A DNA stretch of 64,000 bases, taken from Capitulum mitella. Its lineage: Eukaryota; Arthropoda; Thecostraca; Pollicipedomorpha; Pollicipedidae. Each line of letters begins with the position of its first letter. The first letter of the stretch is position 1. The stretch spans positions 3,090,393 to 3,154,392 of the forward strand of contig CP099851.1 of the NCBI GenBank assembly GCA_030062745.1, in the 5' to 3' direction. A program made the position numbers and the translations under genes. Below the pieces are notes generated by a model. The model ran no database searches, had not been told where the DNA came from, and saw nothing but the letters and a program-made list of their open reading frames with translations. Below, in pieces: positions 1 through 64,000 of this stretch.

Positions 1-1795
1 GCGGGGGCCGTTGAACCCGCTCCTGTCCGGGCCCGTGCCGCCGCCGTCCCGGCGGTTCGGCGGCCGACAGCCGCCCGGCGGCGGCAGAGGCGGCAGAGGC
101 GGCGTCTGTGCTGGCAGTGGGCGGAGATAAGCCCGCGTCAACGGCGGCCCTCGTGCCCGGATGGCCGGCGGCAGGAAAAACGTCCATGTGCGCACGGAGC
201 GGCTTCCGGCCGCGGCTTCCAGTTGACGTTTGGTGGTCTTTTGTCACGTTATATTACATTATATTGCACTGTATTACAGTACGTCACATCGCTGAGTGTG
301 TTCGGGATTCGGCCGGGATGACGTCACGCCGGTGGATGTGACGACTCGAGTTCGGGGGAAGCTGATTCGCCCTGGCTTTGGCTTCGGCGTTTTCTAGCGT
401 GGATTACGGTTGGTTTCGCATGTCGCTCTGATAGTACGTGGATGGTTTCCCGATAATGGAGTCCTCATAGCTTCTCCACCAGCTTTAGTTTATCGCGCTC
501 TGTCTGTCGACGCGTTTGCCAGTCATCAGCTCACTGGCGTACGAAGTCATTGGTCTATACATGCAACAAGAATCGTGCGTAACAGTGGACGAACAATGTT
601 GGAGGGCTTGCTGTGATTTTTCCGTTTAGTAACGCTTCACTGAGGCGACGAGTTGTCTGAGCACTGGACTGCGCCTGTTGTTGCTTTTAATGTTGCTGCT
701 TTGAATGCATAAGCGGCTCCTTGCCGTTCGACGCAAGTCTCCACAAATGACATCGATTCAACCACGTAACTCGTTTGAATGCTGATAGCTTGCTGCAAGA
801 GGCAGCTTTATTCCTGTTGCATAAGAATGTCACACGCGGAGTCTTCCACCACCTGCGGAGGTTCGCACATTTATTGTCTGTCCGGGGACAAGCCGCCGCG
901 AAAGTGAGCGGCTCGCCGCAACTGAAAGCGGCTGACTGAGAGGGAAGATCCGAGATCGAAGATGGCTTCACCGTGACGCGTTGAAACGGAGAAATTACAT
1001 GTCAGTGGCCGTGACTGAAAGTCCTCCAGCTAAAATGGAACCTGCTAATCGCTTTCGTTGGTTTCTAACAGGTGCTTTCTTTGCGTTGGTGGAACAAGAA
1101 TCTCGGCAAAAGGCACGTTTGTTTCATGAAAAAATGTTCACAGCATTGACTGCTTTGAATCTGGTGACAGATTGTCGCGGATGATGTCTATCATCCTCCA
1201 CCGCATGGCACCTTAACACGTCGAGAAAATCTGCGGTGGGATTTCAAGTTAGCCCTTTTCGCGACCTGCGTGGTCGGTACTCGTGCCCGCGACCAACGAG
1301 AGCCGCTTCCACTCAGCGCATCAGCGGCGACTCCCGCCGACTTCGCTCAAAGGCTGACGATCCACACGACGCCTTTACGCGGAAGACTCGGCGTCGTTTG
1401 CGGCGTTGCGTGACGCGGCCGGGGGCCCGGCCGACGGAAGATCCGTCATTTTGCCGCCTCATTTTCCGGTGGCCGTGTCCATCGGCGGACATCATCCGAA
1501 ACAGGCACGTGCCGCTCGTTTCCATATATGCAGAGTGCAAAACTTGACTGACGACAGCGGAGGGAGCGTACCTAATGGACGATGTCCGAGACAGGCGATT
1601 GTCGTCTGGCTCAGGGGTGCATCCAGCCGCGACGCTCTTGGAAAAGGCCGCTTGTAGTTGGAATGTTGCGATGCATAACTCTTTTTCAATGCAGAAGAAC
1701 GAAATGCACATAGTGTTTCATCTTTTTTCTTTTCCCTCCCGTAAGCGTCCTTCATTGCATTGCAGGTAAAGAAATAAACATTCATCCTTGAAGCA

Positions 1796-1839
<44 letters not shown>

Positions 1840-2003
1840 ATATACATATATATGTATATGTATGTATGTATGTATTCTAATCTCCCACCCGAGGCGTTTT
1901 GGAGGCACCTTAATTTGTCTGAAACGTCAGTCGACCCCGCAGCGTCCGTCCCCGCTGCGGACCGGGCGTTCACACCCACCTGACGCTCGCGTGCCGCCCT
2001 CAG
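1..2003. other. 5' flank or intron upstream of the mwh-like gene, no assigned exon
   Basis: The first 130 bases are GC- and CpG-rich and could be a promoter or 5' untranslated exon, but I could not link any open frame here to the gene that follows. A perfect CRE-type palindrome TGACGTCA lies at 319-326. The first clearly coding exon begins at 2,004 without an ATG, so the start exon is either here unrecognised or left of the window. A 20-bp string at about 1,048-1,070 (beginning TCGCTTTCGTTGG) recurs near 27,258, which suggests old dispersed repeat material. Confidence 0.4.
1796..1875. repeat. TA/TATG microsatellite
   Basis: This is an imperfect (TA)n tract passing into TATG/TACA-rich repeats, about 125 bp upstream of the acceptor of the first recognised exon of the mwh-like gene. 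It is non-coding; the short peptides rich in isoleucine, tyrosine and histidine that it can encode are artefacts. Confidence 0.9.
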
Positions 2004-2781
2004 GAGCCGCGGCCGCCGCTCTACAACGCCGAGGACTACGTGCTGGGGCTGCGCCGCTGGGGCCGCAGGGGCGGCACCAGGCACTACATCGAGGGCGGCG
2101 ACGGCCGCGAGCGCGACGCCAAGCGCGACCCCAAGCGACGCGGCGCCAAGCACGACCGCCAGGAGATGCGCATGCGCCAGTTCGCCGACGTCTCGGAACT
2201 GCTGAAGAAGCTGCGGCAGGACCTGCGCATGTCGTATCCCAGGTAGGGCCGGCCGCGCGACGGCGCGGCGCCGGCCGACGGGCGTTTGAGGGCCACAGAG
2301 GTGCTCAAACTGGTTGCGTGTCGTGGCTTGCGTTGCCGGCACGTTGGTGTCGGATAGCAGTGTTTTAATTGCGCAGAAGCGTGTTTTCATTTTTGATTGC
2401 AAAGTAATCGTTGGAAGTCGTGCTGCCGAGGATGATTTATTTATGGAGACTCGCGTGCTCTTATCCTTTTCTTGTGGGCTGATTGAAGAGATTATCTCAA
2501 GATTATGTAGTTCTGTGTATGCAAGCGGCTGCTATAATTGCATTAAATTACACCTCCAACAAAACGTTTAAATTGCAAGTCATGACCTCGATCATAGACA
2601 TGGCTCTCAGCGCATTAAGCTGCAACGTCGTATTTGGTTTGAAGGTCGACGCCCCGTAAACGCAGTCTACAACTTCCAACTTCCATGATTCAAATAACGA
2701 TGAAACTACGTCTTTTCATGTAACAAAAATGGTCTTTGGCTACCGGAAGACTGGATTTCGGCGTTGTTGTTGACGAAGAAT

Positions 2782-2849
<68 letters not shown>

Positions 2850-5800
2850 GAGTAGAACCAAACCTTCTCTGGCATAAACACGTCCTTTACGTGTTACGGT
2901 GGCCGAGTCATGAAGATGACCTAGTGCTAAAACATTGGGTCTGACGTTGGTACATATATTTTACCAATAAATCCCAGCCTCTCCTGGCATTAAGTGGGTT
3001 GTTGTTATTTCCGTTATCGCGAAACTGCACAGTTGCGCTAAACGGACAGACCAGGGCCTCCAGGAGTTAGCACCCACACAATGGCACACTTGAATGTAAA
3101 CCGAACAAACGCACTTAAAGATACGGGACAAGATTTGCCAAGGAGGGAGCCAGGACACATCCAGCTCCCTTCAAAACTGAATATTCCTTGGATCTCGTCC
3201 ACTTTATTTTCGAATCCCTTTGCCCCCCCGCCCCGTCCCCCCTTGTTCCAAGGTGCTGTTTTGAAAGAGTTCAGATTCCATTTTTAATGTGTTGGCATTC
3301 GCCATATGGTTTTGAGCTGTTCTGAAACGACGTCTTTTGAATACGAGAAACACCAAATCCATGGATATTCTTTGTATATGTATATCATATCCTTCTATAT
3401 TTTTTATGTCTTGTAGGCGCGGTATTCTTTAATGTTTCCAAAAATGCTGATAAAAACAAAATGACAAATCTGGAACGTTGAGGCCGCGGTCACAAGCGTA
3501 AGCTGAATTCAGTCAGCAGCCCGGGCTTCACCGGAAGACCAACACGACTGAGTGGACGCCCGTGACGTTTTGGGTGTGGTGGGAGCGATCGGCTTGAGAC
3601 GCGGCGTTGGCGTTGTACGGTAGCGCTGCCGCTGCCACCAGGCGCGTTTGGCTGTGTTCGATTTAAACGAGTGCTTTGACATGTGAGGAAAATTTCGCAG
3701 CTATACACAGTCTACACGTTCTATGAAAATCAAAAAGAAATACACGTTCTACGTTTTTCATTTTCATAACGAGGCTTGCGGAGCATCTTTTTCATGTGGA
3801 GCGTGGCTGTTTCAGTTTTGTGCGAGAGTTTGTGTCGGAGCCCTTCGACGGAGTCACCGGTCTGCTGGACCTTCTGAAAATGATTCAGCTGTCTCAAACA
3901 GACTATGCAGGTGAGTCCACAACGTCCCTGCCATCCATCTCGACTTTGTTCCGTTCAAATAAATGCTGCAACGGATCTTCGTTTCATAGCCGTATAGTTT
4001 TCCCAAACAGATACGGCCGGGCGTTTTCAACCACTTGTTTGAGGAAATACCGCAAACTTTCTGTTCAGTGTTGTAGGCCCTTGTTAACATCGCTGAGCAG
4101 TAGGAGGTGCCCATCACCCGGCCCCGGATCTCCAGACGTGTCATTCGTCTGGTGCCGCTTCTAGCGGCGATGAGGCTCTCTCACGAGCCGGGTACGGACT
4201 GTTCCCTGTAATCTAGCAAACAACTCCGCTGCCAGGCTTCGCTGGGGGCCAGCTCTCGTCGTGACCATTCACGATTAACATAACGAGATTGCAGCACGTT
4301 CGCAAAGCCATTGAAGCACTTAGGCAGTCGATGACCTTGCGATGCATTGCGCAGTGCATCTTCATCATCATCGTCGTTACGACAATGACGATGTTGTACG
4401 TTTCTAACGGTTTGATTGTCGGGTTGGCAACGTTTCATTGGCTTGACCTGGAAGCAGGCATTTGGAGACGGTGGTACACGTCTACAGTGGAGGTGCTGGG
4501 TTTCTCGGGGTTACCTTCCGTCGATCCCGAACATACACGCCTCTACCTTCTGAACTGGGTCCGTCTGACGAGGCCAGAGAGCCGTCTTGGTGGAATGCGT
4601 TCAAGGAGAAACCTCTGACTCGTCCGTAACGTGTAAACAATGTAAAACCATGTAAAAGTCGGGGATTTTGGTTGCTCCTGGCCAGCACGATCCGTCAGTC
4701 CAGCTTCTGCCGTGGCTGCCTGTTGGTTGGTCGGGTTTCCCAAGGCGCGCCGGCCGGGACCAGCCGTATGGGCGCGGCCGGCGCCAGCTGATCAGCACCA
4801 ACGGAAGCGCACGCCGTGGTCCGTTAGCCAGTTCCGCGGCCGTCAACACCGCCCGGCGTCACCGGCACTGCTCTCAGCGAGCTGCGGCACCGGCGGCCGA
4901 CCCGGCCAGGTGGCTGAGAGGGTCTTCAGTCCTCCCTGACGGGTACAGAGGGCCTCCAGTCCTCCCTGACGGGCACAGAGAGCCTTCAGTCCTCCCTGAC
5001 GGGTACAGAAGGTCTTCAGTCCTCCCTGACGGGTACAGAGGGCCTCCAGCCCTCCCTGACGGGTACAGAGGGCCTCCAGTCCCCCCTGACGGGTACAGAG
5101 GATCTCCAGTCCCCCTGATGGGGTACAGAGGCTCCCCAGTCCCCCTGGTGGGATACAGAGGCTCCCCAATCCCCCTGATGGGATACAGAGGATCCCCAGT
5201 CCCCCTGATGGGATACAGAGGCTCCCCAGTCCCCCTGATGGGATACAGAGGCTCCCCAGTCCCCCTGATGGGGTACAGAGGATCCCCAGTCCCCCTGATG
5301 GGGTACAGAGGATCTACAGTCTCCCCTGATGGGATACGGAGGCTCCCCAGTCCCCCTGATGGGGTACAGAGGATCCCCAGTCCCCCTGATGGGATACGGA
5401 GGCTCCCCAGTCTCCCCTGATGGGATACAGAGGATCCCCAGTCCCCCTGATGGGGTACAGAGGATCTACAGTCTCCCCTGATGGGATACGGAGGCTCCCC
5501 AGTCCCCCTGATGGGATACAGAGGCTCCCCAGTCCCCCTGATGGGGTACAGAGGGTGTCCAGTTCTCCCTGACGGGGGGGACATCCTTACGAGAACATCC
5601 TTATGACGGGGCACGGATGACACGTGTCCTCTCAGACACGGTACATCGATCAGTCATTCCATCCTCTCACTCTGAAGGAGGGGTAAAACTTTTCACATGG
5701 TAGATAGAGCAATCAGTCCACCTCTCTGTGGTACGAATCCTTTCAGTGATCAACGAATCAATCACCCAATCAGTCAGTACGTCATCGGAGTCAGTATATG

Positions 5801-8800
5801 AATCGTAATCAATATATGGATAAAAAATGTGATCTAAAATAGTTCACCAATCAATGAATAGATCAGTCATGGTGCCGACCATCCCACGGACCCCTAATCC
5901 CCCGTTTGTGTCGCTACAAACGGCAGGGAGGCTCTTCTGTACGACCGTTCCGTTCCACGGAAGCCGAGGTGGGATCGTTCCACGACAGTCGCCGGCGCTT
6001 CGGCCACGTGCTCACGCCTGCGGAGCCTGGCCCCGTTTCTGCGGCGAGTTCGCCTCCTCTGCGGCGGAATGAGGCGTCTCGCGTCATTTTGGTCCCCGCC
6101 GTGGACCAGTGAGCCCGTTTTCCAGCGCCGTCGTCCCATTTACCGCCGAGCCGGCCGAATTTGGCCGGTCCGGGGCGAACGCTCGTCACCGGTCCCCGCG
6201 CGGCCGACAGCTGACTGCCGATAGCGCGGACAATTGCGGCGCGGTGCCGCGCCGGGATCGCCTCGCGCCGGCTCCGGCGCGGTCTCAGAGCGGGCCCGCC
6301 GGCCCGTGAACGTGCGTTCGGCCGTGACAGGAGAAACCGGCGGGGATCGCCGGTCGACGACCCGCCGACACGCTGGCCGAGTCGACCTCTCTGCTCTCCT
6401 GCGTCACCTCTGCATTCGCTGGGGAGGAAGTGAAACGGCGAGATCCGGCCACAAAACTGCAGCACTGGATTTTACCTGTTTTCGGTCTGGAGTGGCCCCC
6501 AGGTTCTTGCTGTTAAGTATTTCATGTTTTTTTTTGCGGATGAGAAGTTATACCGAGGCTGTTTTGCAAAAGCAGGTTTCGAGGGTCACGTACATTTGAG
6601 GGCCGGACCGGGCCCTCAGAGGTACATTTTTTGCGTAGAGATGCTTGAACTTCACAGGGGCGGCCAGGGGCACCCCCCCCCCCCCCCTCCCTTAGGCCCG
6701 CAGTTTTTGTGAAAATCATTGCATATCGTCTTCCCGGCAGGCGGTTTTCATATGATTTGAGTTCGCATTTCGCTCCCCCCCCCCCCTTAACAGAATCCTG
6801 GTTGCGCCCCTGTTGTAATTGGAAGAGTTCGGTTTGTATTGTGCGGCTGGATATATTTTATTGTTGTTAATGGACTATTTTGTTCTTCCCTAGGATCTGA
6901 ATCACAAACGGGCCACGGCAGAGATGTACTATGCAAATGGCATGCGGAAACCCACATGCACTTCATTCTTCTTGATGATAAAATTCGCTCATTTATGCGG
7001 GATCAGTCGGGATGTATTTCTGAATACTTCTCCCCTTCACTGTGTGCTCATTTTCCGCCATTGCCTTCTCAGGGTCAGCTTGACGCCACGCGTTAGGCAG
7101 ATACCGCGAATTAGTTCCTGTCTTCCGCTTATTCGGGATGGTGGGTGGTACGATCTCCATTACCGCACAGCATTCGATCTCGCGGCCGCAGGCAAGGCCT
7201 CACCTCAGTCCAGTGATCTCCGTGAAATGGAGTGTTGCGGTTTAGGACCACCAAACAGGAGGTGCCTCAGGCTGATGGATTCATCCGTGAAGCGTCGTTC
7301 CTTTTACGGCCGGTCACGGCGCTCTGACGTCGTTCCTCGGTATGTCCGGCATATGGCGGGAGTGGCGGGCGCTAAACCCGGGCCGTTACTCCCGTGACGT
7401 TACGCCGCTGTGACCGTAACGTCGGTAGGCAGAACGTGTCGCCGTAATAGCGGCGGCTGCTGCGCATGAAGGACCTTGACCAGCGGCGTACTTCATTGCA
7501 ACCTCGGGACGTTGTCAGAAAACGGGGGCGCTTGTCATTTCTCGCCCTTGACCGCGAAACCAGTGGCTCCTGGTTCAGCAGCATGGCCCAGTTCAGTGTT
7601 CGAGTTTAAATAATGAGGTAGCCGTGACGGTCTTCGGGTGGTCGCGAGCTGTGACTTGTTTTGCAAGGCGAAACTGTGTTGTCGGCAATGATTCCAAGCC
7701 GTGTGTGGAATGCCTCGCACGCTCCGGTCGATGGCGTCTCGTCTTTTCTGGAGCAGAACGTTTTTTGACTGCAGTAAAGCCGCCGCTCAATTCCAGCGAC
7801 AAGGAAACGCTTGACAGCGCGACTTTCCAAGTGAAACTTGCAGATCTTGGAGCTGCCACGTGTCTCCCGGGCTGACAGCCGCCATTTTTCCCCCACCCAG
7901 CTGCGATGAACGGCACTCTACGTTCCAAGGAACACCACAACTTCTTCCGCCGCGCGCTCACCGACGAGTACGACTGCCTGCTCTGCCTGAAACACTGCCT
8001 GCGCTGCGAGGAGACGGCCGCCAAGCTCACCAGCTACTCGCACGGCCTCTACACGGTGGCCGTCTGCATCATGAGCAACTTCAGCAAGTCCCGGACACTG
8101 GCGCTCGAGGTCAGTGCTGCCAGCTGGCGGCGGCCGGGGAAAGGAAACGTTCAGTTTACGTTAACAGTCCGTCTCAGGGATATCTGCAAAACAGCGAGGC
8201 TGACGAGGACAACATTTGAGCGAAAATGCCATGGCAAAACATACGGTATGAAACAATTATCGTCGGTAGGTCTGATTTATTTTGCATTCAAATAGCTCGT
8301 GTCAGGCACATGGTCAGGCACGGTCATAGAACCGCCACCTCGTCAATCAACAGCTTGGTTGGACGGTTTTCACAACGGTTTTGCTTTACCACTGTCGTCT
8401 GTTGAACTGTGTGGCAGCTGCTGACGGTGGCCTGCGAGGCGCCTCCCAGAGGCCACCAGCAAGTGATGGAGGCCTGCTCCACGCTCCGCCTGAGGTTTGG
8501 GGAGCCGGTGCGGTTCAAGTTTCTGGTGGGAATGCTGACTTCCTTCGGCTCTCCCAGGTGAGTGTAAGCCGTGGTGACGTCACCAACCATTTCGCAGTTT
8601 GTTATTCGGTTTGCGAGGGAATTTTATTCATATTTCCCCGTTCCGTAAAGCCAAGACCATGGTTAGTGTGTCAACTGTGCCAGGGGAATCCCTGTACGCA
8701 TGATATCCATTAAGATATGTGCCACAGCCATACGTACTTGATACGGAGCCGGTGTTTTCTGGCCGCGCCGACTCAGCAGTCTGTTTGTGTCCAGTTTCCA

Positions 8801-11800
8801 GCTGGCGTGTCTGCGGTTTTTGAACCGGCTCACCGGGCTGGCGGCCGATAAGAAGGAGCGGGTTCACCTGCAGGCCGAGATTGAGGAGGCCGGCTTCGAC
8901 GTCAACATCATCAAGAAGGTGCACCGCTGAAGGGGCTGTCTATCATGGGACCTTCGGGGCGTTACGTAAAAGTTGCAGAACGACCCAAATTGGCCCTGCA
9001 GAATCCGTAAAAACTACCGGAGAATGAGTCTTCAGCTGCATTTCCTTTGGGGGATCTGGTATACAGTCCGACTTGATTGGTTGGTGCCGCTTTCGAAAAG
9101 TCATCGAGGATATGTCGTCGCCGCTCTTTCGTTCATTGAGTTGGGGTATACCTATGAAGAAATTCCGACTGATCTCGGGTATGTTGGGAAGAAAAAATAG
9201 TCGCAGGCGATATGCCTTCAATCAGTATTGTTGTGCAACGAGAAACGTGATAGTCTGGTGACACAAACGTCATTGCCGCCAGTTTCTGTCGGCTTCCAAC
9301 GAACACGCGGCAGTTCGAGAGGAGCTCGAGAGATGGCAGCAGCAGTACGTGGACGTGGAGGAACTCTATCAGCAGCTCCAGCAGGAACTGACCAACTCTG
9401 CCCGACTCCGCGCAGAAAAAGAAGCTCTGAACAATGAAGTTAAGGTATATCTTTAACACCAATAAAGGAGCACGATGTGACGTGAGATGAGAAGGAGGGG
9501 TGACGGTTTGTATTCTTTTGAGAGGGTCCTGGCCCATCCAGTGTTGATTTGGTCCCACCATGTTGGTTTGGGCCTTCCCAATATTTTCTGCCGTTTTTAA
9601 AGGGAAATGAATGATAATAGCGGAAAGAACGACTGCGATAGATAAGAGATAGGTAGAAAGCAAAGAATAAAGTCTAAAGCGATATATTTGCCTATCTTTC
9701 TATCTTCTGTCAATATATTTACCGAGATACATGGGGATAATGCAGTTTTTATTCGGTAAATAGTAACGAAAAAATGAAATTTTCTTTGGTCAAGTCCGTT
9801 GGGAAACCGACATTTAATGGGAAGATAAGGTTGTTGGGACCTCAGCTAGGGCCCCCCAGTCATTTACAGAAATCGACTTCCCTGATAGAAAGGCTTCATA
9901 TATAGCGAGAATCATTTTGCCTTTAATGTCCATTGCATACGAATTCGTTTGATCGCAACAACGATCCAGCCGGCCTCCACGCATTTTAACGGCTTCGATG
10001 GTGGCCGACGTCGGTGGAAATCGTTTGGCGCTTGTTTCCGCAGAAGCACGTGAACTGCATACAAACGCTGCGCCACAAGGAGAGCCTGCAGGCGGCCCGC
10101 CTGGAGGAGCTCGAGACGCGGATGGACGCGCTCGTCGGCCGTGGCAGCCGGCAGAGCCTGCGGCACGCCTCCTCAGAGCCACCTGTCGGCTCGAGTTTGT
10201 ACTCCAGCTTCTCGCCGCCGCCGGCCGAGGACACCAGGGGCGACGCCGACGTCAGCTCCGCGGCGTCCTCCAGCTCGACGCTGTCGTCGCTCTCCGCTTC
10301 GATGGCGAGCCACAGCGACGGCGTGGCGCCGGCCGCCGTCAAGGAGGCCAAACCGGAGGAGAAGGAAAAGGAGAGCAGCGAGGAGGACAACAATGGCCGT
10401 CGGGTAAACACTGGTGGAATGACACTGACTCTGGCCCAATGTAGATTCTGTTCCGAACCCTCTGTGGATTCAGATACCACAAGCTCAGAATGACAGGTAA
10501 TTAAGTGCAAAGGCATCAGTTTTGGTTTCCTGGTTGTATTAGGTACGGGGCTTACAGTAGTCCGGTTTCATAGATAATACGGTGTTCGCAAAATAGGGTG
10601 TTTCCTACCGCGTGTCGCTGCAAACGCAACGCACTCGAGTGGCTAGTGCCGTGGTACGAAAGGATGAGCTCGACTGACATCATTTGTCCCCCCTCAGCCG
10701 CAGGGCAGGCTGTCTCCGTCGGATTTCGAGAAGGAGAAAATCTGCGAGGAGATGATCGAGGTGAAGAACGAGATGATCATGTTCGAGCCGGGCGTGTCTC
10801 CGGGCGCTGTTTCCCCGCGGCCCTGTAAACAGGTCAGTCGGCAGTTCCCCGCAGCCCTGTAAACAGGTCAGTCACCGTCTCCCCGCGGCCCTGTAAACAG
10901 GTCAGTCGCTGTCTCCCCGCGGCCCTGTAAACAGGTCAGTCACCGTTTCCCCGCGGCCCTGTAAACAGGTCAGTCACCGTCTCCCCGCAGCCCTGTAAAC
11001 AGGTCAGTCACCGTCTTCCCGCGGCCCTGTAAACAGGTCAGTCGCTGTCTCCCCGCGGCCCTGTAAACAGGTCAGTCACCGTCTACCCGCGGCCCTGTAA
11101 ACAGGTCAGTCGCTGTCTCCCCGCAGCCCTGTAAACAGGTCAGTCACCGTCTTCCCGCGGCCCTGTAAACAGGTCAGTCACCGTCTTCCCGCGGCCCTGT
11201 AAACAGGTCAGTCACCGTCTCCCCGCGGCCCTGTAAACAGGTCAGTCGGCAGTTCCCCGCGGCCCTGTAAACAGGTCAGTCGGCAGTTCCCCGCGGCCCT
11301 GTAAACAGGTCAGTCACCGTCTCCCCGCGGCCCTGTAAACAGGTCAGTCACCGTCTCCCCGCGGCCCTGTAAACAGGTCAGTCGGCAGTTCCCCGCGGCC
11401 CTGTAAACAGGTCAGTCACCGTCTCCCCGCGGCCCTGTAAACAGGTCAGTCACCGTCTCCCCGCGGCCCTGTAAACAGGTCAGTCGCCGTCTCCCCGCGG
11501 CCCTGTAAACAGGTCAGTCGCCGTCTCCCCGCGGCCCTGTAAACAGGTCAGTCACCGTCTCCCCGCGGCCCTGTAAACAGGTCAGTCACCGTCTCCCCGC
11601 GGCCCTGTAAACAGGTCAGTCGGCGGCTGCCCGCGGCCCTGTAAACAGGTCAGTCACCGTCTCCCCGCGGCCCTGTAAACAGGTCAGTCGCCGTCTCCCC
11701 GCGGCCCTGTAAACAGGTCAGTCGCCGTCTCCCCGCGGCCCTGTAAACAGGTCAGTCCCGTCGGCGCCCGCGGCCCTGTAAACAGGTCAGTCACCGTCTC

Positions 11801-14800
11801 CCCGCGGCCCTGTAAACAGGTCAGTCACCGTCTCCCCGCGGCCCTGTAAACAGGTCAGTCACCGTCTCCCCGCGGCCCTGTAAACAGGTCAGTCAGTCGG
11901 CCGTCTCCCCGCGGCCCTGTAAAGTCAGGTCGCCGTCTCCCCGCGGCCCTGTAAACAGGTCAGTCGCCGTCTCCCCGCGGCCCTGTAAACAGGCAGGTCA
12001 GTCACCGTCTCCCCGCGGCCCTGTAAACAGGTCAGTCGCCGTCTCCCCGCGGCCCTGTAAACAGGTCAGTCACCGTCTCCCCGCGGCCCTGTAAACAGGT
12101 CAGTCACCGTCTCCCCGCGGCCCTGTAAACAGGTCAGTCCCGTCTCCCGCGGCCCTGTAAACAGGTCAGTCTCCCCGCGGCCCTGTAAACAGGTCAGTCA
12201 CCGTCTCCCCGCGGCCCTGTAAACAGGTCAGTCACCGTCTCCCCGCGGCCCTGTAAACAGGTCAGTCGGCGGCTGCCCGCGGCCCTGTAAACAGGTCAGT
12301 CCCGTTCACCGTCTCCCCGCGGCCCTGTAAACGGCGCGGCCCCCGCGCCCTGTAAACAGGTCAGTCGGCCGTCTCCCCGCGGCCCTGTAAACAGGTCAGT
12401 CACCGTCTCCCCGCGGCCCTGTAAACAGGTCAGTCACCGTCTCCCCGCGGCCCTGTAAACAGGTCAGTCACCGTCTCCCCGCGGCCCTGTAAACAGGTCA
12501 GTCGCCGTCTCCCCGCGGCCCTGTAAACAGGTCAGTCGCCGTCTCCCCGCGGCCCTGTAAACAGGTCAGTCGCCGTCTCCCCGCGGCCCTGTAAACAGGT
12601 CAGTCACCGTCTCCCCGCGGCCCTGTAAACAGGACAGCGTCCCGCGGCCCTGTAAAAGTCACCGTCTCCCCGCGGCCCTGTAAACAGGTCAGTCCGTCCC
12701 CCCCGGCCCTGTAAACAGGTCAGTCACCGTCTCCCCGCGGCCCTGTAAACAGGTCAGTCGCCGTCTCCCCGCGGCCCTGTAAACAGGTCAGTCGCCGTCT
12801 CCCCGCGGCCCTGTAAACAGGTCAGTCGCCGTCTCCCCGCGGCCCTGTAAACAGGTCAGTCGCCGTCTCCCCGCGGCCCTGTAAACAGGTCAGTCACCGT
12901 CTCCCCGCGGCCCTGTAAACAGGTCAGTCACCGTCTCCCCGCGGCCCTGTAAACAGGTCAGTCACCGTCTCCCCGCGGCCCTGTAAACAGGTCAGTCACC
13001 GTCTCCCCGCGGCCCTGTAAACAGGTCAGTCGGCGGCTCCCCGCGGCCCTGTAAACAGGTCAGTCACCGTCTCCCCGCGGCCCTGTAAACAGGTCAGTCA
13101 CCGTCCGCGTCCCCGCGGCCCTGTAAACAGGTCAGTCGCCGTCTCCCCGCGGCCCTGTAAACAGGTCAGTCGGTCACCGTCTCCCCGCGGCCCTGTAAAC
13201 AGGTCAGTCACCGTCTCCCCGCGGCCCTGTAAACAGGTCAGTCACCGTCTCCCCGCGGCCCTGTAAACAGGTCAGTCACCGTCTCCCCGCGGCCCTGTAA
13301 ACAGGTCAGTCGCCGTCTCCCCGCGGCCCTGTAAACAGGTCAGTCACCGTCTCCCCGCGGCCCTGTAAACAGGTCAGTCGGCGGCTGCCCGCGGCCCTGT
13401 AAACAGGTCAGTCGGCAATTCCCCGCGGCCCTGTAAACAGGTCAGTCACCGTCTCCCCGCGGCCCTGTAAACAGGTCAGTCACCGTCTCCCCGCGGCCCT
13501 GTAAACAGGTCAGTCGCCGTCTCCCCGCGGCCCTGTAAACAGGTCAGTCGGCGGCTGCCCGCGGCCCTGTAAACAGGTCAGTCACCGTCTCCCCGCGGCC
13601 CTGTAAACAGGTCAGTCGGCGGCTGCCCGCGGCCCTGTAAACAGGTCAGTCGGCAGTTCCCCGCGGCCCTGTAAACAGGTCAGTCGGCAGTTCCCCGCGG
13701 CCCTGTAAACAGGTCAGTCGCCGTCTCCCCGCGGCCCTGTAAACAGGTCAGTCGCCGGCTCCCGCGGCCCTGTAAACAGGTCAGTCGCCGTCTTCCCGGC
13801 CCTGTAAACAGGTCAGTCGCCGTCTCCCCGCGGCCCTGTAAACAGGTCAGTCACCGTCTCCCCGCGGCCCTGTAAACAGGTCAGTCACCGTCTCCCCGCG
13901 GCCCGTCGGCCCTGTAAACAGGTCAGTCACCGTCTCCCCGCGGCCCTGTAAACAGGTCAGTCGGCAGTTCCCCGCGGCCCTGTAAACAGGTCAGTCGCCG
14001 TCTCCCCGCGGCCCTGTAAACAGGTCAGTCGGCGGCTGCCCGCGGCCCTGTAAACAGGTCAGTCACCGTCTCCCCGCGGCCCTGTAAACAGGTCAGTCGC
14101 CGTCTCCCCGCGGCCCTGTAAACAGGTCAGTCACCGTCTCCCCGCGGCCCTGTAAACAGGTCAGTCACCGTCTACCCGCGGCCCTGTAAACAGGTCAGTC
14201 ACCGTCTACCCGCGGCCCTGTAAACAGGTCAGTCACCGTCTCCCCGCGGCCCTGTAAACAGGTCAGTCACCGTCTCCCCGCGGCCCTGTAAACAGGTCAG
14301 TCGCCGTCTCCCCGCGGCCCTGTAAACAGGTCAGTCGCCGTCTCCCCGCGGCCCTGTAAACAGGTCAGTCGCCGTCTCCCCGCGGCCCTGTAAACAGGTC
14401 AGTCACCGTCTCCCCGCGGCCCTGTAAACAGGTCAGTCACCGTCTCCCCGCGGCCCTGTAAACAGGTCAGTCACCGTCTCCCCGCGGCCCTGTAAACAGG
14501 TCAGTCGGCCGTCTCACCGTTCCCCCGGCCCGCGGCCCGCGGCCCTGTAAACAGGTCAGTCGCCGTCTCCCCGCGGCCCTGTAAACAGGTCAGTCACCGT
14601 CTCCCCGCGGCCCTGTAAACAGGTCAGTCACCGTCTACCCGCGGCCCTGTAAACAGGTCAGTCACCGTCTCACCGCGGCCCTGTAAACAGGTCAGTCACC
14701 GTCTCACCGCGGCCCTGTAAACAGGTCAGTCACCGTCTCCCCGCGGCCCTGTAAACAGGTCAGTCGGCAGTTCCCCGCGGCCCTGTAAACAGGTCAGTCG

Positions 14801-17800
14801 GCAGTTCCCCGCGGCCCTGTAAACAGGTCAGTCGCCGTCTCCCCGCGGCCCTGTAAACAGGTCAGTCACCGTCTCCCCGCGGCCCTGTAAACAGGTCAGT
14901 CGCCGTCTCCCCGCGGCCCTGTAAACAGGTCAGTCACCGTCTCACCGCGGCCCTGTAAACAGGTCAGTCGGCAGTTCCCCGCGGCCCTGTAAACAGGTCA
15001 GTCGCCGTCTCCCCGCGGCCCTGTAAACAGGTCAGTCACCGTCTCACCGCGGCCCTGTAAACAGGTCAGTCGGCAGTTCCCCGCGGCCCTGTAAACAGGT
15101 CAGTCGGCGGCCGCCTGCGCTGCGGGCGGGGCCAGGTTCACTCTGCTGGGTGACCAAAGCGCTGGCTGCTGGAAAAATGAGACTTGGATCTGGGCATTAT
15201 CTACACTTGGGAGTGGTCAGCTCGTTGTTTTGATTATTTATGCGCATGCCACCTTTTTCCTTCATATTGTTCACTCTTTGACACTGCTTTCGTATACATC
15301 ACGTGAGTGCTCCGATGTCTTTTTCAGTGAGTTATTGTTTGGTCTTTGCGACAATTTGGCAGCCTTTTTCAACGCATAGTATCATTTAATCCAGTATTCC
15401 ATTTTACCGTGCTGTAGCACTCTTCTGCCACAAATCATCGGTAGTTTAGCTGCTTCCATGTCGTCAGAAAAGCCTCTCGTTGTCTGCTTCCCGACTTTGG
15501 TTGACTGGAGCCGGCGGGTCAGACATGCAGTTTTGTGTCAATAGAGCCGGCTTCTGGACTGCCGCCCTCCTCGCCGTCAGAGCGAGTTGACGATGCGTCT
15601 ATGTGGACCGTGTTGGTCAGTTGTCACTGCGCCGTCGCTGTCTGCTGCGCAGTCGTAGCGGCCCGTGAACCAGATCATCTTGCCGTCTCTCTGGGGGACG
15701 GTGTGTGCATGCCTGATCAGCTGTCAGCCCTCTGTAGAGTCGGAGCGGCCCGTGTACCAGAACATCTTGCCGCCTGTGTGGGAGGACGGTGTGTGTGTAT
15801 GGCTGGTCAGCCCTCTGCTCCTGTACAGTCGGAGCGGCCCGTGAACAGAACGTCTCGCCGCCAGTGTGTGGAGGGGACGGCGTGTGTGTATGGCTGTTCA
15901 GCCGTCAGCCCTCTGTTCTCTGTTCAGTCGGAGCGGCCCGTGACCAGAACATCTCGCCGCCTTTGTCTAGATGGGACGGTGTGTGTGTGTATGGCTGTTC
16001 AGCCGTCAGCCCTCTGTTCTCTGTTCAGTCGGAGCGGCCCATGACCAGACCAGAACGTCTCGCCGCCTGTGTCTAGAGGGGACGGCGTGTGTGTATGGCT
16101 GTTCAGCCGTCAGCCCTCTGTTCTCTGTTCAGTCGGAGCGGCCCGTGTACCAGAACGTGTCGCCGTCGGCGCCCTGCGGCCGGCGCAGCTGCGAGTCGGA
16201 CGACGTCCGGGAGGCGATGGAGCAGCTGACCAGCGTCATCGACAACGCCGAGTGCACGCTCAGCCTGCTGTCCGGTGAGCGGCCGGCGCGCCGGGCCGCC
16301 CGCCCGCGGCGCCTGGGGCAGATTGGCAGGCCCCGGCCAGACGGTCCGCACCGATGTGGTCGTTTTCCGGGTGCGGCAGCGCTGTGTTCTGAATCACTGA
16401 CGTGGCGTTTTGTAGTGACGGAGTTGATGAGGCGCGGTGGTAATGTTTGTAATACGCAGTTACTATCGCATCTGAGAGAACTGAGATGAACATTCTTTCA
16501 GTCGTCTAAAATTAGCTGTACTGTCGAAGGTGGATCACAAATCGCCATCCCTGAAGGCACCTTTCAGCAGTCACCACAATCTCAGTTTCGTTTGCCGGCC
16601 GCTAGATGTCTCTGTGTCCGCCAGGTCGGAGCGGCTCCTCCGGTGACGCGGGCGGCCCGAGTCCGCCGGCGCGCGTCTCGCGCGGCTCCCGGGAGCGTCA
16701 CATCGTGCCGTGTCGGCTGCAGCGGCCGCCGTCCTCGCGGCGCGGCGCCAGCCCCGAGAGGCTGCGGTACGGCCGGCCCGACAGCCTGACCGAGAGCAGC
16801 GACACGGCGGCCAGCCTCAACAGCGGCCACCAGCGGCCGGCCGACCTCCGGCCCTCCAGGTAATAGAGCCGCCACACAACGCAGCACAACACAACACAAC
16901 AATACAGCCGGCCTGAACAACGGCCACCGCGGCCGACCGACCCCCGGCCGTCCAGGTAACAGAGCCGCCACACAGCGCAACACAACATAACACAACTGAA
17001 CTCAGCACAACACAACACAACAACACGGCACAACCAACAGCCAATAACCAGCCTGAATAGTGACCACCGGCGGGAAGCCGACTTCCGGCCGTCCGGTACA
17101 GAGCACAGCAAAGACTGCACGACAGATCGGGTCCCGGCGCGGGTTCTGCAGGAAACAGCCACTGCAACCGTCGATAGTGCATTAAACCGACATGCCTTTA
17201 CCCTGCCGACTGGCTTTTCATCAGAGACATCGTTACATCTGAAGGATCAGTTTCTGTCATGTGTGAAGCCCGGTATCTCGTCTGTTTGATACTCACTTGT
17301 CTCGTTGATCGTAACGTCGATTTCGCCTGACTCCCTGACGCCGTTGTCCCTAGTCCGGCATGGGTTGTTCGTTGATGATCGTTCTGACCGAAATCCCGCC
17401 GGCAGCGCCGTGGAGACGGAGAGCACGCGCAGCTTCCACTACGCGCGCGGCTCGGGCCTGCGGCGCCGCGAGACGTTCGCCGACGACCTGAGCCTGGAGC
17501 AGCGGCGCGCCGCCGTCCAGCGCTCCGGCAGCTTCCACCAGGGCGCGCCGGCGGCGGCGGCGGCGGCGCGCGGCTGGCGCGGCAGCGTCGACCAGCTGAG
17601 CGGCTGCGAGTGGCGCGCCTCCGCGCCGCCGCCGGCGGAGGCGCCGCGCCGCGCGCGCTCGCGCGACGCGCTGGCCGCCGAGCGGCGGCCGAGCTCGCGC
17701 GAGCGCGACGACCGCTTCCAGCGGGCGGCCGAGGCGCGGCTGCAGCGCTGGCTGCAGGAGCGCCGCCCGCCCGGCGAGCAGCCGCCGCCAGCCCGGCCGC

Positions 17801-18066
17801 AGCGCCGCCGGCGGCCGGGCGGCGGCGCCGGCTCCGGGGCGGCGCCGGAGCGGGAGCCGGAGCCGCGCCGCCGCGGCGGCCGGCTCGACCACTCACTGCC
17901 GCAGTCGCGCAGCTTCCTGTCGCGCGGCCACAGGAACGCGGGCCGCTACTCGGCCGAGCGCAGCGTGGAGATCCCGTCGCCCGACTACAGCAGCGGCACG
18001 CTCTCCACCGTCGTCAAGATGAACATCTCCAACCGGATCATGGAGCTGCCGTCGGCGCTGTACTGA
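2004..18066 (+). CDS. mwh: GBD-FH3 domain protein, multiple wing hairs-like (5' end missing)
   Basis: Eleven exons join in phase: 2004-2242, 3816-3910, 7901-8109, 8418-8557, 8795-8918, 9283-9444, 10044-10403, 10698-10832, 16133-16274, 16625-16859 and 17406-18066 (TGA). They give 2,502 nt, 833 residues plus stop. Residues 1-111 resemble a formin GTPase-binding domain (LRMSYPSFVREFV across the first junction). Residues 112-269 resemble FH3, with CIMSNFSKSRTLALE, RFGEPVRFKFLVGML and LACLRFLNRLTGL. A coiled coil follows at about 270-350, then low-complexity Ser, Glu and Arg stretches. No FH1 or FH2 actin-nucleating domain is present, and the protein ends in-frame, so it matches the GBD-FH3-only architecture of Mwh, which in flies acts downstream of planar polarity proteins to restrict actin prehair initiation. 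The assignment rests on architecture and length, not alignment. One donor (GTGCAC after 8918) is weak. The start codon lies upstream of 2004. Introns 8 and 10 carry splice-junction repeats. Confidence 0.75.
2784..2846. repeat. (AT)n microsatellite
   Basis: A pure AT dinucleotide run of about 31 units lies in the intron between the first two recognised exons of the mwh-like gene. Confidence 0.95.
4917..5575. repeat. 30-bp minisatellite in an intron of the mwh-like gene
   Basis: About 22 tandem units of 30 bp (a few of 31) are present. The 5' units carry CTCCCTGACGGGTACAGAG and the 3' units carry CCCCCTGATGGGATACAGAG, so the array has two subfamilies with a switch near 5,110. The period is a multiple of three, so long repetitive open frames exist on both strands (GYRGSPVPLM-type on +, YPIRGTGEPL-type on -). 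They lie inside the 3911-7900 intron, lack splice support and are judged non-coding. Confidence 0.9.
10812..15107 (+). repeat. 34-bp minisatellite made of exon end plus 5' splice site, about 126 copies
   Basis: The array starts inside the coding exon 10698-10832 and fills most of the following intron. Each 34-bp unit holds the exon's last bases and the donor (CCCTGTAAACAG|GTCAGTC), followed by a variable 10-base part that reads mostly CACCGTCTCC, CGCCGTCTCC, CGGCAGTTCC or CGGCGGCTGC. The real exon-intron junction is simply the first unit. Most units are intact; a few have small deletions or extra bases (for example near 11,925, 12,345, 12,640 and 14,515). The unit length is not divisible by three, and reading from the exon into the second unit meets TAA at 10860-10862, so only the first donor keeps the full frame. 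Confidence 0.97.
15640..16165 (+). repeat. Tandem repeat of 3' splice site plus exon start, about 6 copies
   Basis: Units of roughly 90-105 bp each contain a pyrimidine-rich stretch, an AG and the start of the following exon (CAG|TCGGAGCGGCCCGTG). Exon-like starts are seen near 15,655, 15,738, 15,829, 15,930 and 16,030, and the genuine exon starts at 16,133. The spacer between exon-like parts carries GACGGTGTGTGTGTATGG and CAGCCCTCTGTTCTCTG. The last copy alone continues into the full exon. Earlier copies differ by indels (GTGAACAG, GTGACCAG) that change frame. Open frames through this stretch are repeat artefacts. Confidence 0.92.
16800..17100 (+). repeat. Triplicated exon end plus 5' splice site
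   Basis: The end of exon 16625-16859 and its donor (CGGCCCTCCAG|GTAATAGAGC) recur as CGGCCGTCCAG|GTAACAGAGC with its junction at about 16,955, and again, more diverged, near 17,095 as CGGCCGTCCG|GTACAGAGCA. The copies are separated by ACAAC-rich simple sequence. The in-phase chain to the next exon (17406) uses the first copy. Confidence 0.85.
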
Positions 18067-18875
18067 GGCGGCGGTGGCGAGGCCGCTCTGCGTCCCAGTG
18101 ACGTCTGCAGGCTGCCGGTGGGGAAGACTCGGACAGAGCACTTCGTCCACAGACAGACAGAAAGATGCGGCCGATCAGCGTTGAAGCCAGAGCCAGAGCC
18201 CCGTCGATGCGTCGTGAGAGTCGGCTTTGTTGTTACGAATACGTAGTTTTCGACGACTTTCCGAGTGAATCTGTAGTAAAATTTCGTTTTGAAACGGTGT
18301 TTTATTTGCATACGCTGTTGTACGCGATGCAGAACGTTTTAACAGGTTGTTAGAAGTTTTTTTTTGTTGCATTTTTGTCATCTTTTCGCACTGTCGTTTA
18401 CCTGCCGCATGATGCGTTTGCGGAATTATTCGTGTGTTATTGAGGTATATGTTACTAAGCCGTATACGCTGACCAGACCGATGCTTGGTCTGGCACGAGC
18501 TAAAGTGGATTTGTATTCTCCTGTTCTGCTCAATGTCCAGACAGCTGTCTGGGCGTTGCCAGTACCCCTGGTGACTGCCTGTTGTGCCGTGGGCTGGCAA
18601 CGTTGACTGATGTTGATGCGAGCGCTCCAACATCATCAAGAGTGACAGATGATTGAGCTATTTACCCGCTGCCTCGAGTTGCGCTACTCTTTTCGGTAAA
18701 GGTGTTTGCGAATGCAATATGACTTTGGCGATCATGTTAACAACGCCTGCTTTGTGTTTTGGTTACTTTGTTTCACATGCGTTAGGTTCGGGTCATTGAA
18801 GCGGAAGCGAGCTGAATAAGGTGCCTGTAAAGCTTATAGGATGGTGTTCGATTGCGTCGTTTATCTCGTTATAAT

Positions 18876-18881
18876 AATAAA
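18876..18881 (+). promoter_or_regulatory. Poly(A) signal, mwh-like gene
   Basis: AATAAA lies about 810 bp after the TGA of the mwh-like gene and is the first canonical signal I noticed downstream. The 3' untranslated region would then be 18,067 to about 18,900. Confidence 0.5.
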
Positions 18882-21240
18882 GTGCGAAACAGATGGTTTT
18901 CGTCCGCAGTGAGTGGAATTTGATAATGCTGCCAAGCTACGAAAACTGCCGGGAGAAACCATAGGAAACGGGGCGCAGTTTGTTCTCAGGACGGGCCTTT
19001 CTTTCTGTATTCCGCGGCTTCCACGATGTTCTGGAAGTGGCGTGAACTCCCCATTGGCACGCCTCTGGCTGAGTTGAGCACGCTGAACTGAGTTGGTGGC
19101 TATTTTCCCGCCGGGGTCGGCAAAAGAATATACCAGACTTGGTCGATTTTTTGCGTTATGCTTTTCCTCGCGTTTTTCCTTTAGTTCCACACCCTGCAAA
19201 AGCAATGTCGCCTTTCACTGACCGGGAACTGGTGGGCAGGTGGATATATCGGTGGTGCTAGGGGCTACCAATAACGATATGGCAGTGCGACCCTATGTCT
19301 TAGTCTGGACATGTTTTGGTTGCCGATGCATGCTAAGTGAATGGTGAAAAGAGGCTGCTCAAACAACTTTTAAGGGTAACTTCAATCCCTAGCCTAGCTT
19401 CATCGTACAGAACCTAGTTCTCTGTTTCTCATTCCGGCGTAGAATCCCGCATCGAACGGTCTCGTCGTTGATTTTTTGCCTTTTTATCTAACCAGATCTT
19501 GACGTTAATAGCGGCATTCATGCACAAGAGTCAAACCTATATCCTGGTTTGCTGTTCATTTTGTGGTACTGTGGGAAATGAGGGCTTTTCTTCTGAAATA
19601 CGCTGCAAAAAGAAAACCTTCGATGTAACAGCTATTAGCTTCATTCTTAATGCCAAACAACCACCACGACATGAAAGATCCTGGAGACAACTGCTGTCTC
19701 ATCCTCCGTAACCACGAAAACTAATCGTCTCTTTTGATGACTGAATGTAAATAGTCAAGTTAAGTCATTTTGTAGGGCAATAGAATTTAATTGAAATGAG
19801 TGTATACACATATTTTAAAGGATGCGTAGCCATTTTACCAATATTTTAACGTTCCAAACTGCAGTTTGGTAGAGTACAGACAAGAAAGTTGAAACACTTA
19901 GTAAAGCAGACTGCGTCAGGTGCTTCCCTGTGCGTCTAACATTTTGTTTTCAGTAGCCGTTGGTGGTGCTAAACAGTGACACTGGCATGGGGCGGCGCCA
20001 CCGTGGGCGTGCATGGGTTACGAGTACTGCCGATACCCCGGAAAAATCGAAACGCGTGAGGTCGAATATCGTGGTGGAGCATTCCACTGGTTCTCAGATT
20101 TTTGCGAACCGTCATTTCGGCCAGATAAACGACAAGTTTTTGTTCTGTAGACCGCAAATCGTAAAACAAAGTGATCCAAATCCGGAGAAAAACCCAGTTT
20201 TGAAGGGGAAATCCTTTCAAGAGCGCATCATCTTGGTCGCACGCTTGGACTAGTACCCCACAGTCAAAAATCCATGGCGCCGGATACTGAACATGCCATA
20301 TTCAGTTGCAGTTGTAGAGGCCAATACCAACGGTTGGTATTGACTTCTACAACTTCATCGCAACGACTTACGATTCTGCTGCTGCCTTGGGGACAGTGAT
20401 CTGGCCCGCACCTCGCGCAGTTTTGAAACCATTTGATCTCTCGAATCAACAGCTGCGCCATCCCATTTTGCGCCCGAAATGTAGGTAACATGGCGGTACG
20501 TCATGAGCTGAATGCACGTGTTAATGTACGCGGCGAGGTTCTCTTCACAACTCGTCCCCCGGATGCACGGCTCTAGTGAGAGTCAATCCACTCCGCGGTG
20601 GGTTCCGGTGGTACTTAACGAGCCCCAGCACGACGCCTGGGAAAAACGTCAGACCACCATGAAACACCGCCATTAAGTCAGCCGCGTGGGAAATTATGAA
20701 TTCCATGCGGGAATGAAAGAGGAGAATCATGTCGCGGCATTAAAGGGTAAAATCGCATAAATTGTCAGACAGCAAAAGATCAGCCATTCATTACTTGAAA
20801 ACAACGCTTGATCGTCTCTAGAATGCTGATATTGTCCACAGATCTAAGATGACCTGGGACGCACTTCGCAACACGGGAGACACAGGCAAACGTATCCGCA
20901 ACAGCCACAGGTCTCTATGCCATCCCCATACAATTCATTTGGAACTGGGAATACAAAAAACATGCCGACATTTAATACAACTGCGTTTGCGAGGGCCGTC
21001 CAAAGCTGTTTGCGGGCAAAAGCATTTCATGCAGTCACTACCGATAAACTGGATACCCCTCAGCAGGGCACAATCCGGAAGGAGGTAGGGAGCACTCTGT
21101 CCCACTCACTCGTGCGCCCATGGTGACGTGGTGGCTCATGTCAGTGGCGTCAGTGGTGTGACGCATAAAAATGCTGACGCGATGATGGCCGGATAATATG
21201 ATGTGAAGTTGTCCGTTGTGATTCCATAAATGGCAGAGAA
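18882..21240. other. Intergenic, nothing recognisable
   Basis: Only short open frames with no recognisable protein family, splice chain or repeat structure are present. CpG content is normal. Part of the 3' end (20.8-21.2 kb) may be the decayed 5' portion of the retroelement that follows. Confidence 0.4.
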
Positions 21241-22500
21241 GCTAGTCCAGTGTGATGTACTGCTCGGAACAAGCTGGAAAAAAAACGATGAATTGCATAG
21301 GCTTAGAGCACTGTGCTTGTCTGGGGGTTTTCGTATGGAACGGGTCGGCTAGCTGCGGCGAGGACGGTGTCAGTGCCCGCATGATCCACATGTCTTTTGA
21401 TGCGATCAGCGCGGCGTTCCTGCATTTGATCGATCCTAGCATCTCTTTGGCCGATGTGCCAGATTCCTGGAATATATCATTTTTAAATGCCCTCATTTTT
21501 CCTATCTCTGAATCCTGAGATCCTACTAACCCATCCAACTTCTGGCCGATTTACATCGTTCCTCTCATCGCCAAAATTGTACAGCGGGCCCTCCACCAAC
21601 AGTTCTACAAGCTGCCTGTCCCAGAACAATCTCCTCTCCCCAACTCAGCACGGATTCAGTCCTCGTCACTCGACGGAAACCGCGCTGATATTCATATCCG
21701 ACCACATCCCTCCAGCCAATGACCGTGGGGAGACGTCCGTACTTTGCCTATTGGATTTGAACGAATGCTTTGATGTGATAGACCACGCGTAACTCTTGAC
21801 CAAACTGCAACTTAACGGAATCGACATATCTTGGTTTTCGATGTACCTTCGTAACCACAACCAGTGTCAGCCTCACTGACGCTCAGGGAAACCCTAAAAT
21901 ATCTGCCCCGCTCCCCAACAGCATCGGAGTTTTCCAGGGCTCCGCTCTCGGCCCCTGCTCTACTGCGTCTTTGCAAACGACCTCAGTCTGCTCGCTGAGG
22001 GCGCAGTAGTCGTCCAGTACGCCGACGACATTCAAATTCTGGTTTGTGGTAAAAAGCCTGAATTCCAAAACGCCGTTACTGCGATGGAGCAGGTCCTGGT
22101 TTCTCCTGAAATTTGGTTTCGAGCAAACGGGCTAAAGGTAAATGTCAGCAAGACTCGACTGATGTTGTTGGGCAGTGCGCAAAATCTGCGCAGCGCCCCT
22201 AATTTTACCGCAAAATTTCGCGACCACGACCTTTTCCCCGTTTCGGAAGCTAAAAATCTGGGAATTACCTTTGATCCCTGTTTCAGCTGGGACTCATACA
22301 TCACCGCCGTTACCAGGTGCTGTTTCGGAACTTTAAGTGGCCCACCACATCTAAGGAGTTACCTGCCGCCGTCCTTTATCTCCGCTCTGTTCAATACCCT
22401 GGTCCTCTCACAGATCTGATATTGTATCTCGGTATGTAGCAATGGTACTCAGAAAACCTGTCTGGCCTCCAGAAAATCATTAAATTTGCAGCAAGTTGTT
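21241..22500 (+). mobile_element. Degenerate non-LTR retrotransposon, CR1/Jockey-like reverse transcriptase fragment
   Basis: Pieces of a reverse transcriptase appear in order, spread over different frames. They are a finger-region stretch near 21,420-21,520 (FLHLIDPSISLADVPDSW), a template-contact stretch at 21,640-21,790 (QHGFSPRHSTETAL then LLDLNECFDVIDH), the YADD catalytic box near 22,018 (VVQYADDIQILV), and the thumb-like NGLKVNVSKTRLMLLG and LGITFDPCFSWDSYI segments to about 22,290. Stops and frameshifts interrupt it (for example the TAA at 21,790-21,792), and no endonuclease or poly(A) tail is recognisable. The clade is inferred from motif spacing; the element is dead. Confidence 0.8.
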
Positions 22501-22866
22501 TTTGGCAGAAGGAAATTTGATTATATAGTGGATCTGTCACGGAGACTAGGAGAGCTAAGTGCGGAGAAACTGGTCTCATACACTATACATACTGGTCTCA
22601 TATATATAGAAACTGGTCTCATACCATACACTGTGCCTGGCGCACAGTGCGCTGCATGGGTGAGCCTGAAACACTGACCACCGAGTTTTCATGTGTTGCG
22701 AAGTATCGCGACGGACACACCAGGCAGGATGGCGACCTATATGTACCAAGATCTCACACGGAGATGGGTCGGAGACGTATTTGCAGCCGTGCGGCGCGGC
22801 AGTTCGTTGCCACGGGATCTGCTGCGGCCCCCCATCTCCCTGTTTGGTCGCCGCCTGAGACGCCAA

Positions 22867-22882
22867 CTAACCTAACCTAACC
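22867..22882. repeat. Short CCTAA telomere-like tract
   Basis: The sequence is CTAACCTAACCTAACC, three units of the complement of TTAGG, the common arthropod telomere repeat. A looser GGTTAGGTTA-type stretch lies near 61,235-61,250. Both are too short to be more than interstitial traces. Confidence 0.6.
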
Positions 22883-25800
22883 AGAGATCAGGGGTGACGC
22901 GCGGTGCATCAATATGTTGTTTTGTCGCGTCTTGTGTACTTTTTTAAGTCGTTCAGATGACAGTGACTGCGTGCATTGTATGTGCAACAGTGATTGCATG
23001 TACTGATGATCACCTACCTCTTGCTCTTATTTCTTTTGACGAAAAGACCGTAATAGCCGTGAGCCTATTACGGCTTCAATATACGCCTGAAGTCTGAAGT
23101 CTGGAGTCTAAAGTCTGAAATCTGAATGGAATAGATGGGCATCAGATAATGTGCTTCGGCCTGAAATAATCGGAGTGAGAGGGTCATGAACCGTTCTTCG
23201 CGTTGCCTACATTATGCGTATGCTAGCGTATTGATAATTTTAACCGTCTGTTCGCACTTTGTGTGCGGCTGGCCCAGCTGGATAGCAGAGTAGTAAACAA
23301 CTCGTCAAACGACCAGTAACCGTCCGTATGCAGCCGTGAAACAGCCTGAGATTATCTGACTGTTACACCGTGCTTGTCAAGCCCATCACATTAGAACTTT
23401 TATCTCATGTAGCATTTCAGACACGGCTAAATTAGAAGCAAAACAATGCATACATAGCCGACGCCGTCTCTTGCAGGTGCACCGGCCGTTGCCTCGGAGT
23501 TTGTCTGTTGCAGCGGTCTACATGGTGTAAATAAATGCAACACGTCACTAGAACGTCTTTTTATGGCTACTTATTAGCATGCTATTGCTGTGTGTGCAGA
23601 CACTTATGGGGCAAAGGGGACCAATGCTATAATGACGCAGGAGCTTGTAGGGCGGGGGATTATCGACTTTAAGAAGTTGTACACTCGGAACGAAAATCAG
23701 GCTTCGTTTTAGGTAGTAAAAAATGACAATGGAAGATCAAGTAATGTCAATGAAAGATCTTTAAAGCAAAGAGGCTTAGTGGAAACAATCATGAAAAAAA
23801 TGTACTTGAAATGTGGTTTGGTTGGCATTTATTTTTAGTTCTGCGTGGAAGACGTTCACACCGCCAGCTTAACTTGCTCTCCCACTCCCTCGAATATCAT
23901 CAGGTGCGTAGGGAATGGGTGACGAACGAACTTCTTTGCCTTACTCCCTTCTTGCAATTATTCCACTCTTGTTTGTGTTCCTCGTGGAATGCATTGACAA
24001 CATGTGTGCTTACGTTTTCGAGGTATGCAGTTTCTGGCGAGGATAAAATAAATCCCTTTGAAAATATCGGGACGTCTTCGGACGTTTATTTCAGTGCTCC
24101 GCATTTATTTCCTGGTCTTTGGAAGCATAGATTAAAAATCGAAAACTTTTGTAAGTCCATGAGCACATTAAGCTACGTGTGCACACGCATCGCAAGGAAA
24201 ACAGCGATTTGTCAAGATCTCCAGCTATCCTGGCGCTTGCATCGATCTTTTGACTGCGGGATGTGCGGAGGATTTACGTAATACCTACTGAACAGCAGGT
24301 GTCATCAAACCACATTTTTCACAATGAACGCATCTCCTTTTCTTGCAGCGCTCTGATCGACACTCTGTGCGTGTCTGTGAACAGCATAATAGGCTTTGGG
24401 ATCTTCAGTGTTGGCTTAACAAGCCCGTCTCGTCTGATGTCATTGGGACTGCTACCAATGAAGCTTTGTTTGCACTGTTGTCGGGAAAAACATACAGTTT
24501 CGTCGCCGAAACCGATGTAATCTTTTTAATGGCCGTAAATCTTGAAGGCGCAGTTTTTCCGGCTTATTGCCTGTCGAACAACACAGTAACGTATACGTTG
24601 CCGGATCCAGACAACGAACGGGCAAACATGGGGCCAATGCTCTATTTATTTCAAAAGCAGACCAAAGATGTACAAAGCGCAACGGAACAAGCAAGCGTGC
24701 TCTAATACTCGGCTGCTCCTCCTCAAGAGGGGGCTAGCGCATTGCGAGTGAAACAAACATGAACTAATTATGACTGGCGCCGATAGCCAAGGTGGCCAGC
24801 TAGTCATGTCCATACAATGCCGCCTGATTTTAACGGAGGACGCTCAAGTGTCACGCGATCCCTTAATCCGCGACCGCGTGAGGACCGCCTTTGTTTTCAT
24901 TTTTGCCAACAGCGTCCAAGCCATCCACGATGACGCAACCAGACTTTCCGTGCCTGTCAGCTGACCGGTTTGACAGCTTGTGGGGTCAACAACATCATGC
25001 GTTGAGATCTGTTGCAATGGGAGCTAAGTAGTACCGTGATGTCAGGCGGTTTACGGCCATGATCTTCGAGCGAGGATTTCACTCAAGAATGTAGCCCTGC
25101 CCCCAGAGGAAGCATAGCAAAGTGTACATCGCCTTATCGATATCTCAGCCGGTAGTCGAATGATGTAAATGCTTTATAATTTCTGTCGTGTGATTAAACC
25201 ATACACGGTTGATATCTTGACATTCTTACTATATTACAAATTTTAACACGCGCACGACCGTCGGTCTGTTACGATCATGCGCGAATGGGGGGGGGCTGTT
25301 GGCCGCCCCCTCTAACTCGTGAACGGTTCGTCGCACGGCAAAAATAAGCACACCGTTGGAAAGCTTGTGACGAGTGGAGCTCGAAACTGGTCTCATTTTT
25401 AGTTTTAGACAATATGTAAGCAATTTACGTCCTATACATGTTTTCTCATAGCCGACTGCATGAAACCGAGAAATGGCCTGAATCTCAAGGGCTGTGACTA
25501 TAACGCATAGGTAAAGGCACAAGCGCACAGGTAAAGGTTCGCACATGCCGACACACGTCTAATTTCCCAGATTTGTTCAATATATACGGCGAAACGTTGA
25601 GTTAAAGACACCGCCATTTTCAGCCAGTTGTCCGTGGGCGCCGCAGCTGTACACAGTAAGAAATTAAAGGGAACTAATTTTAGCGTTCCTTTGTTTCCGC
25701 GACATAAGCCCATCCATCTAAATTTAATTGATATTAGTGGTTCTTGTGATGGTTTCTCATGCTTAAATTTCGGAAAAAAATTCATTAGCTACTGATCTAC

Positions 25801-25980
25801 ACAGTTGGCGGAGCTTTATTTGCGAGAGCCTGTTTATTTCCAAAACATGCCATTTTTTAAACTTTTTGAGGATCTTGGTATTACTTACGTCTGTGCAAGC
25901 CAGTTCTGCTGTTTTCTACCCATTCTGAGTAAGTCATCGCCGATTTTGACGGTGGTACTTTTTGGCTCACTACAGTTATT
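22883..25980. other. Intergenic, nothing recognisable
   Basis: I found no supported gene. A run of near-identical 7-mers (variants of TCTGAAG) lies at 23,080-23,125. Open frames up to 156 codons at 23.8-24.7 kb show no recognised domain and no convincing splice partners. Confidence 0.4.
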
Positions 25981-25987
25981 CGTGACC

Positions 25988-26295
25988 TGACCTCAGGTCA
26001 ATGGCTGGAAGTCATTGATACTTTGCCCAATGGCGGTAACTAAATGTCTGTTTCAGTCCACACTAAAAATGTTGCGAAAAATTCCGCCAGTTTCCGAAAA
26101 AAGATCATGTCTTAAAAATGGGCTTGACCTTAGGTCAATGACCCAGAAAATTGCGAAAAATCTGAGATAGCAGATTTGTTGCATCCATCAAGATCACTAA
26201 TCCCTGAAAGTATTATTGTCATATCTTGTTTTCCGAAAACGTTAGAGGGCGTTAAACTTTTTTGGACATAGGTCCGTTTGACCTGACCTAGGTCA
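25988..26295. promoter_or_regulatory. Cluster of everted TGACCT/AGGTCA palindromes
   Basis: Three palindromes built from the nuclear-receptor half-site AGGTCA occur within about 310 bp: TGACCTCAGGTCA at 25,988-26,000, TGACCTTAGGTCA at 26,125-26,137 (everted, 1-bp spacer) and TGACCTAGGTCA at 26,284-26,295 (no spacer). A looser GGGTCA follows near 26,310. Flanks of the first two share GTCAATG, so they may be copies within a decayed repeat. Function is not shown. Confidence 0.35.
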
Positions 26296-26299
26296 GACA

Positions 26300-27299
26300 C
26301 CTGATTTGATCTGGGGTCAAAACTTTGACACAAGATGTAGAAATGACAAAGCAAAAGGTACACGAAGTTTCATGGCGCTGTGTTTTTTTCTTGTTCTCTC
26401 GCAATCCTAGAAAAACCTCAGTGGGGGATGGTCAATTCCCCAGTCGGGGGCGAGTTAATGCATTCAGAGTGTAGGGGTGTCAGTTACACGACAAGATGTT
26501 GCAAAGGTGGGGCAAATTGTGACACTGGCAACCAGGGGAGTCGTTATGTACTCTTTTCAGGGACACGCGCCTCCTCAATGTCGATTTCAGCCCCAGCCTG
26601 ATTTTAGCCCTCTCAATGTGGAAATGGGGTCCTCGATGCTATGCTGGGGCCCCTTGTTGAAATGACATTTCAGTCCGATGGAATAATTTTTGCTTTTTCA
26701 AACGGCGATATTAGTCAGTAAATAAATTCAAGTTGCGAAATATTTCTTCGTCGAGTTGAGAAAATCCTCTCCTGAAAGTTTGAGAACTCTCTAAAAATAG
26801 TAAGGGTCCCACAGCATACTCCAATGGACCCTCTAGATGAATTCGAGGAGATCCTGTAGAGCAATCCACTGGGTCCTGCCCAGGTCGTAGGGGCCCTTCT
26901 CAAACATTTTTAGAGGCCCCTCAAACACTCAGAAGAGGATTTTTGAATCAACGAGGAAATGGTTGAGTGGCCCAGAGAAAATGTATGAAAGACTCTTCTG
27001 AAAAGCAATTTTTGAACCCGGCGCCCCCCCCCTCCACCCTTTTGAAAGGTTAAGCTTTTTGTTCTTTGTACGAGCTTTCGCTCTCTTTCCTCCTGTCTGA
27101 AAAGCAGTCCCCCAAAACCGTGCAACATTTCGTTCATGCCCCATGCACATTATCAGGCAAACGTTCAAGCACATCACACATACATATAACATATGTACTG
27201 AACAATATGTTCCAAATACAACAGCTACAAGGGATTACTGGGTAAGGGTCGTTTCTTATCGCTTTCGTTGGTTTCTAATGAAATGGTGCGGAATTAACT
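26300..27299. other. Intergenic, nothing recognisable
   Basis: No gene or clear repeat was recognised. Short poly-C runs occur near 27,023, and the sequence is moderately AT-rich. Confidence 0.4.
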
Positions 27300-27329
27300 G
27301 AGCAATGTTTCGGCCAATTGTTCGAAAAC

Positions 27330-28190
27330 GTATGCTTCCTAAAATTTCGGGCACTTCCGGTTGACTACGTAGAAAAACATAACGGTACAAATCTGAACAG
27401 CTTTTCAGACCCTGGTTCCAGTCGGGGGTCCATCAAACAGAGAACGAGAGTACCCTGGACGTTGACCTGTCTGTTGATAAGAGAATCAAAACCTCTGATG
27501 TATACAGTTTCCAGCATTTGCAATTTATGTTTTTCTGAACAGCGAGTGAGCATGGTTGTCTGGTTTAGGAGGGTTTCTCTGGTGATTGCGGCACGGTGGA
27601 CGTCTCTGAGATGCTTCCTAGGTCTGCCGACTTGTAGATGCATGGTCATCCTCCTCCCTAGGGACATAGTAGTGTAACCAATATGGGCACTGTTTGGTCG
27701 ATGCGCACAATCACCGGCTATGCATTTAAATTGGTACGCTAGATTGGTTTCCTTCACGAGAGACTTGATCCTTAAAAAGACTGTTTTTCAGTACTGGAGC
27801 AGACATCTTGGGGCTTCTGTAAAAGATGGTCAGTTGAATTTTGTCTGCTGAGTGGACGGGCTGGCGGTTTTTAGTGATGATGGTACGAATGGCTTTCTCA
27901 TCCTTCTGGTACGATGGTGAAATCTGGTTTTCGTAGTAAAAACTGAAGGCTTGGCCGTTGGGTTTCCGTTCGTTATCAGTGATATTCTCTGCTGAATACA
28001 GCTGGTTCAGCTTGAGTTTGATTTCGTTGTCGATCTCTGTGAGGGCGTAATTGTTGTTCACCAGTATTTTTCTGACTCTTTGCAGCTCCTGGTGAACGAA
28101 TTGCCAAGAAGAACAACGTTTGAACGCGAGATGGACATGAGCTCTAATTAACGCTTCTCTTGTAGCGACCAGGGCACCCGCTGCGTCCAT
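27330..28190 (-). mobile_element. Penelope-like element relic: RT C-terminus and GIY-YIG-type region
   Basis: On the minus strand, 28190-27726 encodes a segment typical of the end of a Penelope-type reverse transcriptase and linker (KLNQLYSAENITDNE, then IQLTIFYRSPKMSAPVLKNS). A frame change near 27,750 leads into a GIY-YIG-like region down to 27,365 (AYQFKCIAGDCAHRP, then IGYTTMSLGRRMTMHLQVGR). The reverse transcriptase core is absent, so this is a 5'-truncated copy with at least one frameshift. The family call comes from motif order and wording, not from a search. Confidence 0.7.
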
Positions 28191-28204
28191 TCAAGCATTG
28201 CCTG

Positions 28205-28545
28205 CTGTTGTATACTTCAACTGACCATCTTTTACAGAAGCCCCAAGGTGTCTGCTCCAGTGATGAAAAACAGTCTCTCTAAGGATAATCTCTCGTAAAG
28301 GAAACCAATCTAGTGTACCAGTTTAAATGCATAACGGTTGATTGTGCGCATCGGCCAAACAGTACCTATATTGATTATACTACCATGTCCGTAGGGAAAA
28401 AGATGGCCATGCATCTACAAGTCGGCAGACCTAGGAAACATCTCAGAGGCGTCCACCATGTCACCATCACCAGACAGACCCCCATAAACCAGACAACCAT
28501 ACTCACTCGCTGTTCAGAAAAAAATGAAAAAAAACGGGGAAAAAA
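28205..28545 (+). mobile_element. Second, inverted partial copy of the Penelope-like element
   Basis: The plus strand repeats part of the adjacent minus-strand relic, from the IFYRSPK-like segment near 28,220 (TTTTACAGAAGCCCCAAGGT) to the GIY-YIG-like region ending near 28,545 in an A-rich run. It carries its own substitutions and frameshifts. The two copies face opposite ways and are separated by the roughly 350 bp specific to the longer copy. Penelope-like elements are known for tandem or inverted terminal copies, so this may be one complex insertion. Confidence 0.7.
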
Positions 28546-31500
28546 TGATACCCACTAATTTTGCTGTCATATTCAATCAAATCAGCATATACATATATAC
28601 ATATGCGTGTATACATATACATGCATATATATAGTGGGAAAGCAAACAACTTCTATAAATATTTTTAAAGAAGAAATGAACAACTGCCGTCGGTCATAGC
28701 CAAGTTCCCTAAACCCATTGAGAAACTTACACTTTGGGGATTTTAGGGTGTGGGGCGCCCTCGGCTCTGCCCCCCCCCCCACACTTACACAGAACCACAT
28801 CCCTCATCCTGTGCCTTCGAGAGAGAGACAAAGGACGCTGTGTACAAGTTTCTCGCCAACGCGGCGCCGTTACATTGGTGAGACTAAACGCCTCTCAGCG
28901 TCCGCGTAAAAGACCATCCTGTGGACCGTCGGACGCTTAGACAGCTCAGCTCCGCCGTTAGTGAACTCCTTAATGCTTAGGCCATGTTGCAATGGGATAT
29001 GCGCTCTTGCGGTTTTGAGTGGGATCGATATTTGCAAACTGCTTATGACGCAGAAATATGTTTGTAAGAAGTGCTCAGGTAGTCGTCTGGCGCTTTTACT
29101 TCTGGAGTGTTTGGTTGAAACTGATTCACCAATGATTTTCTGGCTGAGAATATGACAGATGTCGAACGAAACTACGCAATCAACGAGAACCTCTGGCAGA
29201 TAATCGGCACGGGCTGGACATAAAACTGCCGTTAATTTCAGGTCAGAAACCAGCGACGAAGCCGGCACATGTCGCAAAGCTGGAATCGCAATTTTCGTAG
29301 ATGGAAAGTCGGGGTCGCACTAATGTAACGTCCCCAGTCCATTTCATGAATCTAACAGGCGTCTACCTACCAGCTTCATGCCCTGGGAACAGTCAATATG
29401 TACGACATTTCTAAGTTTGTTTTTGTTTTGCAGTTATCATATCTCAGCCTATCATTTAGCATGACTGCAGGGCTATTAGGTAACGTTGTATATCAACTGC
29501 CTCTCACGTGTGCTTTAGGCCTTGCCACCATACCTAAAATAATACTTATGCATATGCACCATCGATCTTGCGTTTATTTTTGTGACTGCTGCCTTTTCAT
29601 GCTTGGCGATCGTTGATCCCACTGACGAAGGCGTATCAAGTTGTGCCGAATTATTTTGGCTTAAATAACATCAAACCCGCTAGACTCGCGTATCTTCTTA
29701 AAAACTTAATCACACTGCTTTTATCACCTGCAGCCACCGGCTGAACTTGTTGGTAGTCGCACTTTAACAGCTGAGAAATATCTACCTTGGGGTCTTCCCA
29801 GTTTTTTTTTCTTTGCCTCATGGAAGCCAACAGAGCTTGGCTGATGACGTTTCATTTCCCTGTTAATGCCGTCGGCACAACCAAACGTGACAACCACAAC
29901 CAAGACGTTTCCCCTTGCCACTTAGGCATACGAATATTCTGCAGTTTGTGCTGTCCGTTGCGCAAACAAATTGTTCGTTTCCTTCGCTCAGTCCCCTTGC
30001 ACATTCAATATTGGTTTGTGGTCGTTCCGTTCACTAGTTATTTTCCATTTTAAAATGTAGTTTTTAACATCATTTTCACCTTATATGCGCCTACGATGCC
30101 GCAAAAATGGCCAAATGGCAAACAAACTTATTGTAAATCCTCAGTGTTGAAGTGGTTTGGTGGATGCACCCCCAGTCTGAAAGTTGGAAGGTCTGAGGCC
30201 CCCTGGCCCCATGGCCCCTGCATCCCTAACGGGACGGCATTGTAGTCATTGTCCACCGGTTAGGCCCGGACGGCATAATTTTGCTGTCCTGTACGCCGCC
30301 GGACGGGACAATCGCCGGGATGATGACTTTGGCTTACCGCTTGGGTCATTAAAAACCGTTCGGAATTATGTCTGAACCATTCACAAGACGCGTAATCTAT
30401 CCATCATGACACCATTCCCGCACCCGAGTGCTCACCACTGGAAAAACCCTCTGATTTCCAATCTCGTCGGTGTGGTACGGTGTTCAGCGCACTCTGTTGT
30501 GCCTGAAAGGCCACCTCTTCGAGTCCGTCTGATGACAGGATTTCCCTGTCCCGCTGCAAGCGACGCGAGAAACGCCACGCAAAACAGCCCGGGCAGTCGA
30601 AGGCGTCGAAAGACACTCTAGTAAACTGCGTTCATGTCCAGGGGCGCGGGGACTCCCCACAGCTGGAGGGGCCTAGGGGGCAAAGAAGCATTTTTGCTCA
30701 TTTTTCCCGTCAGCGCCTATAGAGCCAACGTTAAACTTAACAGAAGCTCGGGGGAGATAGCTGCCTCCCCCCCCCCCCGCCTCCCGGGTCCGTGTCCCTG
30801 TCCGTTGTGCGGCCGGCCACCGTGCCCGCGGCAGCAGCTCGCGCCGGCGCTGGCGGAGGCGCGGGGGACCGACAAAGCGGCCAGCTACCGTCAGAGCGGG
30901 GGCCCTCTTGGGGGCCCCCGCCGGCAGCACTGCCGCGAGCAAATGGCGGAATCAGGGACGGCTGGAGGTCAGGTCAACACGGTGCTGGTGGCATCAGCAT
31001 CCTGTCGCCGGCCTGAAGAGAGCAGGATGTTTGGGCGGCCCGGGGTGGTGGGTGGTGAGGCAGCCGGCACTCACCCCGGCCTCAAAACGGACCAATACGG
31101 ACAGCTCAGGTCAAGACGAACTCGTCATCACCAATGGCGCTCTTGAAATAACTGAACTTCACCCCAAAATGTGACTTAAATGGTGCGATCTTTGTCCGTG
31201 CACTCTATTGCGCCTCACATTGCAACCACGCCGAACCTTTCCTCGCTCGCTGGCGTGTATTTTCAATGGAACAGAAAATCGCCCAAAAATCGCCTGTATG
31301 GCAGTGTTTCTCCAGTGAAATGGTACTCAGCATGGAGCCCTGCGTGAGATACATCGAACGGTGCATGTAGTATTTCGAAAAAATGCAGAATTTGCCCAAA
31401 TTCGCCGTGGAAAGTTTGGGCATTAGCCGCGCTCTACGTCACCGCGCGAATGGTTCTGTTTCCTGGCCAGCGCTGCAAGCACCGACCAATAATCGGGCCA

Positions 31501-32182
31501 TTTTAGCATCGGTGCCTGGATTATTCCGGCCACAAGGTATACCAATCGATACATCTCATTGAGACCTTTCGATTGATACCTTATTTCGGTGTCTACCCAT
31601 CACCGTTTTTCATATAATCGCAATTATCACTTTGGATGGTCTCCAACTGAGCACTCTGAAAATCGGTCCGAATGTGCTTGTGAAGCGGCCAAGGTAAACG
31701 CGTGTACGCAAAGATTCAGAGGGAGGAATATTCCAATAATTGCTCATCTCGTAGATGAATATTTATACTTTGATATGCAGCAAAGATTTTTTCTAATGCT
31801 TTTCCCAAAACATGGATTTTTCGCCGGTTTTTGAAGGCTACCTTTTTTAGCTACGTAACTGTGCTTGTTTATGCTGAAATATTTGTGTCAGCAAGGCACG
31901 CGGACAAGGGAATATCTCACTCAAATATATCCCAATATTCTGGCAATCGTTCTGCAATTACAATTGCCGGCTTCCGTGCCGTATAGACCTTAATTTTACG
32001 TTTTTCCGCAAACACAAACACAGTTGTCAGTCGGCAGACCCAGCTGGTCGAGGCCAAGTCCGCGCGATCGAAGGGCGTACTTTACGGTCGTCCAAGAGTT
32101 CATAGGTGGGACGGGCGCGGCGGGCCGACGTAAACGTACGGTGGCTGCGGCAGAGGTGGGTACACGCGCTCTGTGCTCGACC
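28546..32182. other. Intergenic, nothing recognisable; 5' flank of histone H1
   Basis: I found no supported gene. Poly-C runs lie at 28,771-28,780 and 30,769-30,779. A GC-rich stretch at 30,780-30,940 has an open Pro/Arg-rich frame, but no splice chain or domain could be attached to it. The last 180 bases before the H1 ATG are CpG-rich and probably contain its promoter and 5' untranslated region; I see no clear TATA box. Confidence 0.4.
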
Positions 32183-32752
32183 ATGGCTGACGACGCTGCT
32201 GCTGCCGTGGCGGCCCCGGCCAAAAAGGGGAGGAAGCCGAAGGAGGCCGGCGCCAAGAAGAAGGCGACCAAGCCGTCGCACCCGCCGACGCTGGAGATGA
32301 TCACGAAAGCGATCTCTGTCGAGAAGGATCCGAAGGGCGTTTCGGTGATGGCCATCAAGAAGTACATCCTGGCGCAGTACAAGGTGCAGCCGGTGATGCT
32401 GCGCCACATGCTCCGTCGCGCCTTCGACGCCGGCCTGGCAACGGGTAAGCTGACCCGCCCCAAGGGTCAAGGCGACTCGCACCTGCTGTCGGGCCGTTAC
32501 CGCCTGGCCTCCAAGGAGAAGGTGGCTGCCGCCCCCGCCGCCCCCAAGCCCAAGAAGGCCAAGACGCCAGCCAAGAAGGCACCTGCGGCGAAGAAGGTCA
32601 AGAAGGCAAAGACTCCGAAGAAGAAGCCGGCCGCTGCCGCGGCCAAGAAGGCCAAGTCCCCGAAGAAAGCGAAGAAGACGCCAAAGAAGCCTGCTGCCAA
32701 GAAGGCTCCGGCCAAAAAGAAGACTCCGAAGAAGGCTGCAAAGAAGGCGTGA
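32183..32752 (+). CDS. H1: Linker histone H1
   Basis: This single exon encodes 189 residues. A short Ala-rich head leads to a basic stretch (residues 14-32). A winged-helix globular domain follows at about 32-112 (SHPPTLEMITKAI, KGVSVMAIKKYILAQYKV, GLATGKLTRPKGQG). The tail, about 113-189, is almost only Lys, Ala and Pro, with repeated KAKTPKK/KKAKSPKK blocks. It would bind nucleosomal linker DNA and compact chromatin. The ATG at 32183 is chosen because the globular domain starts at the usual distance; upstream codons in frame are GC-rich leader. No core histone genes lie nearby, no histone 3' stem-loop is seen, and an AATAAA follows at 33073, so it looks like a solitary, polyadenylated, replacement-type H1. 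Confidence 0.93.
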   Translation: MADDAAAAVAAPAKKGRKPKEAGAKKKATKPSHPPTLEMITKAISVEKDPKGVSVMAIKKYILAQYKVQPVMLRHMLRRAFDAGLATGKLTRPKGQGDSHLLSGRYRLASKEKVAAAPAAPKPKKAKTPAKKAPAAKKVKKAKTPKKKPAAAAAKKAKSPKKAKKTPKKPAAKKAPAKKKTPKKAAKKA

Positions 32753-32921
32753 GTCGGTGCGCCGGTGGGTGATGTTGAAATGTACAAAGAGCAGTGTATA
32801 TATCATTATCGTGCTTGTTCGGACTGCATTGTACCATAGCGTGACGTTTCTGTCGGGAGTACCGACGGGATTCGGAGTTTTCGCAGGTGCAGATCTCGCC
32901 TGGACGCACGAGAGGCGCTCG

Positions 32922-32985
32922 TGAGTCACTTTAAAAATGCCGATAGGACGTTCGTGAGTCACGCGAAATATAGAACGATGAGTCA
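32922..32985 (+). promoter_or_regulatory. Three TGAGTCA (AP-1-type) motifs
   Basis: Perfect TGAGTCA occurs at 32,922-32,928, 32,955-32,961 and 32,979-32,985, three times in 64 bp, between the H1 stop and its likely poly(A) signal. Spacing is 33 and 24 bp start to start. It could be a bZIP-bound element or a short degenerate repeat. Confidence 0.3.
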
Positions 32986-33072
32986 TCGGGGTTCTTTTAA
33001 TTGTGAAAGAAATGGCTTCAGAGGAAAATTGTGCCGAAGACTAACTGAAAAAAATCGGGTGACTCCCGAACA

Positions 33073-33078
33073 AATAAA
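33073..33078 (+). promoter_or_regulatory. Poly(A) signal, H1
   Basis: AATAAA lies 321 bp after the H1 stop codon. Its presence, with no stem-loop, supports a polyadenylated H1 transcript. Confidence 0.5.
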
Positions 33079-34165
33079 ATTCCTGAAGAATCAGAAACAG
33101 TATAAAATTGTTCGATCGCGGGCCTTAAAACGTAACTCCGCAAAACAACCGAATTTAGCACCGAGACTGGTCTGCGGTTACAACGGGTGTTGCGGCGCGA
33201 GATCTCCCACCGTCCTAGGGGACTGGTGAGTCTGTCGGCACCGAGTCGCAGCGCTCTGCTCCACCAACAGCGGCGGGGCCCGCGCCGCGCCGCCGCACGA
33301 CGGTTCGTGATTCGCCGACGCGCGCTGCAGCGGCTGGCGCCTGCGCTCGCGCGCCAGCGAGAATATAGGTGGCAGCACGAGACGTCCTCTGAACAAAGAG
33401 AACAGACGGCGGGAGATGCGTCGTCCGGGGCTACGCGTACGGACGAAAACGCTAATTATCTGAGGACCGCCCGTCAGCCAGGAGCTAACCGAGAGTTCTG
33501 TTCCGAGCTGGTTGTCCTGGAAGTTCACGAAAATGTCCAGCCATCATTCCTCTCGTCAGCTATATTGCTCCAAGACAGCCAATGACAATGCCCGACAAAC
33601 AGGATCCATGAGGTTTCGGAGCATCGACGAGCGACGGCTACCACACTACAATCGCGCACCACACAGATACCCTGTTCTGGTTCGTGACGGGCCAGTGGAA
33701 ACACCCCTAGCCAGAACAGACATCTGGACATTTGGCTACAGCACGTGATAAAGGCCCACATGTCGCGACACGCATCTACCATTCCATGACGCAACACAGC
33801 ATGCTCGGCTGAACTAAATGACACCTGGGGGCAGATCCGGAGCCACGTGCACCAACGCACGTGGAGCAGGCCGCGCACACACCGGGGAAGCTCGTGTACG
33901 TGACAAAGTCCACAGCAGGACGGCCCGCCTGACTACAGCGACGCTTCCAGGGCAGCACCTTCCGCCCTAGCGGACCCCGTGCAATGCCAACCCGTTCCAG
34001 CGAGTGCCTCTGACTCGATCACTTTCCGGCTTCGCGCATGCTCCGAACTCCCAGCTCGCGAAGCGCGCAAGTCACGAGAACGCCGCCAAAACCCCGCAGG
34101 CCGCGGCCAGTCTTCCACTCATTCGGCCAGACAGAAGAGCGGTCGGCTAGCGTTCGGGCCGCCGG
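33079..34165. other. Intergenic between H1 and thioredoxin, nothing recognisable
   Basis: The region is CpG-rich with short frames only. It probably includes the 3' untranslated region of the thioredoxin gene on the minus strand near its right end. Confidence 0.4.
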
Positions 34166-34171
34166 ACGCGG

Positions 34172-34194
34172 TGACGTCACGGCAGGTGACGTCA
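34172..34194. promoter_or_regulatory. Pair of TGACGTCA palindromes
   Basis: Perfect CRE-type palindromes lie at 34,172-34,179 and 34,187-34,194, 15 bp apart, about 20 bp beyond the stop codon of the minus-strand thioredoxin gene. Further single copies are at 319-326 and about 8,576-8,583. Confidence 0.35.
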
Positions 34195-34214
34195 CACTGT
34201 CGGCAGCAGCCGCG

Positions 34215-36777
34215 CTATTTGTTGACGAGGTCGCGGATGAAGGAGGTGATTCGATCCGGGTCCTGCAGGCCGATGAACTTGTTGGTGACCCGGCCGTCCT
34301 TCACGGCGAACACCACGGGTACGGCGCTCACCTGCAAACGTCAACCCGTCCACGAGGTGAACAAAACACAGCTGCACTGTTCCTGTGTCAACTGGGACAA
34401 ACTCGCACTCACCTGCAAACATCACCCCAGCCATGCAGTCAAAACGAACACAGGTGCACTGTTACCATCCTAACCAGGATAAACTCGCACTCACACGCAA
34501 ACGTCACTCCCATCATGCAGTGAAAAAAAACAGACATGCTATTACCACACTAACCAGGAAAAATTTGCACAATGTCAAACATCTGGTAATACACTGCACA
34601 AGGTAAAGGTATGGTTTCCAGGGAGCACTAACAATTGTACCAAGGCAGTCATCTGCCCCAAATATGTGGTGTCAAATCAAAATAGCATGCCCCCACTGCA
34701 TTGTGTAAATGACATGATACACTGTACATGTGATTCAGGGCAAACACCATGTGGCTTTGTTCACAACAACCAACACAATTTGGCCTGACAATAAAAAAGG
34801 AGAACCTGTTACCTACATACCTGGATTGAAACCACTCTAAACAAAGGAACAAACATTATGGTGGCACTGGCATGAGCTGCATGGCAAATGAAAAGCACCA
34901 TGCAGTGAACATCTGACACCCATTAGCTGAAGCCATCATGCATCAATATACAAAGTACATTACATGTGCAGTAAAACCAAAGTTTGAAAATGACACAGAC
35001 TGCAAAGAAATCTGTACTTCCCCAAGATTTTACACAGAACTGGGTCATCTTTACCATAAATCACAAAAAGTCCTCTTTTCTGATATCTACCAAACTAGTG
35101 CTCTGACTAAACACCATGAGACAAGGTATTTTACTCACCTCATACTTCATTGCCAGATCATCATTGTCATCAATGTCAACTTTGGCCAGGTGAACATCAT
35201 CTTTGAACTGTTCCAGGGCTGCCTCAATCCTCGGAGTCAGCTGTTTGCATGGCCCACACCACCTTTCAAGCAAGAACAGCTGTCACCTGACATGAACTTA
35301 CAGCCATCACTTTCAAACTCTGTTCTTGTTAAAAGGAGTGAGCATGTGCCAATCAATGATGATACATGCAATAACAATGAAAAGCCAATTAAAACAGCAC
35401 TAATTTAAACAAATATTTATGATCAGTCCAATCACCTTTTGTTCATGATGAGACAGGTCTTAAACTTGTCCTGGTTAATGGACACTTCCATCTATTAAAC
35501 AAAGACATGAAAAATAATGATCTTGGTCATGCAAAGTCACAGCAAGGATACATGTCAATGTCATAACCATAGCTGGCACTAGCACAGAGCATTATGCTGG
35601 AGCACCATGTAACATTTCAATGATCAACTGTTTCCCTTGCCTGGTCCCTGTGGTTTAGTTTTGATGCTCAAAGAAAAAGCTTATGAGAGATAAGTAACAA
35701 TTATGTCCTGACACTCCCAAACCCTTGAAATAATACAGAGCATATTAATCTGTATCTGTGAACATGCCTGTAACTAAACCAAGTTAATCTAGCCCCAGAC
35801 TTCCAAGAATCAGTTGGGGAAATACTACTGCAAGGATCAAAAACAGCTTGTGCTAAAAAATGCTTTTAACTACTTATATATGGATAACTGCACTATTTTT
35901 GGCTTACTTTGTTGACATGGCCAGGCTAAATCAACTCAACTGCTAACCCCTTCACCCACCTGCCATGACAATGGTACCAAATCATGGACAGTTATTCAAG
36001 CTACATGCTGAATGCCAGCTCAATTCTTTCCAAGCTGGCATCAGTGTAAAATCTGACCCTGAACAGAGGAACAGTGATGACAAATTGCTTACTAAGCTGT
36101 TTAATGAGCTAAAAATTGCACAGCCTGCTGCTTTCTACAATACAAATATTAATTAGCAGGTTGGTGCCTGATCAAAAAATTGCTTAGCTAGCTGACAATT
36201 TGCCACTATAAGCAATGTTTGGCTTATGTTTGTATGTTATGTGTCACTGCTCCTGGGCCTGAATCCAGGATATTTTGACTTGATACTGAAGATAGAGGTT
36301 CAACCTTTCCACTGACATCTAAGTTAGCACATCTTGGGCTCCACATAGATTGTGCATGCCATGAGAAGTCAGACTTCCTTTTGCACCCAGACATGGACAG
36401 CTGTAAGCTATTTTTGGCTTAAGCTATTTTTCATCTCCACCCTATTTGGGCACACAATGACCTCAGTAGTCAGTGTGCCCAAAAACATCAATAAACAACC
36501 AACAAAAATAATAATCTCCACCCTATTACATCCCTAACTGATCTGCTGCAAATCATGTAAATGCTATTTTTCATACTTACTTCGCATGAAAATCAATGAG
36601 GACAGGTTTGTCACTCCTCAAAACACGCTCCTCAAAGTCGCTCTTGTCCTGGATATTAAATATATCTGGCCTGCGATACGATACGTGCAATGTTCTCGCA
36701 GACACCACTGCACTATAGCAGGTCGACTTTGATGCGAGCCTTGCCAGGTGACAGAATCTCGACGACAGTTGATTCAT
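34215..36777 (-). CDS. Trx2: Mitochondrial thioredoxin (Trx2)
   Basis: Three exons join in phase: 36777-36581, 35262-35139 and 34331-34215 (TAG), giving 145 residues. Residues 1 to about 40 are rich in Arg, Ser and Leu with almost no acids (MNQLSSRFCHLARLASKS), as expected for a mitochondrial targeting sequence. The thioredoxin fold follows, with the WCGPCK redox centre at residues 67-72 created across the first splice junction, KVDIDDNDDLAMKYEV, then a conserved-type cis-proline segment (VSAVPVVFAV) and GLQDPDRITSFIRDLV at the end. It would reduce disulfides in mitochondrial peroxiredoxins using thioredoxin reductase and NADPH. The ATG at 36777 is the first one in frame; an upstream TTG frame has no support. 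Exons 1-2 and their introns are strongly CpG-depleted, whereas the last exon is CpG-rich. It is divergent from the zinc-finger gene. Confidence 0.95.
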
Positions 36778-37520
36778 ATTTCTGAATTTCGAACTTAAGG
36801 ATATGAACCGTCTCAAATGACCAGAATGCCCGTCAATCGGGATGAAACTGTTCAGCCCTTATCGTCCACACTCGTCGGCGCCTCCCGAGTGGCGCCTCTC
36901 CCCTAGGCATCTACAGCATTGTTATAGCGCTAACTTCGTCATAGCCGCGCCGGAAATGTAATCGGTTTCATACCAAATCTCTTGAAGGAAATTATGTATA
37001 AATGTTAACGGTTTACGATAAAATTTGGAACACGTTAACAACACATCGAGGTTAGTAGATGTTCTACAAAGGAAAAATATATATATATATTTGGCGGACA
37101 GCTCATCACAATTAAAATGAGAGACTAATGAGAAGGCTTTTCACGAAAGTCTTCACCATTTCCACAGTTTGCTTTTTCAAGAACATTTTACGTTTCAAAC
37201 AACAACAATTTAGTAGAACACAGCTAAAAATTTGTGGAGCACACTGAACAACAAACTGGACGTGCTTCCATCATTTGAGTTTCGACTGCTGCAACCATGT
37301 TTGCCAATAACCGCGTCAACGCTGCGGCGCAGCAGCATTGAATGTTTTTGCCGTGCACGTATCCTGGGCATAGTGCAGACGACGGACTTACACCAGAGGA
37401 GCCACAAGACTTTACACAAGATTGGACATCTGCGCCCAAGAGGCTGTGGTCCTAATTCACTATGAATTGGACGTAGTGTTATCGAGGAAGAAAGAAGTAT
37501 TCTTGTCTGTCTGTGTGAAG
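36778..37520. promoter_or_regulatory. Divergent promoter region, thioredoxin and zinc-finger gene
   Basis: 743 bp separate the two start codons, which point away from each other. CpG is present at 36,790-36,960 and again at 37,260-37,480, in contrast to the CpG-poor gene bodies on both sides. An (AT)8 run lies near 37,078-37,092. A stretch at about 37,385-37,450 resembles 62,825-62,895 in the other divergent promoter of this window. Confidence 0.45.
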
Positions 37521-40500
37521 ATGTCCGAAGTCAGTAGGGTCATTTATGTGAATAGGAAATTACCCAGCAGCACAACATGCAAGAATGGGAAAACAGCAGC
37601 TCTTAGTGTTTCACTGGGAGAACATGCAAATACATGGAATGTATTGAAAGAAACAACAGGAATGGCATCAGACCTTGATCTCCTTGTCAGACTCATGACA
37701 TTTTATGTGGAAGCAGAGTAAGTCAGTTCTGATGTGGAGCACAGCAACTTGTGGGCATTAAATTGTTTTGAATGCCCACAAGTTGCCAGATGCCCACAAA
37801 ATGCCACATTGTTTTGAAAATGGATGCCTGAGAGCACAGAATTTGTGCAATTATCTCACTGTGATTCTTCTCAATACAACTGCAACAAACTTTCAAATCC
37901 TGCATTCAGTATTTAGTTACCATGTTACATCTTGTCTCTGGTTTAAGGCACAAATTCCCTCTATGTATGCAGTGGTACAGCCAGGGGTCCCAGGGGCCCT
38001 TGGACCCCCTAAAATGTTAGAAGGGAGCCTGCCAATAGTAGAAAATTACTGGTAAAAAATTGAAGCTCTTTCCAAAATGTCTTAAGAACAGTAGACAAGA
38101 GAAGACAGAAGGTAAAAATATATAGATCCAAGCCCATAGAGGGACCCCTGTTGGCCTGTGGGGGACCCCTTGGCCTGTAGGAGCCTCCTGCCATCCTGTG
38201 TGGACCTCTGCCAGCCTGTAGGTGCCCCTGCTGACCTGTAGGACCCTCTGCCAGCTTATAGGGCTGTTGCTGGCCTGTAGGGCCCCAGCTGGCCTACAGG
38301 AGGTCCCTGCCAGCCTGTAAGGGCCCCTTGTCAGCCTTTTTGGCCCCTTACTGGCCTTAGAGATGACCTGGTCTGAAGGACCCACTGTTGGCCTGTGGGC
38401 CCCTGCCAGCCTTCAGAGGGCCTCTGACAGCCATGGAAGCCCCCAGTAAAAAATTGGTTTGTGGCACAGTCATTGACACTCAAGGAAAATCCAGCTGGTT
38501 GCAACTAATAATGCTTAGGAACAGCAAGTATCCATTGTAGAATTCCCATTGGCTGTTTTTGTTCAGAAGGCCCAGGCAAAGGATAGGGGCTCACCATAAG
38601 TCATACACCCCAAAAGTTATGGGCTGGCTGTGCTCCCTGCTATGAGCCCTCTGTAAAATATTATGTTAATTTTTTGTCCAGCAGGCCCACATGAAGTGAG
38701 GGGGCCCACTGCTGGGCAAAGGCCCCCCCCCAAAAAAATAAAAAAATTGGTTGGCTGTGCCCCTGTGTGTATATGAACATTGTGTGATTTGCCATGTACA
38801 CATCAGAGGGCTGCAACCAGAGACATCTCATGTTCTATTTGCAGTTGTCCTGCTTTTCAAATGTTGGCTCAGATGCAGCATGAAGTAGCTAAATGCAAAC
38901 ATGTGATCACTGGAACAAATATGTAGAAATTAAATGCATAGGCTTATCTTGTCTTGGCTTATTGCATATGAAAGATGTGGGAGCTGTTTGATTTATTGCT
39001 GAGTAGTTGCCCAAGGTGTTGGCATGCAAGGAGCATTAGGGCCAGGCAGGTTGGTCCATTGTATTTTCTTGTTGAAGTAGGCCTTCTTTGTCTTAGATAA
39101 CATTAATGACCATGCAAGTTGTGTGCATTTGCCTTACAGGGGCATTGACCTGACCCAGAAACATGCAGCTGCCTCTACTGGGCTAGTCCCCAAGTTGAGC
39201 CAGCAACATCCAGCTGCCCCTGCTGGGCCAGACACTAAGCTGAGCCAGCAATGCCCAGCTGCCTCTGCTGGGCAGGATGCCAAGCCAAGCCAGCAACAAC
39301 CAGCTGCCTCTGTCAGACTGCGTACCAAACTGACCCGGCAGCATCCAGTTGCTTCTGCAGTGCCAAAGCTGACCCAGCAACATCCACCTGTCTGTGTCAG
39401 GCCAGGCAATAACACAACTCAACAGCATCTGACTGTTGCTGCCAAGCCAAACAGCAAGCCGGGCCAGCAACATCTGACTGACCCTCTGAAGTCAAAGGCC
39501 CAGCAACATCTGGTTCCCTCTGCCAAGCCATGCACTGACATGGCCCAACAATCTCCAGTCGCCTCTGCTGAAGCTGAAGACCCCCCATTTGTTGAAAATG
39601 ATTCCCATGAGGAGACCTCTGCCCTCAGCTCATACATCATCATTCACCAGGCCCCTGGTGATGAAGATGATGAAACTGAGGAAAATGGTATGGTGCTGCA
39701 CAAATATCTGCATTATACAATGCATGTTTGGCCTAGGATGGTACTGGATATGTCATGCAAGCAATGTTAGTTAGGTTGCCTCATAGCTGTTGCATGTTTT
39801 ACAAAGAAACAAAACTTCAGAATACATAATGCCATAGAGTATGAGAAAGTATGTGCATAGAAATGTTCTCAAAACTGCTAGGGCCAATCATTTTTGGGCC
39901 ATTTTTTCTGTGTAACACTATATTGGGCTTGTTCTAATATTTTCAAGTGGCTGTTGGCAATCACAGTACCTGCTCTGTGGAATTGTAAAACCATTTGAGA
40001 ATGTTAACCTCTGTTTGCTGCTGATCTGCATTATATTTTGGGTGTTTCAAGACATGAATCTGTGTTTTACACACACGATGTTGGCTCCAGTGCTTTGTAT
40101 CACAATTAATCTTAATGCATGTTATTCCAGAGGACATGAATATGACAGCTGAGTCATTCGACTCTATGCCCAAAGAACTGAACAGGTAATTTCTTTTCTA
40201 GGCAGCATATTGTCTTTCTTGTTTTGCCTTATTGTGTTCTGCTTCCACAGTGTGGCATTTTTACACATGTTCATTGACAAACAGTGATATCGGAGAACCT
40301 CATTACTGAGATTACATGTTGTCATTTCTGGACATGTTGCCATTTTGTTGGAGTGAACCAGGTGCTGTTTGGCAGGTCCTCTGTCTGGACGTCTGGGGAT
40401 GAGACTGAGGACGCCACGGACACGCCTTTCACCTTTACATCACAAGTAGGGAATGGTGACAAGCCTGTCTGTGTTGGCTGAGATTTGCAATCAAATCAAC

Positions 40501-41070
40501 CCTCACCATCATGGATTGTTGGGCCACTTTCCACATTATCATTGATATATGGAAATGCCCTGTTCTTGGCTCACCCCCCCCCCACCCATTGATTTAAGCT
40601 TGTCATGATTGAGAACCAAAACGGAGGTTAGTGCAGCCTCATCTTTTGGCTGCATGGTGATGCTCATTGTGACCCTTTTTGACGTTTTACGGCCCTTATA
40701 CGTCATTTCCTTGATATACGACTTATAGGTCAGTGTATGTCCTTGAAGTTGTTTTTGCCATTAGATCTAATGTTCCACAGTGTGTGATCTCGTCGTTAAC
40801 GCGTCGGCCCTGTGTGCGACAGAAACGTTGCCAAGGCGCGTCAGCCGCAGACAGAGCTGCAAAGCCGGCCGTCACCGGCCCAGGTGAGGCGACTGGCTGG
40901 TGGTGGCCACGGTCCGAAATGTCACCGTAAATTGTGGTGGTGGAGGGGGGGGGGGCGATTGACGCGGCGAGTTAGACATAGACGTTGCCCCGTCTTCTGT
41001 TGATGAATCGTTTTTTGATTGCCAGGCGGTGCCAAGCTGTAGCTAACAATTTTAAGTTTTATTATTATAT

Positions 41071-41120
<50 letters not shown>

Positions 41121-44100
41121 TTTTAAGTTAATGCCTGCTCGGATGTCCTGATTCGCAGTTGACCTGCCGTTTCCTCCGGAAGCTCTTGCTAGCCGTGTTT
41201 CTCGTCAGTCGCAGCGGTTTCTCACGGGCTGGTGGCGATTTGTCGTGGCCCCCAGTCGCTTGACCCATCTCGTGGTGACCCTCACCGATCCACGCCTCCT
41301 CCTGCCGACTCGCGGTTACCCGCCTCGGCCCTCGGCGCCGGGCTGCGCTCAGCGCGGGACGCGTTGTCGCGCCGTGGACGCCGCTGACGGCGCAGCGGCG
41401 GACGGTGACCCGCGCGGCGTGCCGGGCAGAGCTGGCTGACGCGCCGGCTGGACGGGATGCTGTGGCGCGAGGCCGTGCTGCGGGGGCGCCCCATGCCGCC
41501 CGACGACGTCAGCCTGATGTTCGGGTGAGCGCCGCGGGATGACGTCTCGGAACGGGCCGAAGATTGCGCTCTGACGCCATCTGTGGATCGAAAAATCGCG
41601 AAATCCATTGCATGCGTCGTAGGCTACCGTGCTGAATGTCATGTCCTGGATGTGGTGGCAGCTGATGCTCTCTGCTGCCGTTCGAAGATGCGCCGCTGCG
41701 CCGGCCGCGGCCGCCGGGCAGACGATGGATGAGGAAGAAACCCGCCGCGGCCAGTGTCTGATCGTGCCCCCCCCCCCCCTCCTGCCGGCAGCGGGCCGGA
41801 CGAGGAGGGCGTAAAGCCCCTGCTGGTGCCCGCCGGCGACCCGCGACCGATGCAGCAGCACCCGCACGAGGCGGTCACGATGCTGAAGATGGGCTGCAGC
41901 CTGTGCCCCCGGCAGAGCTTCAGCTCGCGGGGCGACGTGATCTCGCACTTCTGGCTGCGGTGAGAGCTGCCACTCGGCCCTGGCGGTTGGCGCCAGCTGT
42001 TCCGGTGTTTGGCGCTGCGATGCGCAGTTAATTTCCGACGTACAGCGCTAATTATCCGGATATGATAACGAATACCACACGAGGAATATGTTGTCCTTGA
42101 AGCGTTGTTTGTAGAAGCTTTCATGGTGCGCGTGGATTAGAATGTTTGCTAAAATAACCAAAAATGTCACTATCTGAGTTTGTTTTGTAATTCTCTTATT
42201 AGAACGTCTGGGTTACGTATAAACACACGACTTTGAGCCAGGCTTCAGTGCACTGTCATCAGATCTTCGAATTGCATTGAGTATACTGAATTACCCAGGG
42301 AGTTATTCGTAGAGCTGTTTCAGCGCGTCGTCATGACGGCGATGCGTGGCGTAATCTGATCGCCGGACCGAACCTGGCGTGGTTTTTGCGCGCGCCGTCT
42401 CCGGCGCCGGCTGACCGCGCGGCGCTGTTGCAGGCACCCGGAGACCCGCGAGCGTTTCCCGACTCAGGTCGTCTGCACGAAGCAGCTGTACGAACACGCG
42501 CACTGCACGCTGTGCTTCACCACCGGCTCGGTGATGTCGCACCTGTCGGCGGCGCTGGTCGGCCACGTGGACGGCCAGCACGTGGCGTGCCGACGCGCCT
42601 CGGGCCAGGCGCCGCACGTGTGCGAGGTGTGCCTGGACCGAGTTCGGCGCCGCCGAGGAGCACGACCGCCACGTGGCGGCGGCGCACGCGGCGCACGTGC
42701 CGCGCGAGTACTCGTGCTGCCAGTGCAAGGCCCTGGTGAAAGGGGCGCAGAGCTACATCCGACACCTGCGCGTGCACTACACGGAATACAAATATGGCTG
42801 CAGCTCGTGCCCCAACTTCAGGTACGGACGCGCTCACGTCTGGCTTTGTTTTATCGGCGCCCGGATGCGCTGCGGTGTCACTTGATTCAGCGCGCAACTG
42901 CTCCCTATATGCCCGCCGTCGGACCGCAAGCTGAGGTAATGGGGGCGGGGAGGGGGTTAATACTGGGACTCGGCAGCGTAACAGGCGTACCTCTTCGCTG
43001 GCTTTGTGCCGCCATCGTTTCCAGGGACGACTGAAGCGCAGGTGTTGATCGAGAGAGCTGAGACCGCAGCGGCAGTTGCATGACATGAAGTTACTAGCCA
43101 GGACTGGTTGCTGCTCTGGAAGCCTCCCTTTGCACGTCGGAAAGGACGCTTTACTCCCGTGTGGAATTTTAGTTGTAGCAGACCAGAAGAGGCCCCTGGC
43201 GTGTCCGTGAGGCCCTATATCTATCCCCCAAGGCTTCGCAAGGCTCCAAATCAAGAGAGCAGGATCCGAGGGAGGGTCTTGAGATGTCAGAACGAACCAT
43301 TGGCGTGTTAAAACGGTCTGAGTTTTCAAAAGATTTCCGGAAGAGATCCTCAAGCTTTCAGAATTCGCAAACGGCGCACGAGCTTTTAAATAATGCCCGA
43401 GCTGAAACGCTTGAACGACCTCCGCGAGCGTTCGATGCCCATGAGGTCCCGGATGGTCTTCATCTTGTCCAGATTTTCCCCCTTGACCCATAGACGAAGA
43501 CATTGGCTACCGGGCGATCGTGTCGTTTCCCTCCCAAAATTTTGTATCTAAATGTCATCATTTGTATCTAAATCGAAATCATTGTATCTAAATGTCGGGC
43601 AGTGTCTCGTTAGCTAAGTTAGTACAGCGTCCTTCACCTTTTCCCATTCTGGCAAGATGGGTTCGAGTCGTCTCGGCGCTTGCTGTTTCTCCCGTAGGTC
43701 ACCTGGCAACTGACCTTGAGATGGAGAGGCACTGGCTACCGTGCGACTGTGTTGTTCATGTTGGCACGCTAAAGTTTCGCAACCAGAGTATGCCGTTAAT
43801 TTGGAATTGCGCTGTCAGGTGTAGCACACCTTTTTTGCTGAACAAGTCCGACTTTGGCAGGAGTGGGTTCGTTTTGGCCGTAAAGTAAATTGTCCAAGTG
43901 AGCTCTTTGTAGCTCAGGTGTCGGGCCATACTGATTCACCGTTTCCCGGACCTGCGCACTTAGCCGAGCTCAGCCATGTGTTCGGACGCGGCAGTCGGCT
44001 CGCGATGTTGCGTGATCGGGCGACGCGGATCCTGATCAACGGTGTGTCCAGCAGCTTCCATTTGACTGCGCTACCACAGGACCCGGGATCCGGACACCAT

Positions 44101-45049
44101 GCTGGCGCACACGGAGAAGCACGACCGGCGCTATCTGCGCTGCTGCGTGTGCGGCTTCCGCACGCGCACGTACCGCACGGTGGCCGACCACCTGCGCAAG
44201 CACCTCAAGCTGCCGCGGTACGTGTGCCCCACGTGCGGCTACCAGGGCTTCTCGAGCAGCCGCTACTTCAACCATCTGGACTCGCACGGCGGCCGCCTGC
44301 ACCGCTGCAACCTCTGTCCCGCGGAGTTCACCAGTCTGGTGAGTGGGGTGGAGCGGAGAGTTCTCCAGTCTGGGAAGGGAGTGGAGTGCGGTTGTTGGCA
44401 GTCAGGGGACAGAGACGTGGCCACCAGTGCGCGGCGATACGTCCGTGCGGAGGGCGTACCTGACCGTGATGGCTGCAGGCCGTGGCGGCCTCCCGCTCAC
44501 GGGGAACCCGCAGCTGGGCTGTCGGTAGTCTGTGTTTGGTCCCCTCGTCTGCGAGGAACTCTTGGGAAGGTTACTGCGCGTGCAGGCTCGGAGTCTGCCC
44601 TAAAGTAAGACACCAGTTGCTCTCGCCCGCCGCCCCCCCCCCCCCCGGCAATTTATCAAGCTGCCGGGACAGTAACCGCAAACAACGCGCTCCGGTCTGC
44701 ATCCCGATTGCGACTCTGCGGAGACTTCACGTCCCCCAGGGATGTGGAAGCCGCTCCTTGGGCCGCCCGTCTGACCGCTCCTCGGGCCGCGTGTCGGCAG
44801 GTGAAGAAGGCGTACCACAAGATCAAGGTGCACCGGCAGCCCGCCGAACTCACCTGCGACCAGTGCGGCCTGGTGCTGGACAGCCGCCACAAGCTGCGCC
44901 GCCACCAGCTGCTCCACCTCGGCGTCAAGCCGTTCCGCTGCGAGTACTGCGACAAGCGGCTCGCCAGCCGGCAGTCGCTGCGCAACCACGTGCGCGTGTG
45001 CCCCGAGGCGGACGCGCTGGACGCCGCCGCCGCCGGCCGCGCCACCTGA
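37521..45049 (+). CDS. C2H2 zinc-finger protein, about 10 fingers, with a 1-bp frameshift
   Basis: Nine exons chain in phase: 37521-37717, 39140-39687, 40131-40185, 40376-40445, 41430-41524, 41792-41959, 42434-42821, 44080-44338 and 44801-45049 (TGA), about 675 residues. The N-terminus contains ANTWNVLKETTGMASDLDLL, a WxxLKxxxGxxSD pattern that I recall in some multi-finger proteins. Exon 2 carries 15-residue-like coding repeats (TKLSQQHPAA-type), then an acidic stretch. About ten C2H2 fingers follow from residue 345 on, including CCVCGFRTRTYRTVADHLRKH and CDQCGLVLDSRHKLRRHQLLH; the last ends HVRVC. It is probably a nuclear DNA-binding factor. One extra G at 42635-42636 breaks finger 3; without it the finger continues and the exon's end phase becomes right. 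The join at 40445/41430 is phase-compatible but unproven, so the CpG-poor and CpG-rich halves could be two genes. A possible exon at 40,820-40,882 does not fit the phase. Confidence 0.72.
38130..38450. repeat. Degenerate GGCCTGTAGG-type tandem repeat
   Basis: About a dozen imperfect units of roughly 25-30 bp share CTGCCAGCCTGTAGG and CCCCTG. It lies in the first intron of the zinc-finger gene. Open frames through it on the minus strand are artefacts. Confidence 0.75.
39165..39590 (+). repeat. Coding tandem repeat in the zinc-finger gene
   Basis: About nine imperfect repeats of 42-48 bp encode variants of TKLSQQHPAASAGP within exon 39140-39687. The units differ by many substitutions but stay open and in frame (length changes in threes), which suggests selection for a Gln/Pro/Ala-rich disordered linker and not a fresh expansion. 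Confidence 0.8.
41064..41116. repeat. (TA)n microsatellite
   Basis: An AT dinucleotide run of about 25 units lies in the intron that separates the CpG-poor from the CpG-rich part of the zinc-finger gene. Confidence 0.95.
43543..43885 (+). mobile_element. Possible tRNA-derived SINE
   Basis: An A-box-like segment (TAGCTAAGTTAGTACAGCG, near 43,610) is followed about 45 bp later by a B-box-like segment (GGGTTCGAGTCG, near 43,660), the spacing expected for a polymerase III tRNA-type promoter. A unique 3' body runs to about 43,880. Three copies of TTGTATCTAAAT precede it at 43,543-43,592. It is intronic in the zinc-finger gene, and a second copy in the window was not found, so this is tentative. 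Confidence 0.4.
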
Positions 45050-45479
45050 GACGGCCTGGTCGCCTGAGGTGATGTGAAGGCGCGGATTTGTGGTGCAGGT
45101 CCGGACGACGGTGGCCGCGTGCTGAACCGCCGGTGTCCGATGTGGCGGGCGTTTGGAGCGGCGCCGATGAAATACCGTGCGGTGGTGACGCGATTTTCCC
45201 ATGTGGACGCGTGTACAAAACTTGGAACTGTTTGCAAAGCAGGAGCGGGGGGAAATTTGAACGCGCATGGCATGCCAAACGGTGGACAGATGGGCCGTGG
45301 CGGTAAACATGTATACTTGTTATGTAATAATTCATTGTATTCCGACCAGAGCCGTTCTTTTCACGGACTTTTTTCCCGGTACTTCTTTGGTAACGTGGGC
45401 GAATTTTGTTCGAGCTTTTCTTCGTCTCAAGCAAGTTTTCCTACCTGGCGTCAGACAGCGTACTCTGTTTTACTTTTTG

Positions 45480-45485
45480 AATAAA
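45480..45485 (+). promoter_or_regulatory. Poly(A) signal, zinc-finger gene
   Basis: AATAAA lies 431 bp after the zinc-finger gene's stop codon and is the first canonical signal downstream. Confidence 0.6.
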
Positions 45486-45945
45486 GTATTTTGCATCTAA
45501 AAATGATGCGGAATTTTCTTGAGGTAAGTTTTGCGGTGTCTGTCATCTCCGTTACGTCTCAGTTATATCCAATATCCGTCTAGTTTGGTTCGCGATTCAG
45601 TCACGTGCGATTTTTGACGCCTCCAGTTTCAAAAAGCCATTTCCATTTGTCATGTGCATGGGGGCTGGCAAGCTTCTGCACAATCTTGCCATAGATGCAA
45701 TCTCCGTTTGTGCTGCCATCATGTTAATCCTGCCAGGCCTGCAAGGATACTGCCCATGGTTGAAGCCTCAACCAAATTATGGGCCTTGCCAGGAGCAATG
45801 CTAGCTTCATTCTTCCCATGCAGTGCCATACGCCGAGGGTTAATGATCAAAATTACTGGCGGTGCATTTCCAACACCGGTAGTTCCACCTTTGACTGTCC
45901 CATTCCCATTATTTCAGGCAATATTCCCGGTCATTGCAAAGAAAA
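45486..45945. other. Intergenic spacer, nothing recognisable
   Basis: The spacer lies between the zinc-finger poly(A) signal and the left end of the pogo/Tigger element; no gene or repeat was recognised. Confidence 0.5.
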
Positions 45946-47757
45946 AGTCAAATCTCGTTACTATGCCACCTCGCTACTATGCCACTCTCGCTATTATACC
46001 ACTTTCGCTCGGGCCCGACCAAATTCAATACAAAATAAATTTACTATGCCACCCCCTAATCTCGCTACTATGCCACGATTGTGTGTGTTGTATTTTCCCA
46101 TTCAATTTTTTTTTCAAATTCAGCCCATAATGTCGGCTCAGAAGCGCAAGCGAACCGACTTTACGCTGAAGGAGAAAAAGGAGATCATCGATGCCGCGAA
46201 GAAGGAGCCGAATCAGTCCAAGCTGGCCAGGGAGATAAGCAAGAAATGGGGCGTCGAAGTTAAGAGAACCACCGTGAAGGGCATTCTCAGGAAGGATGCA
46301 ATCGAGGCGGCCATCAAAGCTAGAGTTCCATCGAAGCGCATGAAGCTGACGCAGGCTCACGACCCGAAGCTCGATGAGGGGGTGCTCATGTGGCTGAAGC
46401 AAGCAAGAGGACAGAATCTGCCAGTCAGCGGCGATCTGATCAAGGAGAAGGCGATGAAGCTGGCCGAGCTGATGCACATCCCGGACTTCATGGCGAGCGA
46501 CGGTTGGCTGGACGATTTCAAGAAGCGTCACGGCATCACGTTCAAGACAGTGCAGGGCGAAGCTGGAGCGGTGGATTCGCAATCCCTTCTTGAGTGGCAA
46601 CAACAGGTTTTCCGGCCCTTGCTCGGGCAGTTCTCCGCAGACGACGTCTTCAACCTGGGCGAGACTGGACTCTTCTGGCAGTTGCTTCCGAACAAGACCA
46701 TGGCTTCAGGGGAGTGCGGTGCACTGGAGGAAAGAGAAGCAAGCAAAGAATCCCTCTTCTGGTCGGGGCAAATATGAGCGGCAGCGAGAAGTTCCCTCTT
46801 CTGGCGATCGGCAATTCCAAGAGACCCCGTGCCTTCAAGAACAAGGAGATCCCGGTCACGTAGAAGGCGAAATCGAAGGCGTGGATGGCGGCGGAGCTTT
46901 TCGAGGTGTTGCGTGCGTGGGACGGACGACTCGGCCAGCAGGGACGCAGAGTGCTGCTCTGTCTCGATAACTTCTCTGGCCACCCTCCCGAGCTCCAGCT
47001 GGACAACATCCAACTGGTCTTCTTCCCACCCAACACGACAGCCAATTCTCAACCAATGGATCAGGGAATCATAGAGAAACTCAAGCGCCACTGCAAGTAG
47101 TTCCTGCTGTGCCGCCGGCTCGAGGCCATAGATGAGGGAAAGGAGTTCAGATTGCTCGACGCTCTACCTGTCGCCCGGCGTGCTTGGGAGCAGGTCAGCG
47201 AGTCGACGATCAGGAACTGTTTCGCGAAGGCCAAGTTCATCGAAGAGGAGATCCAAACTGAGCCAGAGGATGCTGAGCTCCTCGAGATTTGGGAAGCTCT
47301 GCCTGCCGAGGAAAAGATGCACGAGAACGAGATCGAGCTGTCTGACTTTCTCGAAGCCGACGAGCGCCTCGCGACTGGCGGGTCTTTCACGCTGGAGGAC
47401 ATTGCGGAGGAGATGCCGCGCAGCGAGGAGCCGGTGGAAAGCGAAGGCGACGAGGTAACTGTCGAGGAGGACATCGTTCCGTTCGAGGAAGCCCAGCGCG
47501 CATGGAGCACCGTCCGGAAGTTCATGCAGCAGAGAAGCGGGAAGCCCGGTGTGATGCAAGCGTGCGATCGGCTAGACGAGATGCACGAGATCCGCCGAAA
47601 GAAGATGCGCCAGCCGACGATTCTTGAGAGCTTTGGGTTCAGCTGATGGGTAACTTGAGAGAACAAAGCCGTTTTACAAGCCCTCGTTACAATGCCACTC
47701 TCGCTTTATGCCACTTTCGCTCGGTCCCCACGGGTGGCATAGTAACGAGATTTGACT
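45946..47757 (+). mobile_element. pogo/Tigger-type DNA transposon with 25-bp perfect inverted ends
   Basis: The 25-bp ends at 45,946-45,970 and 47,733-47,757 are exact reverse complements (left end begins AGTCAAATCTCGTTACTATG). Just inside both ends are subterminal direct repeats of the type CTATGCCACTCTCGCT. The element is about 1.8 kb and holds one transposase gene in + orientation. Pogo-type elements duplicate TA; the right end is followed by an ATG-rich flank and no clean TA duplication is evident, so the true tips may differ by a few bases or have mutated. Perfect ends with a broken gene suggest a fairly recent, non-autonomous copy. Confidence 0.88.
46130..47646 (+). pseudogene. Tigger-like transposase, disrupted
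   Basis: The N-terminal part (46130 on) has a CENP-B/pogo-type helix-turn-helix (LKEKKEIIDAAKKEP, then LAREISKKWGVEVKR) and a second DNA-binding part (SDGWLDDFKKRHGITFKTVQG). The DDE core follows: FNLGETGLFW near 46,650, LLCLDNFSGHPPE near 46,960 and the PMDQGIIEKLK block near 47,060. Defects are an Asp-to-Gly change in the first catalytic box (family form DETGLFW), a frameshift between about 46,700 and 46,740, and in-frame TAG codons at 46861-46863 and 47098-47100. The acidic C-terminal part is open to TGA at 47646. It cannot make active transposase as read. Confidence 0.9.
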
Positions 47758-50700
47758 ATGCATAGTTTCCAAGCTTCTTGTATCAAACTTCCTCAAGCCA
47801 GTTTCCGAGATCCGGATAAATGCTACATAAGTAATCGTTAAAAATGGTTTTCTCTGGGACTTTGATTTTGGCACATGCATGAGTGCACTAATTCACGCCG
47901 AACAGTCACGAACAGTCAGTCTGCTGAAAAGGTCGTCACCCGATCGTCATTCGTTTCTACCCCTGGCCCCAGCACCGACGTCAGCAGCTGTCACCCGTTG
48001 GGTGGCGCACGTCATTCCTGTCTGAGTCATCAGTTAAATAGAGACGATAACAGGCGGCCGTATCATTAAATACTCGCAGATTTGCCAGAAATAAAAACGA
48101 AATGTCCCAACGCGAGGTTGATTACAGACTTCTAGTCACGCTTGTCACAGTTTTGGCGTAGACAGTTTGACACACGGCCAGGAAACGCGGCGACACTTAC
48201 CGTCATCCAACTGTCAGGTGATGCGTTGACTACAGCCCGCTATGACGTTTCGCGTACACAAGCGGATCAAGGCTATCGATCTTAGAACAGTCCTGACTGA
48301 ACTGTCGATCACGGAAACAGCATCAATTAAACCCCCTTTTCGGTAAGAACGCATAATCCGCCCGACCCATGGTGAAGAGAGAATAGCTAGCGGTCTCCAT
48401 AGTTCCCTGTGACAGCACACACGGCTCCAGCCGTGGGCCGTCTCCACGCATCAGAAACTGACCTTGAAAACTCAGTCCACAAACATGCCCACCAACTAAC
48501 CCGGGGTCGTAATAGCCACTGTGCCGAATGGACCACCCGCCGATTGCAATAAAACACCATGCAATACAGTAAAATACAAACTGTACGGTACGGATGGAGG
48601 ATTCCCGCGGCTCACAGGATGCCAACAGTGCTGTTCCCTAAGGACCCCCTCGTAAATCACGGAGACTCCGGCGAAGAAAAGCCACATCAGAAGAAAGACG
48701 TATATTTCCCTCGATCACCGTCCCGCCGCCTTCGCGGATAACCAAACAAGGACAACGCTAAAAAGCACGTGTATTCGCCAAACTCGGTGCAAGTGTTAAA
48801 CAAGACGGGCCGCCCGCCGTCGCCGCTCGCATTAAAACAGGTCTGTCCTGAGGGAGCTTTATTACGAAATGCCGTTCTCAGCTCGCCGAGGGTAGGCCCA
48901 TCCCATCAGGTCGACTACGGCGCACAAATGAAATCAGGCAACAATTTTCGTATGAAAGACAAAATAAACCGGTCCAAAAACACAATGCGCAAGGATGGTG
49001 GTGACTATGTGGTTGTTACACTGATCAAACGCATACGCACAGACACTAGAATACACGACCCGAGGAGCTAAGAGCCTTAGAAAATCACCCCCGTAGCGTG
49101 GTTGCCAGGTGCCATGCGAGTCATTTTCACCATACGTCAGTGGCATGGTCACAGCACGTCAGAATACGGTGCATCACCAGACGGCGAGAGCGAGGCTGGT
49201 TTTTGTTACCTGACCCGTGCGTCTGCGTCTCCGTGCGGAGGTGGCGCGCGCGGCCGGCCGGCCCGGCGCCTGGACCACCGGGCGAGCGCCGCCGCCGCCG
49301 GCGCCGCTCGGCAGGCGCCCCGGCCGGCCGCCGACACGGACGGAGCGAGGGAGAGAGACAGAGCGACCACTCAGACAGCGGGGACAGGCGGCAGCGGGAC
49401 GGCAGGCCAGACGACACACCCTGAGCGGACGAGGACGCCCCGGGCCGGGGCCGGTCAGACGGCCCGGACACCGCGGCACCCCAGTCACGGCCACCACCCA
49501 GATCGAGAGGCAGTGTCGTCCTCCGCGGCGGGAGCCGAGCGGACACAGGCGCGAGCCATCTACAGCCGTCTGCAGGCACAGGGCCACCCCGTCCCAGTCC
49601 CGTCCCGTCCCGTCCCAGGAACATGTGCGCGCTAAAGGTCATCAACAACTGCCTCCCCCGTCCCTGTCACGGCACGGCAATACTACCCGTCCCGAGAACT
49701 GCCAAAGGGCGGCTGTCAATCCCGATGCCCAACGGAGCGTGCTACCAGCAGCAGCATTCTGCCTCTCCATATCTCCAGAATACGGTCCTCGTCAGTGAAC
49801 ACCCTCTCCAGAGAATAATCCAGGTCCGGATGTTTCCCATCTGCAGCCCCCCCGCAACCCCGCCCTAAGCGCTTGATACGAGCGCACGACGAGCAATCGG
49901 CCCATCCTGGGGCCCCTCCGACACGCCCCCAGCGGGTGAGCCCACACCACGTGACACACGACGGGGGAGTTTCCGGCGCGCGGGCGACCCGCGCGCCGAC
50001 GTCAACCTAGGGCGGACACGACAATCAGGTGGCGACCAACGAACGGCAAATGCACGAGCAACGACATGGCAATTTCAACCATACGACAACGGAGAGATCA
50101 GGTCATGTTTTAAACAGGCGTCTGGCACCCGACAACCACGCTGTGCAGCTCCCTCCGAGAACGGCTCGACCCCGGCGGGCGGCGGCGGCCCGCGGCAAGC
50201 GCGCAGTCAACGGCGGGCGACAACCATGGCATCGAACAGCAGTACACGTCATCACACTCGCCCGCGCGGCGCGCACAGAGGAGGAGCGAGAACCAGAGAG
50301 AAAGAGATGGAGACAGGCGGAAAGAGGGCGGGGGCGGCGCGCGGCAGTTCGCGTCTCGTCTCGGCACGCTCCCTCACACGAGTGCGACACACCAGAGGCG
50401 CAGGACCCGGGCCTCGGCCTTGAGCGGCGGGCTGGCGGCTCCGGCGGCGGCGGCCACACACAGCGGCTCACCAATCATACACGAACAATGCAACCGGCAG
50501 ACAATTTACGCATTGAATGGGCTACACCTGGCATATCTGAAAAAGACCGAACAGGACTTATAGCCGGGCGCCGCTGGGCCGGCACTCCTGCAAGAGGCGC
50601 GTTAGTCTGGGGCCGGGGGTACTCACCGGGCGGCGGACGGCGCCGCTCGGGCCGAGCCAGCGCCCTGCCGTCGCGCCTCCGTCTCCGCCGCGCGCCGTCA

Positions 50701-50944
50701 GCTGCACCTGTGCCGACCCGGCCCACCGCACACCCGGCAAACACGAACACGCGCCACACCACACCACAACCGCTGTTGAGCACGACCGAGACGCCGGCAA
50801 ACTGAAACACAAGCTGGGCAGAGGCCCGAGCCCGGCCGGACCCGGCGCTCCTCGCCGCGGCGGCGTGACGTTACGTTACGTGACGGCGCGGCGGCGCGGG
50901 CGCGGGCGCGGCACTCACCGACATCGGACGCTCGACCGGCGCCG
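47758..50944 (-). other. Probable 3' untranslated and downstream region of the FUBP-like gene
   Basis: No supported gene on either strand. A minus-strand AATAAA at 48,858-48,863 would give a 3' untranslated region of about 2.1 kb. The 49.2-50.5 kb part is CpG- and GC-rich with long overlapping open frames on several strands, typical of GC-rich non-coding DNA; none shows a domain. Confidence 0.4.
48858..48863 (-). promoter_or_regulatory. Candidate poly(A) signal, FUBP-like gene
   Basis: AATAAA on the minus strand, about 2.08 kb beyond the stop codon. I saw no nearer canonical signal, but a variant hexamer could be used instead. Confidence 0.35.
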
Positions 50945-53900
50945 CTAGTTGTCGCCGGCGCCCGGGTACCCGCCGTACTGGCCGTAGCCGCCGGGCGCGC
51001 CGCCGCCGTAGGCGCCGGCGAAGTTGTACTGCTGCGGCTGGCCGTAGCCGCCGGGCGCGCCGCCGCCGCCGGACGGCGCCGGCGCCTGCGGCTGCTGCGG
51101 CTGCTGCGGCTGTTGCTGCTGCTGCTGCTGCTGACGGCGGGGAGAGGCACGCGTCACGGACGGCTGCACCGCCAGCCGGAGAGCGCGGCTACATTTGGGG
51201 GGGGGTCCATCACATGGCATCGTGACGCCCCGTCCAGAGCTGATGCTGCTGGCGAACGACTTCCATACACAACAGAGCTCATGGGAGGAAGCAATACGGA
51301 TACAAGAGGCCGCAGGCCGTTTAACCTGTTACGCCACGTAGTCAGGCGAACAGACAGCAAGAGACGGGAACTTTCGTCACCGTACCTGGCAACAGACAAT
51401 CGCCACGGGAAAATTCCCGCCCGACTCGAGGCCGGGCGCGGAGTCGGGAGCGCTCACCTTGGCCGACTTGATCTGCTGCTCGAGCTTCTCGGCCTCGGCG
51501 ATCAGGCCCTGCGAGCGGTAGTACTCCACCCACTGCGCGCTGTAGTCGGCCTGGGCGCCGTTGGCGGCCGGCTGGGCGGCGGCCGGCTGGGCGGCGGCCG
51601 CCGGCCCACCGCCGCCGCCCGCCTTGTTGGCCTTGCTCTGCTGCTCGATGGCCTCGGCCTCGCGGATCATGCCCATGTTGCGGTAGTACTCGGCCCACTG
51701 GGCGCTGAAGTCCTGGCCGCCGCCCGCGTTCATGCCCGCCGTGTTGCCTGCCGCCGGCGGGGCGCGTCAGCGGCCGAGGAGAGCAAACAAAAATGCCGCC
51801 CGTATGTCCCAACACCCACCAAGCGCCCTACGTTTCCGGCTTAGTCACGTTTGGGTATTCCTACCATATGCTCGACTGGCACTGCCCCAATGCCAGTCTC
51901 TTGAGTGAAGCAATGATACAGCAAGAAACATCTTACCTTTCTCCTGAGGACACAAGACAATACAATACCCCGACACTCCTTAAAAAAATCCCATTCCTAC
52001 ATTTCTTAATTTTCCTCCAGTATCTTCTTTTCACGCCTGAAGAGCACCTCCTGAAGACGGCCAGGTCGCCCCGAGCTAGTGCGAACGCCGCTGCCAGGAA
52101 CCCTCCACCAACCGCCACGTCCGTCCCACCGTACCTGCTCGGTACCCCGCGCTCCCACGGAGGCGGCTCTCGCCTGGCCGACTGCCGGCCATCAGCAGGC
52201 CGCCTGCTTTCCGCCGGTCCAGCGCGGTGTCCGTCCCTCGGCCGGCCGCCGTCGTCCACTGACCTGGCGCGCTCTGCGGCTGCGGGCCGCCGCCGCCGCC
52301 ACCGCCGCCGCCGCCGCCCGGCGCCGGCCCGCCCTGGCCGCCGTAGTACTGGGCGTAGTAGCTGTTCCAGCCGCCGTCCTGCTTGCTGGGGTCGTTCTGC
52401 TGCTGGCCCCAGACGCCCGGGTTGTGGAAGTTGCCGCCCCAGCCCTGCGGCGGGTAGGGGCCGGGGCCGCCGGGGCCCGGTCCGCCCGGGCCGCCGAACG
52501 GTCCGCCCGGACCGCCGGGACCGCCCGGGCCGCCCGGACCGCACGGCTGAAACCAGAGCCGGCCGCCGTCAGCCGGACGCCTGGGAGGCCGGCCGGCCGG
52601 CCGGGCGCCGGAGGTGCGTCGCCGCCGCCGCCGCGTCGCCGGCGCCGCGCCGCGGTCGGCCCTCTTCGTCGGCGCCGCGGCGTCCCGGTGCGGCCGCACC
52701 GTCCGCCGCCCGGCCGGCCGTCCGTCCGTCACACACACGCCGGTCAACACGAGCGCGCAGGGCCAACCCCGACCAAGCACAGCAACCCCGCGGCTATCTG
52801 CGGCAACTTGGCTACGCTGCTACCCGCCCGATTTTCCGGCAGTACTCACAATGCCCACTTTCTCGCAGATGAGCCGCCGGGCCCGCTCCACCTGGTCGGG
52901 GTTGCCCTTGATCACGAAGATCTTCTCGTTGGGGTTGGGCGGCGGCCGGCGGTCCAGCTCGCAGTGCGCGCCCGACTGCATGTTGATGGCCTTGATCGTT
53001 TCGCCGCCCTTGCCGATCACGACGCCGCACTTGTTGGCCGGCACCGGAAAGCTCACCTCCTGCTTGCCGTCGCGGCCCATGGGCCCTCCGGGGCCGCGGC
53101 CGTAGCCGCCGCCGCCCCAGCCGCCGCCGCCGCCGCGGCCGCCCATCTGGTCGCGCTTCATGACGCTCTCGATCAGGTCCTGGATGATGACCTTGGCGTG
53201 CTCGATCTGGTCGGGCGTACCCGTCACGGTGGCCAGCCGCTCGTTGCGGCCGCTGATGTTCTGCTGGAACTGGATGTTGGCGCCCGTGTCGTTCTGCACC
53301 TTCTTGATCATCTCGCCGCCCTTGCCGATCACCACGCCGACGGCCGCCTGCGGCACCGTCACCTGGCGGCACGGGACGTCACGTACGTCACGTGGCGGCC
53401 CAGGAGTCCGCGCCGTCCGCGCCAGGCCGGCTCGGTGACAGGATCAGGGCCGGCGCGGGGCACCGCGCGGCGCAGTCCCGGCCCGGCTCGGCCGACGGAC
53501 GCGGACGGCAGAGGAAGCGACACGACGGCGGCTCGCGAGACGGCGACGAATGGAACAGAACCGCGGCGGAGATAGCGCATCTCTGCCACGACTCATACAC
53601 GGTATTACGGCGATCACTGACACAAACCTCACATACTGTATCCAGGATGAGAAACGCTGGTAAATGTCCAAGTTTGATTACTGGAAAGCTATGGATGTAC
53701 AGCCTCATCGTAACGGATTCCAAAATATTTGTTCACAACACGGAATGAACAAACTACTAATAGCTCTCTCCAGGTTCTTTAGTGATCTTTTCCATAATTC
53801 GTCGATTTTCACATACGCCACCGAGATCTCCGATCCTGGGCGCACACGTAATGAGCGAAAACCAACGACAATGGACAACTGTGGACGACATGCGCAGGAC

Positions 53901-56900
53901 TGGCCTGCCGGCCACGAATCAGCTGAGGTCCCTTTTATCTGTCTCTGTAATCCCCCTACACTACCCGACTATGTCGACCGCTGTTCTGATAGCATTTCCG
54001 GCGATCAGTGAAGACCTGGGCGCCAGCGAGTTCTACCAGCATTCTGTTGCAGGGGTAGAGTACCAGAAGTCTTGTAGGCAGAAATCTGGCTCTATGGTCT
54101 GCTTCCAAAACCTAACAATTTCACTACATCTTGTCCGCAGTATTCGCATTTGCATGGAAATTACGAAAATGCCCGCTCATCCCATGATTATTTTATACCC
54201 CAATAATCAGATTGGTAAACCTTTCTTGCTGAGAAGACCCATTTCGGATATTTTTTCAAAAAAGCGAACATGTATATTATAAACGTATCCATACAAGAAT
54301 GGTATCTAAGCCAGCTAAAATTATTTCATATTCATTAGTCCGCCCAGGCAGGTTGTAACTGCTTAAAATCACCATAAATGACAGGAATCAATTTGATCCA
54401 CCTAAACACCAAATTCAAGTACGTCAACATAGGCTGCATCCTGCCACTGAATGTGTAAGATCATAAACCAGGAAGTAGACTCCAGTTACCAGTATTCTGG
54501 AAAGCAAGAGACCCCACGCTCGTGTGGCCACACAACTTACAGTACTGTTCTGCTCTGAACGGACATCAAATGAGAAGTATGCCACTAAAGTTCTCCAAAA
54601 AATACGTTTGCTATTTTCTGGAGCCTCCACTTCCAACACGTCAGATCGGGAGACGGCGGAACATCTTCAGAGCGTCCGACTCGCGGCACGGGCCCGGTGG
54701 CGTCCCGTGACGGTGACGGTGACGGTAATGGCTCGACGCGGACGTACCGGGGGTCGGCTGGACGTACCTCCTGCGAGGTGGTGCCGAACCCTCCACGGCC
54801 GTAGTTGCCCATGCGGCCGCCGCCCGGGCCGTAGTTGTCCTTCTCGGCCATCAGGTCGAACACCAGCTGCTTGGCGCGCTGCCAGACCGCACACTCAAGG
54901 TCAGCGGACGCCCCGCGGGGGAGGGGAGGGGTTGGCACGCTCGGAAACCCAGCGTACCATGCAGCGCGAGACATGAACACTGAAGAATGGCCGGTATCAG
55001 CAACTGGGGCCGGCCTTCGACGCCACTGCGTCATCGGCGGAATTCCGCACAACAGGTGAACATATCTCCTCGGCCACCGGTACCGACAAATCAGCGGGAT
55101 ATGCCTGAGGCTGTACGCTGATCCCAACAGTGACAAACAGACCACGGGCCCGCACAATCCCCGGCCGCTGACGATCATCGAACACACGGCGCCGCCGGCC
55201 AGCCGGACGCGACGGCGCCGCGCCGTCTCCGGCCGGCGGGTCCCTGTCGGCCAGGCTACTATCAAACTCCACTCCCGGCCGCCGGGCGGCTTGTGGCGTT
55301 AGCGAATCCTGCCTCGTCCTGTGGCGCCTCGGAGGGCCGGCCGCCGGGCTGGCGACTCCGCCCGGCCGCCGACCCGGGCGCGCTGACCCGCGCCGCCCCG
55401 CCGGCGCCCCGCCACTCACCTCGATCTGCTTCAGGTCGCCCGTGATGCGCAGCGGCTTCTCAGGCGCGTTGGCGTACTGTCCGTCCTGCACCACCACCAT
55501 CTTGGAGCCGCTGTTGTCCTGCAGCTGCTTGATCGTCTCGCCGCCCTTGCCTGGAGACACGGGCAGCGCGCGCTCAGAATGGGGCAGCGGCCGAAGCATC
55601 CCTTCACAACGCAACAAACACGTTGGAGAAGGTACAAAATGAAAGCTTTGGTAGCTTAGTGAGCCAATACCTCTGACTTACCGATGGCACATCAGGCATT
55701 TCCTGTTTTAAGTACAGAAAAACATGCTGACTGTAACCACCAGACGGCGGACGTCAATTAAAACTGAAAACGGCGGCAGCTCGGCACACAGCGGCACGGC
55801 CACGCCCGCAGCGGTCCTCACCGATAATGAGGCCGACCTTGGAGCTGGGGACCATCATCTCGGACGTGGTCTGGCCGGGCTGCTCGCCGCCCATCATGTC
55901 GCTGAGGCCGCCGCCGCCGCCGCCCATCATGCGGTCGCGGTCGCGCTCGTTAGCGCGCGACGCCACGATCGCGTCGATCAGCTCCTTGGCGCGCTCGATG
56001 GCGGCGCGCGAGCCAGTCAGCGTGCACGTGCGCTCCGAGCTGGGGTCCATCGACTGGGGCGACATCTGGATCTTGGCGCCGGACTCGGCCTGCAGCCGGC
56101 TGATAGATTCGCCGCCGCGGCCGATGATCAGGCCCACCATCCGGTCAGGGATCATGATGTCCTCCGACTCGACGCCGCCCAGGCCCAGCGGCGGACCGCC
56201 GCCCATACCGCCACCGCCGCCGCCGCCCATTCCGCCGCCCATACCGCCGCCGCCGCCCATGCCGCCGCCTCCGACTCCGACTCCGCCTCCGCCTACGCCT
56301 CCACCGCCGCCGCCAACACCGGCGCCGCCTCCTCCTCCGCCGCCGCCGCCGCCCATGCCGCCCTCCCGGATGGCGGCCAGCTGGGCGCCGAACGGATCGC
56401 CCATGCCGGCCGGTCTCTTGCCCTCAGGGCCTGCCCGGGCATCACGTCGTCAGCACGGCCCATGCACCACAACTGAGAGAAGTACAGTACACCATCATAC
56501 ATCCACTGAACACCACTCAAAAGGACTTCACAGCCGTCTAATTTAACGTCTGCTTCATCTAGGATTATGCAACCATAACGAATTGAATAAACTGTTGTTT
56601 GACTTTGACTATTGATGGAGAAGTTCCCATGACCTCCTCAGTTGGGCTCACTTCTCCTGTGCAATTTAATCCAGTATCCAAGCCACATAATCAAATTTTC
56701 AGTACCTTTTTGCACATGAATTGTGCATACTTTGTGACATCAATGAAGGTTGTATACACATCTCATCCACTGCTTGCTTTCAACAAAAAAAGAGCATGAG
56801 AAGTGCATAAATTGGGACACTAAAAAGTTGACAGGTGTGCAGAATGTATTTCAAGAGAATATGTGACAAAGTATGATATCTGAAGACTCCATAAGCATTT

Positions 56901-59900
56901 CACTACCTGATCCTGAGTGGATCCAAATTAAGCCTGGCCCCTGGAGCCTTTGGCTGTGCACCTTAACAAAGATTTGTACAACACATGAACACATGACTGG
57001 TTTCCAAAGTCTTGACATCACATGTAAGCACAACATGTACAAAATGGGACATGACTGGTTCTTATAAGGGGTCCTTGCATTTCTCTGACATATTATTACC
57101 TTATTTCCATCACACTATTCCTGCCATGCAAACAAATCCCCAACCTCTATTGCACTCTTAATGTCATGCAAGCTTATTTCCAAACTTAAGTCACCTATAC
57201 TTGGAACTCTACTGCATGCTTTTTTGTTTGGGCTCCTTCACTGCCCCCCCCCCCCTATGTGTGATGTCGCTTTTCAGCATATAACATTAGATACAAAAGG
57301 ATTAGTGCATTTGAGATCTGGACAACATTCCCGTAGTTGGGATATTTAAGGGCAAAAGCACTTGCTTCTGCTGATTTCCTTCAGCATGTTTCCACCTTCT
57401 TGTTTTTATGTTACTTTGCACAATGCAGGTATATAATCCACAAAACTAATGCTACATACTACATTTAAACCCTCTGAGGGCTTGGAACATGGCTCCTTTG
57501 AAGCTCCTGGTTAATCAAAGTTTGCAGGTATTTGAGGACCCCAGATACCTTTTGATTCCTCTTGATTAGCCTCTGCAATGCCATAAAATCTTTTACAATG
57601 TGGGTAAATGGGGCAGGTGGTAGCATGATTTGGAAGTGAAATATTCTGTTTTCTTCTGGCATCTTATGTAAAGATTCATAACTGACTGAAAAAATCAGTA
57701 TCTTAATTCTTGGTGTGGCTGTTTTACAGCCACACAAGTATGATCAAAACTTACTCCACCACACCAAAACTTACAGATTGACTGTCTACCTAAAGCAAAA
57801 GAAGTGCTTTCCTGGTAAACAAGTCATTTCATGTGTCTCATGTGTATGTTCAAGACCGCCACAGTTTGTCCACATTAGGACACCTATGCTGCCAAGAACT
57901 GTAGCTTTGAAAAGGGAAAGTAAAGATGTCCAAAAATACAACAGCAAAAAACAAAGTAAAATGTAACAGAACACATAAAAAGTCAATACCAGCTTTGGGT
58001 CCACTGCTGTCTCATTTTTGGCAGTCATTAAATGGCCCTTGGGCTGCCTGGTGGTCACATGGCTATTTTCTCTTTTTGAATGCATATATGCTGGTCCTTT
58101 CAAAGATGTGGTGATGGTGGCACCCCCAGGGTGATTATATGCTGCAATGGCCACCTACCAGCAGTCTCCACTGGGGATGTCACCATCACAAAATCTTGCC
58201 TCCTGGTCATCATGTTTCTTTCTTGTGCCTGGTATTTCTTTGCAAAGCATTTTCTCACAATGGCAAAAAAGGAGACTAGGGCATGAAGCCAAATGACACA
58301 GAATACTAATGGCTGTATCAGCACAGCTTGCATTAAAATAAAAACCTTGACTGTCAGACATGACAATATTTTTTTTAATGGAACTCCCATCACAAGCAGA
58401 AATGTGGAAATGAAAAACTTCTAATTCTTCCCCAAATAAATGCTCCCACTACTGGTATTTCTTCCATGAAAATGGCTTTTCTTTAAGCACACATTTCAGC
58501 TACACCATCACTGTGCATGAATGGGGGGGGGGGGGTAGGGTTCAGCAACTGACCAACAAGGTTGGGGAAGTGTTGTTGGTGCTGATCAACACCAGAAAAT
58601 ATGTGCTCCAAAAAAGTTTGGTCTTGTGTCCCATCAAAAAACTACACTACAACTAAGTCAAAAGATTTCTAACCTGCAAGCACATGACTGCCTCCATTCA
58701 CTCCACAGCAGGCATGATGTCATAACTGACTTACACCAAGAATGCCAACTTAAACCAGTATTGCTGTTTTGCACAGTATTTTGCACTCCAAAACAAAAAA
58801 TAAATACTCTGCTACAAAAGTCAAAAACCAAATTTTCAACCCTGCCCCCTGTCACTTCTAATCCTGACATGAACCTAGTACTAAGCCCTTTTGTTGTGTT
58901 CCAGTTCCTACGAGGCATTCCCAGTCTTCCCAGCATACACCAAGAGTCAATGCCAATTTCAATATTTCCAGCCATGTTTGACAGTTTGTCATGTGCCAAT
59001 TTCTTAACCTCAACATCACTGATGACATATGACATCTGGGTTAATCCCCAAAACTGGCAGTCATCTGCTGACTGCCTTAGAGGCACAAGGACAGGGAAAT
59101 GGTCCAATCTGGCAACATATGCATTCAGATTACTTCACACTCCCATGACAAATCAGTTCCAAGATTTAATGAACACCACAATGCCAAATGACTTAATAAC
59201 CACCACTGGTCTTAACATGTTACTGGTGTAGTTTGACAGGGACTGAAAAAATTGACATTTGTTTCACTGTCTAGTACATGAAATGATCTTTTCTCTAAAA
59301 CCAGAATGATCTCTGAAAAGAAGCTGGTGTAAGACTATAAATTAAATATTAATTTGTTGACCCTAATTCAGTTCACTTTTATCACTGTTAAGCTTCTTTC
59401 AGATGGCATCCTGTGGATGAAAGATATAGCATTCCTAACAGTATCTGAGACTTATGCCTGAAAATCAAAGAAGCTGTGAAATGGACCCATATCAAATTCA
59501 CAATGCAAAAACAAAGCCCTTGAAAATGGAATCTCCTTGCATGCTATGTCAGTGAAACAATGTTTGTAAGCAGCATAGAGCATTCATCACATGCAATGAT
59601 GCCCATTATAACTCACAAAATATAGTCTTGCAAAAACAGATGGATAGTGTTCAGAAACAGCACTACCACAACACTGCTGTTGCTTTAAGACATTATCTGA
59701 TGCAGTGAAAAATAAGCATAAAATGTCAGCCTACCCATATCCATGTCTGATTCGTGAGGTCGCTTCTGTCCTGCTGGTGCCGCACCAGGGTTGATCTTAG
59801 CAGCAATCTGCAACAAAATGGCCATTATAGTTGGTGAAAATGGAGCCCCATGCACTTTTGTCCAAGGACACAACATTACAACATCTATGGACTGCAAGCA

Positions 59901-62321
59901 CCTACATCAATGCCAGATCACATAACTGAATCATATTCATCATGTCAGTTGGTAATGACAGGCACTTGAGCCCTGATCTGACATTCTCTACCTTGCAGAC
60001 ATGCATACTTCAGGTATTCTTCATCTGTGAACTCACAACATCACTCAAAACAATGCAAAAAGCTTGAAAGCAAATACCCCCCTGCCTACATGATCTTACC
60101 AACAAACTGGGGTCAAAATGTCATGCTGCTATACTGAGAAGCAAAATGTTGTAACAACAGTTGAACAGATATCATACATCACATGATTCAAAAGATGAGC
60201 AGTGACAAACATTTCTTTCCTTGACCTGACTGCAATATGTACATCAAGGCAAACTTACTGTTAAATCAGTACTTTTTTATGGAGCACTGGCACCTTCACA
60301 AGTTCAGATTTAGGAAGACTTTCAGGGATGTCAAAAATTAACATCAGGAAAATGTAAGTTTAGGCCAGGCTGATGGGAGCCTGGTCATTTTTGCCATACT
60401 CTGGTAGGACATGGCACCCATGGCTAACCATAATGTCTATGCTTAGGATGCCACACACAAAAATGGCTAATACTGCCATGGCTGCTCTGCTGGCCATTTT
60501 AAAGGGCAGCTCACAAAATACCAAATTCCTTAAATTTGAACCTGTCTAAAGGCAAGTGATGCTCATGAAAAGCAATGAAGAAATATACTACATTAATAAG
60601 TAGTTATCTTTTATACAATATTTAGGTGAAAATATCTGAGACCTGGAAGCACATCCATTAAATTTATGGTAAGGAAGGTCTTTGATATCAGACATTAAAT
60701 CAAACATATTCACAGCACCCTCAACACTCTCAGTGACAGCTGGTTTCAAAGCACATTTCACTGGGAGAAATGCCTGTAACATGCTGGACATTTCATGCAA
60801 TAACTCCAAAACAACAGCTTTCACTGGCACTACATCACATATTTACCTTTTCACAGCCCACTTTTGCTGTACATAAGATAAAGAAAAGCACATATTCCCC
60901 TATGACAGCAGGAAATGGTGAAACTACTGGCATGCTTTCTGTAGAAAATGGAGCTATGTCATTGTAAAGAAACATGACTAGAACTCCTTCATGCCAAAAA
61001 TGCCCCATGTACTGCATAATGTTTGATAACATCATCAGTAACTGGCACTACAGGCTGCAGGCTGATAGAGGGATGTTCATGAGGTGCAATACAAATGTTG
61101 CACCAAAGGCACAACCCCACACTGAACCCCCACCTGATCCCTCTGGAGCCATGGTATGAGACACTAGAGGCTGCAGGCCACCAAAGCATGTGATTGGACT
61201 TGGCTCTGTCCAACAGAGGTTAGGTCACAAGTCTATATAGGTTAGGTTATGTTGGGATCAGGTTGATTTAGGTTAAGTATCTTGTTAATCTTGTTTATTA
61301 TTCACAAATAAGGTTATACTCATGCAACATAAGGCACCTTAACATCATGACACCTTGACCTTGGCAACTGCCCTTTTTGAGTCTATTAATGGAAAATCCC
61401 AGCAGAAATAAAAAAAAAATGACAGGGTGGTCAGTGAGAAATGAAGTGACTATTATTTGTTATTTTCTCTGTTTTATCTTGAAATATTATGCAGTGATGA
61501 ATTAAAGGTTTTGGCCTTTTAACTGTATGATGTGTAATTTTTGTGCCATTTTTGATAATTTTCACGGGAAAGTAAGCACTTGATATGACCTTATCATGAT
61601 ATATGACCTTAACATGATCAATATGACATATGACCTTATCATTTAATGCAATGATAATCATGGGAGATTAATCCACGCAGAGCAAATGAAAAAGCCAGTT
61701 AGTCACATGGCTGTGATAGCATGTCCAACACATGAAGTACTTTCCTTTCACAACACACATAAGCTTTTTACAAAGATCAGTGTCTTAACCAAATGACAAT
61801 GTATACACAAATACACCAATACGTATATTCAAATACACCTATATATGGATCACAATGGCCTATGATATGAGTGGAATGACACTACAGTATCACATTGAAC
61901 ATACTGGTTTCATGGAGTTCACATGCTGACAACCTAAATGGCACGGCAAGACAACCCTCGTAGGAGAAAAAGTGAGCAATGCAGACATGCGCCGAAATCG
62001 CCTTCGAACCAACTCGGCCGAAATACTACCTTTTCAAGTAAGCAATACACATGTCCCAAGCAGCATCAGCTAGCCAAGGCACACATACAACGTTTTACAA
62101 TGAAAATAAATAGCAGATTACAGTACATGACAAGTGGAAAGAACACCGCGAAATACCACCGGGGGGCCACACTACCGTGCTTTCTTTCAGACCTCTACAA
62201 CAAACGAATTCTTCCGCAAACAAAACATTACCTGCTTAGCTCTCTGAAGAGCGTCAGCGAAGGCAGGACTCTGTGAAAAATTGCCCGAGTTTTGCAGGGG
62301 TTGAGCAGCCAGGTCAGACAT
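50945..62321 (-). CDS. Psi: FUBP/KHSRP/PSI-type four-KH RNA-binding protein
   Basis: Nine exons join in phase: 62321-62232, 59807-59735, 56430-55822, 55550-55420, 54878-54768, 53362-52850, 52546-52264, 51747-51458 and 51130-50945 (TAG), exactly 762 codons. The start MSDLAAQPLQ and FADALQRAKQ|IAAKI with GQKRPHE match the N-terminal nuclear motif region of FUBP proteins. A Gly/Met-rich stretch at about 80-140 precedes KH1 (VGLIIGRGGESI). KH2 (VGLIIGKGGETI), KH3 (VGVVIGKGGEMI) and KH4 (CGVVIGKGGETI) follow, all with intact GxxG loops. The C-terminus has two tyrosine-rich DUF1897-type repeats (AQWAEYYRNMG, AQWVEYYRSQG) and a Gln/Gly tail. Such proteins bind single-stranded DNA or U-rich RNA in MYC control, mRNA decay or splicing (PSI in flies). 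Exons 1-2 and the 3.3-kb intron 2 are CpG-depleted; later exons are CpG-rich. Confidence 0.95.
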
Positions 62322-62782
62322 AATGCAAGATGGACGACACCGGCCTCACGCACGCGCGGAACGCGTCACACCACCGGATATGACGAGTTTTCCCAATTAG
62401 AGGTGAAGGTTAGTGCGTCTTCCCGTCTAACAAAGACGCGTACAGCGCCGACAGCTATAGTCAGATGATACTAATTTATTTTTATTCAGTCGCAGATTTT
62501 ATCAAATTCACAAAACACTAGTGGCAAATCACGACCCAAACACAATAGGGAAAATAAAAAACGTTTTCTTTTTGTAAAGGCGGGAACACTAGTGCTGGTT
62601 CTGAAAACTTAAAATGACTTGTTCTGTGAATGAAGGCTGGGAAATTAAGTGAAATAAATTGATTTTTGCTTTAAAAGTCTAAAGGAAAATAGTTATATAA
62701 CAGAGTATTACAATAAGAGCAGATTTTTGCAGATTACAGCACTAGAGTACAGAATACACATTCAGCGAACCTGTCACAAACG
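62322..62782. promoter_or_regulatory. Divergent promoter region, FUBP-like gene and downstream unit
   Basis: CpG is frequent at 62,322-62,460 and again at 62,765-62,850, between CpG-poor DNA on both sides. Transcription leftward gives the FUBP-like gene, and a rightward unit is inferred from the renewed CpG depletion after 63.0 kb. Confidence 0.4.
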
Positions 62783-64000
62783 ATGGCGCTGTTTCCAGCC
62801 AGAGCGTATCCACGACGACTGACTGACGCCCGACGAGACACAAGACTTGACGCAAGACTTTGGACACCTGAGCTCAAGAGGCTGTGTGGCCTAACTAAAA
62901 AAAAGCAAACACACAAGTGTATCCAACATTTTGAATATTATATGAACATTTACGACCTACCACAGCCTCAGACGAATATATGAAAATTTGGAGGGTAGTC
63001 ACGCAGGCGACAAGGAAGGTAAGGACATACCATTTTAGGGTTTCCGCAAGTGTTTGGTTTCAGGCAAGGGCGGATCCAGACCATGTGCTAACTAAGGGCA
63101 GGATGGCCAGACCTTCATTGTTGAAACCCAACTTACCCCAAAATGTCAGTTCTGTGGGTATTAGTAACTTTGTATCATCATTTTTGAAAACTGACATGAA
63201 TTGGCATGATAGTGGCACCCTTGATCTACTAGTGGTTCCAGGAAAATCATAGGTATCTAATTGCCTGGATAGTAATGGAATTTTGTAATTTTTTTGATAG
63301 TACAAATAATTGATTTGAGGTCATTGTTTCCCCAAAGTGCTGTACTACATAGTCATAAGGAAAATGTGTTAAGTGTTGAGCTTGAGGGTGGCTGGCTTTT
63401 ACCTAGTTTGCATTTTGTATCCAATTCAGCCCATTGGTCATGGGTGTTGCTGTGGTATACATTTGGTGAACCATTGGTCCTTTGTTTTGATTTTCAACAT
63501 GGGCTGGATGGAGCTTGATTGGGAACAGCTGGACATAAACACAGTTTGACTTTGGCAGCATTATTGGGGAGAAAAATTGCCACAGATTCATTGTGTCTAT
63601 CTGCCACTACCTGCTGTGAGGTGATACAAGATTGCTAGGCTATTAACTTGAATTAACCTATGGATGTCAACCAGAGCAGGGTTTGTCAAACATGTGGTGT
63701 TACAAACTTCTTTCTCTGTCCCAGGATATGAATGTGTTGAGACATGCCCTTGCATTGCTTTTTGATGTCTTTTAACCCATGCATTTATATACAATCAGTG
63801 TTGCTGTCAAACAGCTTGACTGCAAAGCATGGCAATGGGCTTGATTAGATGCACCTGGTCCAGAGAAATGCACACCTGGAAGTGGCTAACTGTGCATCAA
63901 GGTGCAAAATATTGTAAACTGTGGCAAAAATGACCCATTCCTTGTGAGATACTGTAGGCATTTTCCCTTTATTTCTTGTTGTTTTTTTTTGGTATAACTT
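62783..64000 (+). other. Possible 5' end of another gene, no confirmed exon
   Basis: An ATG at 62783 opens a 66-codon frame (MALFPARAYPRRLTDARR at its start) in CpG-containing sequence. Its segment at about 62,825-62,895 resembles 37,385-37,450 at the start of the zinc-finger gene. From about 63,080 to the window end CpG is almost absent, as inside the gene bodies elsewhere here. No domain or splice chain could be established, and no other exon is recognisable before the window ends. Confidence 0.25.

Follow-up and report, generated by a model that had tools for sequence, protein, structure and literature searches.

How is an exon joined to its proper successor when its 5' splice site stands in more than one hundred near-identical tandem copies? 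This question is raised by a minisatellite in the window analysed here, the whole 64,000-nt stretch of CP099851.1 (barnacle Capitulum mitella) from 3,090,393 to 3,154,392 on the forward strand, in which all coordinates below are given. TRF reported 34 bp in 126.8 copies at 10812-15105, a unit size within the range of about 10-100 bp used for minisatellites at exon-intron boundaries, and by direct count the array holds 126 GCCCTGTAAA, 122 CAGGTCAGT and 121 exact CCCTGTAAACAGGTCAGTC. Across the 477-Mb assembly the 19-mer CCCTGTAAACAGGTCAGTC matches 121 times on the forward and 0 times on the reverse strand, which equals the count within the array (with positions for 100 among the matches listed). 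In its natural register the unit is an exon part followed by GTCAGT, the first unit starting at 10805 and the last donor at 15099 (a slash marks the splice site):

10805 to 15104, forward strand: donor array, a 34-bp minisatellite of 126 units as assembled, 122 of them with CAG/GTCAGT
10805 to 10838, forward strand: first unit, the last 28 bases of exon h followed by GTCAGT (six intron bases)
10833 to 10838, forward strand: first donor, the sole one of 122 that joins the next exon in an open frame
10860 to 10862, forward strand: TAA, the in-frame stop reached from any of the 121 later donors

The array lies in a gene of which 11 exons were found (the initial coding exon, bearing the start codon, was not), and these join into one open frame:

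2004 to 18066, forward strand: mwh-like (multiple-wing-hairs) GBD/FH3 gene, 11 exons, one 833-aa frame with Pfam Drf_GBD and Drf_FH3
2004 to 2242, forward strand: exon, joint open frame
3816 to 3910, forward strand: exon, joint open frame
7901 to 8109, forward strand: exon, joint open frame
8418 to 8557, forward strand: exon, joint open frame
8795 to 8918, forward strand: exon, joint open frame
9283 to 9444, forward strand: exon, joint open frame
10044 to 10403, forward strand: exon, joint open frame
10698 to 10832, forward strand: exon h, joint frame and homology without gaps at its 3' junction; its 3' end founds the array
16133 to 16274, forward strand: exon i, joint frame and gap-free homology at the h/i junction
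16625 to 16859, forward strand: exon j, joint open frame
17406 to 18066, forward strand: exon k with the stop, joint open frame

Homologues of the predicted protein in Amphibalanus are 51-58% identical to it, and the alignment with Amphibalanus amphitrite P0002 runs without a gap over the junction that the first donor makes with the last acceptor of the intron. The array thus spans an exon-intron boundary verified by frame, phasing and gap-free homology. The original prediction of a 34-bp minisatellite phased on the end of a real exon 10698-10832, with some 126 tandem 5' splice sites in 4.3 kb and a full reading frame from the first donor only, was borne out in each of these respects. No known RNA family matched at the gathering threshold within 9900-18200.

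The exon i end of the same intron is also multiplied, and a smaller duplication affects the donor of exon j:

15651 to 16165, forward strand: acceptor array at the exon i end of this intron, in which a pyrimidine tract, AG and the first bases of exon i stand six times
15653, 15740, 15829, 15928, 16029 and 16133, forward strand: starts of the acceptor copies, of which only the last (16133) opens the frame
16810 to 16996, forward strand: duplicated donor of exon j, with donors at 16860 and 16956, the second leading to a stop

All five earlier acceptors of exon i run into stops, and the frame is kept only by the pair of first donor 10833 and last acceptor 16133. We looked for local features that mark the first donor and found that its U1 pairing energy is identical to that of the second and last donors, while its predicted accessibility ranks only 98th of 122, which does not support an RNA structure that singles it out. 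Exclusive use of this donor is therefore not obvious. The first donor is nevertheless probably used (almost) exclusively in the animal, and position would then decide donor choice, via exon definition or first-come choice during transcription.

Variation among units is uneven, with 1 of 24 sites variable in the 24-base core versus 8 of 10 in the remaining 10-mer (107 regular units). This 10-mer had been described as intronic, which is not simply so: unit 1 has exon sequence at this place, and one of the 10-mer types is similar to the intron flank. The variant types step away from the exon sequence, with exon-like types confined to the first ten units. Types had also been said to recur in blocks that point to higher-order duplication, but the longest repeated run of unit types (six) was reached in 39 of 300 shuffles; only the similarity of neighbours exceeds chance (33 versus a mean of 22.9, reached in 5 of 2000 shuffles). 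Irregular units are present inside the array.

The same genome has further donor arrays in phase with exon ends, in THOC3, WDR47, USP39 and others, all smaller than the one described here. In THOC3 the first of five donors agrees gap-free with a solved THOC3; WDR47, with a Pollicipes protein as reference, carries arrays at both a donor and an acceptor in the same arrangement, with decayed donors among the inner ones; and USP39 has a donor array at an exon end (homology E 2.9e-10). Together with the related cases in the available parts of PMC10809524 and PMC2812944, these arrays leave the suggestion that the array is unique unsupported. A strict genome search for three CAGGTRAGT matched 96 times, at 20 loci by our own grouping, versus 0 for the reversed form, and 19 of the 20 loci were examined for preceding coding sequence, C6:6.633M being left out as its matched letters equal those of C6:6.607M. 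Upstream of one array lies a VPS9 domain (E 8e-6, 0.4 bit below the curated cut-off) and upstream of another a weak PDZ match (E 0.0096); among 10 pieces preceding arrays that were searched with Pfam, seven had no match and an eighth only one of 0.037. Codon scores on 90 nt reached p<0.05 at 4 of the 19 loci, fell at 0.055-0.136 at 9 and at 0.26-0.79 at 6, so that a preceding coding exon is not demonstrated for all strict-pattern arrays; of four known exons scored likewise as a control, one (THOC3) gave 0.075. Arrays whose units resemble donors or acceptors were also seen in L013, L015 and L022, but no exon could be linked to them.

Arrays cover 3.5% of a 200-kb sample, by extrapolation about 55,000 arrays of at least 3 copies, and in a genome so rich in arrays some are expected to fall on splice boundaries. 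In that sample 1 of 41 TRF arrays (period at least 10, at least 3 copies) contained a donor matching at least 8 of 9 consensus bases; the WDR47 array was detected by a looser scan only. With a shuffled 9-mer pattern there were 505 matches, and with the reverse of that pattern 143, figures that count matches and not loci. The 96 donor matches lie within this range of arbitrary words, and a genome-wide enrichment of donor arrays is not supported (the 200-kb sample suggested 2.5-3.3 loci for each exact 9-mer, CAGGTRAGT standing for two 9-mers). Arbitrary words form tandem arrays at least as often, so that a preference for splice sites is not demonstrated. Of 41 anchored boundaries, 6 were accompanied by a nearby copy at z>5 (4 of 21 donors, 2 of 20 acceptors) versus the 3.5% array coverage, but three of the six (mwh h, THOC3-3 and WDR47-0) had brought their genes into the analysis, and without them 3 of 38 remain (P 0.15). 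Sub-threshold acceptors (KH1, z 4.6; KH2, z 3.0; WDR47-2, z 2.6) were not counted.

Taken together, the array is probably a splicing-neutral minisatellite in a minisatellite-rich genome, tolerated because splicing uses the outermost site. It would have started as a tandem duplication across the boundary of exon h and its intron, and may have grown to 126 units through slippage or unequal exchange, while splicing would take the first donor at 10833 and the last acceptor at 16133. The mRNA would then be the same at any copy number, as each added unit becomes intron, and the array need have no special function. Counting against this explanation, a purely neutral array does not predict the near-invariant core. 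That invariance would suit a DNA element, the core forming a homotypic cluster of putative binding sites through its TGTAAACA and AGGTCA, which we take to be forkhead and nuclear-receptor type motifs; such short motifs match by chance, however, the core originated as coding sequence plus donor, and cores differ in the other arrays, making this reading extremely improbable.

It is unlikely that the intron is removed piecemeal by recursive or dual-specific splicing, the AG/GT of a unit first being spliced to donor 1 as its acceptor and thereafter acting as a donor itself. Each recursive step would delete whole units and restore the exon-GTCAGT junction, so that array length would be irrelevant; CAG/GTCAGT is present in 122 units, and human UBC uses dual-specific AGGT sites within tandem repeats according to the available part of PMC10809524, but the tract before the unit AG is poor (5/10 pyrimidines at -14 to -5 by eye, with AAA adjacent), and many units of other arrays likewise have weak tracts (by eye, unscored). 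Occasional use of inner donors, leading to a premature stop and mRNA decay, could instead let copy number set gene output. All 121 inner donors do lead to the same early stop, and the first donor is neither stronger in U1 pairing nor more accessible, yet a conserved gene would suffer and the WDR47 array has decayed inner donors, and we consider such control of expression quite unlikely. Near-identical short units are hard to assemble, and the true locus might have few of them, but this is very improbable given the ordered variant types with exon-like ones limited to the first ten units, the irregular units inside, the two-ended structure with an acceptor array and the similar arrays elsewhere in the assembly. 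Returning to outermost-site use in a neutral minisatellite, we offer only tentatively the broader and rather doubtful idea that donor and acceptor arrays in phase with exon ends form a recurrent class in this barnacle genome. They would persist, with as many as 122 near-identical donors, because the spliceosome keeps to a strict outermost-site rule, and residual inner use would turn length into a heritable dial on productive splicing.

Tandem AGGT splice sites and boundary repeats are already known; the novelty lies in the scale and in what amounts to a natural experiment in donor choice. In human UBC and VCX3A, dual-specific AGGT splice sites recur in tandem (Duan et al. 2024, PMC10809524), and as far as the available part of that report goes they share with the mwh array an AG/GT in each tandem unit (here at the same place in 122 of 126, with CAGGTCAGT) and an intron that ends inside the repeat array. 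The units of UBC number 9, measure 228 nt and stay in coding phase, with use in both ways shown, whereas the mwh array has 122 predicted sites at 34 bp, out of phase and intronic, and retained units break the frame, stops following from all 121 later donors. Internal tandem repeats that lie across exon-intron boundaries in duplicated human genes (PMC2812944, available part) are likewise minisatellites of ~30-bp units, but average about 4 units and are tied to new introns and alternative transcripts; the mwh array has 126 units, in a phase at which splicing from the outermost site gives an unaltered mRNA. At 122 donors in 4.3 kb its scale is beyond the cases in the available parts of both reports. 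The Rogers model, in which an intron is gained when an AGGT segment is duplicated in tandem (with fission-yeast 24-bp repeats cited in PMC4974935), also involves tandem copies of an AGGT-bearing segment, but here the unit combines the end of an exon with the donor of an intron that already has an independent acceptor: the two intron ends do not come from copies of one unit, the homology-supported acceptor 16133 lying outside the array in a different repeat. Ordinary intronic VNTRs share the head-to-tail units, variant types, neighbour clustering and one-sided variants, whereas a functional splice donor founded the mwh array and sets its phase. We found no donor array on such a scale in the literature searched, which included only few subscription papers.

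To our knowledge, choice among near-identical 5' splice sites has mostly been studied with two or few engineered copies. In the mwh array a conserved gene presents 122 near-identical donors spaced ~34 bp, and the readout is clean, as only the first yields protein. Should transcripts prove to use donor 1 almost exclusively, this would strongly favour positional choice; if they do not, the gene bears a measurable price that depends on copy number. The same arrangement in THOC3, WDR47 and USP39 of one genome makes the rule testable on independent natural arrays. Splice-boundary arrays of this kind will also mislead gene prediction and short-read splice mapping.

Consistent with the original prediction of about 126 tandem units phased on an exon-intron boundary, Tandem Repeats Finder (TRF) returned a 34-bp unit in 126.8 copies at 10812-15105, and 126 units were counted by GCCCTGTAAA. 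The donor array as a whole extends over 10805-15104, and its first unit (10805-10838) consists of the last 28 bases of exon h (10698-10832) followed by GTCAGT. By direct count, CAG/GTCAGT is present in 122 of the 126 units, with a donor-to-donor spacing of exactly 34 nt in 107 of these 122. The exact 19-mer CCCTGTAAACAGGTCAGTC was found 121 times in the array, and a count over all 477 Mb of the assembly gave the same number (121 forward and no reverse matches).

The host gene was reconstructed as a single 833-aa frame from 11 concatenated exons located at 2004-18066; the one that would carry the start codon was not located. Because the product carries Pfam domains Drf_GBD and Drf_FH3, and its top homologues are Amphibalanus amphitrite proteins (51-58% identical; two of three named formin-like), followed among others by a Tigriopus protein and insect proteins, several of them named mwh (multiple wing hairs), we assign it as a barnacle mwh-like gene. 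An ancient genome duplication in barnacles, described in the available portion of PMC11331182, may account for Amphibalanus having mwh-like proteins of two kinds. An intronic array of the same gene at 4917-5576 (30 bp x 21.6, or a 90-bp super-unit x 7.3) lies off the gene-model boundaries.

Duplicated splice sites of the mwh-like gene.
10805-15104, plus strand: donor array (TRF and direct unit count)
15651-16165, plus strand: acceptor array, six copies (sequence copies and reading frame)
16810-16996, plus strand: duplicated donor of exon j (sequence copies and reading frame)

At the other end of the donor-array intron, the 3' splice site and first bases of exon i (16133-16274) occur in six tandem copies, of which the five earlier ones lead to stops and the last leads to the open frame. 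The donor of exon j (16625-16859) is also duplicated (16860 and 16956, in a 96-bp unit), and its second copy leads to a stop.

The functional donor of exon h is predicted to be the first one. As had been proposed, only this donor keeps the frame, since all 121 later donors run into a TAA at 10860. The resulting 10832/16133 junction aligns gap-free with one Amphibalanus homologue (P0002) over the stretch that opens with exon h and reaches VYQNV, and a two-residue gap against a more distant homologue (P0001) is located before the junction. CAG/GTCAGT agrees with the donor consensus at eight of nine bases. Its U1 duplex energy of -8.0 kcal was equalled or bettered by 51 of 3340 other plus-strand GTs, and the other mwh donors scored ranged from -5.3 to -14.1. 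U1 scores were identical for the first, second and last array donors, and in predicted local accessibility the first donor ranks 98th of 122; among the features tested, position alone distinguishes it.

Variation among units is concentrated in the ten bases between GTCAGT and CCGCGG. These had been described as a variable intronic part; the variability holds, and in unit 1 the ten bases are exon sequence, CGCTGTTTCC. Eight of ten sites vary at unit positions 1-10 versus one of 24 at positions 11-34 (Fisher p 2e-5), and with CGGC types excluded five of the ten still vary (p 0.005). Single steps lead from the unit-1 exon type CGCTGTTTCC to CGCTGTCTCC (2 units), CGCCGTCTCC (26) and CACCGTCTCC (45); the variant CGGCGGCTGC (6 units) is similar to the flank 3' of the array, CGGCGGCCGC. 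The most exon-like types and the three CGCAG units are confined to the first ten array units. This distribution would fit a boundary-spanning duplication followed by slippage or unequal exchange. Equal neighbouring units are in excess (33 versus a shuffle mean of 22.9; 5 of 2000 shuffles). The anticipated higher-order duplication in blocks was not recovered, as the longest repeated run of types is 6 and was matched by 39 of 300 shuffles.

Donor arrays were also found in other genes. In a 200-kb genome sample (20 pieces of 10 kb from fixed positions, scanned by TRF and a donor scan), a THOC3 array phased on an exon end was found at 8869-9249 of L025 (a stretch at G000:C1:10000001-10010000), with donors at 8896, 8974, 9052, 9130 and 9208, 78 bp apart; the later four lead to stops, and the first-donor junction aligns gap-free with a solved THOC3. 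WDR47 has a decayed donor array at 2576-2690 of L021 (G000:C13:5000001-5010000; TRF 4.3 copies), whose later donors lead to a stop, and at another exon, by reading of the sequence, a threefold acceptor with its last copy ending at 6449. In Pollicipes pollicipes WDR47, to which the protein of this genome is 92% identical, KLTDLR is directly joined to DDHV and the sequence is continuous through ALSGHSGHIL, as expected from use of the first donor and the last acceptor. Across the genome, a pattern requiring three perfect CAGGTRAGT spaced 17-47 bp, which is blind to mwh and whose places do not include THOC3 or WDR47, gave 96 matches grouped into 20 loci, of which 19 were inspected. USP39 (L061) was confirmed by homology, a putative VPS9-domain gene (L057) is nearly confirmed, and at other loci a long open frame reaches the first donor (e.g., L029, 300 aa; L050, 187 aa; L060, 113 aa); by codon score, six of the 19 are not coding-like ahead of the array. 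On the reverse complement of L058 (189-571; G000:C8:8148800-8149400), an exon-like stretch is flanked by a donor array and by six acceptor copies that follow one another at 37-38 bp. At G000:C14, about 21919433-21920467, near-identical 36-bp units form a donor array with 28 overlapping triple matches, and the preceding stretch is not clearly coding.

We do not claim a preference of arrays for splice sites, as a shuffled 9-mer pattern was commoner than the donor pattern (505 versus 96 matches); its reverse gave 143 and the reversed donor pattern 0 matches genome-wide. Arrays of period at least 15 cover 3.5% of the 200-kb sample, and its 23 runs of at least three copies (period at least 17) extrapolate to about 55,000 genome-wide. 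Given the shuffled-pattern matches and such an array-rich genome, chance placement would yield donor arrays; large arrays without donors are likewise common. A nearby copy was found at six of 41 boundaries, a biased figure since three of the six were found through their arrays, and with those removed 3 of 38 are left, which falls short of significance (P 0.15). A long array at G000:C1, about 41961102-41964213, mostly in 21-bp steps, is matched by the control pattern on both strands.

We propose that the first donor is used in the animal. A site-keeping tandem duplication over a splice boundary can be harmless if splicing takes the outermost site, as exon and mRNA would be unchanged and new copies would become intron. 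Such harmlessness would explain how arrays of this kind can last in a conserved gene, exceed 100 copies and occupy both ends of one intron.

Human exon-intron boundary repeats average a 30-bp unit repeated 4 times in the portion available of PMC2812944, and the corresponding part of PMC4974935 sets out the model of AGGT duplication together with an example from fission yeast with a 24-bp repeat. Earthworm metallothionein genes have intronic minisatellites (PMC12783039) and C. elegans minisatellites lie close to alternative exons (PMC4039745), with none named as built on a donor in the accessible sections of either; the word "splice" is absent from a paper on Daphnia repeats (PMC3152781). Our literature search found no donor array on the 122-copy scale.

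Elsewhere in the window, open frames at 45764-47646 and 21898-22419 resemble a transposase of the Tigger/pogo type and part of a reverse transcriptase. We take 50948-56449 (minus strand) to be a KH-domain gene, FUBP/PSI-like, and the open frame at 31994-32752 (plus strand) to be linker histone-like.
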